Shown here one piece after another: positions 1 through 64,000 of a stretch of DNA of 64,000 nt. The notes under the pieces are model-generated. The model saw only the letters and a program-made list of their open reading frames with translations, did not search any database and had not been told where the DNA came from. This DNA is from Gordonibacter urolithinfaciens (GTDB taxonomy: Bacteria > Actinomycetota > Coriobacteriia > Coriobacteriales > Eggerthellaceae): assembly GCF_900199375.1 (NCBI RefSeq), contig NZ_LT900217.1, positions 2,976,001-3,040,000 of the forward strand, read 5' to 3'. The position numbers and the translations under genes are program-made. Every line of letters starts with the position of its first letter. The first letter of the stretch is position 1.

Positions 1-1082
1 GCGCCTGCGAGACCTTGGCCACCACGGGCATGGTCATGGTCACGGGCGAGATACGCACGCAGGCCTACGTGGACGTCCCCGGCATCGTGCGCGAGGTGCT
101 CTCCGACATCGGCTACAACCGCGCCAAGTTCGGCTTCGACTGCGACACGTGCGGCGTGCTCAACGCCATCCACGAGCAGAGCCCCGACATCGCGCAGGGC
201 GTCGACGAGAGCTGGGAGGCCCAGCACGGCCTGGCCGGCGACGACCCCTACGAGCGCATCGGCGCGGGCGACCAGGGCATGATGTTCGGCTACGCCTGCG
301 ACGAGACGCCCACGCTCATGCCCATGCCCATCTACCTTGCGCACCGCCTGGCCGAGCGCCTGTCGGCCGTGCGCAAGGACGCCACGCTGCCCTATCTGCG
401 CCCCGACGGCAAGACGCAGGTGTCCGTGCGCTACGAAGACGGCCGCCCGATGTGCGTGGAGAAGGTGGTCGTGTCCACGCAGCACGCCGAGAGCGTCTCC
501 CACGACGAGCTGCGCGCCGCCATCGTGGAGCACGTGGTGCGCCCCGTGCTGGAGGCCGAGGGGGTGGAGCTTGCCGAGGACGCCGAGATACACGTGAACC
601 CCACCGGCCGCTTCGTCATAGGCGGGCCCATGGGCGATGCGGGCCTCACCGGCCGCAAGATCATCGTTGACTCCTACGGCGGCATGGGCCGCCACGGCGG
701 CGGCGCGTTCTCCGGCAAGGACTGCACGAAGGTGGACCGCTCGGGCGCCTACGCGGCGCGCTGGGTGGCGAAGAACGTGGTGGCGGCCGGGCTCGCCGCG
801 CGCTGCGAGATCCAGCTCGCCTACGCCATCGGCATGGCGCGGCCGGTGTCGGTGATGATCGACACGTTCGGCACGAACAAGGTGGACGAGGCCGCCATCG
901 AGCGCGCGGTGGGCGAGGTGTTCGACCTGCGCCCGGGCGCCATCATCGACGAGCTGGACCTGCGCCGCCCCATCTACCGCTTGACCGCCGCCTACGGCCA
1001 CTTCGGCCGCGAGCTGCCCGAGTTCACCTGGGAGCGCACCGACAAGGCCGACGAGTTGCGGAAGGCATGCGGGCTGGGGTAG
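1..1082 (+). CDS. metK: S-adenosylmethionine synthetase, 5'-truncated by the window edge
   Basis: Makes S-adenosylmethionine from methionine and ATP in the cytoplasm. The frame is already open at base 1 and reads ACETLATTG before the first TTG, matching the internal CETL-TTG region of MetK, so the true start lies outside the window. Conserved blocks are visible: [10 protein letters not shown] (ATP-site loop), the VRYEDG central-domain strand, [18 protein letters not shown] (P-loop-like) and the C-terminal YGHFGRE. One oddity: the usual GKDP(S/T)KVDRS reads [10 protein letters not shown], a Pro to Cys change beside the active-site loop. A strong intrinsic terminator follows about 45 bases after the stop, so it ends its own transcript. 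Confidence 0.96.
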
Positions 1083-1127
1083 GGGGCCGCTCGGGCGTTC
1101 CGAGCATCCCGAGCGTCCCGTTCGCCG

Positions 1128-1163
1128 AACACCCGCCGAACATGCCCGCGGCGGGTGTTTTTT
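1128..1163 (+). terminator. Rho-independent terminator of metK
   Basis: A 10-bp perfect stem (AACACCCGCC / GGCGGGTGTT, 1128-1137 with 1150-1159) runs straight into six T residues. It lies 46 bases after the metK stop codon. Confidence 0.9.
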
Positions 1164-1186
1164 GTTCCGTTATTCTGCAAATAAGG

Positions 1187-1198
1187 GAACAAACGTTC
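1187..1198. promoter_or_regulatory. LexA/DinR-type SOS box upstream of dinD
   Basis: GAAC-AAAC-GTTC, set in GGAACAAACGTTCC, matches the Gram-positive LexA consensus CGAACRNRYGTTYC at 13 of 14 positions. It sits in a longer imperfect inverted repeat (AAATAAGG...CCTTATTT) and just upstream of an AT-rich stretch with TATGAT at 1210-1215 that could be a -10 element. The only downstream gene is dinD, a family named for DNA-damage induction, which makes the site more credible. Confidence 0.72.
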
Positions 1199-1414
1199 CT
1201 TATTTATGCTATGATGCTGCTATCGAAAGAGCCAGTGCGGATGCTTCCCCTCGGCCGGCGAACGGCCTCGCAAGGGATGCCCATAGATGGCGGCGGTCTC
1301 CGCGTCGCCCGCACCACGTCCGCAAGATCCTCTCAACAGACGGAGCCTGCCTGCGGGCCGTCGGCGCGCGGTCGCGGCCGCCTGAGCGGCGAGGGCGGGA
1401 AAGGGGGGACGTTC

Positions 1415-2273
1415 ATGGAGCGGTACGACATCGAGAAGCGCAAGCTGACGCTGGACGACCTGGCGCACACCGACGCGGAAAGCGGCGTCGAGTTCTGGTA
1501 CGCGCGCGACATCATGGGGTTTCTGGGATATACCCAGTGGCGGAACTTCGAGGCGGCGGTTAAGAAGGCGATGGTCTCGACCGAAAGCAGCAAAACCGCA
1601 GGTGAACATCATTTTGCTGGCTGTCAGCAAAATGGTCGAGCTCGGCAGCGGGTCCAAGCGCAAGGTCAAGGACTACAAGCTCACGCGCTACGCCTGCTAC
1701 CTCATCGCGCAGAACGGCGACCCGCGCAAGGAGGAGATCGCCTTCGCGCAGAGCTACTTCGCGCTGCAGACGCGCAAGCAGGAGCTCATCGAGGAGCGGA
1801 TGCGAGCGCTTGCGCGCATCGCGATCCGCGGGCAGCTCACCGAGGCGGAGAAGGAGCTCTCGCGCATCGCTTACGAGCGGGGCGTCGACGGCGCGGGCTT
1901 CGCGCGCATCCGCTCCAAGGGGGATGCGGCGCTATTCGGCGGCCACACGACGGCCGATATGAAGAAGCGGCTGGGCGTCAAAGGGTCGAGGCCCCTTGCG
2001 GACCACCTGTCGTCGGTCACCCTTGCGGCGAAGCAGCTTGCCACCGAGATGACGAACCACAACGTCGAGGACAAGGACTTGCGAGGCGAGCCCTCCATTG
2101 CCGAAGAGCACGTGCAGAACAACACCGGCGTGCGCGACCTGCTCGGCCGGCGCGGCATCAGGCCAGAGGAATTGCCGCCCGAGGAGGACGTGAGAAGGAT
2201 CGAGCGCCGCGTGACCGTCGAGACGCGCAGGTTGGAGCAGGAGGCGCGGGGGTTTCCCGCGTCGGAGGGCTAA
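1415..2273 (+). pseudogene. dinD: DNA damage-inducible protein D, frameshifted
   Basis: The first 60 or so codons from ATG 1415 (RBS AAAGGGGGGAC) read as the BRO-N-like start of DinD: VEFWYARDIMGFLGYTQWRN, then ...EHHFAG. The rest of the protein continues one frame over, from about 1615 to 2273: VSKMVELGSGSKRKVKDY, LTRYACYLIAQNGDPRKEE, then the helical C-terminal half. Removing one G near 1615-1617 (GCTGGCTGTCAG) would join HHFA to AVSKMVELG as in intact family members, giving about 285 aa. So this is either a real one-base insertion or a sequencing error. The leader from the SOS box to the ATG is about 190 bases. DinD in E. coli is reported to act on RecA filaments; the same role here is inferred. 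Confidence 0.83.
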
Positions 2274-2315
2274 GCTGAGGCGGTCCGGTTGCAGACGTGG
2301 GATATACTGGTTGCC

Positions 2316-4667
2316 ATGAGATTCGCATCGGTCATCTTGGACATACCCACGCAGGCGCTCGACGCGCCCTACACGTACGCCGTTCCCGAGGCGCCGGCCG
2401 AGGCTGGCGGCTACGACGTGGAGGTGGGGTGCGCCGTGCTCGTGCCGTTCGGGCACCGGCAGGCGGTGGGGTTCGTCGTGGGGCTGCAGGAGCTTCCCGA
2501 CGGCGAGGCGCCGGCCGGTATCGACGCGGCGAAGGTCAAGCCCGTCGTGCGCGCCGTGAGCCCCGCCTACTTCGACGAGGAGGGGGCGGCCTGCGCGCAG
2601 TGGCTCTCGGAGCGCTACCTGGCGCCGCTGTCGTCGTGCGTGCGCCTGTTCACGCCGCCGGGCGGCGTGCCGCGCATGGTGCGCGCGCAGGCGGGGTACT
2701 GGCGGCTCGAGGAGCCGGCCGTGGGCGAGGTGGACGACCGCTGGGTGCTTCCGGGCGAAGCCTTCGACGGGTTCGAGCCGCGCAAGAACGCCGTCAAGCA
2801 GGCGTCCATCGTGGAGGCGCTGCAGGCGGGCGAGCTGCGCGTGGCGGAGTTGGCGGCGGAGTTCGGCGCGGTGTCGAGCACGTTGAAGGCGCTCGAGAAG
2901 CAAGGCGTCGTGCGCATAGAGCGCCGTCGGCGCATGCGGGGGATGGCTCCGGATGTCCCGGGCGCTCCGGCAGGGCCCGGCGCATCCGGAGCCAGCGGCT
3001 TCACCCCCTCCCCGAAGCCGCCGCTCACGGCGGGGCAGGCTTCGGCGCTCGCCGCTATCGACGCGGCGCGGGAGCGCGGGGCGGGCGAGGTGGTGCTCGT
3101 GGACGGCGTCACCGGGTCGGGCAAGACCGAGGTGTACCTGCAGGCCATCGAGGCGGTGCTCGCCGCGGGTCGCACGGCGTGCGTGCTCGTGCCGGAGATA
3201 TCGCTGACGCCGCAGACGGTGGGCCGGTTCCGCGGGCGTTTCGGCGACACGGTGGCCGTCATGCACTCGCGCATGGGCGCGGGAGAGCGCTACGACCAGT
3301 GGGACTTCATCCGCTCGGGCGCGGCCCGCGTGGTGGTGGGCGCCCGCAGCGCGCTGTTCACCCCGCTGGCGAACGTGGGCCTCATCGTCATCGACGAGGA
3401 GCACGAGGGCTCCTACAAGCAGGACAGCGCGCCGCGCTACCATGCGCGCGACGTCGCCGTGTGGATGGCGCGCCGCGCAGGGGCGGCCGTGGTGCTGGGG
3501 AGCGCCACGCCGTCCATCGAGGCGCTCTACGCGTGCGCGAAGGACCCGCGCTGGCACCACGTGGAGCTGCCCGAGCGCGCCAACGGCCGCCCGCTGCCCG
3601 CCGTGCAGGTGGTGGACATGGCGAAGGAGTTCGGCGGCGGGTCGCGCTCCATGTTCTCGCGCGCCCTCTCGCGCGCGCTCGCCGAGGAGCTTGCGGCGGG
3701 CCGCAAGGCGGTGCTCCTGCTGAACCAGCGCGGCTTCGCGAAGTTCCTGCTGTGCCGCGAGTGCGGCTTCGTACCGGAGTGCCCGTCGTGCTCCACGTCG
3801 CTCACGTTCCACGAGCGGGGCAACTTCCTCATCTGCCACCACTGCGGCTACCGCGTGACGGCCCCGCCCGCGTGCCCCGAGTGCGGCAGCCCCTACCTGA
3901 AGAAGTTCGGCGCGGGCACGCAGCGCGTGGAGGCCGACCTGCGGGTGCTCTTGGATGCGACGCCCGGCGTGGGGCCCGGCGTGCCCATCGTCCGCATGGA
4001 CGCGGACACCACGGGCGGCAAGGGCGCGCACCAGCGGCTGCTGGAGGAGTTCGCCGCCGCCGACGCCGCGGTGCTGCTGGGCACGCAGATGATCGCGAAG
4101 GGGCTCGACTTCGAGGACGTCACGCTCGTGGGCGTCATCAACGCCGACACCATGCTGCGGCTGCCCGACTACCGCGCCGCCGAGCGCACGTTCGCGCTCG
4201 TGGAGCAGGTGGCCGGCCGCGCCGGGCGCGCCGAGCTGCCGGGCCGCGTGCTCGTGCAGACCTACGAGGCCGATGCCGCGCCCATCCGCGCCGCCGCGGC
4301 CTACGACCGCGCGCTGTTCCTGCGCGACGAGCTGCCGAAGCGCCGGATGCTGCGCTACCCGCCCTACGTGCGCATGGCGAACGTGCTGGTGTGGGGCAAG
4401 GACGAGGAGGCGGTGCGCACCTCGGCTGCCGCGCTCTACGAGGGGCTGGCCGCCCGGGTGCGCGACTACGGCGGCGAGGGTTGGGACGTGCTGCCCGCCA
4501 CGCCGTGCGTGCTGGCGAAGCTGCGCGGCACGTACCGCTGGCACCTGGTGGTGAAGTGCCCGCTGGACGGCGACCTGTCGGGCGTGCTGCTGCCGTACTT
4601 CCGCGCCCGCAAGCCCGAGCGCGAGGTGAACGTGGCCGTGGACATGGACCCGGACGACCTCCTGTAG
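2316..4667 (+). CDS. priA: Primosomal replication restart helicase PriA
   Basis: Superfamily 2 DNA helicase that reloads the replisome at stalled forks; 783 aa from ATG 2316. An N-terminal DNA-binding region opens with SVILDIPTQALDAPYTY. The helicase core has Walker A VTGSGKTE (about residue 265) and the Walker B box IDEEHEGSY (about 358). Eight zinc-binding cysteines lie in CRECGF, CPSC, CHHCGY and CPECGS (about 480-525), splitting the second RecA lobe as in the family. The late motif QVAGRAGRAELPGRV is present. A TATACT hexamer at 2303-2308 lies only 8 bases before the ATG with no convincing ribosome site, so the message may be leaderless. Confidence 0.96.
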   Translation: MRFASVILDIPTQALDAPYTYAVPEAPAEAGGYDVEVGCAVLVPFGHRQAVGFVVGLQELPDGEAPAGIDAAKVKPVVRAVSPAYFDEEGAACAQWLSERYLAPLSSCVRLFTPPGGVPRMVRAQAGYWRLEEPAVGEVDDRWVLPGEAFDGFEPRKNAVKQASIVEALQAGELRVAELAAEFGAVSSTLKALEKQGVVRIERRRRMRGMAPDVPGAPAGPGASGASGFTPSPKPPLTAGQASALAAIDAARERGAGEVVLVDGVTGSGKTEVYLQAIEAVLAAGRTACVLVPEISLTPQTVGRFRGRFGDTVAVMHSRMGAGERYDQWDFIRSGAARVVVGARSALFTPLANVGLIVIDEEHEGSYKQDSAPRYHARDVAVWMARRAGAAVVLGSATPSIEALYACAKDPRWHHVELPERANGRPLPAVQVVDMAKEFGGGSRSMFSRALSRALAEELAAGRKAVLLLNQRGFAKFLLCRECGFVPECPSCSTSLTFHERGNFLICHHCGYRVTAPPACPECGSPYLKKFGAGTQRVEADLRVLLDATPGVGPGVPIVRMDADTTGGKGAHQRLLEEFAAADAAVLLGTQMIAKGLDFEDVTLVGVINADTMLRLPDYRAAERTFALVEQVAGRAGRAELPGRVLVQTYEADAAPIRAAAAYDRALFLRDELPKRRMLRYPPYVRMANVLVWGKDEEAVRTSAAALYEGLAARVRDYGGEGWDVLPATPCVLAKLRGTYRWHLVVKCPLDGDLSGVLLPYFRARKPEREVNVAVDMDPDDLL

Positions 4668-4746
4668 AGGCCCTGCACCGCCCGCCTGCCGTCAGCCTCC
4701 CCGGCCGGAACGGCGGCGCGCATGCGGCGCCTACGCGGAAGGGGTG

Positions 4747-6201
4747 TCAGGAAACCTCCATGGCGCCCAGGTTCAGAAGCTCGCTGCGCGCCGTGCCGGG
4801 CAGCCCGGCGAAGCCGCCGAGGAAGCGCTCGACGGCGATGCCGGCGGCCTCCCACCAGGCGGGCGCCGGCACGTCCTCTGCGGCCACGAGGTCGGCCTCC
4901 CACACCACGGCGCCGTCTCGGCGAAACGCCAAGCGCCCCACGACGTCGCCGGGCGCCACATGACCCGTCACGGCATCGAGCGCGGCCTCCTGCTCGAGGC
5001 GCCCTCCTTCACGCGGCACCGTGGCCGTGGCGTTCGGGTCGGGCACGGTGGCCGCCACGGTGCGGTCCGTCCAGTCGGCGTGCGCCACCTCGGCCACCAC
5101 GGGCCAGGCGGCCTGCACGCCGCCGATCTCGGCGCGCACGGAGTGCGGGGCGGACACCAGCTGGTAGGTCGCCTCCGCCGATGCCGGCGGCGCGGCGGGC
5201 CCGGCGGAGGCATCGGCCGGCTGCGCGGCCGCCTGCAGCTCGTCGCGGTGGGCGAGCACCCAGTCGTAGAGCGCCTCGGAATCGGCGAAGCGCTGCGGCT
5301 TCGAGGACGAGCCCAGCACCACGGCGTAGTACTCGTGCCCGTCGCCGCGGTTCAGGGCGGTGGCGACGCAGGGGCCGGCAGCCAGCGTGTAGCCGGTCTT
5401 GGCGGCGCACGTGCCGGGGTAGCCCTCGATCATCGTGTCCGTGTTCGCCAGCTCCACGGCGACCGTCCCGCCGCCGCGCGACACCGCGATGGTCGTGCGC
5501 GCGTGCCCGATGCCCGAGCGCACGAGGTCGTTTCCCATGGCGCAGCGCAGCATGACGGCAACGTCGCGGGCGCAGCTGTACTGCCCTTGGGCGTACGCGT
5601 CGAAGTCGAGCCCATGGGGGTTCGCGAAGCGCGTGCCGTCCATGCCCAGCTCGGCCGCCTTCGCGTTCATGGCCTCCACGAACGCCGCCTCGCGCGCGAC
5701 GGCGCCGCCGTCCTGCCCGCGCGCTTCCAGGATGCGGGCCCCCGCCGCCTGCGCCACGGCGCTCGCGGCGTCGTTGCCCGACGCGGTGAGCACGGCCTTG
5801 AGCGCGTCGCCGAACGACATCTCGTCGCCGGCCGCGAGCCCCGCGCTCGACTCGCCCACGGCGGCGGCCTCGGGCGTCACGACGATGCGGTCGCCGGCAT
5901 CCAGGTGCTCGGCCGCCACGATGGCCGTCATGATCTTCGTGAGCGAGGCGATCTGGGCCCGCTCGCCGGCTGCCCGGCCGTACCAGAGCGTGCCCTCCTC
6001 GTCCATGAGCGCCGCATGCGATGCGTCGATGCTGGGCTGAAGTTCTTCCGAAATCCCCAGTTCGGCCATGCTGCGGCCGAGGACCGCATCGTCCCCGTCG
6101 GTATGCGCAAGCGCCGCGGAGGGCAGGCAGCAGGAAAGGAGCACGGCAGCCGCGAGGGCGCTCGGGGCTGCGCGGAGCCTGCGGTGCCGACGTGCGTCCA
6201 T
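4747..6201 (-). CDS. D-alanyl-D-alanine carboxypeptidase, PBP5/DacA-like
   Basis: Peptidase S11 enzyme that trims the terminal D-Ala from peptidoglycan stem peptides outside the membrane; 484 aa. The start is ATG 6201 behind GAGGAGGAG. A signal peptide follows (RRHRRLR charge cluster, hydrophobic stretch, cleavage near AALA-HTD). The penicillin-binding triad is complete: Ser86 in SLTK, Ser141 in SGN, and KTG at 268-270. The C-terminal region after about residue 360 fits the beta domain of PBP5-like enzymes, and a short hydrophobic/amphipathic tail (FLGGFAGLPG) could anchor it to the membrane. It is divergent from the sensor kinase across a 139-base shared promoter region. Confidence 0.92.
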   Translation of the reverse strand: MDARRHRRLRAAPSALAAAVLLSCCLPSAALAHTDGDDAVLGRSMAELGISEELQPSIDASHAALMDEEGTLWYGRAAGERAQIASLTKIMTAIVAAEHLDAGDRIVVTPEAAAVGESSAGLAAGDEMSFGDALKAVLTASGNDAASAVAQAAGARILEARGQDGGAVAREAAFVEAMNAKAAELGMDGTRFANPHGLDFDAYAQGQYSCARDVAVMLRCAMGNDLVRSGIGHARTTIAVSRGGGTVAVELANTDTMIEGYPGTCAAKTGYTLAAGPCVATALNRGDGHEYYAVVLGSSSKPQRFADSEALYDWVLAHRDELQAAAQPADASAGPAAPPASAEATYQLVSAPHSVRAEIGGVQAAWPVVAEVAHADWTDRTVAATVPDPNATATVPREGGRLEQEAALDAVTGHVAPGDVVGRLAFRRDGAVVWEADLVAAEDVPAPAWWEAAGIAVERFLGGFAGLPGTARSELLNLGAMEVS

Positions 6202-6340
6202 GCCTGCCTCCTCCTCGGCCCCTAAGGGCGCTGCTGACGGTTTTCGACCATATAATAGCACCGGCCCAGGGGCCTTCGCGCCAACCCATGGTATCCTGAG
6301 CGCTTGCTTGATGCACGCGTGGGAGCCGGAGGAGGACGAA
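6202..6340. promoter_or_regulatory. Divergent promoter region, carboxypeptidase and sensor kinase
   Basis: Between two divergent starts. A TATAAT hexamer at 6251-6256 is nearly self-complementary with TATTAT on the minus strand (6252-6257), where it would give the carboxypeptidase a leader of about 45 bases. For the kinase, an extended -10 of form TGGTATCCT lies around 6289-6297, with the AUG about 40 bases further on. Convincing -35 boxes are not visible for either. Confidence 0.4.
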
Positions 6341-9211
6341 ATGGGGAAGTGGGCTGCGCGTATCGTATGCTTGGCACTCGCTGCGGCGCTGTCCGCTCCG
6401 TCCGCATCCCTCGCGTTCGCCCAGGAAAGGGCCGCCTCCGCTTCCGACGAGGCGCCGGCGGCCTCCGGCGCAGAAGGCGGGCCGGCTGCTGCCGGCACCG
6501 GGGGAACCCAAGGCGCCGATGCGGGCGCCGAGGACCAAGGGCGTCTCGTACGCGTGGCGTTTCCCCAGGCCGAAGGCTTGAGCATGGTAGATGAGAGAGG
6601 GCGGCGCAGCGGCGTGCTCTACGACTGGCTCGTTGAGATAGCCAAGTACACCGGTTGGCGCTACGAGTTCGTGGAAGGCAGCGTGAACGAGCTCGTCAAG
6701 CAGACCATGGCGGGCAGCGTCGATCTGATGGGCGGCATGTTCTACCGCGAGCAGCTCGACGAGAGCCTCGACTACTCCGTGTTCAGCATGGGCTCGAACC
6801 GCTCCCTCGTCATCGGTCCCAGCGACGACGACTCCGTCGCCGGTTTCGACCTGCGCACCCTGAACGGCAAGACCATCGGAACCTATGCCAACGCGACGGA
6901 GAAGATACGCCGGCTGGAGAATTTTTTGGAGTTCAACGGCCTGGACTGCACGGTGCTCCGCCTCGACCTGGCCTCGTACGAGAGCTGCCTGGACGACGGC
7001 ACCGCCGACCTCATGCTCGGCAGCGACGTGGAGATGAAGGACGGCTGCAAGGTGGTGGCGGAGTTCGACGGCGAGCAGCACTACCTGGCCGTGCCCGAGG
7101 GCAGCGACCTCATGGCGGGCATCGACGAGGCCATGAGGCAGATCTACGCGGCCGACCCCAACTTCTCCCGCTCGCTCTACGCCCGCTATTTCCCCGACGA
7201 CTACGCCAGCCCCATCGCGTTCTCCGAGGCCGACCGCGCCTACGTGGCCCAGGCGCGCGAGGTGCGGGTGGCCGTGACGGCGGGGCAGTACCCGCTGTAC
7301 TACGAGCATGACGGCTTGTACCAGGGCATTGCGAAGGACGTGCTCGACCGCATCGCCGAGCGCACGGGCCTCTCGTTCCGCTTCGTGCATGCGGACAGCT
7401 ACCAAGGGGCGCTCGACCTCGTGGCGGCGGGCGAGGCCGATGTGGCGGGCTGCTTCATGGACGACGAGCAGACGGCCGGCGATCAGGGGCTTGCCTTGAC
7501 CAAGGGGTATGCGACGCTCGGCGAGGTGGTGTTCCGCAGCAAGTTCTCGGCGCAGTCCTCCGGCGGCCCCGTGATAGCCCAGCTCCAGGGCCGCGCCGCG
7601 CCCGAAGGGCAGGAGGGCGCGGAGATGGTGTGGCTCCCCACGTACGCCGACTGCCTCGAGGCGGTGAACACCGGGCGCGCCGACCTCACGAGTATGCCCG
7701 CCTCGTTCGCCGAGTGCCTGTTCACCGAACGCTCCTACGGCAACGTGGCCCCGGCCACGGCCGACCATACCGAGACCTCGTTCTCCCTGGCGCTGCCGCG
7801 CCCGGTGGACTCGGGCCTGTACTCGGTGCTGAGCAAGGCGGTGAACAGCTTCACGGACGACGAGCTGGAGGCCCTGTACTCCCGCAACGCCGTGGCCCTG
7901 GGCAACCGATCCGCCACGGTGGAGTCGTTCGTGTCCGACAACCCGCTGCTCGTGGTGGTGCTGTCATTGGTGTTCTTCCTGCTGGTGGGCGCCATTGCCA
8001 TCATCGTCACCGGCTCGAAGGTGCGCAGCTGCATGATGGCGCTCAAGCTGGAGAAGGCCGAGGAGACGGGCCGGGCGAAGGCCGACTTCCTCTCGCGCAT
8101 GTCCCACGAGATACGCACGCCCATGAACGCCATCATCGGGCTGTCGAACGTGGCGTCGCTGTCGGGCGAGGCCACGCCCGCCATCCGCTCGGACCTGGAG
8201 AGGATCAACACGTCGGCCCAGTTCCTGCTCTCGCTCGTGAACGACATCCTGGACATGTCCAAGATACAGAACGACAAGATGCACATAGAGGTGGCGCCCC
8301 TGCGCCTGGCGTCGCTCGCCTCGCGCCTCGAGAGCATGTTCGGCATCCAGGCGCAGGAGAAGGGCATCTGCCTGAAGGTCGTGTGCGAGACCGAGGCCGT
8401 GGTGGTGGGCGACGACGTGCGCCTGCAGCAGGTTCTGGCGAACCTGCTGTCCAATGCCTTCAAGTTCACCGACGCGGGCGGCACCATCTCCCTGCGCATC
8501 GAGGAGGCGCAGCCTGGCGGGGGCGGGGAGGGCCCGACGTACCGGTTCTCCGTGTGCGACGACGGAGCCGGCATCCGCCCCGAGGACCTCGAGCGCATCT
8601 TCGACTCGTTCGAGCAGGCGGCCGAGAACCACCGCAACGCCCAGGGAACGGGGCTGGGGCTGGCCATCAGCAGCAACCTCGTGCGCCTCATGGGCGGCAA
8701 GCTGGAGGTGGAGAGCCAGGTGGGCGCAGGCTCCGAGTTCCATTTCACGCTGCGGCTGCCTTCGGGACGCCCGGAGGACCTGGACGCGCAGGGCGTAGAC
8801 GACCCTGCGCCGCGCTCGCTTGCCGGCACGCGCGCGCTCTTGGCCGAAGACAACGACCTGAACGCAGAGATAGCCGCGGCCTTGCTGGACATGGAGGGAG
8901 TAGCCGTCGACCGCGCTGCGAACGGCCGCGAGGCGGTGGACCTGTTCGCGTCCGCGGAGCCGGGGCGCTACGACTTCGTGCTCATGGACGTGAAGATGCC
9001 CGTGCTGGACGGCCTGGGCGCCGCCGCCGAGATCCGCGCGCTTCCCCGCCACGATGCGCGCGACGTGCCCATCGTGGCTTTGACGGCCAACACGTTCCAA
9101 GAGGACCGCGACGATGCGGCCGCCGCCGGCATGGACGGCTTCATCCCGAAGCCCTTCGACGCCCGGCAGCTCTACGAAACGCTGCGCTCCTTCCTGCCCC
9201 CGGAAGGGTAG
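6341..9211 (+). CDS. Hybrid sensor histidine kinase with two solute-binding-like sensor domains
   Basis: Membrane two-component sensor of 956 aa, BvgS/EvgS-like in layout. The start is ATG 6341 behind GGAGGAGGACGAA. A signal peptide (residues 1-27, ending ASLAFAQ) is followed by two tandem SBP_bac_3-like periplasmic domains: the first from RLVRVAFPQAEG, the second from VRVAVTAGQYPLYY. One transmembrane helix follows (about 534-558). The HisKA domain has His589 in FLSRMSHEIRTPMN, and the HATPase domain has DDGAGI and GTGLGLAIS. A C-terminal receiver domain has Asp883 in VLMDVKMP and the distal KPF lysine. No Hpt domain or separate response regulator is adjacent, so the output partner is elsewhere. 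The ligand is unknown; small amino-acid-like or organic molecules are typical for this fold. Confidence 0.93.
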   Translation: MGKWAARIVCLALAAALSAPSASLAFAQERAASASDEAPAASGAEGGPAAAGTGGTQGADAGAEDQGRLVRVAFPQAEGLSMVDERGRRSGVLYDWLVEIAKYTGWRYEFVEGSVNELVKQTMAGSVDLMGGMFYREQLDESLDYSVFSMGSNRSLVIGPSDDDSVAGFDLRTLNGKTIGTYANATEKIRRLENFLEFNGLDCTVLRLDLASYESCLDDGTADLMLGSDVEMKDGCKVVAEFDGEQHYLAVPEGSDLMAGIDEAMRQIYAADPNFSRSLYARYFPDDYASPIAFSEADRAYVAQAREVRVAVTAGQYPLYYEHDGLYQGIAKDVLDRIAERTGLSFRFVHADSYQGALDLVAAGEADVAGCFMDDEQTAGDQGLALTKGYATLGEVVFRSKFSAQSSGGPVIAQLQGRAAPEGQEGAEMVWLPTYADCLEAVNTGRADLTSMPASFAECLFTERSYGNVAPATADHTETSFSLALPRPVDSGLYSVLSKAVNSFTDDELEALYSRNAVALGNRSATVESFVSDNPLLVVVLSLVFFLLVGAIAIIVTGSKVRSCMMALKLEKAEETGRAKADFLSRMSHEIRTPMNAIIGLSNVASLSGEATPAIRSDLERINTSAQFLLSLVNDILDMSKIQNDKMHIEVAPLRLASLASRLESMFGIQAQEKGICLKVVCETEAVVVGDDVRLQQVLANLLSNAFKFTDAGGTISLRIEEAQPGGGGEGPTYRFSVCDDGAGIRPEDLERIFDSFEQAAENHRNAQGTGLGLAISSNLVRLMGGKLEVESQVGAGSEFHFTLRLPSGRPEDLDAQGVDDPAPRSLAGTRALLAEDNDLNAEIAAALLDMEGVAVDRAANGREAVDLFASAEPGRYDFVLMDVKMPVLDGLGAAAEIRALPRHDARDVPIVALTANTFQEDRDDAAAAGMDGFIPKPFDARQLYETLRSFLPPEG

Positions 9212-9251
9212 CCCGCCGCCGGTGATTTCCCGGCCGCTCCTGGCGGGCTTT
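9211..9251 (+). terminator. Weak terminator-like hairpin after the sensor kinase
   Basis: GCCCGCC (9211-9217, overlapping the stop codon) pairs with GGCGGGC (9242-9248), followed by only three T residues. It separates the kinase from the sigma factor promoter. Confidence 0.4.
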
Positions 9252-9301
9252 GGCGAATCGGAGAAGGGGGCGAAAAGTACGCTGCGAAAGCGCTTGATCT
9301 A

Positions 9302-9310
9302 TGGTATACT
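9302..9310 (+). promoter_or_regulatory. Extended -10 promoter of rpoD
   Basis: TGGTATACT is a good extended -10 (TGn plus TATACT at 9305-9310). No clear -35 lies 17 bases upstream, as expected for this promoter class. It would give a leader of about 70 bases. Confidence 0.5.
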
Positions 9311-9384
9311 GCTCCGCTGTATCTTTGCGCCCGGCGCGCATGCTTCCGCATGCCCGAGCGCATCCAGTTGGAAAGGAAGATCAC

Positions 9385-10608
<1,224 letters not shown>

Positions 10609-10862
10609 GGTTCCGTCGGCCTGACGGCCGCCGGAACGAAGCCGATGCTGCGAAGGGCCCTGGCACCCCGCCTTGCCGCGATGGCGAAGACTCGCGTACT
10701 GAAGTACGCTTCGCCTTCCCCATCCCGTCAATTCGGGGCACCAGGGCCCTTCTCGCTGACTTACTACGCCAACCTGCGCGGTTGGGCATACGGACCTGCG
10801 AGCTCCTGTTCGCGCTTCGCGCGAATCGGCCGCAGGTACGCCGAGGTTGAGGGGATTGCGCC
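10609..10862. repeat. Structured 254-bp intergenic region, likely dispersed repeat
   Basis: There is no credible gene here. Three nested inverted repeats are present. The first is GTTCCG-CGGCC paired with GGCCG-CGGAAC (10610-10637), just after the rpoD stop. The second is an outer pair GGGCCCTGG...CCAGGGCCC starting near 10648. Inside it, GCGTACT-GA-AGTACGC is flanked by GGCGAAG/CTTCGCC. None ends in a T run. The hairpin at 62977-63004 after scpB has the same outline (GGTTCCG...CGGAACG, then GCCGA-GCTGCG), which suggests a REP-like family. Confidence 0.5.
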
Positions 10863-13184
10863 ATGCAACAGGATAAACTCGAGTTCTTCGCCAGCTGCCT
10901 TGCCGGGTTGGAGGCGCCGCTCGCCGACGAGCTGAAGTCACTTGGCATCAGGAGCGTGCGGCCGCTTGGCGGCGGCGTGGCCTTCTTCTGCGACGTGCGC
11001 CATGCGCTGAAGGCGTGCCTGTGGTCGCGGCTGGCGTCTCGCATCATGCTGGTGGTGGGGCGCGTGGACGCGCGCATGGCCGACCTGCTGTTCGAGGACG
11101 CGCTGGAGCTGCCCTGGGAGGACGTGGTAGCTCCCGGCGCGAGCATCGCGGTATCGGCCCATGGCATGAACGACGAGCTGCGCAACACGCGATTCACCGC
11201 GCTCAAGGTGAAGGACGCCGTGTGCGACCGCCTGCGCGAGGCGCGGGGCGAGCGTCCCGACGTGGACGCCGAGTGCCCCGACGCGGCCATCGACGTGCGC
11301 GTGCGCGAGAAGCGCGCCACCATCTCGCTCGACCTTTCGGGTGCGTCGCTCTACCGCCGCACCTACCTGGCCCCCGACGACGGCGCCGAGGCGCCGCTCG
11401 AGTGCGCGCTCGCGGCCGGCCTGCTGGCGCTGGCCGGATGGGACGGCCGGGCGCGCGCGGGCGCCGCCTGCGTCGATGCGGCCTGCGGCGACGGCGCTGT
11501 GGTGGTGGAGGCTGCTGCGGTGGCGTGCGATCTGGCGCCGGGCCTCACGCGCGAGCGCTGGGGCTTCTTCGGGTGGGCGCAATCCAGTCCCGCCATCTGG
11601 AACGAGCTCATCGCCCAGGCCGACGACCGCTTCGAGGCGGGGCTGGCCGCGGCATGCGCCTCCGACGCGCTCGACGCGCCGGCGTCCGCGCGTCCCGACC
11701 TCGACGTCGTGCGCTTCGCGGGCCTGTCGGCGTCCTCGCCGGCCATCGCGCGGGCGCGCGGGCGCGCCAAGCGCGCGGGGCTGCGGCAGGCCGTGAGCAT
11801 CGAGCCGGGCGGGGCGGAGGAGGCGGGCGCGCTCGTGGAGCGCGTGAGCGCCGCTGCCGCCGCCGCGCGGGACACGGCGGGCGTACCGGACGGCGCGGAG
11901 GCCTCCGGCTGCCTCGTGGCGAGCGTGCTGGGCGCCCGCGAGCGCTCGTCGGAGGCGAGCGCCCAGGCCGACGCCGCCGCGTTCGTGGCGGCCGCCACGG
12001 CGGCCCCGGCGGGCTCCGTGTTCGCGGTGGCGGGCAGCGAGGCCGTGGAAGACCGCTTCGGCACGGCGCCGGGCGCGCGCGTCGAGTTCGGGCGCGACCG
12101 CGTGGCCACGGAGGCGCTCGTGTTCTACGCGCCGCCCGCCGAGGCGGCCGTCGTCGTGGTGCCCGATCCCGCCGGCGGCGCCGAGCACCGCGTGGAGGTG
12201 CTGGAACCCGCTTCCGAGCAGTTCTCGTCCCGCCTGTTCAAGGTTGCCAAGGAGCGCCGCAAGTGGGCGCGCCGCGAAGGGATCTCGTGCTACCGCGTCT
12301 ACGACGCCGACCTGCCCGACTACGCCGTGGCAATCGACGTGTACGTGGGCGCTGGCGAGGCCGAGGGCAACACGTACCTGCACATCGCCGAGTACGCCGC
12401 GCCCTCCTCGGTCGACCCTGCCCGCGCGCGTCGGCGCTTCGACGACGTTCTGGCGTTGGCGCCCGTGGCGCTGGGCATCCGCCCGGACCATGTGTTCGCC
12501 AAGACGCGCCGGCGCGACAAGGGCGGCTCGCAGTACCGCGATGCCGGCCGGCGCAGCTACGTGACGCAGATCGACGAGGACGGCTACCTCATGGAGGTGG
12601 ACCTGTCGGGCTACCTGGACACGGGCATCTTCCTGGACCACCGCGCCACGCGCGAGCTCGTAGGCGCGAAGGCGGCGGGCAAGCGCTTCCTCAACCTGTT
12701 CGCCTACACGGGCACGGCAACCGTGCATGCGGCCGGAGGCGGGGCGGTGGAGACGACGACGGTGGACCTCTCGCAGACCTACCTGGACTGGGCGCGGCGC
12801 AACATGGCCGGCAACGGCTTCTCGGGGCCCGAGCACTCCTTCGAGCGCGCCGACGTCATGGCCTGGATCACCGAGACGCGCCGCAAGCCCCTGCGCTACG
12901 ACCTGATCTTCGTGGACCCGCCCACGTTCTCCAACTCGAAGGCCATGGGCAGTCGCACGTGGGACGTGCAGCGAGACCACGTGGAGCTGCTCATCGGCGT
13001 GACGCGCCTGCTCACCGAGGGCGGCGAGGCCGTGTTCTCGTGCAACCTGCGCACGTTCAGGCCCGATGTGGAGGCGCTGGCTAAGTACGGCGTGGCCCTG
13101 CAGGACATCACGGCGTCCACGATCCCCCATGACTTCGAGCGCAACCCCAAGATCCACCAGTGCTACCTTGTGAGGCGTGCCTAG
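10863..13184 (+). CDS. rlmL: Bifunctional 23S rRNA methyltransferase RlmKL
   Basis: Fused enzyme that in E. coli makes m2G2445 (N-terminal half) and m7G2069 (C-terminal half) in 23S rRNA; 773 aa, the usual fused length. The N-terminal THUMP region (residues 1-160) is followed by the first Rossmann methyltransferase (AACGDGAVVVEAAAVA). The C-terminal half is RlmK-like: GIFLDHRATRELVG, the SAM loop NLFAYTGTATVHAAGGGA, and the catalytic-site motif VDPPTFSNSK near residue 690. In the first methyltransferase the usual (N/D)PP(Y/F) box is not obvious (about residues 340-360 are alanine-rich), so the m2G activity may be weakened. The start ATG has no strong ribosome site. Confidence 0.9.
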   Translation: MQQDKLEFFASCLAGLEAPLADELKSLGIRSVRPLGGGVAFFCDVRHALKACLWSRLASRIMLVVGRVDARMADLLFEDALELPWEDVVAPGASIAVSAHGMNDELRNTRFTALKVKDAVCDRLREARGERPDVDAECPDAAIDVRVREKRATISLDLSGASLYRRTYLAPDDGAEAPLECALAAGLLALAGWDGRARAGAACVDAACGDGAVVVEAAAVACDLAPGLTRERWGFFGWAQSSPAIWNELIAQADDRFEAGLAAACASDALDAPASARPDLDVVRFAGLSASSPAIARARGRAKRAGLRQAVSIEPGGAEEAGALVERVSAAAAAARDTAGVPDGAEASGCLVASVLGARERSSEASAQADAAAFVAAATAAPAGSVFAVAGSEAVEDRFGTAPGARVEFGRDRVATEALVFYAPPAEAAVVVVPDPAGGAEHRVEVLEPASEQFSSRLFKVAKERRKWARREGISCYRVYDADLPDYAVAIDVYVGAGEAEGNTYLHIAEYAAPSSVDPARARRRFDDVLALAPVALGIRPDHVFAKTRRRDKGGSQYRDAGRRSYVTQIDEDGYLMEVDLSGYLDTGIFLDHRATRELVGAKAAGKRFLNLFAYTGTATVHAAGGGAVETTTVDLSQTYLDWARRNMAGNGFSGPEHSFERADVMAWITETRRKPLRYDLIFVDPPTFSNSKAMGSRTWDVQRDHVELLIGVTRLLTEGGEAVFSCNLRTFRPDVEALAKYGVALQDITASTIPHDFERNPKIHQCYLVRRA

Positions 13185-13194
13185 CCCCCTCGCG

Positions 13195-13230
13195 AAAAAA
13201 CCGCCCGTCGCGTCTGCGGCGGGCGGTTTT
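13195..13230 (+). terminator. Rho-independent terminator of rlmKL
   Basis: AAAACCGCCCG (ending 13207) pairs with CGGGCGGTTTT (13220-13230). The symmetric A/T flanks also make it usable on the minus strand. Confidence 0.88.
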
Positions 13231-13395
13231 GCCTGATAGGACCTTCCTACTACGTTTTTTCCGATGCCCTCGCGCCCCTAATACGCGCTTTTTCCCGATT
13301 ACACCCCCTCGCCCGGCTCCTAGAGTCCTCGGCAAGCCGCGGCCCGCAAGAGGGCCGCAGGACGAACCGAAGGAAAACGGGAGAAGGAGGGGTTT

Positions 13396-14658
13396 ATGGA
13401 AGCACGAAGGCCGTCATCGGCGAGGAGCTGGATCGTCACGCTCGTGGGAATGCTGGCTGCAGTGGCCATCGCCATCAACATGTTCAAGGTGCCGCCCACC
13501 ATGGGGCTGCTCATGGCCGACCTGGGGATCGGGCCGGCGCTGGGAGGCTGGCTCATGACGGTGCCCACCGTCACGGGTCTCGTGCTCGCGCTGCCGTCGG
13601 GCGGGCTCACCGACAGGTTCGGCCCGAAGAAGGTGGGCCTGTTCGCCATCCTCTCGGCGGCGGTGGGCAGCCTGATAGGGTCGTTCGCGCCGAATATCGA
13701 GCTCTTGCTGTTCAGCCGTTTCGTGGAGGGCCTGAGCTTCGCGCTGATCGGCGTGGCCGTGCCGGCTATCATCGCCATGTGGTTCCCGCCCGAGAAGAGC
13801 GGCGCGCCCATGGCCATCTGGTCGGGGTGGGTGCCCATCGGCATGCTCGCCATCTTCACGGGGGCCAACCTGTTCATCGCGGCCGACGACCCCGGCACGT
13901 GGACGAACGTGTGGTGGCTCTCCACGGCGCTGCTCGTGGCGGCCGCCGTGCTGTACCTGGTATTCGTGAAGGCGCCCGACGGCTACGCGGCGGAGGATGC
14001 GCCGAAGATATCGCTGGTCGCGGGCATGAAGTCGCCCTCCACGTGGCTGTTGGCCGTGGTGTTCGCCATGTTCGCGTTCATCATGTACGCCGTGTCCACG
14101 TTCGCGCCCACGTACTGCATGGAGGAGCTGGGCTACAGCCTGGAGGATTCCAACCTGTACTCGAGCCTTATCACGGTGGGCATGATCTTGGGCGTGGTGC
14201 TCATGACGCCCGTGCTCAACAAGGTGGTGAGGCTGAAGAGCCGCATCTGGCTGCTCGTGGCCAGCATGGTGCTCACGGCGCTCATCGCCATCCTGGCCTT
14301 TAACGTGCCGCCGCAGGCCACCGTGGCCGTCATGATCGTCACCGGCATCGTGCTGCAGCTCGTGCCGGCCGTCATCTGGCCCATCGCGCCGTCGGCTGCC
14401 GTGGCGCCCGTCTACATCGGCACGACGTTCGGCGTCATCGCGCTCGGCCGCTCCATCGGCGGGTTCGGCAACGCGTCCATCGGCACGCTCATCGAGACGT
14501 CCGGCTGGGGCGCGGCCATCATGCTGCTCGTGGGCATCGGCATCGTGGGCGTGGCGGCCTGCCTGGCGCTGCTCAAGTTCCTGAAGGACCCGGCCGAGGC
14601 GGCGGCGTCCGCCGACGCGCCCGCGGATCCGGCCGAGGCGGAAACCGCCAGTCGCTAG
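13396..14658 (+). CDS. MFS transporter of Moco cluster 1
   Basis: Twelve-helix major facilitator carrier, 420 aa, inner membrane. The start has a strong site (GAAGGAGGGGTTT-ATG). The signature loop 2-3 motif is visible as GGLTDRFGPKKVG near residue 75. It is clearly related to the interrupted carrier at 42861-45449 (shared TADLGIG / LMADLGIG, GGL-DRFGPK-VG) and to the carrier at 34703-36088. It lies 33 bases upstream of the catalytic subunit and is probably co-transcribed, so its likely job is import of that enzyme's substrate or export of its product. A TAGGA-CCT-TCCTA inverted repeat at 13237-13249 lies in the 165-base leader and could be an operator. Confidence 0.9.
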   Translation: MEARRPSSARSWIVTLVGMLAAVAIAINMFKVPPTMGLLMADLGIGPALGGWLMTVPTVTGLVLALPSGGLTDRFGPKKVGLFAILSAAVGSLIGSFAPNIELLLFSRFVEGLSFALIGVAVPAIIAMWFPPEKSGAPMAIWSGWVPIGMLAIFTGANLFIAADDPGTWTNVWWLSTALLVAAAVLYLVFVKAPDGYAAEDAPKISLVAGMKSPSTWLLAVVFAMFAFIMYAVSTFAPTYCMEELGYSLEDSNLYSSLITVGMILGVVLMTPVLNKVVRLKSRIWLLVASMVLTALIAILAFNVPPQATVAVMIVTGIVLQLVPAVIWPIAPSAAVAPVYIGTTFGVIALGRSIGGFGNASIGTLIETSGWGAAIMLLVGIGIVGVAACLALLKFLKDPAEAAASADAPADPAEAETASR

Positions 14659-14691
14659 AAAGAACGAGAAGAACGAGGAAAGGAGAGGACT

Positions 14692-16929
14692 ATGGAGGAG
14701 CGAGACTACCGGTTCGTGAAGCACGAGAATCCCTACACGTACCGGGACGGCGACCTGACGGTCACGCGCGGGAGCGCTTGGTCGGGACCGGGGTGCCACC
14801 TGGGCTGCGGCGTGCTGCTCTACACCAACGACGAGGGAGAGCTCGTGAAGGTGGAGGGCGATCCGGAGAACCCGTTCAACGAGGGGCGCCTGTGCGTGCG
14901 CTGCCTGGATTTGCCCGAGATGGTGAACAACCCGAAGCGCCTCACGCATCCGCTGCGCCGCGCGAAGGCCGACCGCGGCCGCGACCGCTGGGAGCGCATC
15001 GGCTGGGACGAGGCGCTCGACCTCATCGCCTGTGAGCTCAACAAGGTGAAGGAGGAGCACGGTCCCGAGTCCGTTATCTTCTCGTGCGGCACCGGGCGCG
15101 ACATCGCGCCGTACATCACGCGTCTGTGCTGGTCGTTCGGCTCGCCGAACTTCGTGAACATCTTCTCCGGCAACGCGTGCTACCTGCCGCGCGTGGCCGG
15201 CTGCATCGCCACCACGGGCGCGTTCTGGGTGGCCGACTGCGCCCAGCAGTTCCCCGACCGCTACGACAACCCCGCATGGCGGATGCCCGAGACCATGTTC
15301 GTGTGGGGCAACTACCCGCTCATCGCGAACTCCGACGGCTTCTTCGGCCACTGGGTGGTGGACCTCATGAAGCGCGGCATGAAGATCGTTATGATCGACC
15401 CCAAGGTCACGTGGCTCTCCGCCAAGGCCGAGGTGCACCTGCCGGTGCGCCCGGGCACCGACGCGGCGCTGGCGCTCGCCATGATGAACGTGATCATCGG
15501 CGAGGACCTGTACGACCACGACTTCGTCGACCGCTGGTGCTACGGTTTCGAGGAGCTGCGCGAGCATGTGCAGCCGTTCACGCCCGAGTACGCCGAGACC
15601 ACCACGTGGGTCCCGGCCGAGCGCATCCGCAAAGCCGCGCGCATCCTGGCGGCGAGCAAGCCCGCGACGCTGCAGTGGGGCGTGGCGGTGGACATGACGA
15701 AGGAGGCGCTGCCGGCCGGGCAGGCCATCATGGCGCTCTTCCAGGTGACGGGCAACGTGGAGGTGCCCGGCGGCATCATCGTGCCGCCCGAGATCCTGAA
15801 CTACGGCGGCGGCTGGGGCTTCGAGCTTCTGGGCGACGAGCAGAACGAGAAGCGCCTCGGCCTGGACAAGTACTCGCTGTTCCGCCTGGGCTTCCAGGCG
15901 GCGCACCCCAACACCACCGTCGAGGCCATGAAGACGGGCGAGCCGTACCCCATCAAGGCCGCCTGGGTGCAGACGTCGAACTTCCTGGCCTGCATGTCCG
16001 CGAACTCCACGGAGGTGGCGGAGTGCTTCCGCAAGCTGGACTTCGTGGCCGGCGCCGACCTGTTCATGACGCCCACTATCATGGCGTTCTACGACGTGGT
16101 GCTGCCGGCGGCCATGTTCCCCGAGCGCGACGGGGTGCGCCTGGGAGACGGCGCGCAGCGCGCCGAGGCCATCAACAAGGTGTGCCAGGTGGGCGAGTGC
16201 AAGTCCGACATGGAGATGAACCTGGAGCTGGGCCGTCGCCTGGCCCCCGAGGCGTGGCCGTGGGACAACGTGCAGGACATGTTCACCGAGATGATCGCCA
16301 CCTCCGGCATCACGTTCCCCGAGCTGCGCGAGGCGGCGCCCGTGTACCTTCCTTTCGAGTACAAGAAGCACGAGAAGGGGCTTTTGCGCCCCGACGGCAG
16401 CCCCGGGTTCTACACGGCCACGGGCCGCATCGAGCTCTGGTCGACGTACTACCAGAACGCCGGGCTCGACCCGCTGCCCGTGTTCGACGAGCCTTCTCCT
16501 GGCCCCCTGGCCACGCCGGAGCTTCTGGACGAGTACCCGCTCGTGCTGTGCACGGGCGCGCGCCGCTGGCCGTTCTTCCATTCGGAGCATCGCCAGGCCA
16601 AGCGCCTTCTGGCCATGCACCCCGACCCGTGGATCGAGATCCATCCCGAGACGTGCGCGCGCTTGGGCGTGGCGGACGGCGACTGGGTGTGGGTGGAGAA
16701 CATGCTCGGGCGCGCGAAGCGCCGCGTGAAGGAGACGCCCATCTTCGACCCGCGCATCGTGGCGGCCGACCACGGCTGGTGGAACCCCGAGGGCGACCCC
16801 GAGAACCTCTACGACATCGGGGACCTGTGCATCAACAACCTCATACCCTGGGGCAACGGCAAGAGCGGCTTCGGCGGAAACTACAAGACGAACCTGTGCA
16901 AGGTGTACAAGATGAAGGAGGGCGAGTGA
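14692..16929 (+). CDS. Molybdopterin oxidoreductase catalytic subunit, cluster 1
   Basis: DMSO-reductase superfamily enzyme, 745 aa, with no Tat or Sec signal, so cytoplasmic. The N-terminal Fe-S site is C35-x3-C39 (GCHLGCG) and C68-x2-C71 (LCVRC) instead of the usual C-x2-C-x3-C-x(n)-C. The Mo ligand is inferred to be Cys163 in GNACYLPR, by position relative to the Cys/Sec of formate dehydrogenases. Molybdopterin-binding blocks follow: GDPENPFNEGRLC, VWGNYPLIANSDG, DPKVTWLSA, RPGTDAALALAM, and the C-terminal LCTGARRWPFFHSEHRQ. The size, lack of a signal and companion MFS and small subunit fit the group of pyrogallol transhydroxylase and Eggerthella catechol dehydroxylases. The exact substrate is unknown. 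Confidence 0.9.
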   Translation: MEERDYRFVKHENPYTYRDGDLTVTRGSAWSGPGCHLGCGVLLYTNDEGELVKVEGDPENPFNEGRLCVRCLDLPEMVNNPKRLTHPLRRAKADRGRDRWERIGWDEALDLIACELNKVKEEHGPESVIFSCGTGRDIAPYITRLCWSFGSPNFVNIFSGNACYLPRVAGCIATTGAFWVADCAQQFPDRYDNPAWRMPETMFVWGNYPLIANSDGFFGHWVVDLMKRGMKIVMIDPKVTWLSAKAEVHLPVRPGTDAALALAMMNVIIGEDLYDHDFVDRWCYGFEELREHVQPFTPEYAETTTWVPAERIRKAARILAASKPATLQWGVAVDMTKEALPAGQAIMALFQVTGNVEVPGGIIVPPEILNYGGGWGFELLGDEQNEKRLGLDKYSLFRLGFQAAHPNTTVEAMKTGEPYPIKAAWVQTSNFLACMSANSTEVAECFRKLDFVAGADLFMTPTIMAFYDVVLPAAMFPERDGVRLGDGAQRAEAINKVCQVGECKSDMEMNLELGRRLAPEAWPWDNVQDMFTEMIATSGITFPELREAAPVYLPFEYKKHEKGLLRPDGSPGFYTATGRIELWSTYYQNAGLDPLPVFDEPSPGPLATPELLDEYPLVLCTGARRWPFFHSEHRQAKRLLAMHPDPWIEIHPETCARLGVADGDWVWVENMLGRAKRRVKETPIFDPRIVAADHGWWNPEGDPENLYDIGDLCINNLIPWGNGKSGFGGNYKTNLCKVYKMKEGE

Positions 16930-16930
16930 C

Positions 16931-17272
16931 ATGGCGGAATACGGGCTGCTGGTGGATTACGAGTGGTGCACGGGATGCCATTCGTGCGAGATGGCGTGCG
17001 CGGTGGAGCATGGGTTCCCGCAGGGCCAATGCGGCGTGGCGGTGTGCGAGGTGGGGCCGTGGAGCTACGGGCCCGAGAACGACCGCTGGCAGGTGGGCTA
17101 CCAGCCGGCGTTCACCGACCAGTGCGACCTGTGCGCCGCGCGCACGGCGGCGGGCGGCGTGCCCACGTGCGTGAAGCACTGCCAGGCGAAGTGCCTGGAG
17201 TACGGCCCGCTCGACGAGCTGGCGGGCAGGCTGGGCGCCAAGGCGAAGCAGGCGCTCGTGGCGCTGGGCTGA
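16931..17272 (+). CDS. 4Fe-4S ferredoxin-like electron-transfer subunit, cluster 1
   Basis: Small partner subunit (113 aa) that passes electrons to the Moco enzyme. The first cluster motif is C13-x2-C16-x2-C19-x3-C23 (CTGCHSCEMAC), and the second set is CDLC...CVKHCQAKC, nine cysteines in all. That is shorter than DmsB/PhsB, which carry four clusters. The ATG comes one base after the catalytic subunit stop (GAGTGACATG), with the GGAGGG inside the upstream gene, so translation is coupled. There is no membrane segment and no membrane anchor gene nearby, so the electron donor is probably a soluble ferredoxin or flavoprotein. Confidence 0.9.
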   Translation: MAEYGLLVDYEWCTGCHSCEMACAVEHGFPQGQCGVAVCEVGPWSYGPENDRWQVGYQPAFTDQCDLCAARTAAGGVPTCVKHCQAKCLEYGPLDELAGRLGAKAKQALVALG

Positions 17273-17323
17273 CGCGGCGCGGCGTTCCGTCCCGACCCGC
17301 GTCCGAAACGGCGCAGGCCGGGG

Positions 17324-17339
17324 CTCCGGGTGCCCGGAG
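17324..17339 (+). other. Hairpin after the cluster 1 Fe-S subunit
   Basis: CTCCGGG (17324-17330) and CCCGGAG (17333-17339) form a 7-bp stem 50 bases after the small subunit stop, with no T run. It is the weakest member of a set found after all four Fe-S subunit genes. Confidence 0.4.
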
Positions 17340-17393
17340 AGGGCTGCTGCGGCGCGAGGCGGCAGGGCGATGGGACGGCGAAGGAGGTTGGCG

Positions 17394-17573
17394 ATGCGGG
17401 ATGGGAAGGAAGACGGCCCGTCCGTCGACGCGACAACGGGGGCGACCGTGTGCGGGGCCCTTCAGGAGGCGGGGCGCCGCGTTCTCGGGGAACGGGGCGC
17501 CCCTCGGGCGGTCCCTCCGGGAGCGACGTCGGAAGAACTGTTAGAATATGCTTGTGATCAGGTAAAACAATGA
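17394..17573 (+). CDS. 59-aa TGAT-motif microprotein preceding LuxR, cluster 1
   Basis: No recognised family. ATG 17394 has an ideal ribosome site (GAAGGAGGTTGGCG). The protein has a charged start, then DATTGATVCGALQEAGRRVL, a proline/glycine stretch, and an acidic end (TSEELLEYACDQVKQ). DATTGAT matches the Dx-(S/T)GA(T/S) motif where ApbE attaches FMN in NqrC/RnfG-type proteins, but the rest of an FMN_bind domain and any export signal are missing. The equivalent gene in cluster 2 (34320-34592) carries the motif twice and also lies immediately upstream of a membrane LuxR gene. Function unknown; it might sense or carry a flavin, or be a small regulator of the LuxR protein. Confidence 0.6.
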   Translation: MRDGKEDGPSVDATTGATVCGALQEAGRRVLGERGAPRAVPPGATSEELLEYACDQVKQ

Positions 17574-17659
17574 GGTAGCGACTCAGGTTAGCCCGTCGCT
17601 CGCGCCTTGCGCCGCCTCGGCGGCGCTCGGTGCGGCGGCCTTGCAGAAGGGGGTGCGAG

Positions 17660-19156
17660 GTGAAGGAGCGGAAACCGAAGGGGCGCGTCTCGCGCGCGTT
17701 GCACGGTCTTGCCGGCGGCCGGGGAGCGTCTGCCGACTCGCTCGTGCATGAATGGCAGGTGCTTCCGACCGTTGCGGTGTCGTGCTATTGGATATGGCTG
17801 TACCTCGCCTACTCGCTCGACGTGTTCGTGGTCTCCTCGGACGCGTTCGTGCGTTTCGACATCCTGCAGAAGGGGTTCGGCTTCCTGGGGGCCGCGCTCT
17901 TCATGGCGGCCGTGTCGCTGCTGCGCACGGCCTCGTTCTTCGAGCGCACGCCGTTCCTGGCGCTTTTCTCCGCGGCCTCCGGTGCGTCGATCGTCGTCGC
18001 GTCAGCGCTCGCGCGCGCCGGCGTGCCCGTGGCGTTCCCGGTGGTGCTGGCCGTGTGGCTGCTCATGGGCGCCGGCACGGCGGCGGCGTTCCTGCGCCTC
18101 TTCAGCGGTTTGCAGGATGCGGGGCAGGGGAGGTTCTGCGCCGTGAACGCGCTTGCGCTCTTCCTCTCGGGGTTCTTCTACCTGCTTCTGCTGGGCCTGC
18201 AGGACGGCATCCGGCTCGTGCTGACGGTGTTCGTGGTGTGCATCGCGGCCTTCGCGCCGCTGCGCCCGCCCGGGGAGGCCCCGGGCGCCGCTCGCGCCCC
18301 TTCCGCGCGCGGGGACGTGCCGTCGCCGGAGGCCGGCAACGCGGCGGTGGCGGCGCTCCTGAGCTTCCGCGGCGAGCTGTTCCTGTTGAGCGTGGTGTTC
18401 GGCCTGGCGTACTGCCTGGGCATATCGCTCAGCATCATGTCGAACAGCTTGGAGTTCATCTGGCTGTCGCTGTGCGTGCCCGGCATCTTCCTCGTGCTGT
18501 ACAGCGTGCTCCTGAAGGACCGCGTGTCCGTGCGCGTGCTCCTGACGCTCCTGTTCCCCATTGCGGCGTTCTTACTGCTCCTGCTCCCGTTCAGCAACCC
18601 TTTCGGGCTCGTGCTGTGCTGCAGCCTGCTGGTCATGTGCTTCACCACCTACGACGTGCTCAACGTGGTGCGGTTGCGCGAGATCATCGCGGTCAACCGG
18701 CTGCCGGAGGCGAAGTCGTGGGCGACGGGGCGCTACCCGCAGCTTGCGGGCCTCGTGCTGGGATGGGCCGCGGGCTACGGCATGCTGATGACCGACGACG
18801 CGCTCAGGGTGCTGCTGCCGGCCGTGTGCGTAGGGCTGGTGGTGGCCATCGTGGCCATGCTCACGCGCTATGTGTGGAGGTACAGCGACGCGGCGGGCGG
18901 GTCTGCCCATGTGCCGGAGGAGACGGTGGGGCGCGTGCACGACGCCATCGTGCTGCGTTACGGCCTGTCGCCGCGCGAGCGCGAGGTCATGGAGCTCTTG
19001 GTACGCGGCTACAGCACCGATCGCATCGGCAAGGACCTGCACATCTCGTACCACACGGTCAAGACGCACGTGTACCACATCTACCAGAAGGTGGGCGTGC
19101 ACGCCCAGCAGGAGCTCATCGACCTGGTGGAGGAGCGCTTGCGCCTCATGCGCTGA
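17660..19156 (+). CDS. Membrane-spanning LuxR-family transcriptional regulator, cluster 1
   Basis: 498 aa from GTG 17660 (AAGGGGGTGCGAG just ahead). About twelve hydrophobic helices fill residues 25-410. The C-terminal LuxR-type helix-turn-helix (about 430-495) reads LSPREREVMELLVRGYSTDR then HISYHTVKTHVYHIYQKVGV. Proteins of this build form a large family in Coriobacteriia, and some are known to activate catechol dehydroxylase genes in Eggerthella lenta. It probably senses the small molecule handled by cluster 1 through its MFS-like membrane part and switches on the 13396-17573 genes. It lies 86 bases after the microprotein gene. Confidence 0.9.
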   Translation: MKERKPKGRVSRALHGLAGGRGASADSLVHEWQVLPTVAVSCYWIWLYLAYSLDVFVVSSDAFVRFDILQKGFGFLGAALFMAAVSLLRTASFFERTPFLALFSAASGASIVVASALARAGVPVAFPVVLAVWLLMGAGTAAAFLRLFSGLQDAGQGRFCAVNALALFLSGFFYLLLLGLQDGIRLVLTVFVVCIAAFAPLRPPGEAPGAARAPSARGDVPSPEAGNAAVAALLSFRGELFLLSVVFGLAYCLGISLSIMSNSLEFIWLSLCVPGIFLVLYSVLLKDRVSVRVLLTLLFPIAAFLLLLLPFSNPFGLVLCCSLLVMCFTTYDVLNVVRLREIIAVNRLPEAKSWATGRYPQLAGLVLGWAAGYGMLMTDDALRVLLPAVCVGLVVAIVAMLTRYVWRYSDAAGGSAHVPEETVGRVHDAIVLRYGLSPREREVMELLVRGYSTDRIGKDLHISYHTVKTHVYHIYQKVGVHAQQELIDLVEERLRLMR

Positions 19157-19172
19157 AAGCCTGCAGCAACGG

Positions 19173-19997
19173 CTACAGCAAGAGCTCGAGGCCCTCCCGG
19201 TCGAGCACTTCCAGCCGGCAGCCGTCCATGCGGAAGTAGCCCTGCTTCTCCATGCGCTTGGCCTCCTGGTTGAGCGACGGGCGGGAGACGCGCAGATCGT
19301 TCGCCCAGATCGTCTGGGACGAGGGCAGCTCCACGAAGCCGTCCTGCGCGATGTCGTCCATCCACAGCACCCAGAAGGCTATGCGCTCCCGTATGGTCTG
19401 GTAGCGCAGGCAGCACAGAAGCATCTGGTTCTTCAGCCCCCTCCTCGACAGGTAGAGCATGAAGCGGTACAGCATCTGGCTGTCCGTCCTCAACATCAGC
19501 TCGAAGAACGACGTGTCCAGCCACATGACCGTGGTCTTCCTCACGGCCAGCAGGTTGTAGGTATACACCTTCTCGCCGGTGAAGTAGAGCAGCTCGGGGA
19601 ACACGTCGTCCTTCTCGAAGTACCCGTTGCACAGCTCGTGGCCGTCAACGGTGTAGCGTGCCGTTTTCAGGCACCCCTCGGTCACGATGCCGAACTCCCT
19701 GATGGGCGTCCCCTGCGCGTGGACCGTCTCGGCCGTCTTGTACGTTTGGCGCCGCAGGAGGTCGCCGTACACGGGATGCGCCAGGCAGGAGCTGGCGAAC
19801 GAGGGCAGTCCTGCTGCGTCTCGCTCCAAGGAGCCCCAGCCCCCTGCAGAAGGGGGTGCAGGGGCGAAGGGCTTCCCAAGCTCGTTCCGGATCAACGTCA
19901 GACCCCTCTCGTTGGGCGGGCCGCCGGCAGCTTGCCGCCTTGCGACGGGGACGGCGGCCTTGCGGCGGCCCGCGGGTGCGAGGCCGCCGCTTCGCAT
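19173..19997 (-). CDS. Crp/Fnr-family transcriptional regulator
   Basis: The cyclic-nucleotide-binding-like fold (from HPVYGDLLRRQTYKT) is followed by a C-terminal winged helix (SSQTIWANDLRVSRPSLNQEAKRM). The FNR iron-sulfur cysteine pattern is absent, so it is closer to non-haem, non-Fe-S Crp relatives that bind small effectors. ATG 19997 has AGAAGG six bases ahead and lies 10 bases from the upstream stop, giving 274 aa, but the first 55 residues are Arg/Ala/Gly-rich and span an 8-bp hairpin. TTG 19829 would give 218 aa, the usual family length. The true start is therefore open. It is last in the minus-strand redox operon and convergent with the LuxR gene. Confidence 0.8.
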   Translation of the reverse strand: MRSGGLAPAGRRKAAVPVARRQAAGGPPNERGLTLIRNELGKPFAPAPPSAGGWGSLERDAAGLPSFASSCLAHPVYGDLLRRQTYKTAETVHAQGTPIREFGIVTEGCLKTARYTVDGHELCNGYFEKDDVFPELLYFTGEKVYTYNLLAVRKTTVMWLDTSFFELMLRTDSQMLYRFMLYLSRRGLKNQMLLCCLRYQTIRERIAFWVLWMDDIAQDGFVELPSSQTIWANDLRVSRPSLNQEAKRMEKQGYFRMDGCRLEVLDREGLELLL

Positions 19998-20007
19998 TCA
20001 GGCCTTC

Positions 20008-21819
20008 TTACGCGAGCGCGCGGTCCAGCAGCTCGCAGACGTCATCATAATCTCTTTCGCCGGCGAACCGCAACACCTCCTTGCCCTGGTTGAACACGGC
20101 CACCACCGGAATGCCGAGGGCCTGGCAGCCCTTCGCGATCTCGGGGCTCTTGTCCACGTCAACGTAGCGGATCCGGAACATGCCCTCGTACTCTTCGCCC
20201 AAGGCCTCCTCCAGCACGGGGTGGAGCGCCTTGCAGTGCACACAGCGCTCGGCGCCGAACAGCACGAGCACCGGCTTCCCCTCGGCCTTCAGCACCTCGT
20301 CGTTCCAGGCGCCCATGGTATCGACGGGCACGAACACGTCGGTGTCCACGGAGAACACCTTCTCGCGCAGGCTCAGGTCGGCCTCGTCGTCCGTGGCCAC
20401 GCAGAGGGCCACGTCCGGGTAGTAGGGCAGTGTGCCCTCCACGTCCACCACCGTCTTGGCGCCGAATGCGCCGGCGTTGGGCAGGCGCCATGTGGCGTTG
20501 TCGATGCGCTCCACGGGCACCTCCTGCGGCACCGGCTCCTGCGGCACGTAGCTGTAGGGGTAGCGGTAGGCGCGGTAGACCATGTTGTTGCGCGGCCCCT
20601 CGTCGTTGTGGCTGTAGTAGGGGCAGATCCATTCCCACACGATCTCGTGGTCGGGCGTGACCTCGATCAAGCGGCCGTCGCTGCCCTCGTCCACCAGCGT
20701 GTTGCCGTTCGGCAGGCGCTGGGCGCTCGACACGTAGGGGCTGTAGAACTTGCTCGCATCGGTGGGTATGGCGTGGCCCAGCTCCTTCGGCGTGAGCTTC
20801 CACACGATCTCGAGCGTGGTGGGGTCGAACTCGATGATGCGGCTGTAGTCGCGCAGGGCGTTCTTGGAGCCGTCGCGCGAGCCGGGGTTCGGCACGCCGT
20901 AGCCGCCCCAGCCGCCGTTGTCGAACACGAGCAGGTTGCCCTCGCCCGGCAGGCCCTTCGGAATCATGTGCAGGTGGTGCTGGCCGATGATCCAGCCGAG
21001 CTTCCTCAGCTCGGGGGTGGCGTTGAAGTCGGGGCCGATCTTCCACACGATCTTGCCCGTCTCCTTGTCGATGATGGCCAGGATGTTGGCCTCGCGCGAG
21101 TCGAAGATGATGTTGTCGGGCTTGAAGCGCATGTCGCCCTGGTCGTGCCACTTGTTCGGCCCCAGGTAGCTCATGCAGTTCACGTGCAGGTAGTCGCCCA
21201 CGCCGCCGTCCGAGGTGCGCATGTTCGGGTCGCGGGCCAGCACGTTCTTCGCCGCCTCGTCGAAGCCCAGCTCGTCGAAGTGATCGGTGATGGACCACTT
21301 CCACACGATGTTGCCCTCCCAGTCAACCTCGTACATGCAGTCGTCGAGCAGCTTCTTGTCGGAGACGTTGGGGTTGTGCAGCGTCTGGTGGGCGAGGATG
21401 AGCGTGTTGCCCTCGAGCGGCTTGGCGTCCATGCCCGGCACGTAGTAGCCCACGGGGTTGCCCTCGCGCTGGAAGTCGTGGTGCTGGCGCGCCATCCAGC
21501 GGTGGTCGCGGCCGGGGTCGTCGATGTTCTCGAAGCGGTCGAACTGCCACACGATGTTGCCGTCGTAGTCGATCTCCTGCAGGTTCACGCCGTCCTGCAT
21601 GCCGTAGTCGGGATGCCGGGTGCCTGCATAGCCCATGACGTAGCCGCCCGGCAGCAGCTTCGGCGGCATGGCCTGCATGTTCCAGCGCCGCACCTCGTTG
21701 CCGTTCATGTCGAACAGCAGCACGCCGTCGTTGATGAGGGGCACGATGGTGTACCCGTTCCAGCACTTCTCGGGGTTGTAGATGGTGGTGCCGTGAGGGA
21801 ATACGCTCGGTTGACCCAT
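20008..21819 (-). CDS. Arylsulfotransferase-like beta-propeller fused to a C-terminal thioredoxin domain
   Basis: 603 aa. Residues 1-450 match the arylsulfotransferase (AssT) fold: repeated DxxGNIVW blades, YLHVNCMSYLG, GQHHLHMIPKG and LLVFDNGG, and SAQRLPNGNT. The last 110 residues are thioredoxin-like with Cys526-Val-His-Cys529 in GAERCVHCKALHP and the cis-proline loop GIPVVAVF. Classical AssT enzymes are periplasmic and transfer sulfate between phenols; this one has no signal peptide and carries its own redox domain, which is unusual. It sits with a thioredoxin reductase that could reduce it. The start ATG 21819 has CGGAGGAACGAACC ahead. The substrate is unknown; a redox-regulated or disulfide-dependent reaction on an aromatic compound is a guess. 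Confidence 0.87.
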   Translation of the reverse strand: MGQPSVFPHGTTIYNPEKCWNGYTIVPLINDGVLLFDMNGNEVRRWNMQAMPPKLLPGGYVMGYAGTRHPDYGMQDGVNLQEIDYDGNIVWQFDRFENIDDPGRDHRWMARQHHDFQREGNPVGYYVPGMDAKPLEGNTLILAHQTLHNPNVSDKKLLDDCMYEVDWEGNIVWKWSITDHFDELGFDEAAKNVLARDPNMRTSDGGVGDYLHVNCMSYLGPNKWHDQGDMRFKPDNIIFDSREANILAIIDKETGKIVWKIGPDFNATPELRKLGWIIGQHHLHMIPKGLPGEGNLLVFDNGGWGGYGVPNPGSRDGSKNALRDYSRIIEFDPTTLEIVWKLTPKELGHAIPTDASKFYSPYVSSAQRLPNGNTLVDEGSDGRLIEVTPDHEIVWEWICPYYSHNDEGPRNNMVYRAYRYPYSYVPQEPVPQEVPVERIDNATWRLPNAGAFGAKTVVDVEGTLPYYPDVALCVATDDEADLSLREKVFSVDTDVFVPVDTMGAWNDEVLKAEGKPVLVLFGAERCVHCKALHPVLEEALGEEYEGMFRIRYVDVDKSPEIAKGCQALGIPVVAVFNQGKEVLRFAGERDYDDVCELLDRALA

Positions 21820-21947
21820 GGTTCGTTCCTCCGTTTTCGTCGCTTCTGGTTGCCTTGGTCGTTTTCATCGTTCGGTTCGTCCCGATCACCCCGAGGGGGC
21901 GTAAAGCCTGCCCGCGAGGCGATCGGCGCTCCTGCTGGTTGCCGGGC

Positions 21948-23117
21948 CTACACCTCCGTTCCCATCAGCTTGCCGCCGAAGTAGAAGGCGGTTGCGGGGG
22001 AGGCGTGCAGTCCCAGGCGGCCGTACAGCAGCGACTGCCGGGTGATGTCCTGGCGCTCGACGCGCCATTCGCCGCGCAGTTTCTCCTCCAGCGCGGACAC
22101 CTGCTCTATCTGCTCGCTGTCGTAGGGGTCGTAGAAGACGAACGCCACCTTGCCCGCGTCGGGCGTGAGCAGGGAGTCGATCTGCTTCTTCTCCTTCACG
22201 TAGCGCTCGCTGGCCGTCGCCGCGATGGCGCCGTCGGCTGCCGCGGTGACCACCTGGCGCAGGAAGGTCTGCGTGCAGTCGCCCACGGCGTAGATGCCGG
22301 GCACGCTGGTCTCCTTCTTCTCGTTGACCGCGATGTAGCCCTTGTCGTCGCATTCCACCAGGTCGCGAATCAGCTCGGTCTGCGGTATCATGCCCACGAA
22401 GAAGAAGATGCCGTCCGTCTCCACCTCGTTCGACGTGCCCGTCACCACGTTCTTGATGACGAGCCCCTCCACCTCGTCGCGTCCTTTGATCTCCTCTAGG
22501 GTCGAGTTCCACACGAAGTCGATCTTCGGGTTGCGGAACGCCGTTGCGGCGGCCACCTCGTTGCAGTCGAGATGCCCCTCCTCGTGCAGCACGATCACCG
22601 TCACCTTCGACGCGAAGCCCGTGAGGTAGTCGGCCTCCTCGATGGCCTGGTCGCCTGCGCCCAGCACGTAGATCTCCTTGCCCTTGAACATCTCGGCGTC
22701 GCAGGTGGCGCAGTAGGCCACGCCGTGGCCGGCGAACTCCTGCTCGCCGGGTATGCCCAGCACGCGCGGTTTCGTGCCCAGGTCCAGCAGGACGCAGCGC
22801 GTCTCGAAGTCGCCGCGCCGCTTCGTCTGCACGAGGAAGTTCCCGTCGTCCAGCTGCTTGATGCCGGTGACCGTGGTGCGCTTGAGCTCGTTGGTGGGGA
22901 AGGCGAGCGCGTGGGCCTTGAACTTCTCCATGAGCCCGATCCCGGTGTCGCCGATCGTACCCGGGTAGTTGCGTATCTCGCGCGTCTCGTTGATGCGCCC
23001 GCCGTAGCTCCCCTTCTCGATGAGGAGCGCCTTGCGCTCGGCCCGCCCGGCGTAGACGGCGGCCGAAAGCCCTCCGGCGCCCCCGCCTACGATAATCATG
23101 TCGTACGTCTCAGCCAT
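21948..23117 (-). CDS. Thioredoxin reductase-like FAD/NAD(P)H oxidoreductase with C-terminal extension
   Basis: 389 aa. The FAD-binding motif is GGGAGGLSAAVYAGRAE at the N-terminus. The redox-active pair is Cys136-Ala-Thr-Cys139, and the NAD(P)H loop is VLGAGDQAIEEADYL. The C-terminal FAD motif is GIYAVGDC. About 80 residues beyond the normal TrxB end (from SLLTPDAGKVAF) look thioredoxin-fold-like but lack a CxxC. Its start overlaps the upstream antiporter stop by 8 bases, so the two are co-translated. Likely partner: the thioredoxin domain of the downstream sulfotransferase-like protein. Confidence 0.9.
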   Translation of the reverse strand: MAETYDMIIVGGGAGGLSAAVYAGRAERKALLIEKGSYGGRINETREIRNYPGTIGDTGIGLMEKFKAHALAFPTNELKRTTVTGIKQLDDGNFLVQTKRRGDFETRCVLLDLGTKPRVLGIPGEQEFAGHGVAYCATCDAEMFKGKEIYVLGAGDQAIEEADYLTGFASKVTVIVLHEEGHLDCNEVAAATAFRNPKIDFVWNSTLEEIKGRDEVEGLVIKNVVTGTSNEVETDGIFFFVGMIPQTELIRDLVECDDKGYIAVNEKKETSVPGIYAVGDCTQTFLRQVVTAAADGAIAATASERYVKEKKQIDSLLTPDAGKVAFVFYDPYDSEQIEQVSALEEKLRGEWRVERQDITRQSLLYGRLGLHASPATAFYFGGKLMGTEV

Positions 23118-24597
23118 TGTTCGCCACCAGGTCCTTCTTCTCGATTGCGGGTTTGCATGCCGTGGCCTTCCGTCCCCAACCGAACACGACCCAGCCGAAG
23201 CAGACCGCGGCCAGCATCAGGGGATAGAAGCAACAGGTGAATATCGGGACGGGCGCCACGAGGGGCAGCGCCGGGTTGGCGCCGGCCAGGCCCGCCACGA
23301 GGGTGATGGAGCCCATGATGAAGATGGAGTTCACGGGCACGATGGCCGGGATGTTCGTGGCCATGGCGGTGAGCAGGATGCTCCGGCGGTTCGCCGAGAT
23401 GCCCGACCTCTGGCCTATGTTCTCCACCACGTCCTTGAACATGATGACGGTGGGCAGCTCGGACCCCGAAAGCAGGCAGCAGATGACGCCGGTGCCCAGC
23501 GCGACGATGCCCTCGGCGCCCGCCGGCCTCTTGGCCATCTTGAGGCCCATGAGGAAGTCGCAGCACTTCTCCAAGATGCCGCCCTCGACGGCGATCTGGA
23601 TCATGCCGAACAGGAGGATGCTGGCGAACACGAGGTTCACCGAGCTGGTCACGCCGTCCATGAACACGCCGTGCATCTGCTGCTTGGCGAAGTCGAAGGA
23701 GGCGAGCGCTGCGGGCTCCATGAGGCCGCTCGCAAGCCCGAGGACAACGCCTGCGAGGATGGCCCAGCTCACGCCCATGAGCAGGTTGCGGGTCTTTACG
23801 CAGATGGCCAGCAGAAGCGCGATGGGGACGAACATGAACAGGCCGCGGGCATCCGCCATGCCGGCCAGCTCCTGCGGCGAGACGGTTGCCGCGCCGGCGC
23901 CGCCGAGGAGGAAGAAAAGCGCTGCGGAGACGAGGGCGATGGCCACGAGGTAGGGCGACCGGGCCTTCATCACCTCCACGAGGTCGGCCGGCCTGCCCGT
24001 TCCCGGGTCGTGTTGCGAGTTGATGGTCACATGGATGACCTGGGAGCTGGGGGAGAGCGCGTCGCCGAAGAACACGCCGCTGATCATGGCTCCCACGAGC
24101 ACGGTCGGGTCCGCCCCCAGCATGACGCCGGACGGGTAGAAGATGGGCACGAGCGCCAGCAAGGCGGGAAACGGGGCGCCCGATCCCGTGGCGAAGACGG
24201 CGCAGCCGACGAACACCAGAACGACGAAGGCCCCTCCCTGCAGCCCGCAGTTCAGGCCTATCCAGAGAAGGCCGCCGCCGATGTCGCCGGCGACGAGCAC
24301 CTTGCCGAACACGGCGATGATGATGAAGATGAAGATGAGGTTCGCATTGCCGAACTGGGTGAGGCCGCGCACGCACGAGGCCCAGTACTCCAGCTTGTTC
24401 CGGCAAAGGAAGAATCCGGCAAGCAAGCCGATGACCGAGGCGAAGATGAGCGCCTCCATGCCGTAGTAGCGTATGCCGATGGAGATGATCGCTGCAATGA
24501 TCATGTAGAGAAGGATCGGAAGAGCCGCGAATCCCTGCGTGCCGTAGAACTGCAAAGCGAACCGCTTGTCTTTGCCGTCAACCCGCTGATGAGCCAA
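23110..24597 (-). CDS. NhaC-type Na+/H+ antiporter family membrane transporter
   Basis: About 495 aa with 11-12 hydrophobic helices, inner membrane. Family-like features include FATGSGAPFPALLA, GAMISGVFFGDALSPSSQ and, in the second half, CLLSGSELPTVIMFKD. TTG 24597 is chosen because GGCGGTG lies six bases ahead; longer reading frames upstream are basic and not membrane-like. Members of this superfamily exchange Na+ for H+ or organic solutes (for example malate/lactate in MleN). Heading an operon with redox enzymes, it may move an organic substrate rather than serve pH control; this is inference. Confidence 0.83.
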   Translation of the reverse strand: MAHQRVDGKDKRFALQFYGTQGFAALPILLYMIIAAIISIGIRYYGMEALIFASVIGLLAGFFLCRNKLEYWASCVRGLTQFGNANLIFIFIIIAVFGKVLVAGDIGGGLLWIGLNCGLQGGAFVVLVFVGCAVFATGSGAPFPALLALVPIFYPSGVMLGADPTVLVGAMISGVFFGDALSPSSQVIHVTINSQHDPGTGRPADLVEVMKARSPYLVAIALVSAALFFLLGGAGAATVSPQELAGMADARGLFMFVPIALLLAICVKTRNLLMGVSWAILAGVVLGLASGLMEPAALASFDFAKQQMHGVFMDGVTSSVNLVFASILLFGMIQIAVEGGILEKCCDFLMGLKMAKRPAGAEGIVALGTGVICCLLSGSELPTVIMFKDVVENIGQRSGISANRRSILLTAMATNIPAIVPVNSIFIMGSITLVAGLAGANPALPLVAPVPIFTCCFYPLMLAAVCFGWVVFGWGRKATACKPAIEKKDLVANNG

Positions 24598-24899
24598 GGC
24601 AAACACCGCCTTTCTATTCAATTGCTCGCTTCGGGGCCCCGTTCCTATGCCTCCTATTAAGCCATGCGCGCTCCGGCAAAGCCTGTTGGCGTGGCAACAC
24701 TTTTCCTGCCTGCCATCGCGATTTCTCATGGCCGGCTGATGGCGAACGGCATGACAAGGAGGACGCATGGCGGTCGCCTTGTTCCGAGAGGCTGATAATC
24801 GGACACTCCTCGGCCGAGCGTCCATGTCGAAAAGGTTTCTGCCGAGCATAATGATGCTATCGAAGCTTCGAGCCAAAACCGAAAGCAGCAAAGGAGGAA
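24598..24899. other. Divergent intergenic region
   Basis: This is a 302-base gap between divergent starts and should hold promoters in both directions. A perfect 12-base palindrome TCGAAGCTTCGA lies about 35 bases before the 24900 start. A strong ribosome site with ATG at 24767 opens an 83-codon frame that runs into the next gene; it is not credible as a protein. No clear -35/-10 pair is visible. Confidence 0.4.
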
Positions 24900-25442
24900 A
24901 TGATGATCTTCAAAGGGCCGGGTGGGTTCGGACGTGTTCTCAATATCGTGATGTGCATGGTCATGTGCGTTGTTCTGAGCGTGATTATTCTTTCAACCGT
25001 ACAGGGCATTCCGGGTAATGAGTCTTTGCCAATCTTCACCCTGTTGGGCTTCGGCGTCTCGTTTCTCATGAGCTTCTGCGCGGGCTATGTGGTGGGCGAC
25101 CTTTTCCCTGCGCTCTCCTGGGGGCGCAAGCTGTGCGCTGTCCTGCATATCGAGAACAAGGTCGTCACCCATATCGTGAGCAGCCTCGTCCTCGCCTTCA
25201 CCCTCATCACCTTGGTGAGCGTCTCGTGCGTCTGGATGACGAACGCGCAATCCCTGGGCCTGGGTGCCTGTGTGGGGATCTGGATGATGGTGTACCCGCC
25301 GCTGCTGGGCGCGGGCTACCTCGTCATCTTGGTGACGCTGCCCTTGGCGATGAGGCTCGCCTCTGCGATAAGCGGGTTCGATCCGAGCGGGCCTTCCCCG
25401 CAGAAGCCGGCGGAAGGCGCCGTGGAGGGCGCGCTTTCTTGA
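24900..25442 (+). CDS. Four-helix membrane protein, DUF2798-like
   Basis: 180 aa. The start has AAAGGAGGAA directly ahead, with ATG-ATG tandem starts. Four hydrophobic helices lie at about residues 12-35, 45-68, 92-115 and 125-155. The repeated pattern of a short helix pair with a conserved charged loop resembles the DUF2798 proteins often found beside oxidoreductases and hydrolases in Coriobacteriia. No catalytic residues are recognisable. It lies 50 bases upstream of the CocE-type hydrolase on the same strand, probably in one operon. Confidence 0.75.
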   Translation: MMIFKGPGGFGRVLNIVMCMVMCVVLSVIILSTVQGIPGNESLPIFTLLGFGVSFLMSFCAGYVVGDLFPALSWGRKLCAVLHIENKVVTHIVSSLVLAFTLITLVSVSCVWMTNAQSLGLGACVGIWMMVYPPLLGAGYLVILVTLPLAMRLASAISGFDPSGPSPQKPAEGAVEGALS

Positions 25443-25491
25443 GGTTGGCGAGGCCGAGAACACTGTTACGTGCGACTAGATGGGAGATGCT

Positions 25492-27288
25492 ATGATGCCG
25501 ATGGAAAGAGAGCGGTTCACCCTCGAAACCACCATCAAGGGCGAGAGGATCGAGAGGATTTACCAGAAGGAGCTGAGGCCCGTCACGTTCGAGGAGTGGG
25601 AGGTCCTGTCCGACGAGGAAAAGCAGCTGGCCAAGCCCTGCGCGTTCAACCAGCGCACGTACGAGGCGGCGCCCGGCATCGTGTGCGAGCAGGATGTGGC
25701 GGTCAAGATGCGCGACGGAATAACGCTCTACTGCGACGTCTTCAGGCCGCAGGACTCGGACGCGAAGGTGCCGGCGATCCTGGCCTGGTCGAATTACGGG
25801 AAGCGCCCGAACGATTTCCGCACGGGCGAGGACGTGGGCTACACGCCGGGCGTGCCGTTCGGGGCCGTCTCGCCCAGCGCGAAGTTCGAGGCGGCCGACC
25901 CGCTCTACTGGTGTCCCAACGGGTACGCGGTCGTCAACGTCGACCCCCGCGGCATCGGCTACTCGGAGGGCCTCCACGACCAGTTCTGCGAGGAGGAGGC
26001 CAGAGATGGCTACGACGTAGTCGAGTGGGCCGCGCAGCAGCCCTGGTGCAACGGGCGCGTGACCATGGCCGGCTCCTCCGCGCTGGCCATTACCCAGTGG
26101 CACATCGCCGCGCAGCAGCCGCCCCACCTCGCCTGCATCGCGCCGTGGGAGGGCATGAGCGACATGTACCGGGAGTCGCTCTACGAGGGGGGCATACCCT
26201 GCGTCCGCTTCACCAGCTTCGCCACCGCGGGCGCCTGCGGACTCAAGGGCATCGACGACCAGGCGGCCATGGCCCTGCGCTACCCCCTGATGAACGCCTA
26301 CTGGGAGAACAAGATCCCCGATTTCGGCAAGGTCACCGTGCCCGCCTACGTGGCGGCCGGGTGGAACCATTTCCACCTCCGCGGCTCTATCAACGGGTAC
26401 CGCAAGATTTCCTCGGAGAAGAAGTGGCTCCGGGTGCACCGCGAGTTCGAGTGGCCCGATTTCTACACGCGCCAGAACATGGAGGAGCTCAAGGCGTTCT
26501 TCGACCGCTACTGCAAGGACGTCCACAACGGGTGGGAGCTCACCCCGAAGGTGCGCATCGACGTGATGGACGCCTACGACGAGGACTTCGCCACGAGGCG
26601 CCCGGAGCGCGAGTTTCCCCTGGCGAGGACCGAGTACCGGAAGCTCTACCTGAATGCCGAGGCCATGAGCCTCGAGGGCGAGAACCCGGCCGCGCCCGCC
26701 TCCGTCTCCTACGACGGCAACGAGGGCGTCGCGGAGTTCGACTACCGGTTCGAGGAGGACACCGAGCTCACGGGGTACATGAAGCTCCACGCCTTCGTCG
26801 AGGCGGACGGGCACGACGACATGGACCTGTTCGTCACCGTGAAGAAGGTCCACGAGAACGGGACCGAGATACCCGTGACCCTGTTCGACGGCACGGCGCC
26901 CCACCCGGGCGCCTGGGGAAAGATGCGGGTCTCGCACCGCGAGCTGGACGAGGCGCTTTCGAGCGACTTCCAACCCGTGCAGGCGCACCGCAGGGAGCTG
27001 AAGCTCTCCGCCGGCGAGATCGTCCCCATCGACGTGGAGATCAACCCCACGAGCCGCCTGTGGCGCAAAGGCGAGATCCTCCGCGTGCAGGTTGCGGGGC
27101 GCTACCTCCGCGACGAGCATTGGATCGAGCCCCTCATGTGGGAGACGGACAACCGGGGGAGCCATATCGTCCACACCGGCGGCGAGTACGGGTCCTACCT
27201 GCAGGTGCCCGTCGTCGGGCCGCGCCACGACCGCTCGAAGCCGTTCGTCGTGGACGAGGCGAGGCACCCGACCCATCCCATCTTCTAG
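25492..27288 (+). CDS. CocE/NonD-family alpha/beta hydrolase (X-Pro dipeptidyl-peptidase S15 fold)
   Basis: 598 aa from ATG 25492 (GGGAG five bases ahead). The alpha/beta-hydrolase core opens at VKMRDGITLYCDVFRP. The nucleophile elbow is MAGSSALA with Ser196 the likely catalytic serine, preceded by the family WAAQQPWCNGRV sequence. The cap domain follows. The C-terminal jelly-roll domain (about residues 390-598) contains the catalytic-His-type motif IVHTGGEYGSYL. The family cleaves esters, amides and X-Pro dipeptides (cocaine esterase is one member). There is no signal peptide, so it is cytoplasmic. A xenobiotic or dietary ester substrate is plausible but unproven. The TetR gene downstream is the likely regulator. 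Confidence 0.9.
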   Translation: MMPMERERFTLETTIKGERIERIYQKELRPVTFEEWEVLSDEEKQLAKPCAFNQRTYEAAPGIVCEQDVAVKMRDGITLYCDVFRPQDSDAKVPAILAWSNYGKRPNDFRTGEDVGYTPGVPFGAVSPSAKFEAADPLYWCPNGYAVVNVDPRGIGYSEGLHDQFCEEEARDGYDVVEWAAQQPWCNGRVTMAGSSALAITQWHIAAQQPPHLACIAPWEGMSDMYRESLYEGGIPCVRFTSFATAGACGLKGIDDQAAMALRYPLMNAYWENKIPDFGKVTVPAYVAAGWNHFHLRGSINGYRKISSEKKWLRVHREFEWPDFYTRQNMEELKAFFDRYCKDVHNGWELTPKVRIDVMDAYDEDFATRRPEREFPLARTEYRKLYLNAEAMSLEGENPAAPASVSYDGNEGVAEFDYRFEEDTELTGYMKLHAFVEADGHDDMDLFVTVKKVHENGTEIPVTLFDGTAPHPGAWGKMRVSHRELDEALSSDFQPVQAHRRELKLSAGEIVPIDVEINPTSRLWRKGEILRVQVAGRYLRDEHWIEPLMWETDNRGSHIVHTGGEYGSYLQVPVVGPRHDRSKPFVVDEARHPTHPIF

Positions 27289-27319
27289 CCGGGGTCCGCG
27301 GCAAGCCGCAAGGCGAGAC

Positions 27320-27351
27320 GGCGGCGCCTGCCTTTGCAGGAAGGCGCCGCC
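27320..27351 (+). other. Strong hairpin between hydrolase and TetR genes
   Basis: GGCGGCGCCT (27320-27329) and AGGCGCCGCC (27342-27351) form a perfect 10-bp stem. No T run follows, so it is either a weak terminator or an operator for the downstream TetR gene. Confidence 0.55.
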
Positions 27352-27399
27352 TGCCTTAGAATCAGGGAACGATCGCAGGGCTGGAAAGGCGGTGCGGAT

Positions 27400-28068
27400 A
27401 TGGATTCGGGTTCGAGGGCCTCGGCGGCGAGGCGGGCTATCGTCGAGGCGTACATCGACCTCATGGAGGAGAAGCCCTACGACTCCATCCGGGTCAAGGA
27501 GCTGGTCCAGCGGTCCAACGTTGCCAGGTCCACCTTCTACGTGCACTTCCGCGACGCCATCGACGTGCTGGAGGGCATAGAGGGCACGCTCCTCGGCCTG
27601 TTGAGCCTCTACCGGTCCGACGGCGACGCCTACAAGGGCGCCATAGCGGGCATGCCGTTCGAGTGTATGGAGAACTGGTTCGAGGTCTGCATCGAGCACG
27701 AGCGGGTCTTGAGGGCGCTGACCGGCCCCCACGGCGACCCGTACTTCACCGTGCGCCTGCAGAACCAGATCAGGCAGGAGCTCAACCAGATGATGGACGA
27801 CGACCGTGCCCCGCGCGACAGGCTGCGGCCCTACTACGTGGAGCTGCTCACCGCATCCTACATCGGGCTCATGAGCTACATCGTCAAGGAGAAGAACAAG
27901 AGCGAGTACCTGGAGGCGCACGAGCTGGCGAGCATCGCGAACTCGACGAGCGCCGCCTACTACAAGCTGAGCGACAAGGCGCCGCGGCTCTCCGACGAGC
28001 GCCTGTTCGGCGCGAAAGCGCCGATAGGGGAGGACGGGGGCGAAGATCGTCCGGAAACGGCCCGATAG
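27400..28068 (+). CDS. TetR/AcrR-family transcriptional regulator
   Basis: 222 aa. ATG 27400 (MDSGSRAS) has GGCGGTG ahead. The N-terminal DNA-binding domain is clear: AIVEAYIDLMEEKPYDSI then VKELVQRSNVARSTFYVHFRD. The helical C-terminal ligand domain (about residues 70-200) is unspecific. It follows the CocE-type hydrolase on the same strand and converges with Moco cluster 3. It probably represses the 24900-27288 genes and is released by their substrate. Confidence 0.88.
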   Translation: MDSGSRASAARRAIVEAYIDLMEEKPYDSIRVKELVQRSNVARSTFYVHFRDAIDVLEGIEGTLLGLLSLYRSDGDAYKGAIAGMPFECMENWFEVCIEHERVLRALTGPHGDPYFTVRLQNQIRQELNQMMDDDRAPRDRLRPYYVELLTASYIGLMSYIVKEKNKSEYLEAHELASIANSTSAAYYKLSDKAPRLSDERLFGAKAPIGEDGGEDRPETAR

Positions 28069-28092
28069 GCGGAGCCGTTCCCGGACGCGGCG

Positions 28093-28317
28093 CTAGCCCA
28101 GACCGGCTGTGGAGAAGTAGCCGGCGACAGCTACGAGTGCGATGCCGGCAGCGCCTACGAGCACGTCTCTTGCCGAGGGGGACGGCGGGGTCTGCTCGGG
28201 CCGCTCAGGTGCGGGCTCGGCTGGCGCTTCGGCTGCTTCGATCGCCTTTGCCGTGGCGGTGCTCGTCCGGCGGGCGGCGGCTTTCTGGGCGGGGGTCATT
28301 TTCTTCTTGCGGCCCAT
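28093..28317 (-). CDS. 74-aa tail-anchored small membrane protein
   Basis: No recognised family. ATG 28317 has AAAGGAGATTCAGCC ahead. The protein has a very basic N-terminus (GRKKKMTPAQKAAARR), an Ala/Glu/Pro-rich spacer, and one C-terminal hydrophobic helix (VLVGAAGIALVAVAGYF). It lies 44 bases after the 180-aa gene on the same strand, last in Moco cluster 3. A membrane tether for the otherwise soluble enzyme pair is possible; this is inference from position and shape. Confidence 0.7.
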   Translation of the reverse strand: MGRKKKMTPAQKAAARRTSTATAKAIEAAEAPAEPAPERPEQTPPSPSARDVLVGAAGIALVAVAGYFSTAGLG

Positions 28318-28361
28318 GGCTGAATCTCCTTTCTCGGCCACGGCGCGGCGGATCTACGCCG

Positions 28362-28904
28362 CTAGCCCTTCTTCGCTGGCACGGGGTCCCGCTCGGCCTC
28401 CCATTGCTCGAGTATCACGCTGCCGCGGTACTTGTACACGCCGTAGATGCCGGCGAAGTCGTAGCCGGCGCAGGAGAACGTGCCGCCGATCGACGTGACG
28501 AACTCGGCCGCCTCCACGTTGAACGCGCCGCGTTCGAACACGTAGAGGTTCGCGATGCTGTCGCGGCTGCCGGTAGGGGCCAGGAACAGGCCCGTGCCGA
28601 ACTGCACCGGCAGCCCGTCGCCCTTGAGGCGCAGGTTCTCCACGGCCAGGACGGGTTCGAAGCGGCCGATCCAGCTCTTGCGTTTGAGCGCCGCCCACTC
28701 CGCCCATACCGACGTGCCCTTCTGGGCGTCGTCGGCGTAGATGGCGTTGAAAAAGTCCTGGTAGGATGCCGAGCCTTCCAGGTACGGCGCGTAGTCGGGC
28801 GATACGTCCGGGCCTGCCGACACGTACAGCAGCAGGCGTTCCAGTGCGGGGCGCGAGGCGAGCGGTGCCTTCTCGATGCCCTCTTCAAGCTTTTGGTAGT
28901 CCAC
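28362..28904 (-). CDS. 180-aa protein of Moco cluster 3, unknown function
   Basis: Not recognised. GTG 28904 is chosen for AAAGGAGACCGGCT ahead. It has no signal peptide or membrane helix and is mixed alpha/beta by composition. Distinctive stretches are LERLLLYVSAGPDVSPDYAP, WAEWAALKRKSWIGRFEP and FGTGLFLAPTGSRDSIANLY. It has one cysteine and no cluster motif. It is not obviously a TorD-type Moco chaperone, whose conserved motifs I cannot find. It follows the Fe-S subunit across two perfect hairpins on the same strand, so it is likely a third subunit or maturation factor of the enzyme, made in different amount. Confidence 0.72.
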   Translation of the reverse strand: MDYQKLEEGIEKAPLASRPALERLLLYVSAGPDVSPDYAPYLEGSASYQDFFNAIYADDAQKGTSVWAEWAALKRKSWIGRFEPVLAVENLRLKGDGLPVQFGTGLFLAPTGSRDSIANLYVFERGAFNVEAAEFVTSIGGTFSCAGYDFAGIYGVYKYRGSVILEQWEAERDPVPAKKG

Positions 28905-28930
28905 AGCCGGTCTCCTTTTCAACCGAGGTT

Positions 28931-29008
28931 CTCCCCAAGATGCCGGCCGTCGCTCGGGGCTGCCGGCATCTTGGGGAGAGCTGGGACGGCTCGGCGGCCG
29001 TCCCAGCT
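28931..29008 (-). other. Two tandem perfect hairpins between Fe-S subunit and 180-aa gene
   Basis: First stem: CTCCCCAAGATGCCGGC (28931-28947) with GCCGGCATCTTGGGGAG (28962-28978), 17 bp perfect. Second stem: AGCTGGGACGGC (28979-28990) with GCCGTCCCAGCT (28997-29008), 12 bp perfect with a 6-base loop. They abut each other and fill nearly all of the spacer. No T run follows on either strand. Confidence 0.85.
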
Positions 29009-29015
29009 CAAGGCG

Positions 29016-29375
29016 CTACGCGCAGGGCGGCACCCACAGGTACTGCTGCGGCTTGGCGTCCAAGCGCTTCGCGAGCTCGTCCACCGGGCCGAACTCCATG
29101 CACTTGGCCTGGCAGTGGAACACGCAGGAGGGGAGCTTGCCCTTCTCCTGGCGGTCGGCGCACAAATCGCAGATCTTCGTGAACGCCGGGATGAAGTCGT
29201 AGACGTAGTTGTCCGTCTCGTTGCCTTCGGCGTCCTTCACCGGCCACGGGCCGTTCTGCATGACCTTCACGCCCCACTGCTCGAGCGGTAGCTCGTGCTC
29301 GGCCTGGCAGGCCACCTCGCACGAGTAGCACCCCGTGCAGTACTGGTAGTCGACGAGAATTCCGTTGAGAGCCAT
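29016..29375 (-). CDS. 4Fe-4S ferredoxin-like electron-transfer subunit, cluster 3
   Basis: 119 aa. The start ATG 29375 overlaps the catalytic subunit stop as TAATG, so it is translationally coupled. The first cluster motif is CTGCYSCEVAC, and the second set is CDLC...CVFHCQAKC. It ends in a Trp/Pro tail (QYLWVPPCA) with a tenth cysteine. It has the same build as the small subunits at 16931, 39249 and 57839, with a slightly longer middle (NETDNYVYDFIPAFTK). It relays electrons to the Moco subunit; it is soluble. Confidence 0.91.
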   Translation of the reverse strand: MALNGILVDYQYCTGCYSCEVACQAEHELPLEQWGVKVMQNGPWPVKDAEGNETDNYVYDFIPAFTKICDLCADRQEKGKLPSCVFHCQAKCMEFGPVDELAKRLDAKPQQYLWVPPCA

Positions 29376-31753
29376 TACAGTTCCTCCTCCTTGCAGCGGT
29401 ACACCTTGCAGAGCGTGCACTTCAGGTCGGCACCGAAGCCAGTCGTGCCGGGCTTGTTGGCCAGAAGCTGGTTGATGTTGGACTGGCGGAAGCCGTACAG
29501 GTTGGGTTCGGCGCCGTCCTGTTCGGGGAACCACCAGCCGTGCTGCGCGGCGATCTCCTTCTCGTGCACCTCGAACGTGAGGCGGGCACGCTGGCGGCAG
29601 CGGCCGCGGTGGTTCTCGATCCAGACCCAGTCGCCCTCGGAGATGTTCAGGTCCTTGGCCGTGCGCGGGTGGATCTGCACCCACGGATCGGGTGTGAGCT
29701 GGCGCAGGTAGGGGATCTGGCGGTGCTCCGAGTGGAAGAACGACGTGGTGCGGGCGCCCGTGATCATGATGAGCGGGTACTCCTCGTACAGGTCGGGCGT
29801 GGTGACGGGCCCGATGCCCGGCTCCTCGATGTAGGGCAGCGGGTCGTAGCCGAACTTCTCGAACAGCGTGGAGTAGAACTCGATGCGGCCCGTGGGGGTG
29901 TTGAAGCCGGGCTGGCCGTCGGGGCGCATGAGGCCCTTCTCGTACTTCTTGTACACGTACTTCTGGTAGACCGGGCCGTGCTCCATGAGCTCGTGGAACG
30001 TGAAGCCGGAGGGGCTCACGATCTCGTCGTACACCTCGTCCTCGGTCGCCCACGGCCAGGTGTGCTGCTTGCCCTCGGGGCGGCCGATGGCCTGGTTGAA
30101 CTCGTCGTCGTTGTCGAAGTACTGGGCAAGCTCGCGGTTGATCTCGCAGTCCGACTTCGCCTCGCCCTCGGCCGCGCAGCCGCCCGTGATAGCGGACAGG
30201 AAGTAGTAGTGGGCGCGTACGGAGTGCTTCTCGGCCCACGTCTGCACCGGCATGACGATGTCGGCGCACGACTGGATGGTAGGCGTCATGAAGATGTCCA
30301 CGGCGGCGATGAACTCCGGCTTCTTCATGGCCTGGTACCAGCGCTCGGTCTCGCAGCTCATGCAGGCAATGCCGTTGGATGTCTGGATCCACACGCCCTT
30401 GACCTTGCCCTCCTCCATATACTCCAGGCACATGTCGGGCATGGCCTGGGTGAGGCCGTAGCGGTACATGGGGAATTCTTTCCAGCCCACGCGCTTCTTC
30501 TGCATCTCCTCGTTGATGAGGTCGTAGATGCCCCATGCGCCGGCGGACGGCTGGTCGACGCCCATGGGGGAGGCGGTGTAGCACATGCCGCCCGGCACGT
30601 CGAGGTTGCCGGTGATGGTCCACAGCGCGGCGATGGCGGCGGCGCAGGGCGTGCCCTGGCTCTGCATGTCCACGGCGAGGCCCCACACGACGTTGGCCGG
30701 CTTGGACGTGGCGAACAGGCGCGCAGCGGCGATGATCTTCTCCTTGGGGACCCACGTCATGGCCTCCACCTGGTCCAGCGACAGCTCGCGGGCGCGCTCG
30801 GCCAGCTCGTCGAAGCCGTAGGTCCAGCGCTCCACGAAGTCATGGTCGTAGAGGTCCTCGTCGATGATGACCTTGATCATGCCGAGAGCGAGGCCCGTGT
30901 CGGTGCCGGGGCGCAGCTGCAGATGGATGTCGGCGTGCGCGGCGAGCCAGGTGACGCGCGGCTCGACGGAGATGAGCTTGCAGCCGAGCTTCATGGCGTC
31001 GGTGACCCAGTGTCCCATGAAGAAGTCGGGGTTGGAGATGGTGGGGTTGCAGCCCCAAACGATGGTGCACTCGGGGCACACCCACTCGGGGTCGTCGTAG
31101 CGCAGCGCCGAGAACTGCGAGAAGTCGGCGATGAGCATGCCGCCGTAGGTCATGATCATGAGCGACAGGCGGGGCAGGTAGCAGGCGGTGCCGGACAGGA
31201 AGCCGTACTCGTTGGGGCTGCCGAACGTGTTCGCCATGCGGCCGACCTGCCACTGGTTGTCGCGTGCGGTGCCGCGCAGGCAGTGGATGGAGTCGCCGCC
31301 GTAGGTCATGGAGATGCGACGGAATTCCTTGTAGCAGGTTTCCAGCGCCTCGTCCCACGTGATGCGCTCCCACTGGCCGCTCCCGCGCTCGCCGGCACGC
31401 TTCATGGGGTGCAGGATGCGGTCGGGGTGGAACTCCACCTGCTTGAAGGCCAGGCACCTCGGGCACAGCGCGCCGCGGTTGTACGGGTCGTCCGGGTCGC
31501 CCTCGCACTTGATGAACTTGCCGGTCTCCTTGTCGGAGTACACCAGCACGCCACAGCCCTCGTGGCAGCCCGGCGCGCTCCACACCGAGGTGCGGGTGAC
31601 CACCATGCCGTCCTCCTCGTACTGGAAGGGCTTCGGATGCTTCCAGCGAGGATCCACTTCCTGCCTCTTGCCGGCGCCGAAGTTGAACTGGTTCTCCTCC
31701 TTGGACGTGCCGATCTCGTCGCGGTCCTTCTCCGCGACAGCGTTCTCTACCAT
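29375..31753 (-). CDS. Molybdopterin oxidoreductase catalytic subunit, cluster 3
   Basis: 792 aa from ATG 31753 (GAGAGGAGTTGCG ahead). There is no export signal; it starts with a charged 40-residue extension. The Fe-S site has the same reduced form as in cluster 1: GCHEGCG and LCPRC. The likely Mo ligand is the Cys of GTACYLPR. Other Moco-binding blocks: GDPDDPYNRGALC, VWGCNPTISNPDF, EPRVTWLAA, RPGTDTGLALGM, and MITGARTTSFFHSEHRQIPY near the C-terminus. It is closest in layout to the catechol dehydroxylase / pyrogallol transhydroxylase group. No transporter is in this cluster, so its substrate may enter through a carrier encoded elsewhere. Confidence 0.9.
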   Translation of the reverse strand: MVENAVAEKDRDEIGTSKEENQFNFGAGKRQEVDPRWKHPKPFQYEEDGMVVTRTSVWSAPGCHEGCGVLVYSDKETGKFIKCEGDPDDPYNRGALCPRCLAFKQVEFHPDRILHPMKRAGERGSGQWERITWDEALETCYKEFRRISMTYGGDSIHCLRGTARDNQWQVGRMANTFGSPNEYGFLSGTACYLPRLSLMIMTYGGMLIADFSQFSALRYDDPEWVCPECTIVWGCNPTISNPDFFMGHWVTDAMKLGCKLISVEPRVTWLAAHADIHLQLRPGTDTGLALGMIKVIIDEDLYDHDFVERWTYGFDELAERARELSLDQVEAMTWVPKEKIIAAARLFATSKPANVVWGLAVDMQSQGTPCAAAIAALWTITGNLDVPGGMCYTASPMGVDQPSAGAWGIYDLINEEMQKKRVGWKEFPMYRYGLTQAMPDMCLEYMEEGKVKGVWIQTSNGIACMSCETERWYQAMKKPEFIAAVDIFMTPTIQSCADIVMPVQTWAEKHSVRAHYYFLSAITGGCAAEGEAKSDCEINRELAQYFDNDDEFNQAIGRPEGKQHTWPWATEDEVYDEIVSPSGFTFHELMEHGPVYQKYVYKKYEKGLMRPDGQPGFNTPTGRIEFYSTLFEKFGYDPLPYIEEPGIGPVTTPDLYEEYPLIMITGARTTSFFHSEHRQIPYLRQLTPDPWVQIHPRTAKDLNISEGDWVWIENHRGRCRQRARLTFEVHEKEIAAQHGWWFPEQDGAEPNLYGFRQSNINQLLANKPGTTGFGADLKCTLCKVYRCKEEEL

Positions 31754-31832
31754 CGCAACTCCTCTCGGTCTCCGGGCCTGTCGGGTGTCCGCCCCAATCG
31801 GCCCTCCCCTCTGGGGTTGCCAGCGAGTAAAG

Positions 31833-31860
31833 CACGCGATAGGTATGAGCCTATCGCGTG
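31833..31860. promoter_or_regulatory. 11-bp perfect palindrome upstream of cluster 3, likely operator
   Basis: CACGCGATAGG (31833-31843), 6-base spacer, CCTATCGCGTG (31850-31860), 80 bases before the catalytic subunit start. The core ATAGG-N6-CCTAT partly resembles ATAGG-N5-CCTA (13236-13249) upstream of cluster 1. A regulator binding site is the simplest reading. Confidence 0.65.
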
Positions 31861-31960
31861 ATGAGTATGCAGATTGGGAATCAGTACGTTGGTATGACGC
31901 GATGAACAGGGACGATGGAAAAGGGGTAGGCGAGGCTCCTTGGTATGAAGACGAGGTTCC

Positions 31961-31989
31961 TTGACGTACGTAATTGCGTACGCTACTAT
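31961..31989 (+). promoter_or_regulatory. Promoter with paired CGTACG operator of the toxin-antitoxin operon
   Basis: TTGACG (31961-31966), 17 bases, TACTAT (31984-31989). Two copies of the palindrome CGTACG (31965-31970 and 31977-31982), 12 bases apart, lie inside the promoter. Known YefM-YoeB autoregulation uses paired palindromes of similar spacing (TGTACA cores in E. coli), which supports the call. Confidence 0.78.
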
Positions 31990-32021
31990 AGAGCAAAAGA
32001 AACGAGGTAAGGAGACAGGCC

Positions 32022-32273
32022 ATGACTTCGATCACTGCAACGGCTTTGCGGCAGAATATCTACCAGACCATCGCCCAGGTGAACGAGAACTGCACGCCCA
32101 TCGCCATCACGAACAGCAAGGGGAAGGGGGCAGTGCTTATCGGCGAATCCGATTGGGCGGCTATCGAGGAAACGCTTTTCCTCAACGGCATTCCCGGCAT
32201 GAGCGAATCGCTGCGGGCCGGCATGGCGGAAAAACCCGAGGACTGCCTTTCTGAAGACCGACTTGAGTGGTAG
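32022..32273 (+). CDS. yefM: Antitoxin of the YefM/Phd family
   Basis: 83 aa. It binds and neutralises YoeB and represses the operon. The start is ATG 32022 with AAGGAG seven bases ahead. The N-terminal DNA-binding fold begins MTSITATALRQNIYQTIAQV with the family signature PIAITNSKGKGAVLI. The C-terminal acidic tail (EKPEDCLSEDRLEW) is the part that wraps the toxin in known complexes. The toxin gene follows within three bases. Confidence 0.92.
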   Translation: MTSITATALRQNIYQTIAQVNENCTPIAITNSKGKGAVLIGESDWAAIEETLFLNGIPGMSESLRAGMAEKPEDCLSEDRLEW

Positions 32274-32275
32274 TT

Positions 32276-32569
32276 ATGTATGCAGTGAAGTTCACGAAGC
32301 AGGCTGCAAAGGATGCAAAGAAGCTTAAAGCCGCTGGTCTCGACAAGAAGGCGAAAGCACTTGTCGAGGTGCTTAAGAATGATCCCTTTCAAGAGGCTCC
32401 TGCCTACGAAACGCTTGTGGGGAACCTCTCGGGCCTCTATTCGCGGCGCATCAACCTGCAGCATCGGCTCGTTTATCAGGTATATGCAGAGCCCTTTGCC
32501 GAGGGTGGCGAGGAATTCGATGGCACGGTCAAAGTCGTGCGCATGTGGACCCATTACGAGGGACTCTAG
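32276..32569 (+). CDS. yoeB: YoeB/Txe-family mRNA interferase toxin
   Basis: 97 aa RelE-superfamily ribosome-dependent endoribonuclease. It begins YAVKFTKQAAKDAKKLK. The conserved core is LVGNLSGLYSRRINLQHRLVY, with the Arg/His residues used in catalysis, and the aromatic end is VVRMWTHYE. It is slightly longer than E. coli YoeB (84 aa) through an insert AEPFAEGGEEFDG before the last strand. ATG 32276 lies two bases after the antitoxin stop; GTG 32267 would overlap it. Confidence 0.91.
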   Translation: MYAVKFTKQAAKDAKKLKAAGLDKKAKALVEVLKNDPFQEAPAYETLVGNLSGLYSRRINLQHRLVYQVYAEPFAEGGEEFDGTVKVVRMWTHYEGL

Positions 32570-32605
32570 CCTTCCGGCGCATTGCCGCTTTCCCGCGCCG
32601 TCCCG

Positions 32606-34066
32606 CTAGTCCTCCACCGGGAACTCCTCCACGAAGTCCATGAGCTTCTGCTGGGAGTGGATGTCGAGCTTGCGGTAGATGCTGTAGATGTGGCTCTTCA
32701 CCGTGTGGGGCGATATGGTGAGCTTGCCCTGGATGTAGGCGGCGTTGCGCCCCTTCGCCAGGAACTTCAAGATATCGGTCTCGCGCGGGGAGAGCTGGTA
32801 GAGCTCGGCCACGGCGGCGCAGCGGCGCTCGAAGAGCTCCTTCTCGCTAAGGTTGGACGGCACGGGAGCGGCGGGTTCGCGGGCGCCGATCGTCCCGCCG
32901 TCTGGCGCATGGTGCTCTTTCGAGGGGAAGAACAGCATGACCACCGCAACGAGCACGAACGCCATGCATAGGCGCACGATCATGAACGCGTCGGAATGGG
33001 CACCGTAGGCCATGGTCATGCCCGTGGCCACGCCCCAGCCCACGAGGAAGCCCAGCGCGCTGAACACGAGGCGCGCTGGCGCCTGGCGGAACACCGGCGT
33101 GTCCCAGCGTTCGACGCTCTTCTTCACGATGAACGCGTAGTTCACCGATACGAACGCCGCCCACGACGCCACGACCAGGCACGAGCATGCCAGCTGGATG
33201 GCCTCGGTGGCGAAGGGCATGGAGAGGCATGCCAGCACGGTGATGCACAGCAACACGCGCTGGATGACGGTGATGCCCACGGCTTTGCCCGAAAGCGCGA
33301 GCACGGCGATCAAGCCGGCACCGGGTATCACGAACAGAAGGCCCACGAGCACGTCTTGCTGGCCTGAGTTGAACAGGTACACGAACGTCAGGCCGAACAC
33401 GATGCCGAACGCCACGAGCGAGGGTTCTATCTCCCAGGTGAACTCCCAGGTGTTCTTGCACGAGCCGGCGGGGGGCGCATCGGCGTTGCCTTCGGCTCGC
33501 TCGCCGGCGAAACGGAGGAGGCCGACGCTAAGCAGCGCATAGACGATGCAGAACACGGGCTGTACGGCCTCGGGAACGATGGCGGCGAGGACGAACAGCG
33601 CCCCGCCGCCCACGAGCGACAGGCTCGTGAAGCGAGGAAAGCTCTTCACCCTGATACGGCTGCTCGCATCGAGCCAGCTCACCGTCAGCGATGCGCCGCC
33701 CAGGCCCGCGCAAAGGTTCACGACGCACAGCACTGGGGAGGGTACGTCCACGCCGAGGCCCAGAAACAGGGCGGCGATGGGCAAGAGCAGCGCCAGCGCA
33801 GCATCGGTCGCAAGCGCGGACAGCCTGAACGGATCGAACCGGGAGTTCTTGGCAAGAAGGTGCAGGGACAAATATCCCAGTGCCAGACCTGCGAAAACGA
33901 ATAACTGGATGGCGTCGCGCTCGGCTACGGGGGTGTCCTGGATGAACTCGGCGAAAAGCCAATAGTACGATACGAGCATCCACCCGAAAAAGCAGGAGAA
34001 CCCGCCGATCCCCAGCAGCTCCATGGCGCCGATGCGGCGCATGTCCACGGTCTTGCCGTCGTCCAT
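32606..34066 (-). CDS. Membrane-spanning LuxR-family transcriptional regulator, cluster 2
   Basis: 486 aa from ATG 34066. About twelve membrane helices occupy residues 15-395. A Pro/Ala linker (ADGGTIGAREPAAPV-type) leads to the C-terminal LuxR helix-turn-helix: LSPRETDILKFLAKGRNAAY then TISPHTVKSHIYSIYRKLDI. It has the same architecture as the protein at 17660 with diverged sequence, so each likely reads a different signal. It is the last gene of the long minus-strand cluster 2 and probably its activator. A possible -10 (TATACT, minus strand, 34178-34183) in the 253-base spacer suggests it also has its own promoter. Confidence 0.9.
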   Translation of the reverse strand: MDDGKTVDMRRIGAMELLGIGGFSCFFGWMLVSYYWLFAEFIQDTPVAERDAIQLFVFAGLALGYLSLHLLAKNSRFDPFRLSALATDAALALLLPIAALFLGLGVDVPSPVLCVVNLCAGLGGASLTVSWLDASSRIRVKSFPRFTSLSLVGGGALFVLAAIVPEAVQPVFCIVYALLSVGLLRFAGERAEGNADAPPAGSCKNTWEFTWEIEPSLVAFGIVFGLTFVYLFNSGQQDVLVGLLFVIPGAGLIAVLALSGKAVGITVIQRVLLCITVLACLSMPFATEAIQLACSCLVVASWAAFVSVNYAFIVKKSVERWDTPVFRQAPARLVFSALGFLVGWGVATGMTMAYGAHSDAFMIVRLCMAFVLVAVVMLFFPSKEHHAPDGGTIGAREPAAPVPSNLSEKELFERRCAAVAELYQLSPRETDILKFLAKGRNAAYIQGKLTISPHTVKSHIYSIYRKLDIHSQQKLMDFVEEFPVED

Positions 34067-34319
34067 CTGATTCCCCCCGCAGTGCCCGGCTTGAACGTCG
34101 TTGGAGAAACTGAGCACGATCGGCGCGGCCTGCCGGACACCGATTCAGGACGCGGACCCCAACATCTCCGGAACCTCAGTATACATCAAAAGGAGAGCGA
34201 GAGGGCCGTTCCGGCGCAGGCGGAGAGCCGCTCCCTATAGTTTGCCGACGGTCGGAAGCAGGGCAAGCTCCATCAGATGCGCATGCGTGCCCGTCGGCAC
34301 AGGGAGCCGTCCGCCGCCC

Positions 34320-34592
34320 TCAGGCTACCCCCGGCGGCTTGATCCCGCGTTCGCGAACGACGCTGTCCACCGACGACATGCCCAGCTCGCGGCATGCGCT
34401 GGCAACGCCGGGGGTGGCGCCGGTGACGGCGTCGGCATCGCAGGTGCCCGGAGGCGGGCAGGGGGGAGGCGCCGCCGGAGCGCCTCCGTGCTGGCCGGGG
34501 TCGAGGGCGGCCGCCGCATCGGCCAGGCTCGTGGCGCCCGTGACGGCGTCGGGCTGTTCCCCCGGTTGGTCGTTCATGCGCTTCTCGTACAT
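34320..34592 (-). CDS. 90-aa microprotein with two DAVTGAT motifs, cluster 2
   Basis: Not a recognised family. ATG 34592 has GAAGGAAACC ahead. DAVTGAT occurs at residues 15-21 and 54-60, separated by a Pro/Gly/Ala linker; the C-terminus (MSSVDSVVRERGIKPPGVA) is mixed. The motif is that of FMN-threonine attachment (Dx-TGAT) in FMN_bind proteins, but no complete domain and no signal peptide are present. Position is conserved: like the 59-aa protein at 17394, it lies directly upstream of a membrane LuxR gene in a Moco operon. It may be a flavin carrier or a partner of the LuxR sensor. Confidence 0.65.
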   Translation of the reverse strand: MYEKRMNDQPGEQPDAVTGATSLADAAAALDPGQHGGAPAAPPPCPPPGTCDADAVTGATPGVASACRELGMSSVDSVVRERGIKPPGVA

Positions 34593-34659
34593 GGTTTCCT
34601 TCTCTACCTCGTCTTGCTTGGCGGTGGCCGATGTTCTTCGGCGCGGCCTACGGCCATGC

Positions 34660-34690
34660 GCAGGAGGGGTGCCCTTCGCACCCCTCCTGC
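34660..34690 (-). other. 13-bp perfect intercistronic hairpin, cluster 2
   Basis: GCAGGAGGGGTGC (34660-34672) and GCACCCCTCCTGC (34678-34690) with a 5-base loop, between the MFS gene ending at 34703 and the microprotein start at 34592. No T run on the minus strand. Confidence 0.75.
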
Positions 34691-34702
34691 GGCTCCGAAG
34701 GC

Positions 34703-36088
34703 TTATGCGGCCGCCGGGCGTCCTTCGCCCATCGGACCGTCCGAGCGTGCTGTATCCTGCGCGGCGTCCTCGTCTTCCTCGAACACCGGCGGCTTCATGG
34801 CCACGTAGACGATCCACAGCAGCGTGCCCACGGCCGCCGTGGCCGCGCAGAGCGGCGCCACGTTGGTCCATACCTGGGCCTCGCCTATGATATAGCCCAC
34901 CACCGGCGTGCACAGAAGGTTCGAGATGCCCTGGAAGAAGATGATGATGGCCATGCCCACCGGCATGGTCACGCGCTTGGGCATGGTCACGGGCACCATC
35001 GACCACACCACGCCGCTCGTCCAGCCGCTCTCGAGGCCCAAGAGCACCAGATAGGCGGGCAGGTACTCGTAGGGAACCAGGAACGCGCCCACGTAGAAAA
35101 ACGCGCAGAACCCCGCGATGATCACCATGACGTTGCGCGCCTTAAGCGTCTGGAACTTCCCCAGCAGGAAAGCCGTGACCAGCGCCATGGGGATGGAGGC
35201 CGCGAAGCCGAGCGAGGCCATGGATCCGCCGGACACGCCGGCCTGTGCCTGAGCGGCGGCAAGGTCCATGCCTTCTGCCAGCATGCGTTCCAGCTCCACG
35301 CCCTGCACGTAGGTGGGCACCCAGGTGAGCACCGAGAGCGAGGTGAACATGAGGAAGCAGAACCCCAGGCCGAACAGCCACATGCGCTTCACCTTGAATC
35401 CCTCGAGCAGGATGGCGGCGGGGCGGTGCTGCTTCTCGCCCGTCTCCCGCTCGCGCTTGGCGGCCACGCCGCGCCCGGCATGCGGCACGCTCACGAACAG
35501 CGCGAACACCACGAAGGACACGAGGGCGAGCACGTCGGAGAACCACCACCAGGCATGCCAGTTGGTCGGGTCTCCCGTGAGCGCGAGCGCCACCGGCACG
35601 CCGATGTTGTAGGCGAGCGTGGAACCCACGACGTACCACAGGTTCCAGATGCCCATGGGAAGCCCCGCCTTCTCGCGGGGGAAGTACATGGAGATGACGG
35701 TGGTGGCCACCACGCCCATCATGGCCACGCCGATGCCCTCGAGCACGCGTCCTGCGATGAGCTGCGCGAACGAGTATGACAGCGCGCCCACGGCGCATCC
35801 GGCCACCATGAAGGCCAGGCCCACGAGGCCCACGCGCTTCGGGCCGAAGCGGTTGAGCAGGAACGCCGAGGGGAACGCGGTGATAATGCCGGCCACGGCG
35901 ATGACCGACATGAGCCAGCCGGTGGTGCCCGGATCGGTCCCGAAGTCGTGCATGAGGGCGCCCATGAACGTGGGCACCTTGAACTGGTTCATAATGACGA
36001 TGATGCCGCAGAACAGCAAGGCGAAGAGCACGATCCAGCCCTTGCGCTGGCGGTTGCGGGCCACGTCGTTTTGATGGTTGTTGCTCAT
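34703..36088 (-). CDS. MFS transporter, cluster 2 (distal)
   Basis: 461 aa, twelve membrane helices. The start is ATG 36088 with GAAGGG ahead. The loop motif is AFLLNRFGPKRVG, and there is a conserved stretch NQFKVPTFMGALMHDFGTDPG after helix 1. It belongs to the same group as the carriers at 13396 and 42861 (VMN-FKV start of the first loop). A long central cytoplasmic loop (KREREGEK-type charged stretch) and an acidic C-terminal tail are present. It may take up the Moco enzyme substrate or export the product. It lies 190 bases after the next MFS gene on the same strand. Confidence 0.88.
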   Translation of the reverse strand: MSNNHQNDVARNRQRKGWIVLFALLFCGIIVIMNQFKVPTFMGALMHDFGTDPGTTGWLMSVIAVAGIITAFPSAFLLNRFGPKRVGLVGLAFMVAGCAVGALSYSFAQLIAGRVLEGIGVAMMGVVATTVISMYFPREKAGLPMGIWNLWYVVGSTLAYNIGVPVALALTGDPTNWHAWWWFSDVLALVSFVVFALFVSVPHAGRGVAAKRERETGEKQHRPAAILLEGFKVKRMWLFGLGFCFLMFTSLSVLTWVPTYVQGVELERMLAEGMDLAAAQAQAGVSGGSMASLGFAASIPMALVTAFLLGKFQTLKARNVMVIIAGFCAFFYVGAFLVPYEYLPAYLVLLGLESGWTSGVVWSMVPVTMPKRVTMPVGMAIIIFFQGISNLLCTPVVGYIIGEAQVWTNVAPLCAATAAVGTLLWIVYVAMKPPVFEEDEDAAQDTARSDGPMGEGRPAAA

Positions 36089-36279
36089 GATTAGTCCCTT
36101 CTCTCCGCGAACGCGGGGATACAGGCTTGAGGGAAGGGGCGCTGCTCGCCGCAGTCGCCCCGTGAAATTGGTTTTTCCGTAGGCAAGGACTCTGCCCTTA
36201 TGCTGACTGGAGCTGCTCCGCAAGCGGCAAAGCGTTGAATTGAATTCCGCTCCGCCGCTTTGAAGTTGGGTGTAAGGTC

Positions 36280-37749
36280 TTAGTGCTGTGCGGCTGCCTC
36301 GTCTGCGGGTTTGCCGGCGGGAGCGCTCGCGGCCTGCTTCTTAGAGGGCTTCACGCCGAAGGCGAGTAGGATGCCCACGATGCTCACGGGCACGAGCGCA
36401 TACACGGCAAGCATAGGGTCGACGTGGATACCAGCGGCGGCGGCCTCCTGGGCCGCTTGTGCGATGGCGGGGCCGAAGTCGGCCGGGGTGCCGCCGGAAG
36501 CGAGCACGGCCTGCTTGGCCTCGATGGCCACATTGGAGGCGGCGGTCAGCGTGTCGCTGAACGGATGCATGACGTAGCTCGTGAACATCTGGCCCGCGTA
36601 CTGGCCCAGCGTCAGGAACGACAAGCCGAAGGCCACGGCCGTGGCGCCGCCCTTGAACACGAGCGTCGGCACGAGCGGGCGGCAGCAGGCATTGAGCAGC
36701 ATGTTGCCGGCGCAGAAGAACACGACGTAGGGGAGGAAGAACGTGACCTGCGAGAACGTGGCGGATGCGAGCGCCAGGAACAGGATGCCCACCACGACGC
36801 AGAGGTACTTCTTATCCCTGGGCGTCTTGTCGAGGATCAAGCCGCCGATGGGGGCCAGCGCGCCGCACGCGCAGATCAGGCCGCCCCACAGGCCGGCGGC
36901 CGCCGCATCCCAGCCCAGGCCGCCCAGCAGCTCGGGGGTTTGCATCCAGGTCTTCAGGTACTGGCTGAAGCCGTAGTTGACGTAGTTGTAGATGGCGAAC
37001 ATGAGGATCAGGCACCACAGCTGGCGGCTCTTGAAGAACGGAAGGACCTCTTTGAAGGACTTGCGCTCGGGAGACACCTGCGACCGCTCGTTCTCGCGCG
37101 GCTCGCGGAACACGATGGCGAAGATCACGGCGAACACGACGATGACAGCGACCCAGATCCACTGGAACGCCACCATGTCGCTGCCCGCCATCTCGAACAC
37201 GTTGTTGCCGATGAAGTTGATGACGAAGATGCCCACGGGCGCCCAGATGGACCAGATGGCCATGGCGCGCCCGCGCGTGGCATCGGGGAACCACACCGAC
37301 ACGCAGGTGGGGCCTGCGACGATGGTGGTGGCCAGGGCCACGCCCAGAATGAAGCGCCCCACGAGGAACGCGTAGAAGTTGTCGCCCACGAAGACGGCGC
37401 TCACGGCCGTGCCGACGGCGCCGAGCGCGAGGCCGGCGACGGTCGCGGCTTTCGGGCCGATCTTGCGCACCAGGTACGAGGCGGGCAGGGCCATGATCAG
37501 CGCGCCGATAGGCACGAGGCCCATGACGTTCGACATCAGCTCGAAGTTGGCCGGGTTGGCGAACAGCGCGTTGTTCTCGGCCAGCCAGTTCTTGAACACC
37601 GGGAACGTGATGCCCGGCAGCCACTGCCAGGCGAAGACCAGCGCGATGCCGGCCAGGACCGACGTGATGAGGCATGGCCAGGCGTACGACGGCGTCTTCT
37701 CAACAGGTTTGGCTTCCCTTGCCGCTACGGCGGCATTCGGATTGCTCAT
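36280..37749 (-). CDS. MFS transporter, cluster 2 (proximal)
   Basis: 489 aa, twelve membrane helices. ATG 37749 has AGAGGGG ahead. The loop motif is SYLVRKIGPKAATVAG. It is more distant from the other MFS proteins here and has longer periplasmic segments near residues 30-55 and 390-430. It lies 85 bases after the amidohydrolase gene. Two carriers in one cluster suggest one imports the substrate and the other exports the product or a decarboxylated derivative. Confidence 0.87.
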   Translation of the reverse strand: MSNPNAAVAAREAKPVEKTPSYAWPCLITSVLAGIALVFAWQWLPGITFPVFKNWLAENNALFANPANFELMSNVMGLVPIGALIMALPASYLVRKIGPKAATVAGLALGAVGTAVSAVFVGDNFYAFLVGRFILGVALATTIVAGPTCVSVWFPDATRGRAMAIWSIWAPVGIFVINFIGNNVFEMAGSDMVAFQWIWVAVIVVFAVIFAIVFREPRENERSQVSPERKSFKEVLPFFKSRQLWCLILMFAIYNYVNYGFSQYLKTWMQTPELLGGLGWDAAAAGLWGGLICACGALAPIGGLILDKTPRDKKYLCVVVGILFLALASATFSQVTFFLPYVVFFCAGNMLLNACCRPLVPTLVFKGGATAVAFGLSFLTLGQYAGQMFTSYVMHPFSDTLTAASNVAIEAKQAVLASGGTPADFGPAIAQAAQEAAAAGIHVDPMLAVYALVPVSIVGILLAFGVKPSKKQAASAPAGKPADEAAAQH

Positions 37750-37834
37750 GATGGTTTCCCCTCTTTCATCGGACGCCTCCTTGCGCGGCGTCGACGGATC
37801 TGCCGGGAAGGGGCTCCGCCCCTCCCGTCTTTCC

Positions 37835-38893
37835 CTACAGGTTGAACAGCTTCGCCGCGTTGCCGCCCAGCATGAGGTCCTTCTCCTCCTGCGTGACGTC
37901 GAGGGCCTTCACCGAGCCCACCGAGCGGGCCATCCACTCGTAGAACACGGGGAACGAAGAGCCCAGAAGCAGGTGGTCGGCGCCGCACGTCTTCACGGCG
38001 AGCTCGAGCTGGTCCTTGCTCCAGCTCATGGGGTGCGTCATGTCGAAGTAGATGTTGTTGGCTAGGTAGCGGTCGTACGCCTCGCGGTCGACGTTGGTGG
38101 CCAGGCGGTTCATAGCCTCCTTCTTCTTCACCGACACGTGCGGGGCGAGCAGGTCCTTGAGCGCGAACCAGTTGCCGCCGAACATCGTGTGGATGAACTT
38201 GAGGTCGGGGAACTCGTCGAACATGCCCGAGTACACCTCGCGGCCCACTGCGGTGGCCTGCACGTGGATACGGCCGAGCTCGCGTCGCAGGGGCGTGTAG
38301 TCGGCGAAGTTGCCGAACGAGTTCTGTCCGGGCGTATGGTGGATGGCGCAGGGCACCTTCTTGTCGTTGAGCACCTTCAGGTAGGGCTTGAACAGCTCGT
38401 CGTCGAGGAACTTGTCGCCGTAGCAGCAGGCGAATTGCACGCCCACCATGCCGAGGTCGCCCAGGCAGCGCTCCAGCTCGTAGATATCCTCCTTGCGGCC
38501 CCACGGCGGCAGCACGGCGTTGGCGTACAGGCGCCCTTCCGACTGACGGCACATCTCGGCGGCCTGGTCGTTCACGATCTTGCACATGTCGAGCGGCAGC
38601 CATTCCTGCCACACCGGCATGCGCAGAAGCGCGATGTCAACGCCCACCTCGTCCATGGCGCGGAGCTTCGTCTCCAGCGTGTAGTCGCCCTCCACGTAGT
38701 TCAGGATGTCCTTGCCGTCCTCGGTGGCAAGCACGATCTGGTCCTTGGCGCCGTCGGGCGTCTTGCCGCGGTAGGCCTTGAGCCCCATGGTGATGGGGGC
38801 GGAGTACAGAAAGCCGTTGAGCACCTCCTCGTTCGTGAACAGGTCGGTGGGCAGGAAGTGCATGTTGATGTCGATGACCTTGTTGTCTGCCAT
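37835..38893 (-). CDS. Amidohydrolase-2 family protein (ACMSD-like decarboxylase fold) with altered metal site
   Basis: 352 aa TIM-barrel protein of the group with ACMSD and gamma-resorcylate decarboxylase, which decarboxylate aromatic or muconate acids using one metal ion. The barrel begins VIDINMHFLP where active relatives have H-x-H; here it is Asn10-Met-His12. His186 (AIHHTPG) and His235 (FIHTMFGGNW) are kept. The late metal-binding Asp of GSDYP is replaced: LLGSSFPVF, Ser312-Ser313. So two of four metal ligands appear lost. Either it binds metal differently, works without one, or is a binding protein. In the middle of a Moco operon it may act on the same phenolic acid. Confidence 0.87.
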   Translation of the reverse strand: MADNKVIDINMHFLPTDLFTNEEVLNGFLYSAPITMGLKAYRGKTPDGAKDQIVLATEDGKDILNYVEGDYTLETKLRAMDEVGVDIALLRMPVWQEWLPLDMCKIVNDQAAEMCRQSEGRLYANAVLPPWGRKEDIYELERCLGDLGMVGVQFACCYGDKFLDDELFKPYLKVLNDKKVPCAIHHTPGQNSFGNFADYTPLRRELGRIHVQATAVGREVYSGMFDEFPDLKFIHTMFGGNWFALKDLLAPHVSVKKKEAMNRLATNVDREAYDRYLANNIYFDMTHPMSWSKDQLELAVKTCGADHLLLGSSFPVFYEWMARSVGSVKALDVTQEEKDLMLGGNAAKLFNL

Positions 38894-38919
38894 GTTCTCT
38901 CCTTTTTCTCTCGACGGGC

Positions 38920-38967
38920 GCCCGCCCCGCGCCGCTTGGCCGCAGGGCGGCGAGGCGCGGGGCGGGC
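38920..38967 (-). other. 13-bp GC hairpin between 65-aa gene and amidohydrolase
   Basis: GCCCGCCCCGCGC (38920-38932) with GCGCGGGGCGGGC (38955-38967), perfect. It fills the spacer between the two genes, with no T run. Confidence 0.75.
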
Positions 38968-38979
38968 AGCCCGCCCGGG

Positions 38980-39177
38980 TTACCGGTAGATCGGTGTAAC
39001 TTCGCGCTCCGCGATCTTCTTCATGTTGGCGCCGCAGCGGTCCTTCCAGTCGATGCGGCCCTGCTCGCGTTCGAGCTCGGTGACCGAGCGGCTGAAGTCG
39101 CGCGTCAGGTGAACGTCGACGTTCATCAGCTTCTCGGCGATCCTCCCGCCGAAATCGTCCTCGAATCTCTGGGCCAT
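38980..39177 (-). CDS. 65-aa protein of Moco cluster 2
   Basis: Not recognised. ATG 39177 has a very strong ribosome site (GAAGGAGGACGGAC). It is charged and soluble, probably helical: MAQRFEDDFGGRIAEKLMN, then RSVTELEREQGRIDWKDRC, ending VTPIYR. One cysteine, no metal motif. It sits between the Fe-S subunit and the amidohydrolase with a hairpin on either side. It may be an accessory subunit of either. Confidence 0.72.
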   Translation of the reverse strand: MAQRFEDDFGGRIAEKLMNVDVHLTRDFSRSVTELEREQGRIDWKDRCGANMKKIAEREVTPIYR

Positions 39178-39204
39178 GTCCGTCCTCCTTCCTGGTTCCC
39201 TTTT

Positions 39205-39238
39205 CCGCGGGCGCCCCGCCTTGGCACGGCGCCCGCGG
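39205..39238 (-). other. 11-bp GC hairpin after the cluster 2 Fe-S subunit
   Basis: CCGCGGGCGCC (39205-39215) with GGCGCCCGCGG (39228-39238), perfect, in the 71-base spacer just downstream of the small subunit stop. Confidence 0.75.
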
Positions 39239-39248
39239 CCCGACAGAT

Positions 39249-39593
39249 CTACGCCTCGTTGATGGCGACGATCATCTGCTTCTCGCGGTCGACCTTCTTC
39301 GCGAGGTCCTCCACGTCTCCCCAGTCCAGGCACTGGGCCTGGCAGTGCTGCACGCACGTGGGCTGCTTGCCCTTGCCCACGCGCTCGGCGCACAGGTCGC
39401 ACCACTTGGTGAACTGGGGGATGAAGTCGTACTGGTAGTCCTTCTTGGCCTCGTCGATGTGCAGCGGGCCCAGCTTCGTGATCTTCAGGCCGAACTGCGC
39501 CTCGGTGTAGCCGTGTTCCTGCTGGCAGGCCAGCACGCACGCCTCGCAGCCGGTGCAGTAGTCGACGTCGACCAAAATTCCCTGGTAAGCCAT
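39249..39593 (-). CDS. 4Fe-4S ferredoxin-like electron-transfer subunit, cluster 2
   Basis: 114 aa. ATG 39593 (MAYQGILVD) has AAAGGATGAG ahead. The first cluster motif is CTGCEACVLAC, and the second set is CDLC...CVQHCQAQC. It lacks a membrane helix. It lies 28 bases after its catalytic subunit, so it is less tightly coupled than in clusters 1 and 3. It shares VDYxxCTGC near residue 10 and the YDFIP-FTK middle with the cluster 3 subunit. Confidence 0.91.
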   Translation of the reverse strand: MAYQGILVDVDYCTGCEACVLACQQEHGYTEAQFGLKITKLGPLHIDEAKKDYQYDFIPQFTKWCDLCAERVGKGKQPTCVQHCQAQCLDWGDVEDLAKKVDREKQMIVAINEA

Positions 39594-39621
39594 GTCTCTC
39601 ATCCTTTCCGTCGCGCGGCTG

Positions 39622-42024
39622 CTAGTCGGCCTTGCGGATCTTGCACATCATGGCCTTGTAGTTCGAGCCGAAGCCCGATACGCCGGCGTCGAAGGGCACG
39701 AGGTTGTTGATGTTGGACTCCAGCACGCCGAACAGGCCCTCTTGCTCGTTCTCCACGTTCTCCTCGGCCGCGTCCTTGCGCTCGGGGAACCACCAGCCGT
39801 GCTCGGCCTGCATGACGCGCGGGTCGTAGGTGTCGTTGAAGGCGGCCTTGTACTTGCACTTGCCGTGCTTGTTCTCCAGCCACACCCAGTCGCCCTCCTC
39901 GATTCCGTTGGCGGCTGCGGTGTCGGGGTGCAGGTACACGAGCGGGTCGGGGTGCAGGGCGCGCAGCTTCTTGACCTGGCGCTGCTCGGAGTGGAAGAAG
40001 TGCGGAACGCGCGCGCCGGACGTGACGATGTAGGGGTACTCCTCCACGTCCTCGGGGGCGCTGTAGGGGCTCTCCACCGGCTCGACGTAGCTCGGCAGCG
40101 GGTCGAGGCCCGACCACGACGTGTGGTGGAACACCATGGAGTAGATCTCCGCGCGGCCCGTCTCGGTGCGGAAGCCCGGCTGGCCGTCGGGGCGCAGGTC
40201 TCCCGTCTCGTACTTGCGGTACTTGAACTCGGGGTACTTCCACGTGGACTCGCGCAGCTCGTCCCAGGTGAAGCCGCCGTCCTCAAGGGCGTAGTCCCAC
40301 ATCTCCTGCACGTCGTCCCAAGGCCAGGCGATGTCCTGGTTCTCGGGCTTGATGGCCGCCGTCAGGCGCTTGCCCAGCTCCAGGAAGATGGTGTTGTCGG
40401 GCTTGGAGTCGCCCACGGGCTCGATGGCCTTGTTGATGCAGCTGATGCGGTAGGCGTTGAGCCCGCCGAAGCCGTCGCGCTCCTCGTAGGTGGCGGCGGG
40501 CAGCACCACGTCGGCCAGCGCCATCATGGTGGGGGTCATGAACAGGTCGGACACCACGATGAAGTCGATCTGCTTGTACCATTCCAGCTGCTGGGCGGCC
40601 TGGGCGCCCATGGTGGCCAGGAAGTTGTTCGTCACGATGTAGGCCGCGCGGATGGGTATCTCGCCGCGCTGCCACGCCTCGATGGTGGCGTTGGAGGACA
40701 GGTTCTTGAAGCCCACGGCGAACATGGGGTAGCGCTCCACGCCGATGCGCTTGGACTGCTCCTCCTCGGTCATGAGCTCGTCCCAGCCCCAGGTGCCGGT
40801 CCAGTTCGGCTGCTCGATGCCCCAGCAGGCGTCGCCCATCACGTTGCCGCCGGGCACGTCGAGGTTGCCGGTGATGCACCACAGGGCCGTGATGGCGTGC
40901 GCTGCCTGCTGGCCGCCCGTCTGCTGGTCGAGCGCCACGCCCCATTGGATGGCGGCGGGCTTCGATGCGGCGTAGGTGCGCGCCACGCGCTGCACGTCCT
41001 CCTTGGCCACCCAGGCCCTCTCGCACAGGTCGTCCAGGTCCATCTCCGCCACGCGCTCGCACACGGCTTCCAGGCCGTACACCCACTTGTCGCAGAAGTC
41101 CTGGTCGTAGAGCTTCTCGTCGCAGACGACCTTCAGCATGGCCATGGCCAGCGCGCCGTCGCCGCCGGGACGCACGCGCAGCCAGTCCTCGCCGGCGCGG
41201 GCCGCGAGCCACGTGAGCTGCGGGTCCACCACGGCCACCTTCATGCCGCGCTTCATGAGGTCGGTGATCCAATGGCCGTAGAAGCCGTCTGCGTTGCTGT
41301 AGAAGGGTTGGTGGCCCCACACGATGCAGTACTCTGGCACCGTGTAGCGCGGATCGTCGTAGCGCTGGGGGAGGAACTGCGAGCAGTCCATGACGCAGGC
41401 GCCGCCCAGCATGCAGGCCATCGACGCGATGCGGGGCAGGTAGCACGAGTTGCCGGCGAAGTAGGGCACGCCCTCGTTCGGGGAGCCCACACAGGCGTTC
41501 AGGCGCGTTACCTGGTGGATATCGCGGCCCGTGCCCTGGCACATGGCGATCTTGTCGGCGCCGTACGTGTCGACGACGCGCTTGAACTCGCGCACGATGA
41601 TGTCGTAGGCCTCGTCCCAGCTGATCTCCACGAACTTGTCCTTGCCGCGGTCGGCGCGGTCGCGCTTCATCGGTTTGGTCAGGCGGTCCTCATGGTAGAC
41701 GTAGTCGGGGATGCAGAGGCAGCGGCTGCACAGGCGTCCCTGGTTGTAGGGGTCCTCCGGGTCGCCCTCCACTTTCACCAGCTTGCCGTCCTTCACGTAG
41801 GACAGGATGCCGCACACGTTGTGGCATCCAGGCGCGCTGCGCGCGGTGCCGCGGATGACGGTCATGCCGTCCTCCTCCCACGTCCAAGGCACTTTCGGCG
41901 TCTCGGCAGCAGGCACGGGTGGGCGCGTGTCGGTCTTCTTCGGCAGGCGCGAGCCGCGGCGGTACTTCTTCCCGTTGGTCTCGCTCCAGTGCTCCTGCAC
42001 GGGGGCCTGGGCTGAATCGGCCAT
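39622..42024 (-). CDS. Molybdopterin oxidoreductase catalytic subunit, cluster 2
   Basis: 800 aa from ATG 42024 (GAGAAGGAGGAACGT ahead). There is no signal peptide. The Fe-S site is again reduced: GCHNVCG and LCSRC, with an additional Cys two residues on (CLC). The candidate Mo-ligand motif is GNSCYLPR. Moco-binding blocks: GDPEDPYNQGRLC, VWGHQPFYSNADGF, DPQLTWLAA, RPGGDGALAMAM, and TSGARVPHFFHSEQRQ. It heads the longest operon of the window (ten kb to the LuxR gene). The family suggests reductive removal or transfer of a ring hydroxyl on a phenolic substrate; the substrate is not determinable here. Confidence 0.9.
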   Translation of the reverse strand: MADSAQAPVQEHWSETNGKKYRRGSRLPKKTDTRPPVPAAETPKVPWTWEEDGMTVIRGTARSAPGCHNVCGILSYVKDGKLVKVEGDPEDPYNQGRLCSRCLCIPDYVYHEDRLTKPMKRDRADRGKDKFVEISWDEAYDIIVREFKRVVDTYGADKIAMCQGTGRDIHQVTRLNACVGSPNEGVPYFAGNSCYLPRIASMACMLGGACVMDCSQFLPQRYDDPRYTVPEYCIVWGHQPFYSNADGFYGHWITDLMKRGMKVAVVDPQLTWLAARAGEDWLRVRPGGDGALAMAMLKVVCDEKLYDQDFCDKWVYGLEAVCERVAEMDLDDLCERAWVAKEDVQRVARTYAASKPAAIQWGVALDQQTGGQQAAHAITALWCITGNLDVPGGNVMGDACWGIEQPNWTGTWGWDELMTEEEQSKRIGVERYPMFAVGFKNLSSNATIEAWQRGEIPIRAAYIVTNNFLATMGAQAAQQLEWYKQIDFIVVSDLFMTPTMMALADVVLPAATYEERDGFGGLNAYRISCINKAIEPVGDSKPDNTIFLELGKRLTAAIKPENQDIAWPWDDVQEMWDYALEDGGFTWDELRESTWKYPEFKYRKYETGDLRPDGQPGFRTETGRAEIYSMVFHHTSWSGLDPLPSYVEPVESPYSAPEDVEEYPYIVTSGARVPHFFHSEQRQVKKLRALHPDPLVYLHPDTAAANGIEEGDWVWLENKHGKCKYKAAFNDTYDPRVMQAEHGWWFPERKDAAEENVENEQEGLFGVLESNINNLVPFDAGVSGFGSNYKAMMCKIRKAD

Positions 42025-42629
42025 ACGTTCCTCCTTCTCGTTGCTTCTCATCGGTTCTCGTCTCGCATCGGGGTCGTCTCCGGCCCGGTTCCGTCACGGC
42101 TTGCGCGCGCGGTGGGCGGGCACGATTCCGAACGGGGCCAGAATAAGGAGGATTCGTGGAGCGGCGTCCCCCGCAGATGATGAGGAAGCCCTTTTCATTA
42201 TTCCAACCCGAGCGTTTTCGGCGGTAATCCTCTTGGTATGAGACTCCCAACTGGGAAGACGCTATGAATTAAGAAGCAAGCCCAGGAAGGGGCGCCGGTG
42301 CGAAGGGCGTGCTAAAAGGGTAGGGATGGAGAGGAGGCGGCTGCTAGGCCGCCACGGGGCAGTTGCGATCGAGCCGGCGTACCCGCTTCGCGTGTTTGAT
42401 GATGCGGGAGATCCCACCAGGGCTGCGTAATGATGCCGAAGCTGCATGTCTCATCCGATATTGGAACGAACAGCCCAACGCGGTTCCGTTGCGTCGAGCA
42501 TTGCAGGTGCTGAATCTGCCGCCGAATTTGAGGGTAAGTGAATTTACGCAAATTCGGTCTTGCGCAAAGGCTGCGTTCCGGTATAATCTTCACTTGCGCG
42601 CGACCGAGACGGGAAGCGCCAAGGCTCAT
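42025..42629. promoter_or_regulatory. 605-bp intergenic region between cluster 2 and tRNA-Asn
   Basis: There is no credible gene here. Base composition is visibly more AT-rich than neighbours around 42175-42270 and 42360-42560. A TCCCA-AC-TGGGA inverted repeat near 42246-42257 lies about 220 bases upstream of the cluster 2 start and is a candidate operator. A short GGCGGC...GCCGCC hairpin lies near 42336-42355. The tRNA promoter is at the right end. Confidence 0.5.
42560..42587 (+). promoter_or_regulatory. Promoter of tRNA-Asn
   Basis: TTGCGC (42560-42565), 16 bases, TATAAT (42582-42587), about 42 bases before the mature tRNA 5' end. Confidence 0.7.
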
Positions 42630-42704
42630 TCCTCGGTAGCTCAACGGCAGAGCATCCGGCTGTTAACCGGAGGGTTGTAGGTTCGAATCCTACCCGGGGA
42701 GCCA
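42630..42704 (+). tRNA. tRNA-Asn (anticodon GTT)
   Basis: 75 bases including encoded CCA. The acceptor stem TCCTCGG pairs with CCGGGGA (one G-T pair). D-arm AGCTCAACGGCAGAGC, anticodon loop CTGTTAA, T-arm TAGG-TTCGAAT-CCTA. It is followed by a strong terminator. Confidence 0.96.
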
Positions 42705-42713
42705 TGAAACCAC

Positions 42714-42748
42714 AGGCCAGAAGCAACGCGCTTCTGGCCTTTTTCTTT
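42714..42748 (+). terminator. Terminator of tRNA-Asn
   Basis: AGGCCAGAAG (42714-42723) with CTTCTGGCCT (42731-42740), then TTTTCTTTT. A nearly identical stem serves tRNA-Val at 48979-49009. Confidence 0.92.
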
Positions 42749-43016
42749 TCGGAGCTGCGAAGGCGGAATGCGATCCCGAAACTGGCTTGGCGACGTGCGG
42801 CGCAGGGGCCAGGAGCCGACAAGAGCCGGCGAGTGGGACAAACAGGGGGTCGGGGGACTCATGGGCGTTTCGGACAGGGGAGCGGCGCGCAGGAGCGCAC
42901 GCCGTAGCTCGATGCTGATGGGCGTGCTGGCCATTGCGGCGGGCATTGTCATCGTCATGAACCTCTTCAAGGTGTCGGCTTCGTTGAGCTTGCTTACGGC
43001 AGACCTGGGGATCGGT

Positions 43017-44349
43017 GGGTTATAGGACAAAAAGTGTGTCCGGCCCGATTGTTCACTGACGGTACTCGACCGCCGTGTGGAACTCTCCCCAGGCTACTCC
43101 CGCACCGTATTCGTCAGGCGTCCCGCCATCCCGCCTCTTGGGCTTGGAGGCCATCGCGAACAGCCCTTCGACGTCATCGTCGGTGGGCATGGCCTTCAGC
43201 ATCCTGGCGGCAGGGAGGGGCGACCCGGCGTGCGCGTAACACCACCAGAAGATCGCCTTGACGCGCCGCATCCTGGACAGCCCGCGGTGGTTTCGGATCA
43301 TCTCGCGCAGCTGCGCGTTCACGCCTCCCTCTATCATGTTGGAGGTGGAGTCCCACTCGCCGCCCCGCTCTTCGGCCATCTCCACGAACGCGAACAGCGT
43401 CCCCGACCGCACGAGGCCGTTGAGCGCGCGGCGGGCCTTCCTCAGCTCCCGGTGCACGTAGCGCCTCTTGCCGTCTTCGAGCGCGAACTCGCGCAGGAAC
43501 CCCTCCCACTTGGAGCACCACTCCGCGTACTCGGCCAGCCACGCTGCCGCCGATCCGGCGTCCTTGGCCTTCAGCAGCTTCTTGGCGAGGCCGTAGAGCT
43601 CCTTGCCCGCCTCCAGCTTGGGGCGCGAGGTGGTGCACCTTTTTACCTGGCAGAATGCGTGGAACGTGCACCTCTGGACGCAGGTGCCCGGCCACATGGC
43701 GCGCGCCGCCTTGGCAAACCCGGCGCCCCCGTCGGAGACGGCCAGGCGCGGCGGGGCCATCTTGGCCATGAGCGCCGCCCAGGCGCCGGAGTTCTCGCTC
43801 TCGGCCAGGTGCCAGGCGAGCACGTGCTCTTTGGTGCAGGCTATGAGCACGACGAGCCCCGAGATCCAGATGCCGTCCAAGAACACGACGTCGCACACCT
43901 CCCCGGTGTAGGAGGGCAGGGGCCACATCTGCCAGAATCTGGCGGCTTTCCTGCGAAACGTCCTGGACGAGCATCCGAAGTCCTCTTGGCCGCGCTTGGA
44001 GAAGAGCCATCGGAGGAAGGCGTCGAGCTCCTTCGCCGAATTGTCGATACGGTGCGTCGTGGATGCCCCGCATGCCTTGCACCTCCACCTTTGCGCGCCC
44101 GCTTTCGTCTTGCCGTTGCGCTTCATCGCACCGCCGCACGCGCCGCACTTCGGGTTATCCACTCGTCCGCTCCTGCCCAAGATGAACTTTTCTCTCCGAA
44201 AAGCTATCTTGAACAGGCGTGTCAAGCGCAAACCGGACACACTTTTTGTCCGGGTGAAAAGTTGGGGCGAAACAACTTTTCAGTGTGATTTCTTCAGATT
44301 GAACTGGGAAAAAGATGGTTTGTCGGACACACTTTTTGTCCTATAACCC
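43017..44349 (-). mobile_element. Insertion sequence (IS256/IS1249-like), 1333 bp
   Basis: Ends are near-perfect terminal inverted repeats: GGGTTATAGGACAAAAAGTG at the left and its complement at the right, extending to about 26 bp through TGTCCG. They are bounded by an 8-bp direct duplication GGATCGGT (43009-43016 and 44350-44357). One transposase gene fills the element, read on the minus strand. Eight-base duplications are typical of the IS256 group. Intact ends and target copies suggest a recent, possibly still active insertion. Confidence 0.95.
43053..44240 (-). CDS. Transposase, IS1249/IS256-like
   Basis: 395 aa. The N-terminal zinc ribbon is NPKCGACGGAMKRNG...RCKACGAS. A DDE-type core is suggested by VVFLDGIWI, AVSDGGAGFAKA and, later, STSNMIEGGVNAQLREMI, the last fitting the acidic Glu of the family. 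A basic C-terminal region follows. Start ATG 44240 lies about 110 bases inside the right end; an alternative start further in (VDNPKCGAC) is possible. Antisense to the interrupted transporter. Confidence 0.9.
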   Translation of the reverse strand: MSGLRLTRLFKIAFRREKFILGRSGRVDNPKCGACGGAMKRNGKTKAGAQRWRCKACGASTTHRIDNSAKELDAFLRWLFSKRGQEDFGCSSRTFRRKAARFWQMWPLPSYTGEVCDVVFLDGIWISGLVVLIACTKEHVLAWHLAESENSGAWAALMAKMAPPRLAVSDGGAGFAKAARAMWPGTCVQRCTFHAFCQVKRCTTSRPKLEAGKELYGLAKKLLKAKDAGSAAAWLAEYAEWCSKWEGFLREFALEDGKRRYVHRELRKARRALNGLVRSGTLFAFVEMAEERGGEWDSTSNMIEGGVNAQLREMIRNHRGLSRMRRVKAIFWWCYAHAGSPLPAARMLKAMPTDDDVEGLFAMASKPKRRDGGTPDEYGAGVAWGEFHTAVEYRQ

Positions 44350-45514
44350 GGATCGGTGCGAGCGCGGGGAGCTGGCTCGTCACGGTGTGCACCGTGGTAG
44401 CCGTGGTCCTGGTGCTGCCGGCGGGCGGTCTGGCCGACCGGTTCGGGCCGAAGCGGGTGGGACTGTTCGGCCTGGCGTGCGCGGCGCTCGGCAGCGCGGT
44501 GGGCGCCCTCTGCACCGATATCGGCCCCCTTCTGGCGTCGCGTGCGCTCGAGGGCGTGGGCTACGGGCTCACCGGCGTCGTCTCGCCGGCCATCATCGCG
44601 GAGGCCTTCCCGCCCGAGAGGCGCGGCATCCCTATGGCCGTCTGGTCGTGCTGGATGGATTTGGGCATGCTTGCCGTGCTCAACGTGGCGAACCTCGTCA
44701 TCGACCCGGCCGTGGCGTCCAGCTGGAAGGGCCTCTGGTGGCTGTGCGCGGCGCTGACCGCGGCTCTGGCGGCGGTCTATGCACTTGCGGTGCGTGAGGG
44801 GCCGCGGCCGGAGGCGGGAGCGGGCGCGGGAGGAAGCGTCCTGCTGACCTCGCTCGCCGGTGCCCTGAAGTCGCCCGCCACTTGGGTGGTGTCGTCCGTG
44901 TTCCTCCTGTACAACGTCGGCGTGCTGTCGCTTCTGACGCTGGCGCCGCTCTACTGCCAGACGCAGCTCGGCCTGGGTGCCGCCGAGGCTAACTCATATA
45001 CGAGCCTGCTCACCATCGGTATGATCTCGGGGGCGTTAGCCACAGGGCTCGTGCTCGTGCGAGTGCGCACGTTGCGCGGACGCATCATGCTGCTGGCGGC
45101 GAGCATGGCGCTGGCAGCTGCGGTGCTGGGCGGGGCCTACGTGTACACGGTCGACCAGATCGTCCCCTTCATGCTGCTGGGCGGGCTGGCCCTCTCCATC
45201 ATGCCGGCGGTGGGGTTCACCATCGTGCCCGAGACGCCCGCATCGCCCGCCTTCGCCGGCGCGGCCATCGGGCTGTTCATGCTCATGGGCAACCTGGCTG
45301 GCTTCGGCACGCCGCTCATCGGCGGCCTCATGGAAAGCGCGCCTGCGGTCCTCTCGGCTACCCTCGTGGCGGTGAGCCTGACCGGCGCGGCGCTGTCCTT
45401 GCTGCTGCTAAGGCTCATGGGAGGATCTGCCCCGGCCCAGGGTGCTTAAGCTCCTTCGCTCGACGCGCGGTTGTCGTTGCCTTGCGGGGTTTTTCGCTCG
45501 GGCGCGACGTTCTC

Positions 45515-45542
45515 TTGGCAAGGGGGTCGATTTTGATATAGA
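45515..45542 (+). promoter_or_regulatory. Promoter of the CAT-anticodon tRNA
   Basis: TTGGCA (45515-45520), 16 bases, TATAGA (45537-45542), about 20 bases before the mature tRNA. Confidence 0.55.
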
Positions 45543-45561
45543 ATGGCGAGGCGCTGTTCGA

Positions 45562-45636
45562 GGGCCTATAGCTCAATGGCGGAGCAGGGGACTCATAATC
45601 CCTTGGTTGCAGGTTCGAGTCCTGCTGGGCCCACCA
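45562..45636 (+). tRNA. tRNA with CAT anticodon, probably tRNA-Ile2 (lysidine type)
   Basis: 75 bases including CCA. The acceptor is GGGCCTA/TGGGCCC, the anticodon loop is CTCATAA, and the T-arm is GCAGG-TTCGAGT-CCTGC. It lacks the 1-72 mismatch and triple G-C anticodon stem of initiator tRNA. The anticodon arm and variable loop (ACTCATAATC, then CTTGGT) resemble E. coli tRNA-Ile2 more than elongator tRNA-Met, but elongator Met cannot be excluded from sequence alone. Confidence 0.85.
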
Positions 45637-45644
45637 GAGAAGAC

Positions 45645-45676
45645 AAGGCCGGATGCTTCCTGCACCCGGCCTTTTT
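45645..45676 (+). terminator. Terminator of the CAT-anticodon tRNA
   Basis: AAGGCCGG (45645-45652) with CCGGCCTT ending in five T residues (to 45676). Convergent trpS ends 25 bases on. Confidence 0.85.
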
Positions 45677-45700
45677 CAATATGCTGTTCTTAGGTGCCGC

Positions 45701-46747
45701 CTAGTACACCATGCCCATGGTCTCGCGCACCTCGTCGAGCGTGGCGTCCGCGATCTCGTTGGCGCGGCGGTTGCCCTCGTGCAGCACGTCCTCGATATAG
45801 TCCAGGTCGCCCAGCAGCTCCTCGCGGCGCGCGCGGATGGGGGCCAGGTAGGCGTTCACGCTCTCGGTGACGTACTTCTTGAGCGTGCCCGACCCGCCGT
45901 CGCCTATCTCGGCGGCGATGTCGGCCTCCGTGCGGCCCGTGCAGAGCGCTGCCGTGGTGAGCAGCGCCGACACGCCGGGGCGGCCTTCGGGGTCGTAGGT
46001 GATGTTCCGGTCGGCGTCGGTCTGCGACTTCTTGATGAGCTTCGCCGTCTCGGCGTCGGTCGCCGACAGGCTGATGGCGTTGCCGTAGCTCTTCGACATC
46101 TTGCGGCCGTCCAGGCCGGGGATGGCCGGCGCGTCGTTCAGCAGGCCGTCGGGCTCGGGGAACACGTGGCCGTAGCGCTCGTTGAAGCGGCGGGCTATCT
46201 GGCGCGTTTGCTCGATGTGGGGCATCTGGTCCTTGCCTACGGGCACGATGTTGCCCTTGCAGAACAGGATGTCGCACGCCTGGTGCACGGGGTAGGTGAG
46301 CAGAAGGCCCGTGAGCGCGTGGCCCGAGGCGTCCTGCTCGGCCTTCACCGTGGGGTTGCGCAGAAGCTCGGACTCGGTGACGAGCGACAGGAACGGCAGC
46401 ATAAGCTGGTTCAGGGCCGGCACCGCCGAATGCGTGAAGATGATGGTCTTTTCGGGATCGATGCCGCAAGCCAGGTAGTCCACCACCATGTTGCGCACGT
46501 TGTCGGCGATGTTCGCCGTGGTGTCGCGGTCGGTGATCACCTGGTAGTCGGCGATGATGATGCGCGTGGTTATCCCCATATCCTGCAGCGCCACGCGCTC
46601 TCGGATGGTGCCGAAGTAGTGGCCAAGGTGCAGACGCCCGGTGGGGCGGTCGCCGGTCAACATGGTGTACTTCTCGGGGTGCTCGGGCAGGTCCGCGCGG
46701 ATCTCGTCGGAGCGCTTGCGGCTGGCTTCGTAGCTGTCGATGCTCAT
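45701..46747 (-). CDS. trpS: Tryptophan-tRNA ligase
   Basis: Charges tRNA-Trp; 348 aa, a normal length for bacterial TrpS. Class I synthetase motifs are GDRPTGRLHLGHYFG (HIGH box as HLGH, about residues 32-45) and DGRKMSKSYGNAI (KMSKS). Residues around DYQVITDR and the VPVGKDQMPHIEQTR loop fit the tryptophanyl group. ATG 46747 reads MSIDSYEAS. Monocistronic, convergent with the tRNA gene. Confidence 0.97.
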   Translation of the reverse strand: MSIDSYEASRKRSDEIRADLPEHPEKYTMLTGDRPTGRLHLGHYFGTIRERVALQDMGITTRIIIADYQVITDRDTTANIADNVRNMVVDYLACGIDPEKTIIFTHSAVPALNQLMLPFLSLVTESELLRNPTVKAEQDASGHALTGLLLTYPVHQACDILFCKGNIVPVGKDQMPHIEQTRQIARRFNERYGHVFPEPDGLLNDAPAIPGLDGRKMSKSYGNAISLSATDAETAKLIKKSQTDADRNITYDPEGRPGVSALLTTAALCTGRTEADIAAEIGDGGSGTLKKYVTESVNAYLAPIRARREELLGDLDYIEDVLHEGNRRANEIADATLDEVRETMGMVY

Positions 46748-46855
46748 GGGTTCAAGTCTCTTTCATGTATCATGCGGGCAAAACGTTGCCGTCCAGTATA
46801 GCGGTTCTTCCGCGCGGCCGCTCGCGGTTCCTCTTGCCGCTTGCGGTTTCACCCG

Positions 46856-46884
46856 TTGCACAGCGTGGGACGATCATCTATATT
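46856..46884 (+). promoter_or_regulatory. Promoter of the padR operon with embedded inverted repeat
   Basis: TTGCAC (46856-46861), 17 bases, TATATT (46879-46884). Just downstream, TTAG-TAATG-CTAA forms a small dyad overlapping the expected transcription start, a plausible PadR autoregulatory site. Confidence 0.65.
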
Positions 46885-46918
46885 TAGTAATGCTAAGTAA
46901 CAGAAACGAGGAGCGTCG

Positions 46919-47260
46919 ATGCAGCAGAGGTTCGCCCAGCAGATGAAGAAGGGCGCGCTGGACATGCTCGTGCTGAAACTGCTCGAGCACGAGGAGAAGT
47001 ACGGCTACCAGCTTATCGGCGAGCTGTGCGAGCGCTCGGACGGCACCGTGTCGCTGAAGGAGGGCACGCTGTACCCCATTCTGTACCGGATGGAGGACAA
47101 CGGCCTGGTGGCGAGCCGCCTAGCGGCCAAAACGGCGAAAGAGCCCGCGCGCAAGTACTACGCCATCACGGAGCAGGGCCGAGAGGCCCTGGACGAGATG
47201 TACGCGGTATGGAACGAGTTCGACGGATGCGTGCGGTCGATCATGGAGGAGGAGCGATGA
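46919..47260 (+). CDS. PadR-family transcriptional regulator
   Basis: 113 aa winged-helix repressor. Family landmarks: MKKGALDMLVLKLL, KYGYQLIGEL, LKEGTLYPILYRMEDNGLV and RKYYAITEQGREAL. GAGGAGCGTC precedes the ATG. Its stop overlaps the next start (ATGA), the usual arrangement in which a PadR protein is paired with a DUF1700/HAAS membrane protein. Confidence 0.93.
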   Translation: MQQRFAQQMKKGALDMLVLKLLEHEEKYGYQLIGELCERSDGTVSLKEGTLYPILYRMEDNGLVASRLAAKTAKEPARKYYAITEQGREALDEMYAVWNEFDGCVRSIMEEER

Positions 47261-47916
47261 ACGAGAAGGCCTATGCGAAAGCGGTGGCGAAGCGCCTGGC
47301 GTGCTCGAAGGCGCGCCGCGACGAGTTCGTGCACGACCTGGAGTCCGACATCTCCTCTGCGCTCGCCGCGGGCGAGGCGTGGGGGCAGGTGGAGGCCCGT
47401 ATGGGCGACCCGCGCGAGGTCGCCCGCGAGTTCAACGAGGGCTTGTCCGAGGGCGAGCTCGCCGCCGGCAGGAAGCGCCGTCGTCTGAGGGCGGCCGGCG
47501 TCGCGGCCGTCGCGGTGGTCGCGGTGGTGGCGGTGCTCGCGGCGGCCGCCTGGTGGGTGTTCCCGAAGGCGACGTCGCCCGGCGCTGCAACCGGGCTCGA
47601 CGAGCAGGCTGCCGTGGAGCGTGCGCAGGAGGTTGTGACGCTGCTCGACGCGGACGATTTCGACGCCCTGCGCGCGCTGTCGGACGAAACCATGGCGAAG
47701 GCCCTGTCCAAGGAGGGTATCGACCAGGCCCGTGCCGCCGTCGGCGAGAACTGGGGCGCGTTCGTGTCGTTCGGTAAAGCGTACGTGTCCGATCTCACCC
47801 AAGGGGGCGTGACCGGAACCGTGGTGCGCATGGCTGCCGTATACGAGAACGCCACGGTCGTCTACCAGATATCGCTCAACTCGGATGCGCAGCTCATCGG
47901 CATCTATTTCGGCTAA
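47257..47916 (+). CDS. Membrane protein with HAAS/DUF1700 start and DUF3887-like end
   Basis: 219 aa. The N-terminal 70 residues (KAYAKAVAKRLACSKARRDEF, DLESDISSALAAGEAW, MGDPREVAREFNEGL) are the HAAS helical domain commonly translated with PadR. One membrane helix follows (about 85-107). The extracytoplasmic C-terminal half (AVERAQEVVTLLDADDFDAL, LSDETMAKAL) fits a DUF3887 cone-type domain. ATG 47257 overlaps the padR stop. The pair is probably an envelope-stress or antimicrobial sensing module; direct function unknown. Confidence 0.8.
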   Translation: MNEKAYAKAVAKRLACSKARRDEFVHDLESDISSALAAGEAWGQVEARMGDPREVAREFNEGLSEGELAAGRKRRRLRAAGVAAVAVVAVVAVLAAAAWWVFPKATSPGAATGLDEQAAVERAQEVVTLLDADDFDALRALSDETMAKALSKEGIDQARAAVGENWGAFVSFGKAYVSDLTQGGVTGTVVRMAAVYENATVVYQISLNSDAQLIGIYFG

Positions 47917-47961
47917 GGTCTGCCGGGGTGCCGGACGGCCGCAGGTGAAGGAGGTTCTGCT

Positions 47962-48054
47962 GTGGAGTGGTCGATCGTGGCAGAGGCGGCATGCGGCGTG
48001 GCCGTGTCAGCTGCTCTCACTGTGTGGGGATCTGACGAAGGGGGCCTTCCATGA
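47962..48054 (+). CDS. 30-aa hydrophobic leader peptide coupled to the next gene
   Basis: GTG 47962 has AAGGAGGTTCTGCT ahead, better than most starts in the window. It encodes VEWSIVAEAACGVAVSAALT then VWGSDEGGLP and stops in TGA overlapping the next ATG (ATGA at 48051-48054). Either a real small membrane peptide or a leader that couples translation of the downstream gene. Length makes it uncertain. Confidence 0.45.
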   Translation: MEWSIVAEAACGVAVSAALTVWGSDEGGLP

Positions 48055-48566
48055 ACGAAGCGTTGGCGCATCTGTCGCGGGAGCAGTTGGAGCAGCTAGC
48101 CGAGGCATACGCAAAAAACGCCATCGCGCTCGACGGGGTGTGGTTCCAGGCGACGGAGCGCGACGTTGGCATGGAGGCGGCCATGCGCTACGACTGCGAG
48201 GCGTGGGAGCGCTTCGGGCTCACCGAGGCGTGGCGGCTCAAGGCGCTGCTGGGGCTGGGGGAGCATCCCGGCCTGGACGGCCTGGCCGCAGCGTTGCCGC
48301 TGCGCTTCCAGTCGGTGGCGAACGCGTGCACCGTGCGCCGTGAGGAGGGCGCCGTAGTGTACCGCATCGAGACGTGCCGCGTGCAGCAGGCGCGCCATGG
48401 CAAAGGGTTGGGCTACCATCCCTGCAAGCAAGTGGGAGTCGTGGAGCATCCGGCGTTCGCCCGCGGCATCGACGAGCGTCTGGCCTGCACCTGCCTGAGC
48501 TGTTATCCTGATGTAACCGATGACACCTGCAGCTGCGCTTGGCGTTTCACCCTGCGAGTGCCCTAG
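48051..48566 (+). CDS. DUF6125-like cytoplasmic protein
   Basis: 171 aa. The start ATG follows AAGGGGGCCTTCC. The N-terminal helix pair includes NAIALDGVWFQATERDVGME. The C-terminal half has several cysteines (ETCRVQQARHGKGLGYHPCK, ACTCLSCYPD, CSCAW). The DGVWF, CR-QQAR and CL-CYPD pattern recalls the DUF6125 family of anaerobes. The cysteines suggest metal binding. No reaction is known. Confidence 0.75.
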   Translation: MNEALAHLSREQLEQLAEAYAKNAIALDGVWFQATERDVGMEAAMRYDCEAWERFGLTEAWRLKALLGLGEHPGLDGLAAALPLRFQSVANACTVRREEGAVVYRIETCRVQQARHGKGLGYHPCKQVGVVEHPAFARGIDERLACTCLSCYPDVTDDTCSCAWRFTLRVP

Positions 48567-48578
48567 AGAGGAGCGGGG

Positions 48579-48878
48579 ATGTTCGAATGGCTGGGAATCG
48601 AGTTGGATCCGAGCGGGCTGGCGATCCTCGCAAACCCGATAGGCTTTTTCCTCGTGTTCTCGTTTCCTCTCATGATCTTCGCGGCCTTCCTGGTCTCGGA
48701 GCTTGTCGGCCCGCTTGAGCGTTTGGTCAGAAGGAGCGAAATGCTGGGGCGCCTCTTGGACAACGCGATAGAGAAGGGGCCGCGGGAGGGCTGGTCGGGC
48801 TATATACTCGCAGCCGTCACGGTGATATCCCTCTTCGGCCTCGCCTTTTGGGCGTTCTGCTATACAGGCGGTGCATGA
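48579..48878 (+). CDS. Small two-helix membrane protein, unknown
   Basis: 99 aa. ATG 48579 has GAGAGGAGCGGGG ahead. Hydrophobic helices lie at about residues 20-42 (GFFLVFSFPLMIFAAFLVSE) and 75-95 (YILAAVTVISLFGLAFWAF), with a basic/acidic loop between (ERLVRRSEMLGRLLDNAIEK). It follows the DUF6125-like gene by 12 bases, probably co-transcribed. Not recognised. Confidence 0.65.
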   Translation: MFEWLGIELDPSGLAILANPIGFFLVFSFPLMIFAAFLVSELVGPLERLVRRSEMLGRLLDNAIEKGPREGWSGYILAAVTVISLFGLAFWAFCYTGGA

Positions 48879-48978
48879 GGCAGGGCAAGCCTGGAAACTC
48901 TCATTATCGAGGTCAGGATAGCCTGCCGATATTCATTTGCGTATGATTTGCGGACGGGGCGTCATCTGTTGGGAAACG

Positions 48979-49009
48979 AAAAGGCCAGAAGCAAGATATG
49001 CTTCTGGCC
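48979..49009 (-). terminator. Terminator of tRNA-Val
   Basis: On the minus strand GGCCAGAAGCA / TGCTTCTGGCC (48983-48993 with 48999-49009) leads into TTTT. It shares its stem with the tRNA-Asn terminator at 42714. Confidence 0.88.
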
Positions 49010-49019
49010 TGCTATTTCA

Positions 49020-49094
49020 TGGTGGTCGCTACAGGATTTGAACCTGTGACCCCCGCCGTGTGAAGGCGATGCTCTCCCGCTGAGCCAAGCGACC
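49020..49094 (-). tRNA. tRNA-Val (anticodon CAC)
   Basis: 75 bases including CCA. Acceptor GGTCGCT/AGCGACC, D-arm GCTC-AGCGGGA-GAGC, anticodon stem-loop TCGCC-TTCACAC-GGCGG, T-arm ACAGG-TTCAAAT-CCTGT. Confidence 0.96.
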
Positions 49095-49126
49095 GTTTTC
49101 GCTGCGTTGTCGCAACGTGCTTGGAT

Positions 49127-49155
49127 ATTCTAACGGTAGTTCCGTCATTGTGCAA
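49127..49155 (-). promoter_or_regulatory. Promoter of tRNA-Val
   Basis: On the minus strand TTGCAC (49150-49155), 17 bases, TAGAAT (49127-49132), about 26 bases before the tRNA. Confidence 0.72.
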
Positions 49156-49230
49156 GGGCTGATTTCGAGCTCTTGCCGGGAATCTTCAAAACTTGCCGAC
49201 AACTGGGTGCTCCGCCGTGGGCGAGAGCTC

Positions 49231-49611
49231 TCATGCGTCGCCGCGGATCACGCGCTCGGCGGCCAGCATCTCCTCGTAGTTCTCTATCTTGGCGTTCAGG
49301 CGATCGAGGCCGGCCTGCATGTCGGCGATGCGCTTCTCCACCAGCTCGCGCTGTTCCTCCAGCAGCGTCTTGCGCGCAGTTGCCGTTTGCTCGCCCTGCT
49401 CGAACAGCTGCATGTACTCGATGAGCGCCTCGATGGACACGCCGGCACCGCGCATGCACTTGACGAACTGCACGCGTGCGCAATCCTGCTCGCTGTAGTC
49501 GCGTATGCCGCTCGCATTGCGCGTGACTCCTGGCAAGAGGCCGATGCGCTCGTAATAGCGCAGGGTGTCGGCGCTCAACCCGTACTGCTTGCTCACTTCC
49601 GCGATCTTCAT
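49231..49611 (-). CDS. MerR-family regulator, AdhR/NmlR-like
   Basis: 126 aa. ATG 49611 has GAAAGGAGCCACAAG ahead. The winged helix is KIAEVSKQYGLSADTLRYYE then GLLPGVTRNASGIRDYSEQD. The long dimer coiled coil follows (about 75-120). One cysteine, in QFVKCMRGAGVSIE, is at the position used by thiol/aldehyde-sensing AdhR-type members. The promoter upstream has the 19-bp spacer typical of MerR-activated genes, implying autoregulation. Its target stress (electrophiles, aldehydes) is inferred. Confidence 0.9.
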   Translation of the reverse strand: MKIAEVSKQYGLSADTLRYYERIGLLPGVTRNASGIRDYSEQDCARVQFVKCMRGAGVSIEALIEYMQLFEQGEQTATARKTLLEEQRELVEKRIADMQAGLDRLNAKIENYEEMLAAERVIRGDA

Positions 49612-49640
49612 CTTGTGGCTCCTTTCCCGCTCCGCCCCGC

Positions 49641-49671
49641 ATTGAAGCACATGGAGCACACTCCAAGTCAA
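49641..49671 (-). promoter_or_regulatory. MerR-type promoter with 19-bp spacer
   Basis: On the minus strand TTGACT (49666-49671), then 19 bases, then TTCAAT (49641-49646). GGAG-TGTG-CTCC, a perfect dyad, is centred in the spacer, as in MerR-family operators. Confidence 0.75.
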
Positions 49672-49710
49672 GGGGTTGCGCGAAAACGCCCCGACGAGGC
49701 TGCGGCGGCG

Positions 49711-49863
49711 CTACTGGTAGAAGTGCCGGACGATGAACGACACCATGATGATGAACCCCGCGGCCAGAAGCGAGCCGAGTGTGCGATGATCCGCCTTCGA
49801 GGCGGTGCGGGCTGCGTCTGCCGGATGGAGGTCGGCGATGTTGGTGTTCGGATTCCTGGTCAT
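49711..49863 (-). CDS. 50-aa single-helix membrane peptide
   Basis: ATG 49863 has GGGAGGCACTTCGC ahead. A charged half (MTRNPNTNIADLHPADAART) is followed by one C-terminal helix (LGSLLAAGFIIMVSFIVRHF). It lies just upstream of the merR gene on the same strand. Not recognised; small enough to be missed by routine annotation. Confidence 0.55.
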   Translation of the reverse strand: MTRNPNTNIADLHPADAARTASKADHRTLGSLLAAGFIIMVSFIVRHFYQ

Positions 49864-50059
49864 GCGAAGTGCCTCCCATCGTGCTCGTTCGTGGTTGCTT
49901 TCTGGGATCGGCGAAGCCGTTAGCCGCACGCGGCCTCTTCCGCTATCATAGACAAGTTGCGCCCCCTGGCCGACCGCGCATCGCCGGGCGGGCGGGCAAA
50001 GGCGCTGCCGGCTCCTCCGGCGCCGCGATGAAACCTGCGACAGAAAGCACGCACGCACC

Positions 50060-52174
50060 ATGATCATGCAGCTCGAACATATAGCGAAGTCGTTCGGAGG
50101 GCGCCAGCTCTTCCACGACGTGACGTTCCGCCTTGAGGAGTACGAGCGCCTGGCGCTCGTGGGCCCCAACGGCGCCGGCAAGACCACCATGCTCAACATC
50201 ATATCCGGCCAGGAGGACGCCGACGAGGGCCGCGTGCTGTTCGCCAAGGGCGCGCGCGTGGGCTACCTGGAGCAGGAGGCCATCGAGATGGCCGACCAGC
50301 CCATCTTCGAGGAGGTCATGTCCTCCCAGGTAGAGGTGCTGGAAGCCGAGCGGCGCCTCTACAAGCTGGAGCACGAGCTGGGTGAGGACCCGACGCCGCA
50401 GCAGCTGGCCGCCGCCGGGCGCGCCCGCGACGCCTACGAGGTGCTGGGGGGCTACACCATCGAGGCGAAGGTGCGCAGCGTCATGTTCGGCCTCGGGTTC
50501 AAGGAGGCCGACCTGCGCCGCTCCACCACGGAGTTCTCGGGTGGCTGGCAGATGCGCATCGCGCTGGCGAAGCTGCTCATCCGCAACCCCGAGGTGCTGC
50601 TGCTCGACGAGCCCACGAACCACCTGGACCTGGAGAGCGTGAAGTGGCTCGAGGGCTTCCTGCGCGGCTACGCCGGCACCGTGGTGGTGGTGAGCCACGA
50701 CCGCGCGTTCATGGACAACATGGTGGACCGCGTGGCCGAGGTGGACAACGGCCAGGTGAACCTTTACAAGGGCAACTACTCGGACTACCTGCGCATCCGC
50801 GAGGAGCGCCTGGAGCGCCTGCGCGCCGAGGCCGCCAAGCAGGCCGAGGAGATCGCCCATATGGAGGCGTTCGTCGAGAAGTTCCGCTATAAGGCCACGA
50901 AGTCCAAGCAGGTGCAGGATCGCGTGAAGAAGCTGGAGAAGATCAAGCGCATCGAGCTTCCCGAGGAGAAGAAGACCGTGCACTTCAACTTCAAGCAGCC
51001 CCCGCGCACCGGCGACGAGGTGGTGCGCGCCCGCGGCCTGGTGAAGCGTTTCGGCGAGAAGACGGTGTACGACGGCTTCGACTTCACCATGTACCGCGGC
51101 GACAAGATAGCGCTCGTGGGCCCCAACGGCGCGGGAAAGTCCACGCTGCTGAAGATGGTGGCCGGCGCGCTTGCGCCCGACGCGGGCACCATCGAGTACG
51201 GCGTGCATGTGACGAAGACGTACTACGCGCAGCACCAGCTGGAGGAGCTGCACCCCGGCAACACCGTGTTCGAGGAGCTGGACCGCGTGGCGCCCGGCTG
51301 GACCATCTCCCAGGTGCGCACGCTCCTGGGCGCGTTCCTGTTCACGGGCGACGCGGTGGACAAGCGCGTGAGCGTGCTTTCCGGCGGCGAGAAGAGCCGC
51401 TTGGCGCTGGCGAAGATGCTCGTGGCGCCCCGGCCGCTGCTGTGCCTGGACGAGCCCACGAACCACCTGGACATTGCGAGCGCCGACATCCTGGAGCAGG
51501 CGCTCAAGGCGTTCGAGGGCACCATACTCTTCATCACGCACGACCGCCACCTTATCAAGGGCGTGGCGAACCGCATCGTGGAGGTGGAGCCGGGCCGCGT
51601 GACCAACTACGACGGCGACTACGACTACTACCTGTTCAAGAGCGGCCAGCTGGACGGCCCCGCGCCCGAGGAGCGCTCGCTCGTGGACGAGGTCATGGGG
51701 GAGGGCGGCCCTGGCAAGGGCGAAGGCGGCAAGGCCGCGAAGGGGCCAGGCGGATCCGGCTCCAAGACGGTGGTGAACGTGAACCGCCGCGATCGCCCGG
51801 CCTCGGCAGCGGTCGACGCCGCGAAACCCGCCGGCCAGCCCGTCGAGCTCACGGCCCCGCGTGAGAGCGCGCCCAAGACCAAGGAGCAGAAGCGCCGCGA
51901 GGCCGAGGCGCGCAACCGCGCCTACGCCGCGCTGAAGAACCACCGCAAGCGCATCGCCGAGCTGGATCGCCAGATGGAGCGCGACAACGCGCGCATGGCG
52001 GAGCTCCTGGAGCTCATGGCCGACCCGGACTTCTACATCAACGAGGATGCCTCGTCCGACGCCGTGGCCGAGCACGCCAAGATCAAGCAGCGCTTGGCCG
52101 CCGCCGAGGAGGAGTGGTTCTCGCTCACCGAGGAGTTGGAGGAAGAGATGGCCAGGCAGGCGGAGGGGCTGTGA
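50060..52174 (+). CDS. ABC-F family ATPase (Uup/YdiF/EttA-like)
   Basis: 704 aa soluble twin-ATPase that acts on ribosomes rather than in membranes. First ABC domain: [33 protein letters not shown]. The inter-domain linker is about residues 240-325, basic and helical ([21 protein letters not shown]-type), and would reach the P-site tRNA. Second ABC domain: [32 protein letters not shown] Gly/Lys-rich tract is followed by a C-terminal coiled coil (about 620-704), as in Uup. The reading frame overlaps trmL (GTGA). The role could be translation rescue or antibiotic protection. Confidence 0.93.
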
Positions 52175-52656
52175 GCGAGCCGTTGAACATCGTCCTCGTA
52201 GAGCCGGAGATTCCGCAGAACACGGGCAACATCGCGCGGACGTGCGCCTGCACGGGCACGCGGCTGCACCTTGTGGAGCCGATGGGCTTCCGCCTCACGA
52301 GCAAGCAGCTCGCGCGTGCCGGCTGTGACTACTGGGACGAGGTTGAACTTGTACGCTGGCCGTGCGCCGAAGCGTTCTTCGAGGCGCACGGCGGCTCCGA
52401 GCTGTATCTGTTCACCGGCCAGGCGCACCGCTCCTTCGCCGAGGTCTCCTACGGGCCGGGCGCTTTCCTCGTGTTCGGCCGCGAGAGCCGCGGCCTGGGC
52501 TTGGGGATCATCGAGGCGCATGCGGACCGCTGCGTGCGCATCCCCATGCGAGAGGGCCTGCGCAGCCTCAACCTCTCCAACGCCGCGGCCGTGGCGGTCT
52601 ACGAGGCCCTTCGCCAGCAGGGTTACTGCGGTCTCGGAGGGTGCGCCGGCGCATGA
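52171..52656 (+). CDS. trmL: tRNA (cytidine/uridine-2'-O-)methyltransferase TrmL
   Basis: SpoU-class trefoil-knot methyltransferase, 161 aa, the usual TrmL length. It 2'-O-methylates the wobble base of tRNA-Leu. Motifs: [19 protein letters not shown] (motif 1), [11 protein letters not shown] (motif 2) and [21 protein letters not shown] (motif 3). The start is GTG 52171, overlapping the ABC-F stop by three bases, so co-translated. Confidence 0.94.
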
Positions 52657-52694
52657 GGCGCCCGCCCGCGGTGGCGGGTTCCCCTGCCTGCTGC

Positions 52695-52891
52695 TGACGC
52701 AGAAAAGGCCCTTCTTTGCCAAAAACGAGCCGGTTTGGCAACCTTGTCGGGGATGTTTGGGTCTTTTCGAGGCCCAGCGGCCCGCAAGGAGAGCGTTTGC
52801 CCAGGTCGGTTTTCTTTCTCTTAAACCTATCTTTCCTGTATGGATTGCCAAACCGGCCCGTTTTTGGCACCGGGGTCCTTATTTTGCGTCA
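52695..52891. repeat. 197-bp imperfect inverted repeat, MITE-like
   Basis: Outer ends TGACGCA (52695-52701) and TGCGTCA (52885-52891). An inner 25-bp arm at 52717-52741 pairs with 52845-52869 with one mismatch (TGCCAAAAACGAGCCGG...). The region 52657-53109 has no credible gene. Short reading frames on both strands spell similar MPKT-RFGN peptides only because the DNA is palindromic. No target duplication is evident. Confidence 0.7.
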
Positions 52892-53109
52892 ATGGTTCTC
52901 AAAGTGCGCCTTACCTTTGGCTGCAAACGTCGCGCGCACCATGGCGTGCCAACGCGGAAGGGCCGCGCTTGATCATCGCCTTCCTTGCGCCGCGACATGC
53001 GCCTGTGCGAGCAAGGGGCCTGCCGATGCGGTGCTGCGAGCATCTTCGCCGTCGGCGCACGCCGAGCAGGTTCGCCCTGGTGCCGTACCGCGCGCCCGCG
53101 CGAGGGAAC

Positions 53110-53892
53110 CTAGTACGCGCTCCAGCCGCCGTCGATGGTGAGCGTCTCGCCGTTGATGAACCCGGCCTGGTCGGAGGCCAGGAACAAGGCGGCGGCGGAT
53201 ATCTCCTCGGGAGTGCCGGAGCGGGTGGCGCCGGCGTAGCCCGTCGTGGCCTTCGCCATGCCGCGCTCGCTGGGCTGGCGCATGCCCACGCCGATGTTCG
53301 TCTGCGTGTTGCCGGGGCAGATGGCGTTGCAGCGGATGCCGGTGTCGGCGTACATGAACGCGACGTTCTTCGTCAGGCCCACGACGGCGAACTTCGAGGC
53401 CGTATAGGCGCAGCCGCCGCGCCCGGCGCACAGGCCCGACAGCGACGCGGTGTTGATGATGACGCCGCCTTCGCCGCGGTCGAGGAAATAGCGCACGGCC
53501 TTGCGGGTGCCGTACATGACGCTGTTGAGGTTCACCCTCATCAGGCGCTCCCACACGTCGTCGTCCATCTCGGCGATGGGCAGCAGGTTGTCCATGATGC
53601 CGGCGTTGTTCACGATGACGTCCATCTGGCCGAACGTCTGCACGGCGCGGTCGACCATGCCCTCAACGGCGTCGCGGTCCGACACGTCGACCTTGACGAC
53701 GTCCAGCTTGTCGCCGTACGCGGCGAACTCCTGCTTGAGCGCGGCGAGGGCCTCCTCGTTGAGGTCGGCGGCCAGGCAGTTCGCGCCCGCCTCCAGGAAA
53801 CGCTGGACGATGCTCTTGCCGATGCCGGACGCGCCTCCGGTGATGACGGCGGTCTGGCCTGCGAGGATAGGGCTGGGAAGGATGTCTGGCAT
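53110..53892 (-). CDS. Short-chain dehydrogenase/reductase (classical SDR)
   Basis: 260 aa NAD(P)-dependent oxidoreductase. ATG 53892 has AAAAGGAGCACCCAGC ahead. Cofactor loop TGGASGIG, NNAGI at the end of strand 4, catalytic YTASK, and the C-terminal GETLTIDGGW. The Asp at the end of strand 2 (AADLNEEA) suggests NAD(H). Related gut bacteria use SDRs as hydroxysteroid dehydrogenases on bile acids, but nothing in this sequence fixes the substrate. Divergent from the LysR gene across 455 bases. Confidence 0.92.
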   Translation of the reverse strand: MPDILPSPILAGQTAVITGGASGIGKSIVQRFLEAGANCLAADLNEEALAALKQEFAAYGDKLDVVKVDVSDRDAVEGMVDRAVQTFGQMDVIVNNAGIMDNLLPIAEMDDDVWERLMRVNLNSVMYGTRKAVRYFLDRGEGGVIINTASLSGLCAGRGGCAYTASKFAVVGLTKNVAFMYADTGIRCNAICPGNTQTNIGVGMRQPSERGMAKATTGYAGATRSGTPEEISAAALFLASDQAGFINGETLTIDGGWSAY

Positions 53893-54347
53893 GCTGGGTG
53901 CTCCTTTTCGGTAGGGCGGGCGCCGTAAGAGAGGCGGGATGCGAAGCGGCCTTGCATCTGTTATGCGGTTGCGAAACCGCATCCGCAGGGTACCATGACC
54001 GCTGCTTCATATCGGGTCTTCGATGGCAGGCGGTGTTTAGGGCGTCTGCTGCGGATAGCCACCAACGCGAGCGGTGGGAGGCAGGCCTCCAGCGGCAGGC
54101 GGAGTGAACCATGATGCGGCTGACCCGCATTCTGCCGTTGGAACCTGACGCTTCCGCCGTGCGTCAACTCCTCCGGCTCCTTGAATGCCCGCAAACTCCG
54201 CCTGGTTGGATATAATCGATTGTTTCCGCCTCGGAACGGCGCTCTGAATAGTATCATGGGATAATGCGATGGCGCGCAGAAGCCTCTGGATGCGACGCCT
54301 CGGCAACGGCGAGCAGATCCGATAGTGCGCTTTGGGGTTGGGCCATT
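53893..54347. promoter_or_regulatory. 455-bp divergent intergenic region
   Basis: No gene seen. It has a TATAAT at 54211-54216 facing the LysR gene (leader about 130 bases), without a clear -35 at normal spacing. The region is noticeably less GC-rich toward the right, matching the cluster 4 start. Confidence 0.4.
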
Positions 54348-55223
54348 ATGGAGATTCAACAGTTGCGTTATTTCCTGGCGGCGGCGAACCACTCGAGCTT
54401 CGCGCGGGCGGCAGGGCAGTGCTTCACGTCGCGTCAGAACATCGCCCATTCGGTTAATGCTTTGGAGCGCGAGCTGAACCTCCCCCTCTTCGAGCGGCGG
54501 GGCAACAGCGTGGTCGTCACGCCTGCAGGCCAAGAGGTCGCAGGTCGTGTCGACGAGATACTGAGTCGCATTGACGCGCTGCAGGCGCTGTCGGTCGGCC
54601 AAGTGCCTGCAGAGGCAGGGCTGCGCGCGGCGGTGACGTACAACCTTCTGGCTCGGGTTCCGGAAAAGGTCGAGTCGTACCTCTACCAGTTCGATCGGGG
54701 CATCAAACTGCTCGAGGTTGGCTGCGAGGACTGCTACCATGCTATCTGCACCGACGAGGCTGACGTGGGCCTGGCCCTGTGCATGCAGCGCGATTTTCCC
54801 GAATGTGGCTTCGAGGAGGTCAACCGCCTGAAGGCGTACGTCCTCGTAAACGAAATGTCCCCTCTGGCTCGAAGGTCTCAGCTCTCCGTCTTCGACTTGA
54901 AGGATCAGCGTATAGCGCTTATGTCGGAGTCGTCCTTTCAATACGAGCCGCTTTTCTCCCAGCTGGGTTCCCTGGGCTACGATTTCTCCAACCTGTCCAT
55001 CGCAGCGACCGCCTCGGGGCTCTATGGGATAAAGCGCAACGAGGCAGTGGGCATCGCGACGAGCTACTTTGTCGAGAGCCTTCCCGAGGGCATGCGCGCC
55101 GTCCCGTTCGACGATACCCGGTACGACTGGTGCATCTACGCCTTGTATCCGAAGCGGTCGAACCGCTTGGCAACCATCATGCGGTTCGTTCAAGGGCTTA
55201 GGAAGAGCTACCTCGACGCATAG
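54348..55223 (+). CDS. LysR-family transcriptional regulator, cluster 4
   Basis: 291 aa. ATG 54348 (MEIQQLRYFLAAANHSSFAR) begins the standard winged helix; the recognition segment is TSRQNIAHSVNALERELNLP. The effector domain (90-291) is of periplasmic-binding-protein type. It lies upstream of, and in the same direction as, the Moco genes, 170 bases away, an arrangement less common than divergent LysR genes. It probably activates cluster 4 through the palindrome at 55238-55262. Confidence 0.92.
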   Translation: MEIQQLRYFLAAANHSSFARAAGQCFTSRQNIAHSVNALERELNLPLFERRGNSVVVTPAGQEVAGRVDEILSRIDALQALSVGQVPAEAGLRAAVTYNLLARVPEKVESYLYQFDRGIKLLEVGCEDCYHAICTDEADVGLALCMQRDFPECGFEEVNRLKAYVLVNEMSPLARRSQLSVFDLKDQRIALMSESSFQYEPLFSQLGSLGYDFSNLSIAATASGLYGIKRNEAVGIATSYFVESLPEGMRAVPFDDTRYDWCIYALYPKRSNRLATIMRFVQGLRKSYLDA

Positions 55224-55237
55224 GCTCAAATTTGCTT

Positions 55238-55262
55238 GGTCGACAAACATGGTTTGTCGACC
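55238..55262. promoter_or_regulatory. 11-bp perfect palindrome upstream of cluster 4, likely operator
   Basis: GGTCGACAAAC (55238-55248), ATG spacer, GTTTGTCGACC (55252-55262). No T run follows, so an operator is more likely than a terminator. It contains T-N11-A-like spacing compatible with LysR binding. Confidence 0.68.
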
Positions 55263-55395
55263 CTCTTCGAAACCACGTTAGCGACAGATTTCAGGCATCT
55301 TTTCCAACGGATACTCCCACCGCACAATGGACTCAGGTCGAAAAAGCGTACGCAGACCCGAATTGCCAACTATTGCACGAGGTGAGGAGGAAACG

Positions 55396-57822
55396 GTGAC
55401 TGAGCGGAAAAGGGAAGAGGGGGAGGAGACGATCTTCCGTACCTGCGCATGGTCGCCTCCGGGGTGCCACCCCGTAGGGTGCGGACTGCAGGTCCATGTG
55501 AAGGACGGCGTCGTGGTGGAGGTGGAGGGCGACCCCGAGCATCCCATCACCAAGGGCGCGCTGTGCCCTCGCTGCCTGGCCCTGACCGAGTACGTCTACC
55601 ATGAGGATCGAATCGTCCATCCCATGAAGCGCGCCCGGGAGGACCGCGGGCTCGACAAGTGGGAGAGCTGCAGCTGGGAAGAGGCCACCGACCTGGTGGC
55701 GGATGCTGCGCGGGAGATCATCGAGCAGTACGGCGCCGAGACCATCTGCGTGTTCGGTGGTACCGGCCGTGAGGCGAACTATTGGTACACGCAGTGGGCG
55801 AACCTGGTGTTCGGCACCCCAAATGCCGTTTATGCCCAGGCCGGCTGGTCCTGCTACGGGCCGCGTATCTCCAACACCGCGTTCATGCTGGGCGGCGGCT
55901 ATCCCGAGATCGACTACGCCCAGAAGTTCGCCGACCGTTACGAGCACGAGGGTTGGGTGGCGCCCGAGGTCGTGGTGTGCTGGGGCAAGGAGCCGCTGCG
56001 CTCCAACCCCGACGGCATGTACGGCCATGCCCTCATCGAGATGATGCGCCAGTTTGGCACGAAGGTCATCTGCGTCGACCCGCGCATCCACTGGCTGGGC
56101 TCCCGCTCCGAGATCGTGCTCCAGGTGAATCCCGGCACCGACACGGCCATGGCCATGGCCTGGATCTACGTCATGGACAAGGAAGGCCTGGTCGACCGCG
56201 AGTGGATAGATGCCTGGACCTACGGCTATGACGAGCTCGTAGAGCGTTGCCAGACCATGCCGCCTTCCAAGGCCGCCGAAATATGCGGTGTCCCCGAAGA
56301 CCTCATCTGGAAGGCCGCCCGGATGTACGGCTCCGCGCGCCCTTCGGCGCTCGCCTGGGGCCTTGCAGTCGACGAGAACCCGAACGGCACCCAGCTCGGC
56401 CAGTGCCTCATCGCGCTCATGACCATCACCGGCTTCATCGACGCCCCTGGTGGCACGACGCTCGGCATGGGCGACGACGGCGGCAACCGCGTGCACGACG
56501 GAGGTGGTATCGACGCAAGCCAGCGCATCGAGGACGAGAACGACTCCACGCTTATGCTGGCGCTGAAGAACGGCATCATGACCCAGGAGATGTGGGACAC
56601 TAAGCGTATCGGCGTGGACAAGTACCCTGCGGTCGGATCCATCATGTGGACGGCGCACCCCGACGAGTTTCTGAAGGCGCTCGAGACCGAACAGCCCTAC
56701 AAGGTGCATATGGCCGGCTTCGTCTCCTCCAACCCGGTCGGCACGGCCATCTCCGCCGAGCCGCAGCGCTGGTACAAGGCGCTCAAGCAGCTCGACTTCA
56801 ATTACGCCTGCGACTGCTTCATGAACCCGACTATCATGAGCTGCTGCGACGTGGTGTTCCCGGTCGCCTCCACCATCGAGCACGACGGCATGGTGGTCAC
56901 GCACTATGCCTCCAACGCCTCGTTCTACGGTGCCCAGAACAAGTGCGTGCAGGTGGGCGAGTGCAAGAGCGACATCGAGATCATGATGATGGTGGGAAAG
57001 AAGCTCCATCCCGGGTTCTGGAACCGCTTCGAGACCCAGGAAGACTACGACAACTTCCATGTCATGCGCAGCTGGCTGCCCTTCCGGGAGCTGCGCGACA
57101 AGGTGGTCGTCATGTCCGAGGAACCCTATTACAAGTACAAGATCGGCAAGCTGCGTCCTGACGGGCAGCCCGGGTTTCCCACCACCACCGGCCGTGTCGA
57201 GCTCTACTCGCTCATGTACCAGAACTGGGGCGAGGATCCGCTGCCGTATTACGAGCCTCCGGTCTACAGCCCCGGCGCCTTGCCGGAGCTCGGCCGGGAA
57301 TACCCGCTGATGATGATCACCGGCGCTCGCCAGCAGGAGTTCTTCCACTCAGAGCATAAGCAGGTTCCGAGCCTGCGCCAGCTCACTCCTTGGCCTATGG
57401 TCGACATCAACGTATACGATGCCGAGACCTACGGCATAGAGGAGGGCGACTGGGTGGAGATATCCTCCCCCTATGGGAGCATCCGACAGCTCGCGCGCGT
57501 GGTTCCCACCATGAAGAAGGGCGTTGTCCACTGCATGCACGGCTTCTGGTACCCCGAGGAGAACGGGGAAGTGCCCAACCTCTACGGAAACTGGAAGTCC
57601 AACGTCAACATGCTGATGCCCAATAGCGTGAACGGCAAGCTCGGCTTCGGCAACACGTTCAAGCAGATGATGGTGAGCATCAAGAGGGTCGACGGCCGTG
57701 GCGGCCCGAACGATCCGGATGCCAACGGCATCGTTCTCGAGCCAAGTCGCCAAGAGGAGTTCACGGTCCAGCAAACATGGCGCCCTGCTGACGAGTCCAC
57801 TGCAGTCTACCTGCAGAAATAG
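55396..57822 (+). CDS. Molybdopterin oxidoreductase catalytic subunit, cluster 4
   Basis: 808 aa from GTG 55396 (GAGGAGGAAACG ahead). No export signal. The Fe-S site differs slightly: GCHPVGCG (C-x4-C) with LCPRC, plus an extra Cys eight residues earlier (RTCAWSPPGC). The candidate Mo-ligand motif is WSCYGPR where the other three have CYLPR. Moco-binding blocks: GDPEHPITKGALC, CWGKEPLRSNPDG, DPRIHWLGS, NPGTDTAMAMAW, MITGARQQEFFHSEHKQ. Many substitutions against the other three make it the most divergent of the set. The partner transporter is SLC13-like, so the substrate is probably a carboxylate or sulfate-like anion. Confidence 0.89.
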   Translation: MTERKREEGEETIFRTCAWSPPGCHPVGCGLQVHVKDGVVVEVEGDPEHPITKGALCPRCLALTEYVYHEDRIVHPMKRAREDRGLDKWESCSWEEATDLVADAAREIIEQYGAETICVFGGTGREANYWYTQWANLVFGTPNAVYAQAGWSCYGPRISNTAFMLGGGYPEIDYAQKFADRYEHEGWVAPEVVVCWGKEPLRSNPDGMYGHALIEMMRQFGTKVICVDPRIHWLGSRSEIVLQVNPGTDTAMAMAWIYVMDKEGLVDREWIDAWTYGYDELVERCQTMPPSKAAEICGVPEDLIWKAARMYGSARPSALAWGLAVDENPNGTQLGQCLIALMTITGFIDAPGGTTLGMGDDGGNRVHDGGGIDASQRIEDENDSTLMLALKNGIMTQEMWDTKRIGVDKYPAVGSIMWTAHPDEFLKALETEQPYKVHMAGFVSSNPVGTAISAEPQRWYKALKQLDFNYACDCFMNPTIMSCCDVVFPVASTIEHDGMVVTHYASNASFYGAQNKCVQVGECKSDIEIMMMVGKKLHPGFWNRFETQEDYDNFHVMRSWLPFRELRDKVVVMSEEPYYKYKIGKLRPDGQPGFPTTTGRVELYSLMYQNWGEDPLPYYEPPVYSPGALPELGREYPLMMITGARQQEFFHSEHKQVPSLRQLTPWPMVDINVYDAETYGIEEGDWVEISSPYGSIRQLARVVPTMKKGVVHCMHGFWYPEENGEVPNLYGNWKSNVNMLMPNSVNGKLGFGNTFKQMMVSIKRVDGRGGPNDPDANGIVLEPSRQEEFTVQQTWRPADESTAVYLQK

Positions 57823-57838
57823 AGAGGAGGAGCAAACC

Positions 57839-58174
57839 ATGACGCAAGGTGCTTTGTACATCGACTTCGAGTATTGCTCGGGCTGCCACAGCTGTGAGAT
57901 CGCCTGCCGCACGCATCTGGGGCTTTCCAAGACCGAGAACGGGATCAAGGTTCTCGAGGATCGTCCCTACCAGCATCCCGACGGTTCCTGGCACTGGGAC
58001 TTCATAGCCTATCCGACGGAGCTGTGCGACCTCTGCGAGGATCGCATCGCCAAGGGCAAGCTGCCTTCCTGCGTGCAGTGCTGCCAGGCGAAGGTCCTGG
58101 AATACGGCACGATCGAGGAGTGCGGCCGGAAGCTCCTGGACAAGCCAAGGAAGGCCGCCGTGTTCGTTCCTTAG
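57839..58174 (+). CDS. 4Fe-4S ferredoxin-like electron-transfer subunit, cluster 4
   Basis: 111 aa. ATG 57839 has AGAGGAGGAGCAAACC ahead, 16 bases after the catalytic subunit. The first cluster motif is CSGCHSCEIAC, and the second set is CDLC...CVQCCQAK. The second set uses CCQAK where the others have HCQAxC, so its last cysteine is shifted. The middle insert HPDGSWHWDFIAYPTE is specific to this copy. Soluble electron carrier to the Moco subunit. Confidence 0.9.
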   Translation: MTQGALYIDFEYCSGCHSCEIACRTHLGLSKTENGIKVLEDRPYQHPDGSWHWDFIAYPTELCDLCEDRIAKGKLPSCVQCCQAKVLEYGTIEECGRKLLDKPRKAAVFVP

Positions 58175-58189
58175 CGGTGGTGCGCGTTC

Positions 58190-58234
58190 GGGCGGACGGA
58201 GGGGGGCGCCTACTGGCGCCGCGTCCGCCCTTTT
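58190..58234 (+). terminator. Attenuator-like hairpin after the cluster 4 Fe-S subunit
   Basis: GGGCGGACG (58190-58198) with CGTCCGCCC (58222-58230), plus an inner GGCGCC-TACT-GGCGCC, then TTTT. The same-strand transporter starts 74 bases on, so termination may be partial. Confidence 0.7.
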
Positions 58235-58307
58235 CGCCTCGGGGCGTGGAATGGAAGTCTCAGAGGCGAGTTTTTCGCGATTCGTCTTCACAACGACAGG
58301 GGGAATT

Positions 58308-59804
58308 ATGACCGAGATTGCTATCGATTCCTCGATTCGGGGGAAGTTCGGCAAGGAGTCCATGAAGCGGCTGATCGCAATAATCGCAGCAGCCGCAGTG
58401 TTCTCGTTCTTCCAGTTCGCCTGCCCTGTGCCGGAAAGCCTCTCCCGCGAGGCCATGTCTGCTGTGGGCATCCTGCTCTGCTGCATTATCTTGTGGGTGA
58501 CGGAAGCGCTTCCGTTCATAGTCACGGTTGTGCTGATCTACGTCCTGCTGCCTATGACCGGCGTTTTGCCGTTTGCCACCACCACACTGGAAAACGGGGC
58601 GGTCGTACAGTCCGTGTTCAACCAATCGAGCTTGATGGTTCCGATCTACTGCCTGTTCATCTTTGCCGTCACCGCAGCGGTCATGGCCACGCCGATCCCG
58701 TTCCGCGTTGCAAATGCCGTTTTGAAGTGGTCCAAGGGGGATTCGAGGAAGATCGTTGTCGGTCTCATGATGGTTACGGGCATTTTCTCCATGTTCATCG
58801 CCGACCTTGCGGCATCTGCCATCTTCGTGGGCATCAGCCTCTCCATCGTCGAGGCGAACAACGGCGTCAAGAAGCTTTCCGGCCTTGGCAAGGCCCTCAC
58901 ACTCGGCATCCCGGCCGCCGCTCTCATAGGCGGCATCGGCACCCCTCTTGGCAACTCCTCCAACATGCTGGTCATAAGCATGTTGGAGACGGCAATCGGT
59001 TTTCGTGTGACGTTTTTGGGCTGGTGCATCGCCAACATACCCCTCGCGCTTGCGGTAACGTTCCTATCCAGCCTGTGGATAGTGAGGGTCTTCAAGCTCG
59101 AGGATATCAAACAAGACGCCTACCTGGTGGTAGAGTCGAAGCTCGAAGGCATCCAGGGAATCACCGTCAAGGAAATCAAGCTCATCGTCTGGTATGTCAT
59201 TGCCTTCGGCTTGATGATAGCAAGCACGTGGCTTCCGCAGATCAATTCCATCATGGTCGCGCTGATCTTCTGCGTTCTCGCCTTCTTGCCCGGGCTGAAC
59301 CTGCTGACCAAAAAGGAGTTCTACGAAAGCATACCCTGGGAGGTCATCATGATGGTCGTAGGCATCCAGGTGCTGGCCACCGGCCTCGTGGGAACCGGAG
59401 TGGCCACGTGGTTCGTCAACACGCTGCTCGTTGGGGTGGAAGCGTGGCCGGCCCTGCTCATCGTGCTCGTCATGTGCTTGGTAACCTTGGTTCTCCACCT
59501 GTTCATCCCCATCGGCCCTCCCGTCATCTCTGTTGCCATTCCCCTGTTGGTTGCCGTGGTGTCCGCTGTCAACATGGCTGCCGGCAGCATGGTCGTCAAT
59601 CCTGGCATCGTGGCATGCATCGGCGGCGGCCTGTGTGTGGTGAGCACGTTCTTCCCGTTGGATTCCATCATCCTGATCGGCTACGACAAAGGTTGGATCT
59701 CCATGGCCGAGTATGTGAGGAAATCCTGGGCGCCGACGGTCATCCTCTTGGTCGCGAGCGTCATCTGGCTTCCCATCATCAGCGGCGTCGCGTTCCCTGC
59801 TTAA
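58308..59804 (+). CDS. SLC13/DASS-family anion:Na+ symporter
   Basis: 498 aa, 11-13 membrane helices. ATG 58308 has AGGGGGAATT ahead; an in-frame upstream ATG at 58251 lacks one. Family motifs: the first half has GTPLGNSSNML, and the second half has IPIGPPVISVAIPL with a following GGGLCVVSTFFP. DASS carriers move di- and tricarboxylates or sulfate with sodium. Genetic linkage to cluster 4 suggests it imports the substrate of that Moco enzyme. Composition is less GC-biased than housekeeping neighbours, in keeping with transfer. Confidence 0.9.
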   Translation: MTEIAIDSSIRGKFGKESMKRLIAIIAAAAVFSFFQFACPVPESLSREAMSAVGILLCCIILWVTEALPFIVTVVLIYVLLPMTGVLPFATTTLENGAVVQSVFNQSSLMVPIYCLFIFAVTAAVMATPIPFRVANAVLKWSKGDSRKIVVGLMMVTGIFSMFIADLAASAIFVGISLSIVEANNGVKKLSGLGKALTLGIPAAALIGGIGTPLGNSSNMLVISMLETAIGFRVTFLGWCIANIPLALAVTFLSSLWIVRVFKLEDIKQDAYLVVESKLEGIQGITVKEIKLIVWYVIAFGLMIASTWLPQINSIMVALIFCVLAFLPGLNLLTKKEFYESIPWEVIMMVVGIQVLATGLVGTGVATWFVNTLLVGVEAWPALLIVLVMCLVTLVLHLFIPIGPPVISVAIPLLVAVVSAVNMAAGSMVVNPGIVACIGGGLCVVSTFFPLDSIILIGYDKGWISMAEYVRKSWAPTVILLVASVIWLPIISGVAFPA

Positions 59805-59841
59805 GGCCGAGGGGCGCTTGTCGCCCTGGCCTTAAGCAGGG
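59795..59841 (+). other. 14-bp perfect hairpin spanning the transporter stop codon
   Basis: CCCTGCTTAAGGCC (59795-59808) with GGCCTTAAGCAGGG (59828-59841); an inner AGGGGCG/CGCCCT extends it. The stop TAA lies inside the left arm. No T run. Likely an mRNA stability element. Confidence 0.78.
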
Positions 59842-59899
59842 ACGGCCGGGGGAGCGGTTGCTCGGCGCCGGAGTTAAAAACTACCCGAAAGGAAAGACT

Positions 59900-60181
59900 A
59901 TGTGCTTTAGACCTGCGGGCGCTTCTGCTGGCAAGACGTGTCCCGAATGCGGAACCGCCAATGCGTCCATCGATACCGCCTGCGTCAAATGCGGGGCGGA
60001 GTTGCCTAGCCCCGAGGGGCCTGGCTTGCCGGGCGCCTTGGGAGCACCCGGCACCCTTGGAGCGCCGATGCCTCCCGGAGTCCCGGGAGCTCCGGTGGCG
60101 CCGAGCGTCCCCGGGGTGTCCACGGCTCCTTCCACTCCTGGGATTCCGGGAGCACCCAAGTCCCCAAAACCTCGGGCATGA
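59900..60181 (+). CDS. 93-aa zinc-ribbon protein with collagen-like tail
   Basis: ATG 59900 has GAAAGGAAAGACT ahead. Residues 12-35 form a zinc ribbon (TCPECG...ACVKCGAE). From residue 38 on, the chain is almost entirely Gly-x-Pro-type triplets (GLPGALGAPGTLGAP, GVPGAPVAPSVPG), like collagen. There is no signal peptide. Short collagen-like tails are rare in cytoplasmic bacterial proteins. It follows the cluster 4 transporter across the hairpin at 59795. Function unknown; trimerisation or scaffolding is possible. Confidence 0.72.
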   Translation: MCFRPAGASAGKTCPECGTANASIDTACVKCGAELPSPEGPGLPGALGAPGTLGAPMPPGVPGAPVAPSVPGVSTAPSTPGIPGAPKSPKPRA

Positions 60182-60423
60182 TGCGGCGTGAAGGAGGGCG
60201 GGTGAAGGAAGGGTGGGCTGAAAAAAAGGGGGGCGTCGTGGCAAGTCTATGCGGAGCGTTCTGCTCGTTCTGCGGAAGGCGTGGTAGGAAATTTGAAAAG
60301 GAGCTGAAGATTGCAAAGCCGCAGGATGTGCCCGCCCCTGGGGTGCCGGACAAGGCGAAGGGCCTTGTCAAAGCGAGCATGCGAAACCGCCCCGGGCGCA
60401 GCGGCTCCGAGAATGGCGGCTAA
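60178..60423 (+). CDS. Small basic protein, doubtful
   Basis: 81 aa if started at ATG 60178, which overlaps the zinc-ribbon stop (ATGA). It contains a CGAFCSFCGRRG cysteine pair and a lysine-rich tail (FEKELKIAKPQDVPAPGVPD). A start at GTG 60202 with GGAGGGCGG ahead, or GTG 60238, is equally likely. No similarity recognised. The coupled start is the main argument that it is real. Confidence 0.35.
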   Translation: MMRREGGRVKEGWAEKKGGVVASLCGAFCSFCGRRGRKFEKELKIAKPQDVPAPGVPDKAKGLVKASMRNRPGRSGSENGG

Positions 60424-60593
60424 GGAAGGCAGGCGGGCGGCTCTGGTTCTGCGCCGGCTACGAGCAGGCTGCATTCGCTCCGACTGGCGCCTCCCTGCCT
60501 TCTCTCCCTCCTGCCGGGTCCCCCTGCGGGAGTTTGTGAAGTTTCCCCGGCTGGGACGGCGGGTGCGGCCCTTTGCGCTAGACTGGTCGCATC

Positions 60594-61271
60594 ATGATTT
60601 CGATACCTTACCTTATCTGCTCCATACTAAGCTTCGTGCCGGCCATCGTGTGCCACGAGGCTTGCCACGGCTTCGCCGCCTACAAGCTGGGCGATTCCAC
60701 GGCCCAGCGTGCCGGGCGCCTGTCGCTGAACCCGCTCAAGCACATCGATCCCTTCGGCACGGTCATCATGCCGCTTCTGCTCATGGCCATGAACATGCCC
60801 GTTTTCGGCTACGCGAAGCCCGTGCCCTACAACCCGGCCTACTTCAAGGACGCGCGCAAGGGCGACCTTATCGTGGGGCTGGCGGGCCCGGCGGCCAACC
60901 TCGCGCTGGCCATCTTGGGCGCGCTCGTCTTCACGGCGGTGTCGCTGCTGCTGCCGGTGAACGTGCTGGCGCAAAACGACCTGTTCTACTACTTCTACAC
61001 CATGTTCCTCCCCATGTTCTCGCTCATCAACCTGTACCTCATGTTCTTCAACCTGCTGCCCATCCCGCCGCTCGACGGCTCGTCCATTTTCGCGTTCTTC
61101 CTGCCGAAGAAGTACCTGCCCCAGTATTACAAGGTGCAGCGCTATGCGATGCCGGTGTTCCTCGTCGTGGTACTCCTCGTGCCGTACGTGCTGCACTTCA
61201 ACCCCATCGGCATCTACCTGGACGTCACGGCGGGCAACGTGTTCGACCTGCTGTTCTCGTTCGCCGGATAG
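60594..61271 (+). CDS. M50-family site-2-like intramembrane metalloprotease
   Basis: 225 aa with about five membrane helices. The zinc motif is HEACH (HExxH) at residues 21-25 in IVCHEACHGFAAYKLGD. The second metal motif is NLLPIPPLDGSSIF (the NxxPxxxLDG type). It lacks PDZ and CBS domains, so belongs to the short YwhC/YdiL-type group often located beside scpA-scpB, as here. A TAGACT hexamer at 60579-60584 ends ten bases before the ATG and no ribosome site is visible, so the mRNA may be leaderless. Confidence 0.92.
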   Translation: MISIPYLICSILSFVPAIVCHEACHGFAAYKLGDSTAQRAGRLSLNPLKHIDPFGTVIMPLLLMAMNMPVFGYAKPVPYNPAYFKDARKGDLIVGLAGPAANLALAILGALVFTAVSLLLPVNVLAQNDLFYYFYTMFLPMFSLINLYLMFFNLLPIPPLDGSSIFAFFLPKKYLPQYYKVQRYAMPVFLVVVLLVPYVLHFNPIGIYLDVTAGNVFDLLFSFAG

Positions 61272-61281
61272 CGGGGCGGGC

Positions 61282-62073
61282 GTGTCGTACAAGGTTCGCA
61301 TAGACAGCTTCGAGGGGCCGTTCGACCTCTTGCTCTACCTGGTCAGCCGCCAGAAGGTGGACATAGGGGCCATCTCCATCACGCAGATCGCCGACCAGTA
61401 CCTGGCCGAGGTGGGCCGCACGGACAACCTCGACCTCGACGTGGCGAGCGACTTTCTGCTGGTGGCGTCCACGCTGCTGGAGATCAAGGCCGAGAGCCTC
61501 ATCCCGCGCGACCGCGACGCCGTGGACGACGACATCGCCGAGCTCGCGCCCAGCGAGGCGCGCGATATGCTGGTGGACCGGCTGCTCGCGTACAAGCAGT
61601 TCAAGAACGCGGCCTCCACGCTGCTCGCACGCTTCTTGGCCGAGGGCCGCATGCACGCGCGCCCGTTCGGGCCGGACGCGTGCTTCCTGAACCTCATGCC
61701 CGACTACCTGAAGGACGTGACGTTGGACGGCCTGGCGCTCCTGGCTGCCCAGGCCTACGCGCGCCGCGAGGTGTTCCTGCTGGAGTCCGAGCACATCGCC
61801 GCGAAGCCCATCCCGGTGGAGGTGCACGTGCGGGCCATCCACCAGCGCATCGTGAACAAGAAGCGCCTGCGGTTCTCGGAGCTCGTGGACGAGGGCACGC
61901 CGCTGCCCGTGGTGGTGGTGACGTTTTTGGCGGTGTTGGAGCTGTACAAGCGCGCCATGGTGAAGATCGAGCAGCAGGAGCAGTTCGGCGACATCGACAT
62001 CCGCTACATCGAGGGCTCGGGCGAGCTCGTGCTCACCGGCGACGACGCGCTGACCTCGGTAGGGGAAGAGTAG
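61282..62073 (+). CDS. scpA: Segregation and condensation protein A
   Basis: Kleisin subunit of the SMC-ScpAB complex that organises and separates chromosomes. 263 aa from GTG 61282 (GCGGGGCGGGC ahead). The N-terminal SMC-neck-binding part is KVRIDSFEGPFDLLLYLVSR; DASDFLLVASTLLEIKAE-type helices follow, and the C-terminal winged helix includes TFLAVLELYKRAMVKIEQ. It lies 10 bases after the protease gene and 15 before scpB. Confidence 0.95.
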   Translation: MSYKVRIDSFEGPFDLLLYLVSRQKVDIGAISITQIADQYLAEVGRTDNLDLDVASDFLLVASTLLEIKAESLIPRDRDAVDDDIAELAPSEARDMLVDRLLAYKQFKNAASTLLARFLAEGRMHARPFGPDACFLNLMPDYLKDVTLDGLALLAAQAYARREVFLLESEHIAAKPIPVEVHVRAIHQRIVNKKRLRFSELVDEGTPLPVVVVTFLAVLELYKRAMVKIEQQEQFGDIDIRYIEGSGELVLTGDDALTSVGEE

Positions 62074-62088
62074 GGAAAGGTTGGGCCC

Positions 62089-62973
62089 GTGTTCCAGGGA
62101 TTGCAGGAAAGCCAGATGGCGGGCGCCCTCGAGGCGCTCTTGTTCGTGACCGACGAGCCGGTTGGCACCATCGCGCTCGCCGACATGCTGGAGGTTGAGC
62201 CGGCCGACGTGGAGCGCGCGCTCGTGGGCTTGCGCACGCGCTTCGAGGGCGAGGAGCGTGGCGTGCAGCTGCGCGAGGTGGCCGGCGGATGGCGCCTGTA
62301 CACGCATCCGGTGTACCACGAGCTGGTGGAGAAGTACGTGCTGTCGTGGGACACGCGGAAGCTCTCGCAGGCCGCCATGGAGACGCTTGCCATCGTGGCG
62401 TACTCGCAGCCCGTCACGCGCGCCGGCGTGGCCAGCGTGCGCGGCGTGAACTCGGACAGCTCCATCAACTCGCTGGTGGAGAAGGGCCTCGTGCGCGAGG
62501 CGGGCACGGCCGACGCGCCGGGCAGCCCCACCCTCTACGCCACGACGCGCGCCTTCCTGGAGAAGTTCGGTTTGCGCAGCGTGGCCGACCTGCCCGACCT
62601 GGACCAGTTCGCGCCCGACGATGACACGCGCGCGTTCATCCGCGAGCGCCTGAGCGCCACGCGCGAGCCCGTGCGCGTGGCGGAAGACGTCCGCATTGGC
62701 GGCGCGGAGGCGAACGCTTCCGACGACGGCTTCGACGGTGTGGAGTTCGACTTCGACGGGGAGGGGGAGGCGGCGGTGACGCTGGGCGAGCAGCTGGGCG
62801 GCTCGGCCGGCGCCGGTGCAGGCCAAACGCTCTTCGCCCGCATGGACGAGGCTGCCGAGGACGCCGCGGGCGAGGCGGCCCAAAGCCTGCTCGCCGAGGC
62901 CATGGCCTCGAGCCTCGGGCTTGTGGAGAAGATCGACTTCGACAGCCTGACGTTCGAGACGGAAGATGAATAA
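62089..62973 (+). CDS. scpB: Segregation and condensation protein B
   Basis: Second non-SMC subunit of the condensin complex. 294 aa from GTG 62089 (GAAAGG ahead). It has two winged helices, the first around ALEALLFVTDEPVGTIALAD, the second with KLSQAAMETLAIVAYSQPVT and VRGVNSDSSINSLVEKGLVR. It is longer than usual (about 190-200 aa) because of an acidic, alanine-rich C-terminal extension of about 100 residues with no clear fold. Its role is unknown. Confidence 0.94.
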   Translation: MFQGLQESQMAGALEALLFVTDEPVGTIALADMLEVEPADVERALVGLRTRFEGEERGVQLREVAGGWRLYTHPVYHELVEKYVLSWDTRKLSQAAMETLAIVAYSQPVTRAGVASVRGVNSDSSINSLVEKGLVREAGTADAPGSPTLYATTRAFLEKFGLRSVADLPDLDQFAPDDDTRAFIRERLSATREPVRVAEDVRIGGAEANASDDGFDGVEFDFDGEGEAAVTLGEQLGGSAGAGAGQTLFARMDEAAEDAAGEAAQSLLAEAMASSLGLVEKIDFDSLTFETEDE

Positions 62974-62976
62974 TCG

Positions 62977-63004
62977 GTTCCGCCGTTCTGCCGAACGGCG
63001 GAAC
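62977..63004 (+). other. 11-bp perfect hairpin after scpB, related to the post-rpoD hairpin
   Basis: GTTCCGCCGTT (62977-62987) with AACGGCGGAAC (62994-63004), 6-base loop, no T run. Sequence and flanks (GGTTCCG...CGGAACG, GCCGA-GCTGCG) echo the repeat at 10609-10862. Confidence 0.6.
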
Positions 63005-63138
63005 GGGCCGACGCTGCGGGCTTCCGCGGCACCCGGTCTCGACGCTTTTTCGCTTGCCCTCGCGTGCGGAAGCACGCTCGGCCGCGAAACGCGCCGATCT
63101 CGGGCACCACGAAAGCCCTCGCTGACTTTGGAGGACCT

Positions 63139-63987
63139 GTGAGCGAAGAAAACGACAACCCCCGCATCGTTCCCATGCGTCTGCAGAAGTTCCTTGCGCG
63201 CGCCGGGGCGGCCAGCCGCCGGGGCTCGGAGAACCTCATGACGGCCGGGCGCGTCACGGTTAACGGCGAGGTGGTCACGGAGCTGGGCAGCAAGGTGGAT
63301 CCGCTCGTCGACGAGGTGGCGGTGGACGGTCGCGTCGTGCGCCTGGCGGACGGCCCGGTCACGCTCATGCTGCACAAGCCGGCCGGTTACGTTACCACCA
63401 TGTCCGACCCGCATGGTCGCCCCACCGTGGCGGAGCTCGTGCCCGCAGCCGAGCATCCGGGCCTGTTCCCCATCGGGCGGCTCGATCGCGACACCACGGG
63501 TTTGCTGCTGTTCTCCACCGACGGCGAGCTGGGGCATGCGCTCTTGCGCCCGCGCGGCCATGTGGAGAAGGTGTACACGGCGCTCGTGGAAGGTCGGCCG
63601 AGTGCGGCCCAGCTCGAGCACCTGCGCGAGGGCATCGAGTTGGACGATGGCCCCACGCTGCCGGCGCGGGTAGCGCTCGTGGAGGGCGAGGCGGCCGCAG
63701 CGGCGCTGGCGGTCCTCGATGTGCCGCCTGCCGCGCCGGAGGGGGCGTCGCGCCAGTACGCCCGCGCGTGCTCGGCGAGGGCACGCGACCGCTCGATCGT
63801 GCGCATAGGCCTGCACGAGGGGCGCAAGCGCCAGGTGAGGCGCATGCTGGCCGCCATCGGGCACCCGGTGCTCGCGCTGCACCGCGATGCGTTCGGCCCC
63901 GTGGAGCTGGGCGGCCTGCCGCGCGGCGAGCGGCGCGTGCTGGAGCCTGCCGAGGTGCAGGCGCTCGAGCGCGCCGCGGGCCGGTGA
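63139..63987 (+). CDS. rluB: 23S rRNA pseudouridine synthase, RluB/RsuA family
   Basis: 282 aa. GTG 63139 has TGGAGGACCT ahead; upstream in-frame codons lack one. The N-terminal S4 RNA-binding domain (MRLQKFLARAGAASRRGSEN) is followed by the catalytic domain with GRLDRDTTGLLLFSTDGELG, containing the essential Asp of the RsuA/RluB group. Then VYTALVEGRPS and the late KRQVRRMLAAIGHPVLALHR. RluB modifies U2605 in E. coli; RluE/RluF are alternatives, but scpB linkage favours RluB. It ends 13 bases before the window edge. Confidence 0.94.
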   Translation: MSEENDNPRIVPMRLQKFLARAGAASRRGSENLMTAGRVTVNGEVVTELGSKVDPLVDEVAVDGRVVRLADGPVTLMLHKPAGYVTTMSDPHGRPTVAELVPAAEHPGLFPIGRLDRDTTGLLLFSTDGELGHALLRPRGHVEKVYTALVEGRPSAAQLEHLREGIELDDGPTLPARVALVEGEAAAAALAVLDVPPAAPEGASRQYARACSARARDRSIVRIGLHEGRKRQVRRMLAAIGHPVLALHRDAFGPVELGGLPRGERRVLEPAEVQALERAAGR

Positions 63988-64000
63988 CGGGCGGCCGTTG

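Follow-up and report, generated by a model that had tools for sequence, protein, structure and literature searches.

The window analyzed here, i.e., the whole stretch of 64,000 nucleotides of Gordonibacter urolithinfaciens DNA, carries two very small genes whose products, P0001 (59 amino acids [aa], at 17394) and P0002 (90 aa, at 34320), contain one and two copies, respectively, of the pattern DxxTGAT. The original prediction had placed each of them directly 5' of a membrane LuxR gene, and this was confirmed by the open reading frames and by matches to the GerE model; in both cases the next gene on the same strand encodes a protein with a C-terminal GerE/LuxR domain. These LuxR neighbors are of the kind described as 10-12-TM LuxR (PMC9734109). 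The features of the two neighborhoods, termed type A (P0001) and type B (P0002), are as follows.

13396..14658, + strand: MFS transporter of the type A operon (PF07690, E=6.7e-41)
14692..16929, + strand: molybdopterin oxidoreductase of the catechol-dehydroxylase type, type A operon (PF00384, E=1.1e-26)
16931..17272, + strand: beta subunit (4Fe-4S) of the type A dehydroxylase operon; Fer4-type models match at E=3.4e-5 at best and narrowly miss the Pfam cut-offs
17394..17573, + strand: type A microprotein P0001, 59 aa, with one DATTGAT; homologues in genomes G001 and G004
17427..17447, + strand: DATTGAT, the ApbE-type flavinylation motif of P0001, with PPG about 23 residues on
17630..19156, + strand: membrane LuxR-type regulator 3' of P0001 (GerE, E=4.9e-17); start uncertain, GTG at 17630 or later
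29016..29375, - strand: small 4Fe-4S-type subunit of the second type B dehydroxylase (gene call)
29375..31753, - strand: molybdopterin dehydroxylase, second of the type B cluster (gene call); its relatives adjoin the microprotein cluster
32606..34117, - strand: membrane LuxR-type regulator downstream of P0002 (GerE, E=2.4e-13)
34320..34592, - strand: type B microprotein P0002, 90 aa, with two DAVTGAT; homologues in several genera
34413..34433, - strand: second DAVTGAT of P0002, within the conserved C-terminal module DxxTGATPGVxxAC...GIKPPG
34530..34550, - strand: first DAVTGAT of P0002
34703..36088, - strand: MFS transporter directly 5' of P0002 (PF07690, E=1.4e-39)
36280..37749, - strand: second MFS transporter of the type B cluster (PF07690, E=1e-30)
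37835..38893, - strand: Amidohydrolase_2 decarboxylase (PF04909, E=1.7e-19), matching the published Eah (PMC12771579) by context
38980..39177, - strand: conserved 65-aa protein of the type B cluster, without a Pfam match
39249..39602, - strand: small 4Fe-4S-type subunit of the type B cluster; as tblastn queries, it and 16931-17272 match the same gene
39622..42051, - strand: molybdopterin dehydroxylase, first of the type B cluster (PF00384, E=1.4e-38)

An AAGGAGG stretch resembling a Shine-Dalgarno sequence (17381-17387) stands 6 bases ahead of the ATG of P0001 at 17394, and AGAAGG is found a short way ahead of the ATG of P0002. At the DNA level, the DxxTGAT pattern occurs three times in the window, always inside P0001 or P0002; in 100 shuffles the mean was 0.14, and three occurrences were never reached. 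Microprotein genes of this size easily escape notice; a codon-usage gene caller missed both of them, as well as some real genes in other genomes, and the neighborhoods were therefore rechecked by tblastn.

The two microproteins had been regarded as otherwise dissimilar, which did not hold, because the aligned modules of both keep the D, G, A, and T of the motif and a later PPG. Judged by sequence, P0001 and P0002 are one family with the common module DxxTGAT-(20-30 aa)-PPG, in which seven residues (D, G, A, T, P, P, and G) are invariant across 16 aligned modules. A profile built from these 16 modules gave 32 matches at E<=6e-8 (best E down to 1e-21) in the 137 genomes of the bacterial family, spread over 23 genomes and 10 of 48 genera; the matching open frames are 49 to 273 aa long. 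The next matches begin only at E=3e-4, and five of the seven that were opened (L106-L110) resemble FMN_bind proteins by eye. Beyond the bacterial family, the only strong match among 396 genomes of the class was an extra microprotein gene in G040, which belongs to another family of the order; weak class-wide matches in G265 and G055 were set aside as chance by their appearance, and that in G036 as FMN_bind-like. The 32 loci tabulated below comprise 31 of the 32 strong profile matches plus G040; the locus of G100 was read separately, giving 33 in all.

Three types were distinguished among the members, i.e., type A (3 loci), type B (16 loci), and type D (13 loci), with one further type D gene in G040; the shortest microprotein has 59 aa and the longest about 190. 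Besides, the pattern DxxTGATPGV matched in 12 of 138 genomes and nowhere in a reversed control, and a scan of the genome contig collection with the type B pattern returned 17 loci, 16 from Coriobacteriia and one chance match (L296, labeled Actinomycetes), which by eye is a TGATPG stretch in an apparent exported substrate-binding protein. Gordonibacter pamelaeae, Gordonibacter sp. 28C, Ellagibacter isourolithinifaciens, and Adlercreutzia murintestinalis are among the named carriers. Four of the 16 type B members (G068, G081, G082, and G131) begin with one or two CxxCxxCGxC segments, and the two of these that were tested gave only weak Pfam matches to Fe-S or zinc models. A profile search of the PDB with the family returned nothing at E<=1, as did a search of NCBIfam with five members.

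The motif itself is strongly conserved in the homologues, which had been proposed as a test of the original prediction. In the last motif copy of the 32 loci, D, G, and A are invariant, position 4 is T in 27, S in 3, and A in 2, and position 7 is T in 28 and S in 4, so that a hydroxyl residue occupies the FMN acceptor position without exception. Of these 32 copies, 30 fit the published consensus D-x-x-[S/T]-G-A-[S/T]; the exceptions are G115 and G116, with A at position 4, and in G100, the 33rd locus, position 6 is V. Furthermore, the motif is often multiplied. Two strict copies are found in 8 of the 16 type B loci and four in one, the type D protein of G004 has three, and Ellagibacter carries four consecutive octapeptides, DATTGATV-HATTGATV-DAMTGATV-DATSGATH, which differ in synonymous codons and of which one has H for D. 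Elsewhere, N-terminal copies have decayed to TSAT, TAAT, or TGPT.

Differences among 16 type B sequences were concentrated at third codon positions (0.56 versus 0.30 and 0.24 at the other two), as were those among 10 type D sequences (0.40 versus 0.26 and 0.26), and most invariant residues are written with two to four codons. At the sequence level, this codon pattern shows selection on the protein in types B and D, with the motif and PPG as the parts that selection appears to keep. The same codon evidence is what supports translation of the microproteins.

The gene order around the family differs by type. In type A, the Moco subunit and the 4Fe-4S subunit are followed by the microprotein and LuxR. 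In type B, the order is Moco, 4Fe-4S, 65-aa protein, amidohydrolase, MFS, microprotein, LuxR, and a second pair of Moco and 4Fe-4S genes, with other genes between the microprotein and LuxR in several genomes and a shuffled order in G068. Type D begins with a divergent LuxR gene, followed by Moco, 4Fe-4S, a 176-aa membrane-like protein, and the microprotein. In 29 of the 32 loci, a dehydroxylase (Moco) gene is encoded on the strand of the microprotein no more than 11 kb away; the count rises to 30 once the whole G102 contig is read, and in the remaining two (G145 and G151) the contigs end too early. The constant partner of the family, as read from these neighborhoods, is the molybdenum catechol-dehydroxylase/4Fe-4S operon and not LuxR. 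Recurrence, the other proposed test that was run, did not refute the original prediction either, but adjacency to LuxR (12 of 32 loci) is not a constant feature. These linkages represent conserved operon lineages, and the number of independent associations is therefore about three, kept over about 10 genera.

The association is close from the side of the neighbors as well. Among the 137 genomes, 17 contain a total of 18 Eah (amidohydrolase) loci, of which 14 have a microprotein in the same cluster, two are cut by contig ends (G137 and G148), and two are divergent operons without a microprotein (G156:C21 and a second copy, G081:C44). Similarly, the 176-aa protein has 14 close loci, 13 with a microprotein and one, G003:C23, without; three distant loci are also without it. 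Since some loci of both kinds have no microprotein gene, the dehydroxylases can work without one. Indeed, three dehydroxylase genes without a microprotein were found in the G. urolithinfaciens genome itself, over 30 dehydroxylases per strain have been reported (PMC12771579), and most dehydroxylases are without any microprotein. Two Gordonibacter dehydroxylases have been described as two-component alpha-beta enzymes (PMC11574389).

Cluster 2 of the window (type B) matches in gene content the ellagic-acid (eam) cluster of Coriobacteriia, which consists of Eah, Eadh1/2/3, MFS, and LuxR and of which 13 genes are induced more than 1,000-fold in Gordonibacter sp. 28C (PMC12771579). The genome of strain 28C, from which the transcriptome sequencing data come, has a single Eah cluster, and the microprotein is present in it. 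From the gene content and this single cluster, we infer that cluster 2 is the published ellagic-acid cluster. The Eadh enzymes, thought to be cytoplasmic, have been assayed with artificial donors, namely methyl viologen and dithionite (PMC12771579); in the text consulted, neither a small protein of this sort nor a physiological donor for Eadh is named.

DxxTGAT had been recognized in the original prediction as the motif at which ApbE attaches flavin, and indirect support for this comes from its conservation, its fit to the consensus, and the distribution of ApbE. The minimal ApbE motif has been defined as the seven residues D-x-x-[S/T]-G-A-[S/T], which alone suffice as an ApbE tag, best at a terminus; changing D to A had minor effects, whereas replacement of G or A lowered flavinylation (PMC12052999). 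Klebsiella provides a known case in which both ApbE and its substrate are cytosolic (PMC12052999). In our survey of the 137 genomes, which did not include G040, ApbE was found in 96, i.e., in all 23 genomes with a microprotein versus 73 of 114 without (hypergeometric p of ~1e-4, with kinship ignored). Each of the 23 has at least one ApbE copy without a visible signal peptide, judged by eye. Such a copy would be required but is not a specific mark of these genomes, because 58 of the 65 genomes inspected by eye among the 73 with ApbE but no microprotein have one too. The G. urolithinfaciens genome has one ApbE, with no recognizable signal peptide, and one FMN_bind match at E<=1, an apparently exported lipoprotein.

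Furthermore, ApbE genes lie close to the family in three genomes. In G068, only 0.3 kb separates ApbE from the type B dehydroxylase, which follows it on the same strand; in G137, ApbE lies 1 kb past the cluster; and in G131 it closes a neighboring dehydroxylase operon, at a contig edge. By a rough estimate made after seeing these cases, 0.27 of 16 loci would be expected to show such closeness by chance (p of ~0.003). Nine of 24 microprotein genomes, and 6 of the 15 of good quality, gave no match to FMN_bind at E<=0.01, and five of these six (G025, G068, G081, G100, and G137) have ApbE. In G001 and G003, the signal-less ApbE adjoins the gene of a Tat-type FMN_bind reductase and so has other likely substrates.

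FMN_bind (PF04205), the domain of NqrC, RnfG, and PplA type proteins, is flavinylated by ApbE. P0001 did not match this model, and P0002 matched it at E=0.29 over profile positions 51-63 of 77; for other members the values were 0.057 (G068), 0.37 (Ellagibacter), and no match (G131 and L080). The whole open frame of a type D member of G004 (L119) reached E=3.5e-5 and 24.8 bits at its motifs, above the cut-off of 22, with a best stretch that spans only profile positions 40-66, and at the same place matched DUF2271, a Pfam model of known ApbE substrates, at E=0.0034, below the cut-off. Along the full length of the domain, a match over the Pfam cut-off was seen in none of the members tested. The highest hydropathy over 15 residues was 0.3-1.4 in tested members and 1.76 only in the Cys-rich protein of G068, and neither a signal peptide nor an exported location was apparent among the members inspected. 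An AlphaFold2 model of low confidence (pLDDT 64, pTM 0.29) consisted of three short helices, that of the Cys-rich form was also of low confidence (pLDDT 52), and no FMN-binding fold was predicted in these models.

The best reading of these results, to which we give a little less than an even chance, is that the microproteins are minimal cytosolic covalent-FMN carriers that feed electrons to soluble dehydroxylases. The covalent-carrier option had been raised in the original prediction, and it is now the best one because the motif is conserved and fits the consensus and ApbE is found in 23 of 23 genomes. The microproteins would work through their ApbE flavinylation motif or motifs. An ApbE without a signal peptide would take FAD and place FMN onto the last Thr or Ser of DxxTGAT, and the conserved stretch after the motif, together with the PPG tail, may hold the flavinylated peptide to its partner as part of a docking site. 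The peptide would then take electrons from a cytosolic reductant and pass them to soluble molybdenum catechol dehydroxylases, among them the ellagic-acid/urolithin enzymes, by way of their 4Fe-4S subunit. Both flavinylation in vivo and electron donation to the dehydroxylase are inferred; the microproteins are quite probably flavinylated, and, if they are, it is reasonably probable that they serve as electron carriers for the dehydroxylase. A bare flavin without an FMN fold would be exposed to solvent, with a little-controlled potential. Because a flavin on a short, weakly folded peptide is exposed, the partner enzyme may supply the flavin pocket.

A bolder form of this reading, which we consider doubtful, is that they are natural flavin-tag peptides, poly-flavinylated in the cytosol, that act as flexible flavin/metal wires (some fused to Cys-rich CxxCxxCxxC segments) and as dedicated donors of the urolithin-forming dehydroxylases, with the bare octapeptide array of Ellagibacter as the extreme. 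Soluble catechol dehydroxylases of Gordonibacter, Ellagibacter, and their relatives make urolithins and process other polyphenols, and the microproteins may be their missing electron carriers, because they are little more than a flavin tag inside polyphenol operons. If so, they would provide a testable candidate for the physiological donor of Eadh, so far assayed with artificial donors (PMC12771579), nature would use a flavin tag without a folded flavin domain, and ApbE flavinylation would reach cytosolic molybdoenzymes.

In comparison with known systems, the microproteins may be ApbE substrates, which are of a known kind, in a new, motif-only form. They share the seven-residue motif with FMN_bind proteins, and one member (L119) passes the Pfam cut-off in the motif region, but they are without the rest of the domain and without a signal peptide, have their own conserved PPG tail, and are tied to molybdenum dehydroxylase operons. 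Multi-flavinylated proteins (PMC10339131) carry several covalent flavins per protein, as proposed here for the microproteins; however, the crystal structures there are of single FMN-containing domains, whereas the microprotein motifs stand alone or as tandem octapeptides. The engineered Flavin-tag (Tong et al., in PMC12052999) shows that a free seven-residue motif is enough for ApbE, although it is man-made and the microproteins would be its natural counterpart. The cytoplasmic fumarate reductase of Klebsiella (PMC12052999) is likewise flavinylated in the cytosol by a signal-less ApbE, but there the substrate is the enzyme itself, whereas here it would be a microprotein beside a molybdoenzyme. 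The subject of PMC10979944 is extracytosolic flavinylation, and the available parts of PMC8238504 and PMC11585353 hold nothing on such small proteins. A limited literature search found no paper that joins ApbE and Gordonibacter, or "flavinyl" and "catechol dehydroxylase." There is thus a credible chance that these proteins form a new class of natural flavin-tag carriers.

Among other explanations, an unflavinylated third subunit or maturation factor of the soluble molybdenum dehydroxylases, in which DxxTGAT...PPG would be a docking peptide with convergent likeness to the ApbE site, is unlikely but deserves consideration. It accords with the dehydroxylase as the constant operon partner, with conservation of the module beyond the motif, above all of PPG, with the FMN fold not being predicted, and with maturation-type genes in the clusters, namely, SufS/SufE-like genes in three Gordonibacter clusters (tested with Pfam in one) and a TorD-like protein, named by eye and without a Pfam match. 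However, it leaves the tandem motif array, the strict T/S at the acceptor position, and the co-occurrence and linkage of ApbE unexplained.

Less probable still is that the microproteins serve the membrane LuxR activators as inputs (redox or ligand), with the peptide, flavinylated or not, signaling the redox state to the adjoining regulator. This option, also raised in the original prediction, has been weakened. LuxR is indeed the next gene in 12 of 32 loci (type A, 3 of 3; type B, 9 of 16), and type D operons have a divergent LuxR gene at their other end where the contig reaches that far, but none of the 13 type D genes precedes LuxR, versus a dehydroxylase within 11 kb in 30 of 32 loci. Within type B, an MFS gene (G082) or a 511-aa protein (G004 and G003) intervenes, and larger gaps with other genes are found in G001, G002, G145, and G068. 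Besides, adjacency to LuxR alone says little, given how numerous membrane LuxR genes are, with 83 in a single E. lenta strain (PMC9734109), and how few the microproteins. Once types B and D had been laid out, the LuxR pairing was rejected as the constant core of the system. Overall, the original interpretation gained strength in its flavin-carrier part, whereas its emphasis on LuxR was not borne out.

A regulatory leader peptide, whose translation rather than product would control the downstream LuxR gene, is very improbable. It would fit the short open frame directly 5' of LuxR in types A and B of the window, but type D genes come after the 176-aa gene and do not precede LuxR, conservation is at the amino acid level with free synonymous change, and lengths vary from 59 to about 190 aa; it was rejected on the type D position and the codon evidence. 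A RiPP precursor with repeated cores also came into consideration, on account of the tandem motifs. Least probable of all, chance open frames or a sequence artifact would account for short genes that a codon-usage gene caller misses, but hardly for profile matches that reach E=1e-21, occur in 10 of 48 genera, and are set off from the next class of matches, for the pattern in 12 of 138 genomes with none in the reversed control, or for the codon evidence in types B and D.

At the start of four type B microproteins, those of the loci L042/L055, L043/L056, L044/L057, and L053/L066, we found one or two Cys-rich RCxxCxxCGxC segments, which could possibly form a metal or Fe-S site. AlphaFold2 predicted only strands at these segments, with low confidence. 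In Ellagibacter isourolithinifaciens (L287), four motif octapeptides are arranged in tandem upstream of the C-terminal module, and synonymous codons differ between the copies. According to one report (PMC12771579), the cluster of this species has one dehydroxylase more than the Gordonibacter cluster. A run of unread bases lies within the type B microprotein gene of Gordonibacter pamelaeae 7-10-1-b (L064:9858-10370), and the first half of this gene is therefore unreadable.

In two relatives' genomes (L353 and L354; G001 and G003), the gene for an FMN_bind reductase adjoins a gene for a signal-less ApbE, and the reductase carries a Tat-like signal, as read in L354. This gene arrangement suggests that the reductase would be flavinylated in the cytosol and then exported.

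Other genes were noted, several of which recur in, or are inserted into, the clusters:

L063:2697-4202 and 6508-8043, L061:3602-5134, and L059:6423-7940: 511-aa protein family
L063:4320-6389: SufS-like and SufE-like insertion (Pfam, Aminotran_5, E=4e-113; SufE, E=4e-22)
L064:4391-6466 and L065:11791-13869: look-alikes of the L063 insertion
Window 38980-39177, minus strand: 65-aa protein, with the 4Fe-4S subunit on one side and the decarboxylase on the other
Window 32022-32569, plus strand: pair of small ORFs inside the cluster, on the opposite strand to it
Window 20008-21819, minus strand: fusion protein with an arylsulfotransferase-like part (PF05935, E=9.4e-24) and a thioredoxin domain (PF00085, E=5.4e-15)

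The 511-aa family, lying close to the microprotein or LuxR gene, gave no clear Pfam match (Fucose_iso_C, E=0.19), and the 65-aa protein, recurrent in many type B clusters, gave none in a Pfam search. In three Gordonibacter genomes, the SufS-like and SufE-like genes are inserted into the ellagic-acid cluster together with a third, unknown gene. Judged by eye, the small ORFs resemble a YefM/YoeB-type toxin-antitoxin pair, and a similar pair is located at L064:2055-2602. The arylsulfotransferase-like/thioredoxin fusion is adjoined by a TrxR-like gene, also named by eye.
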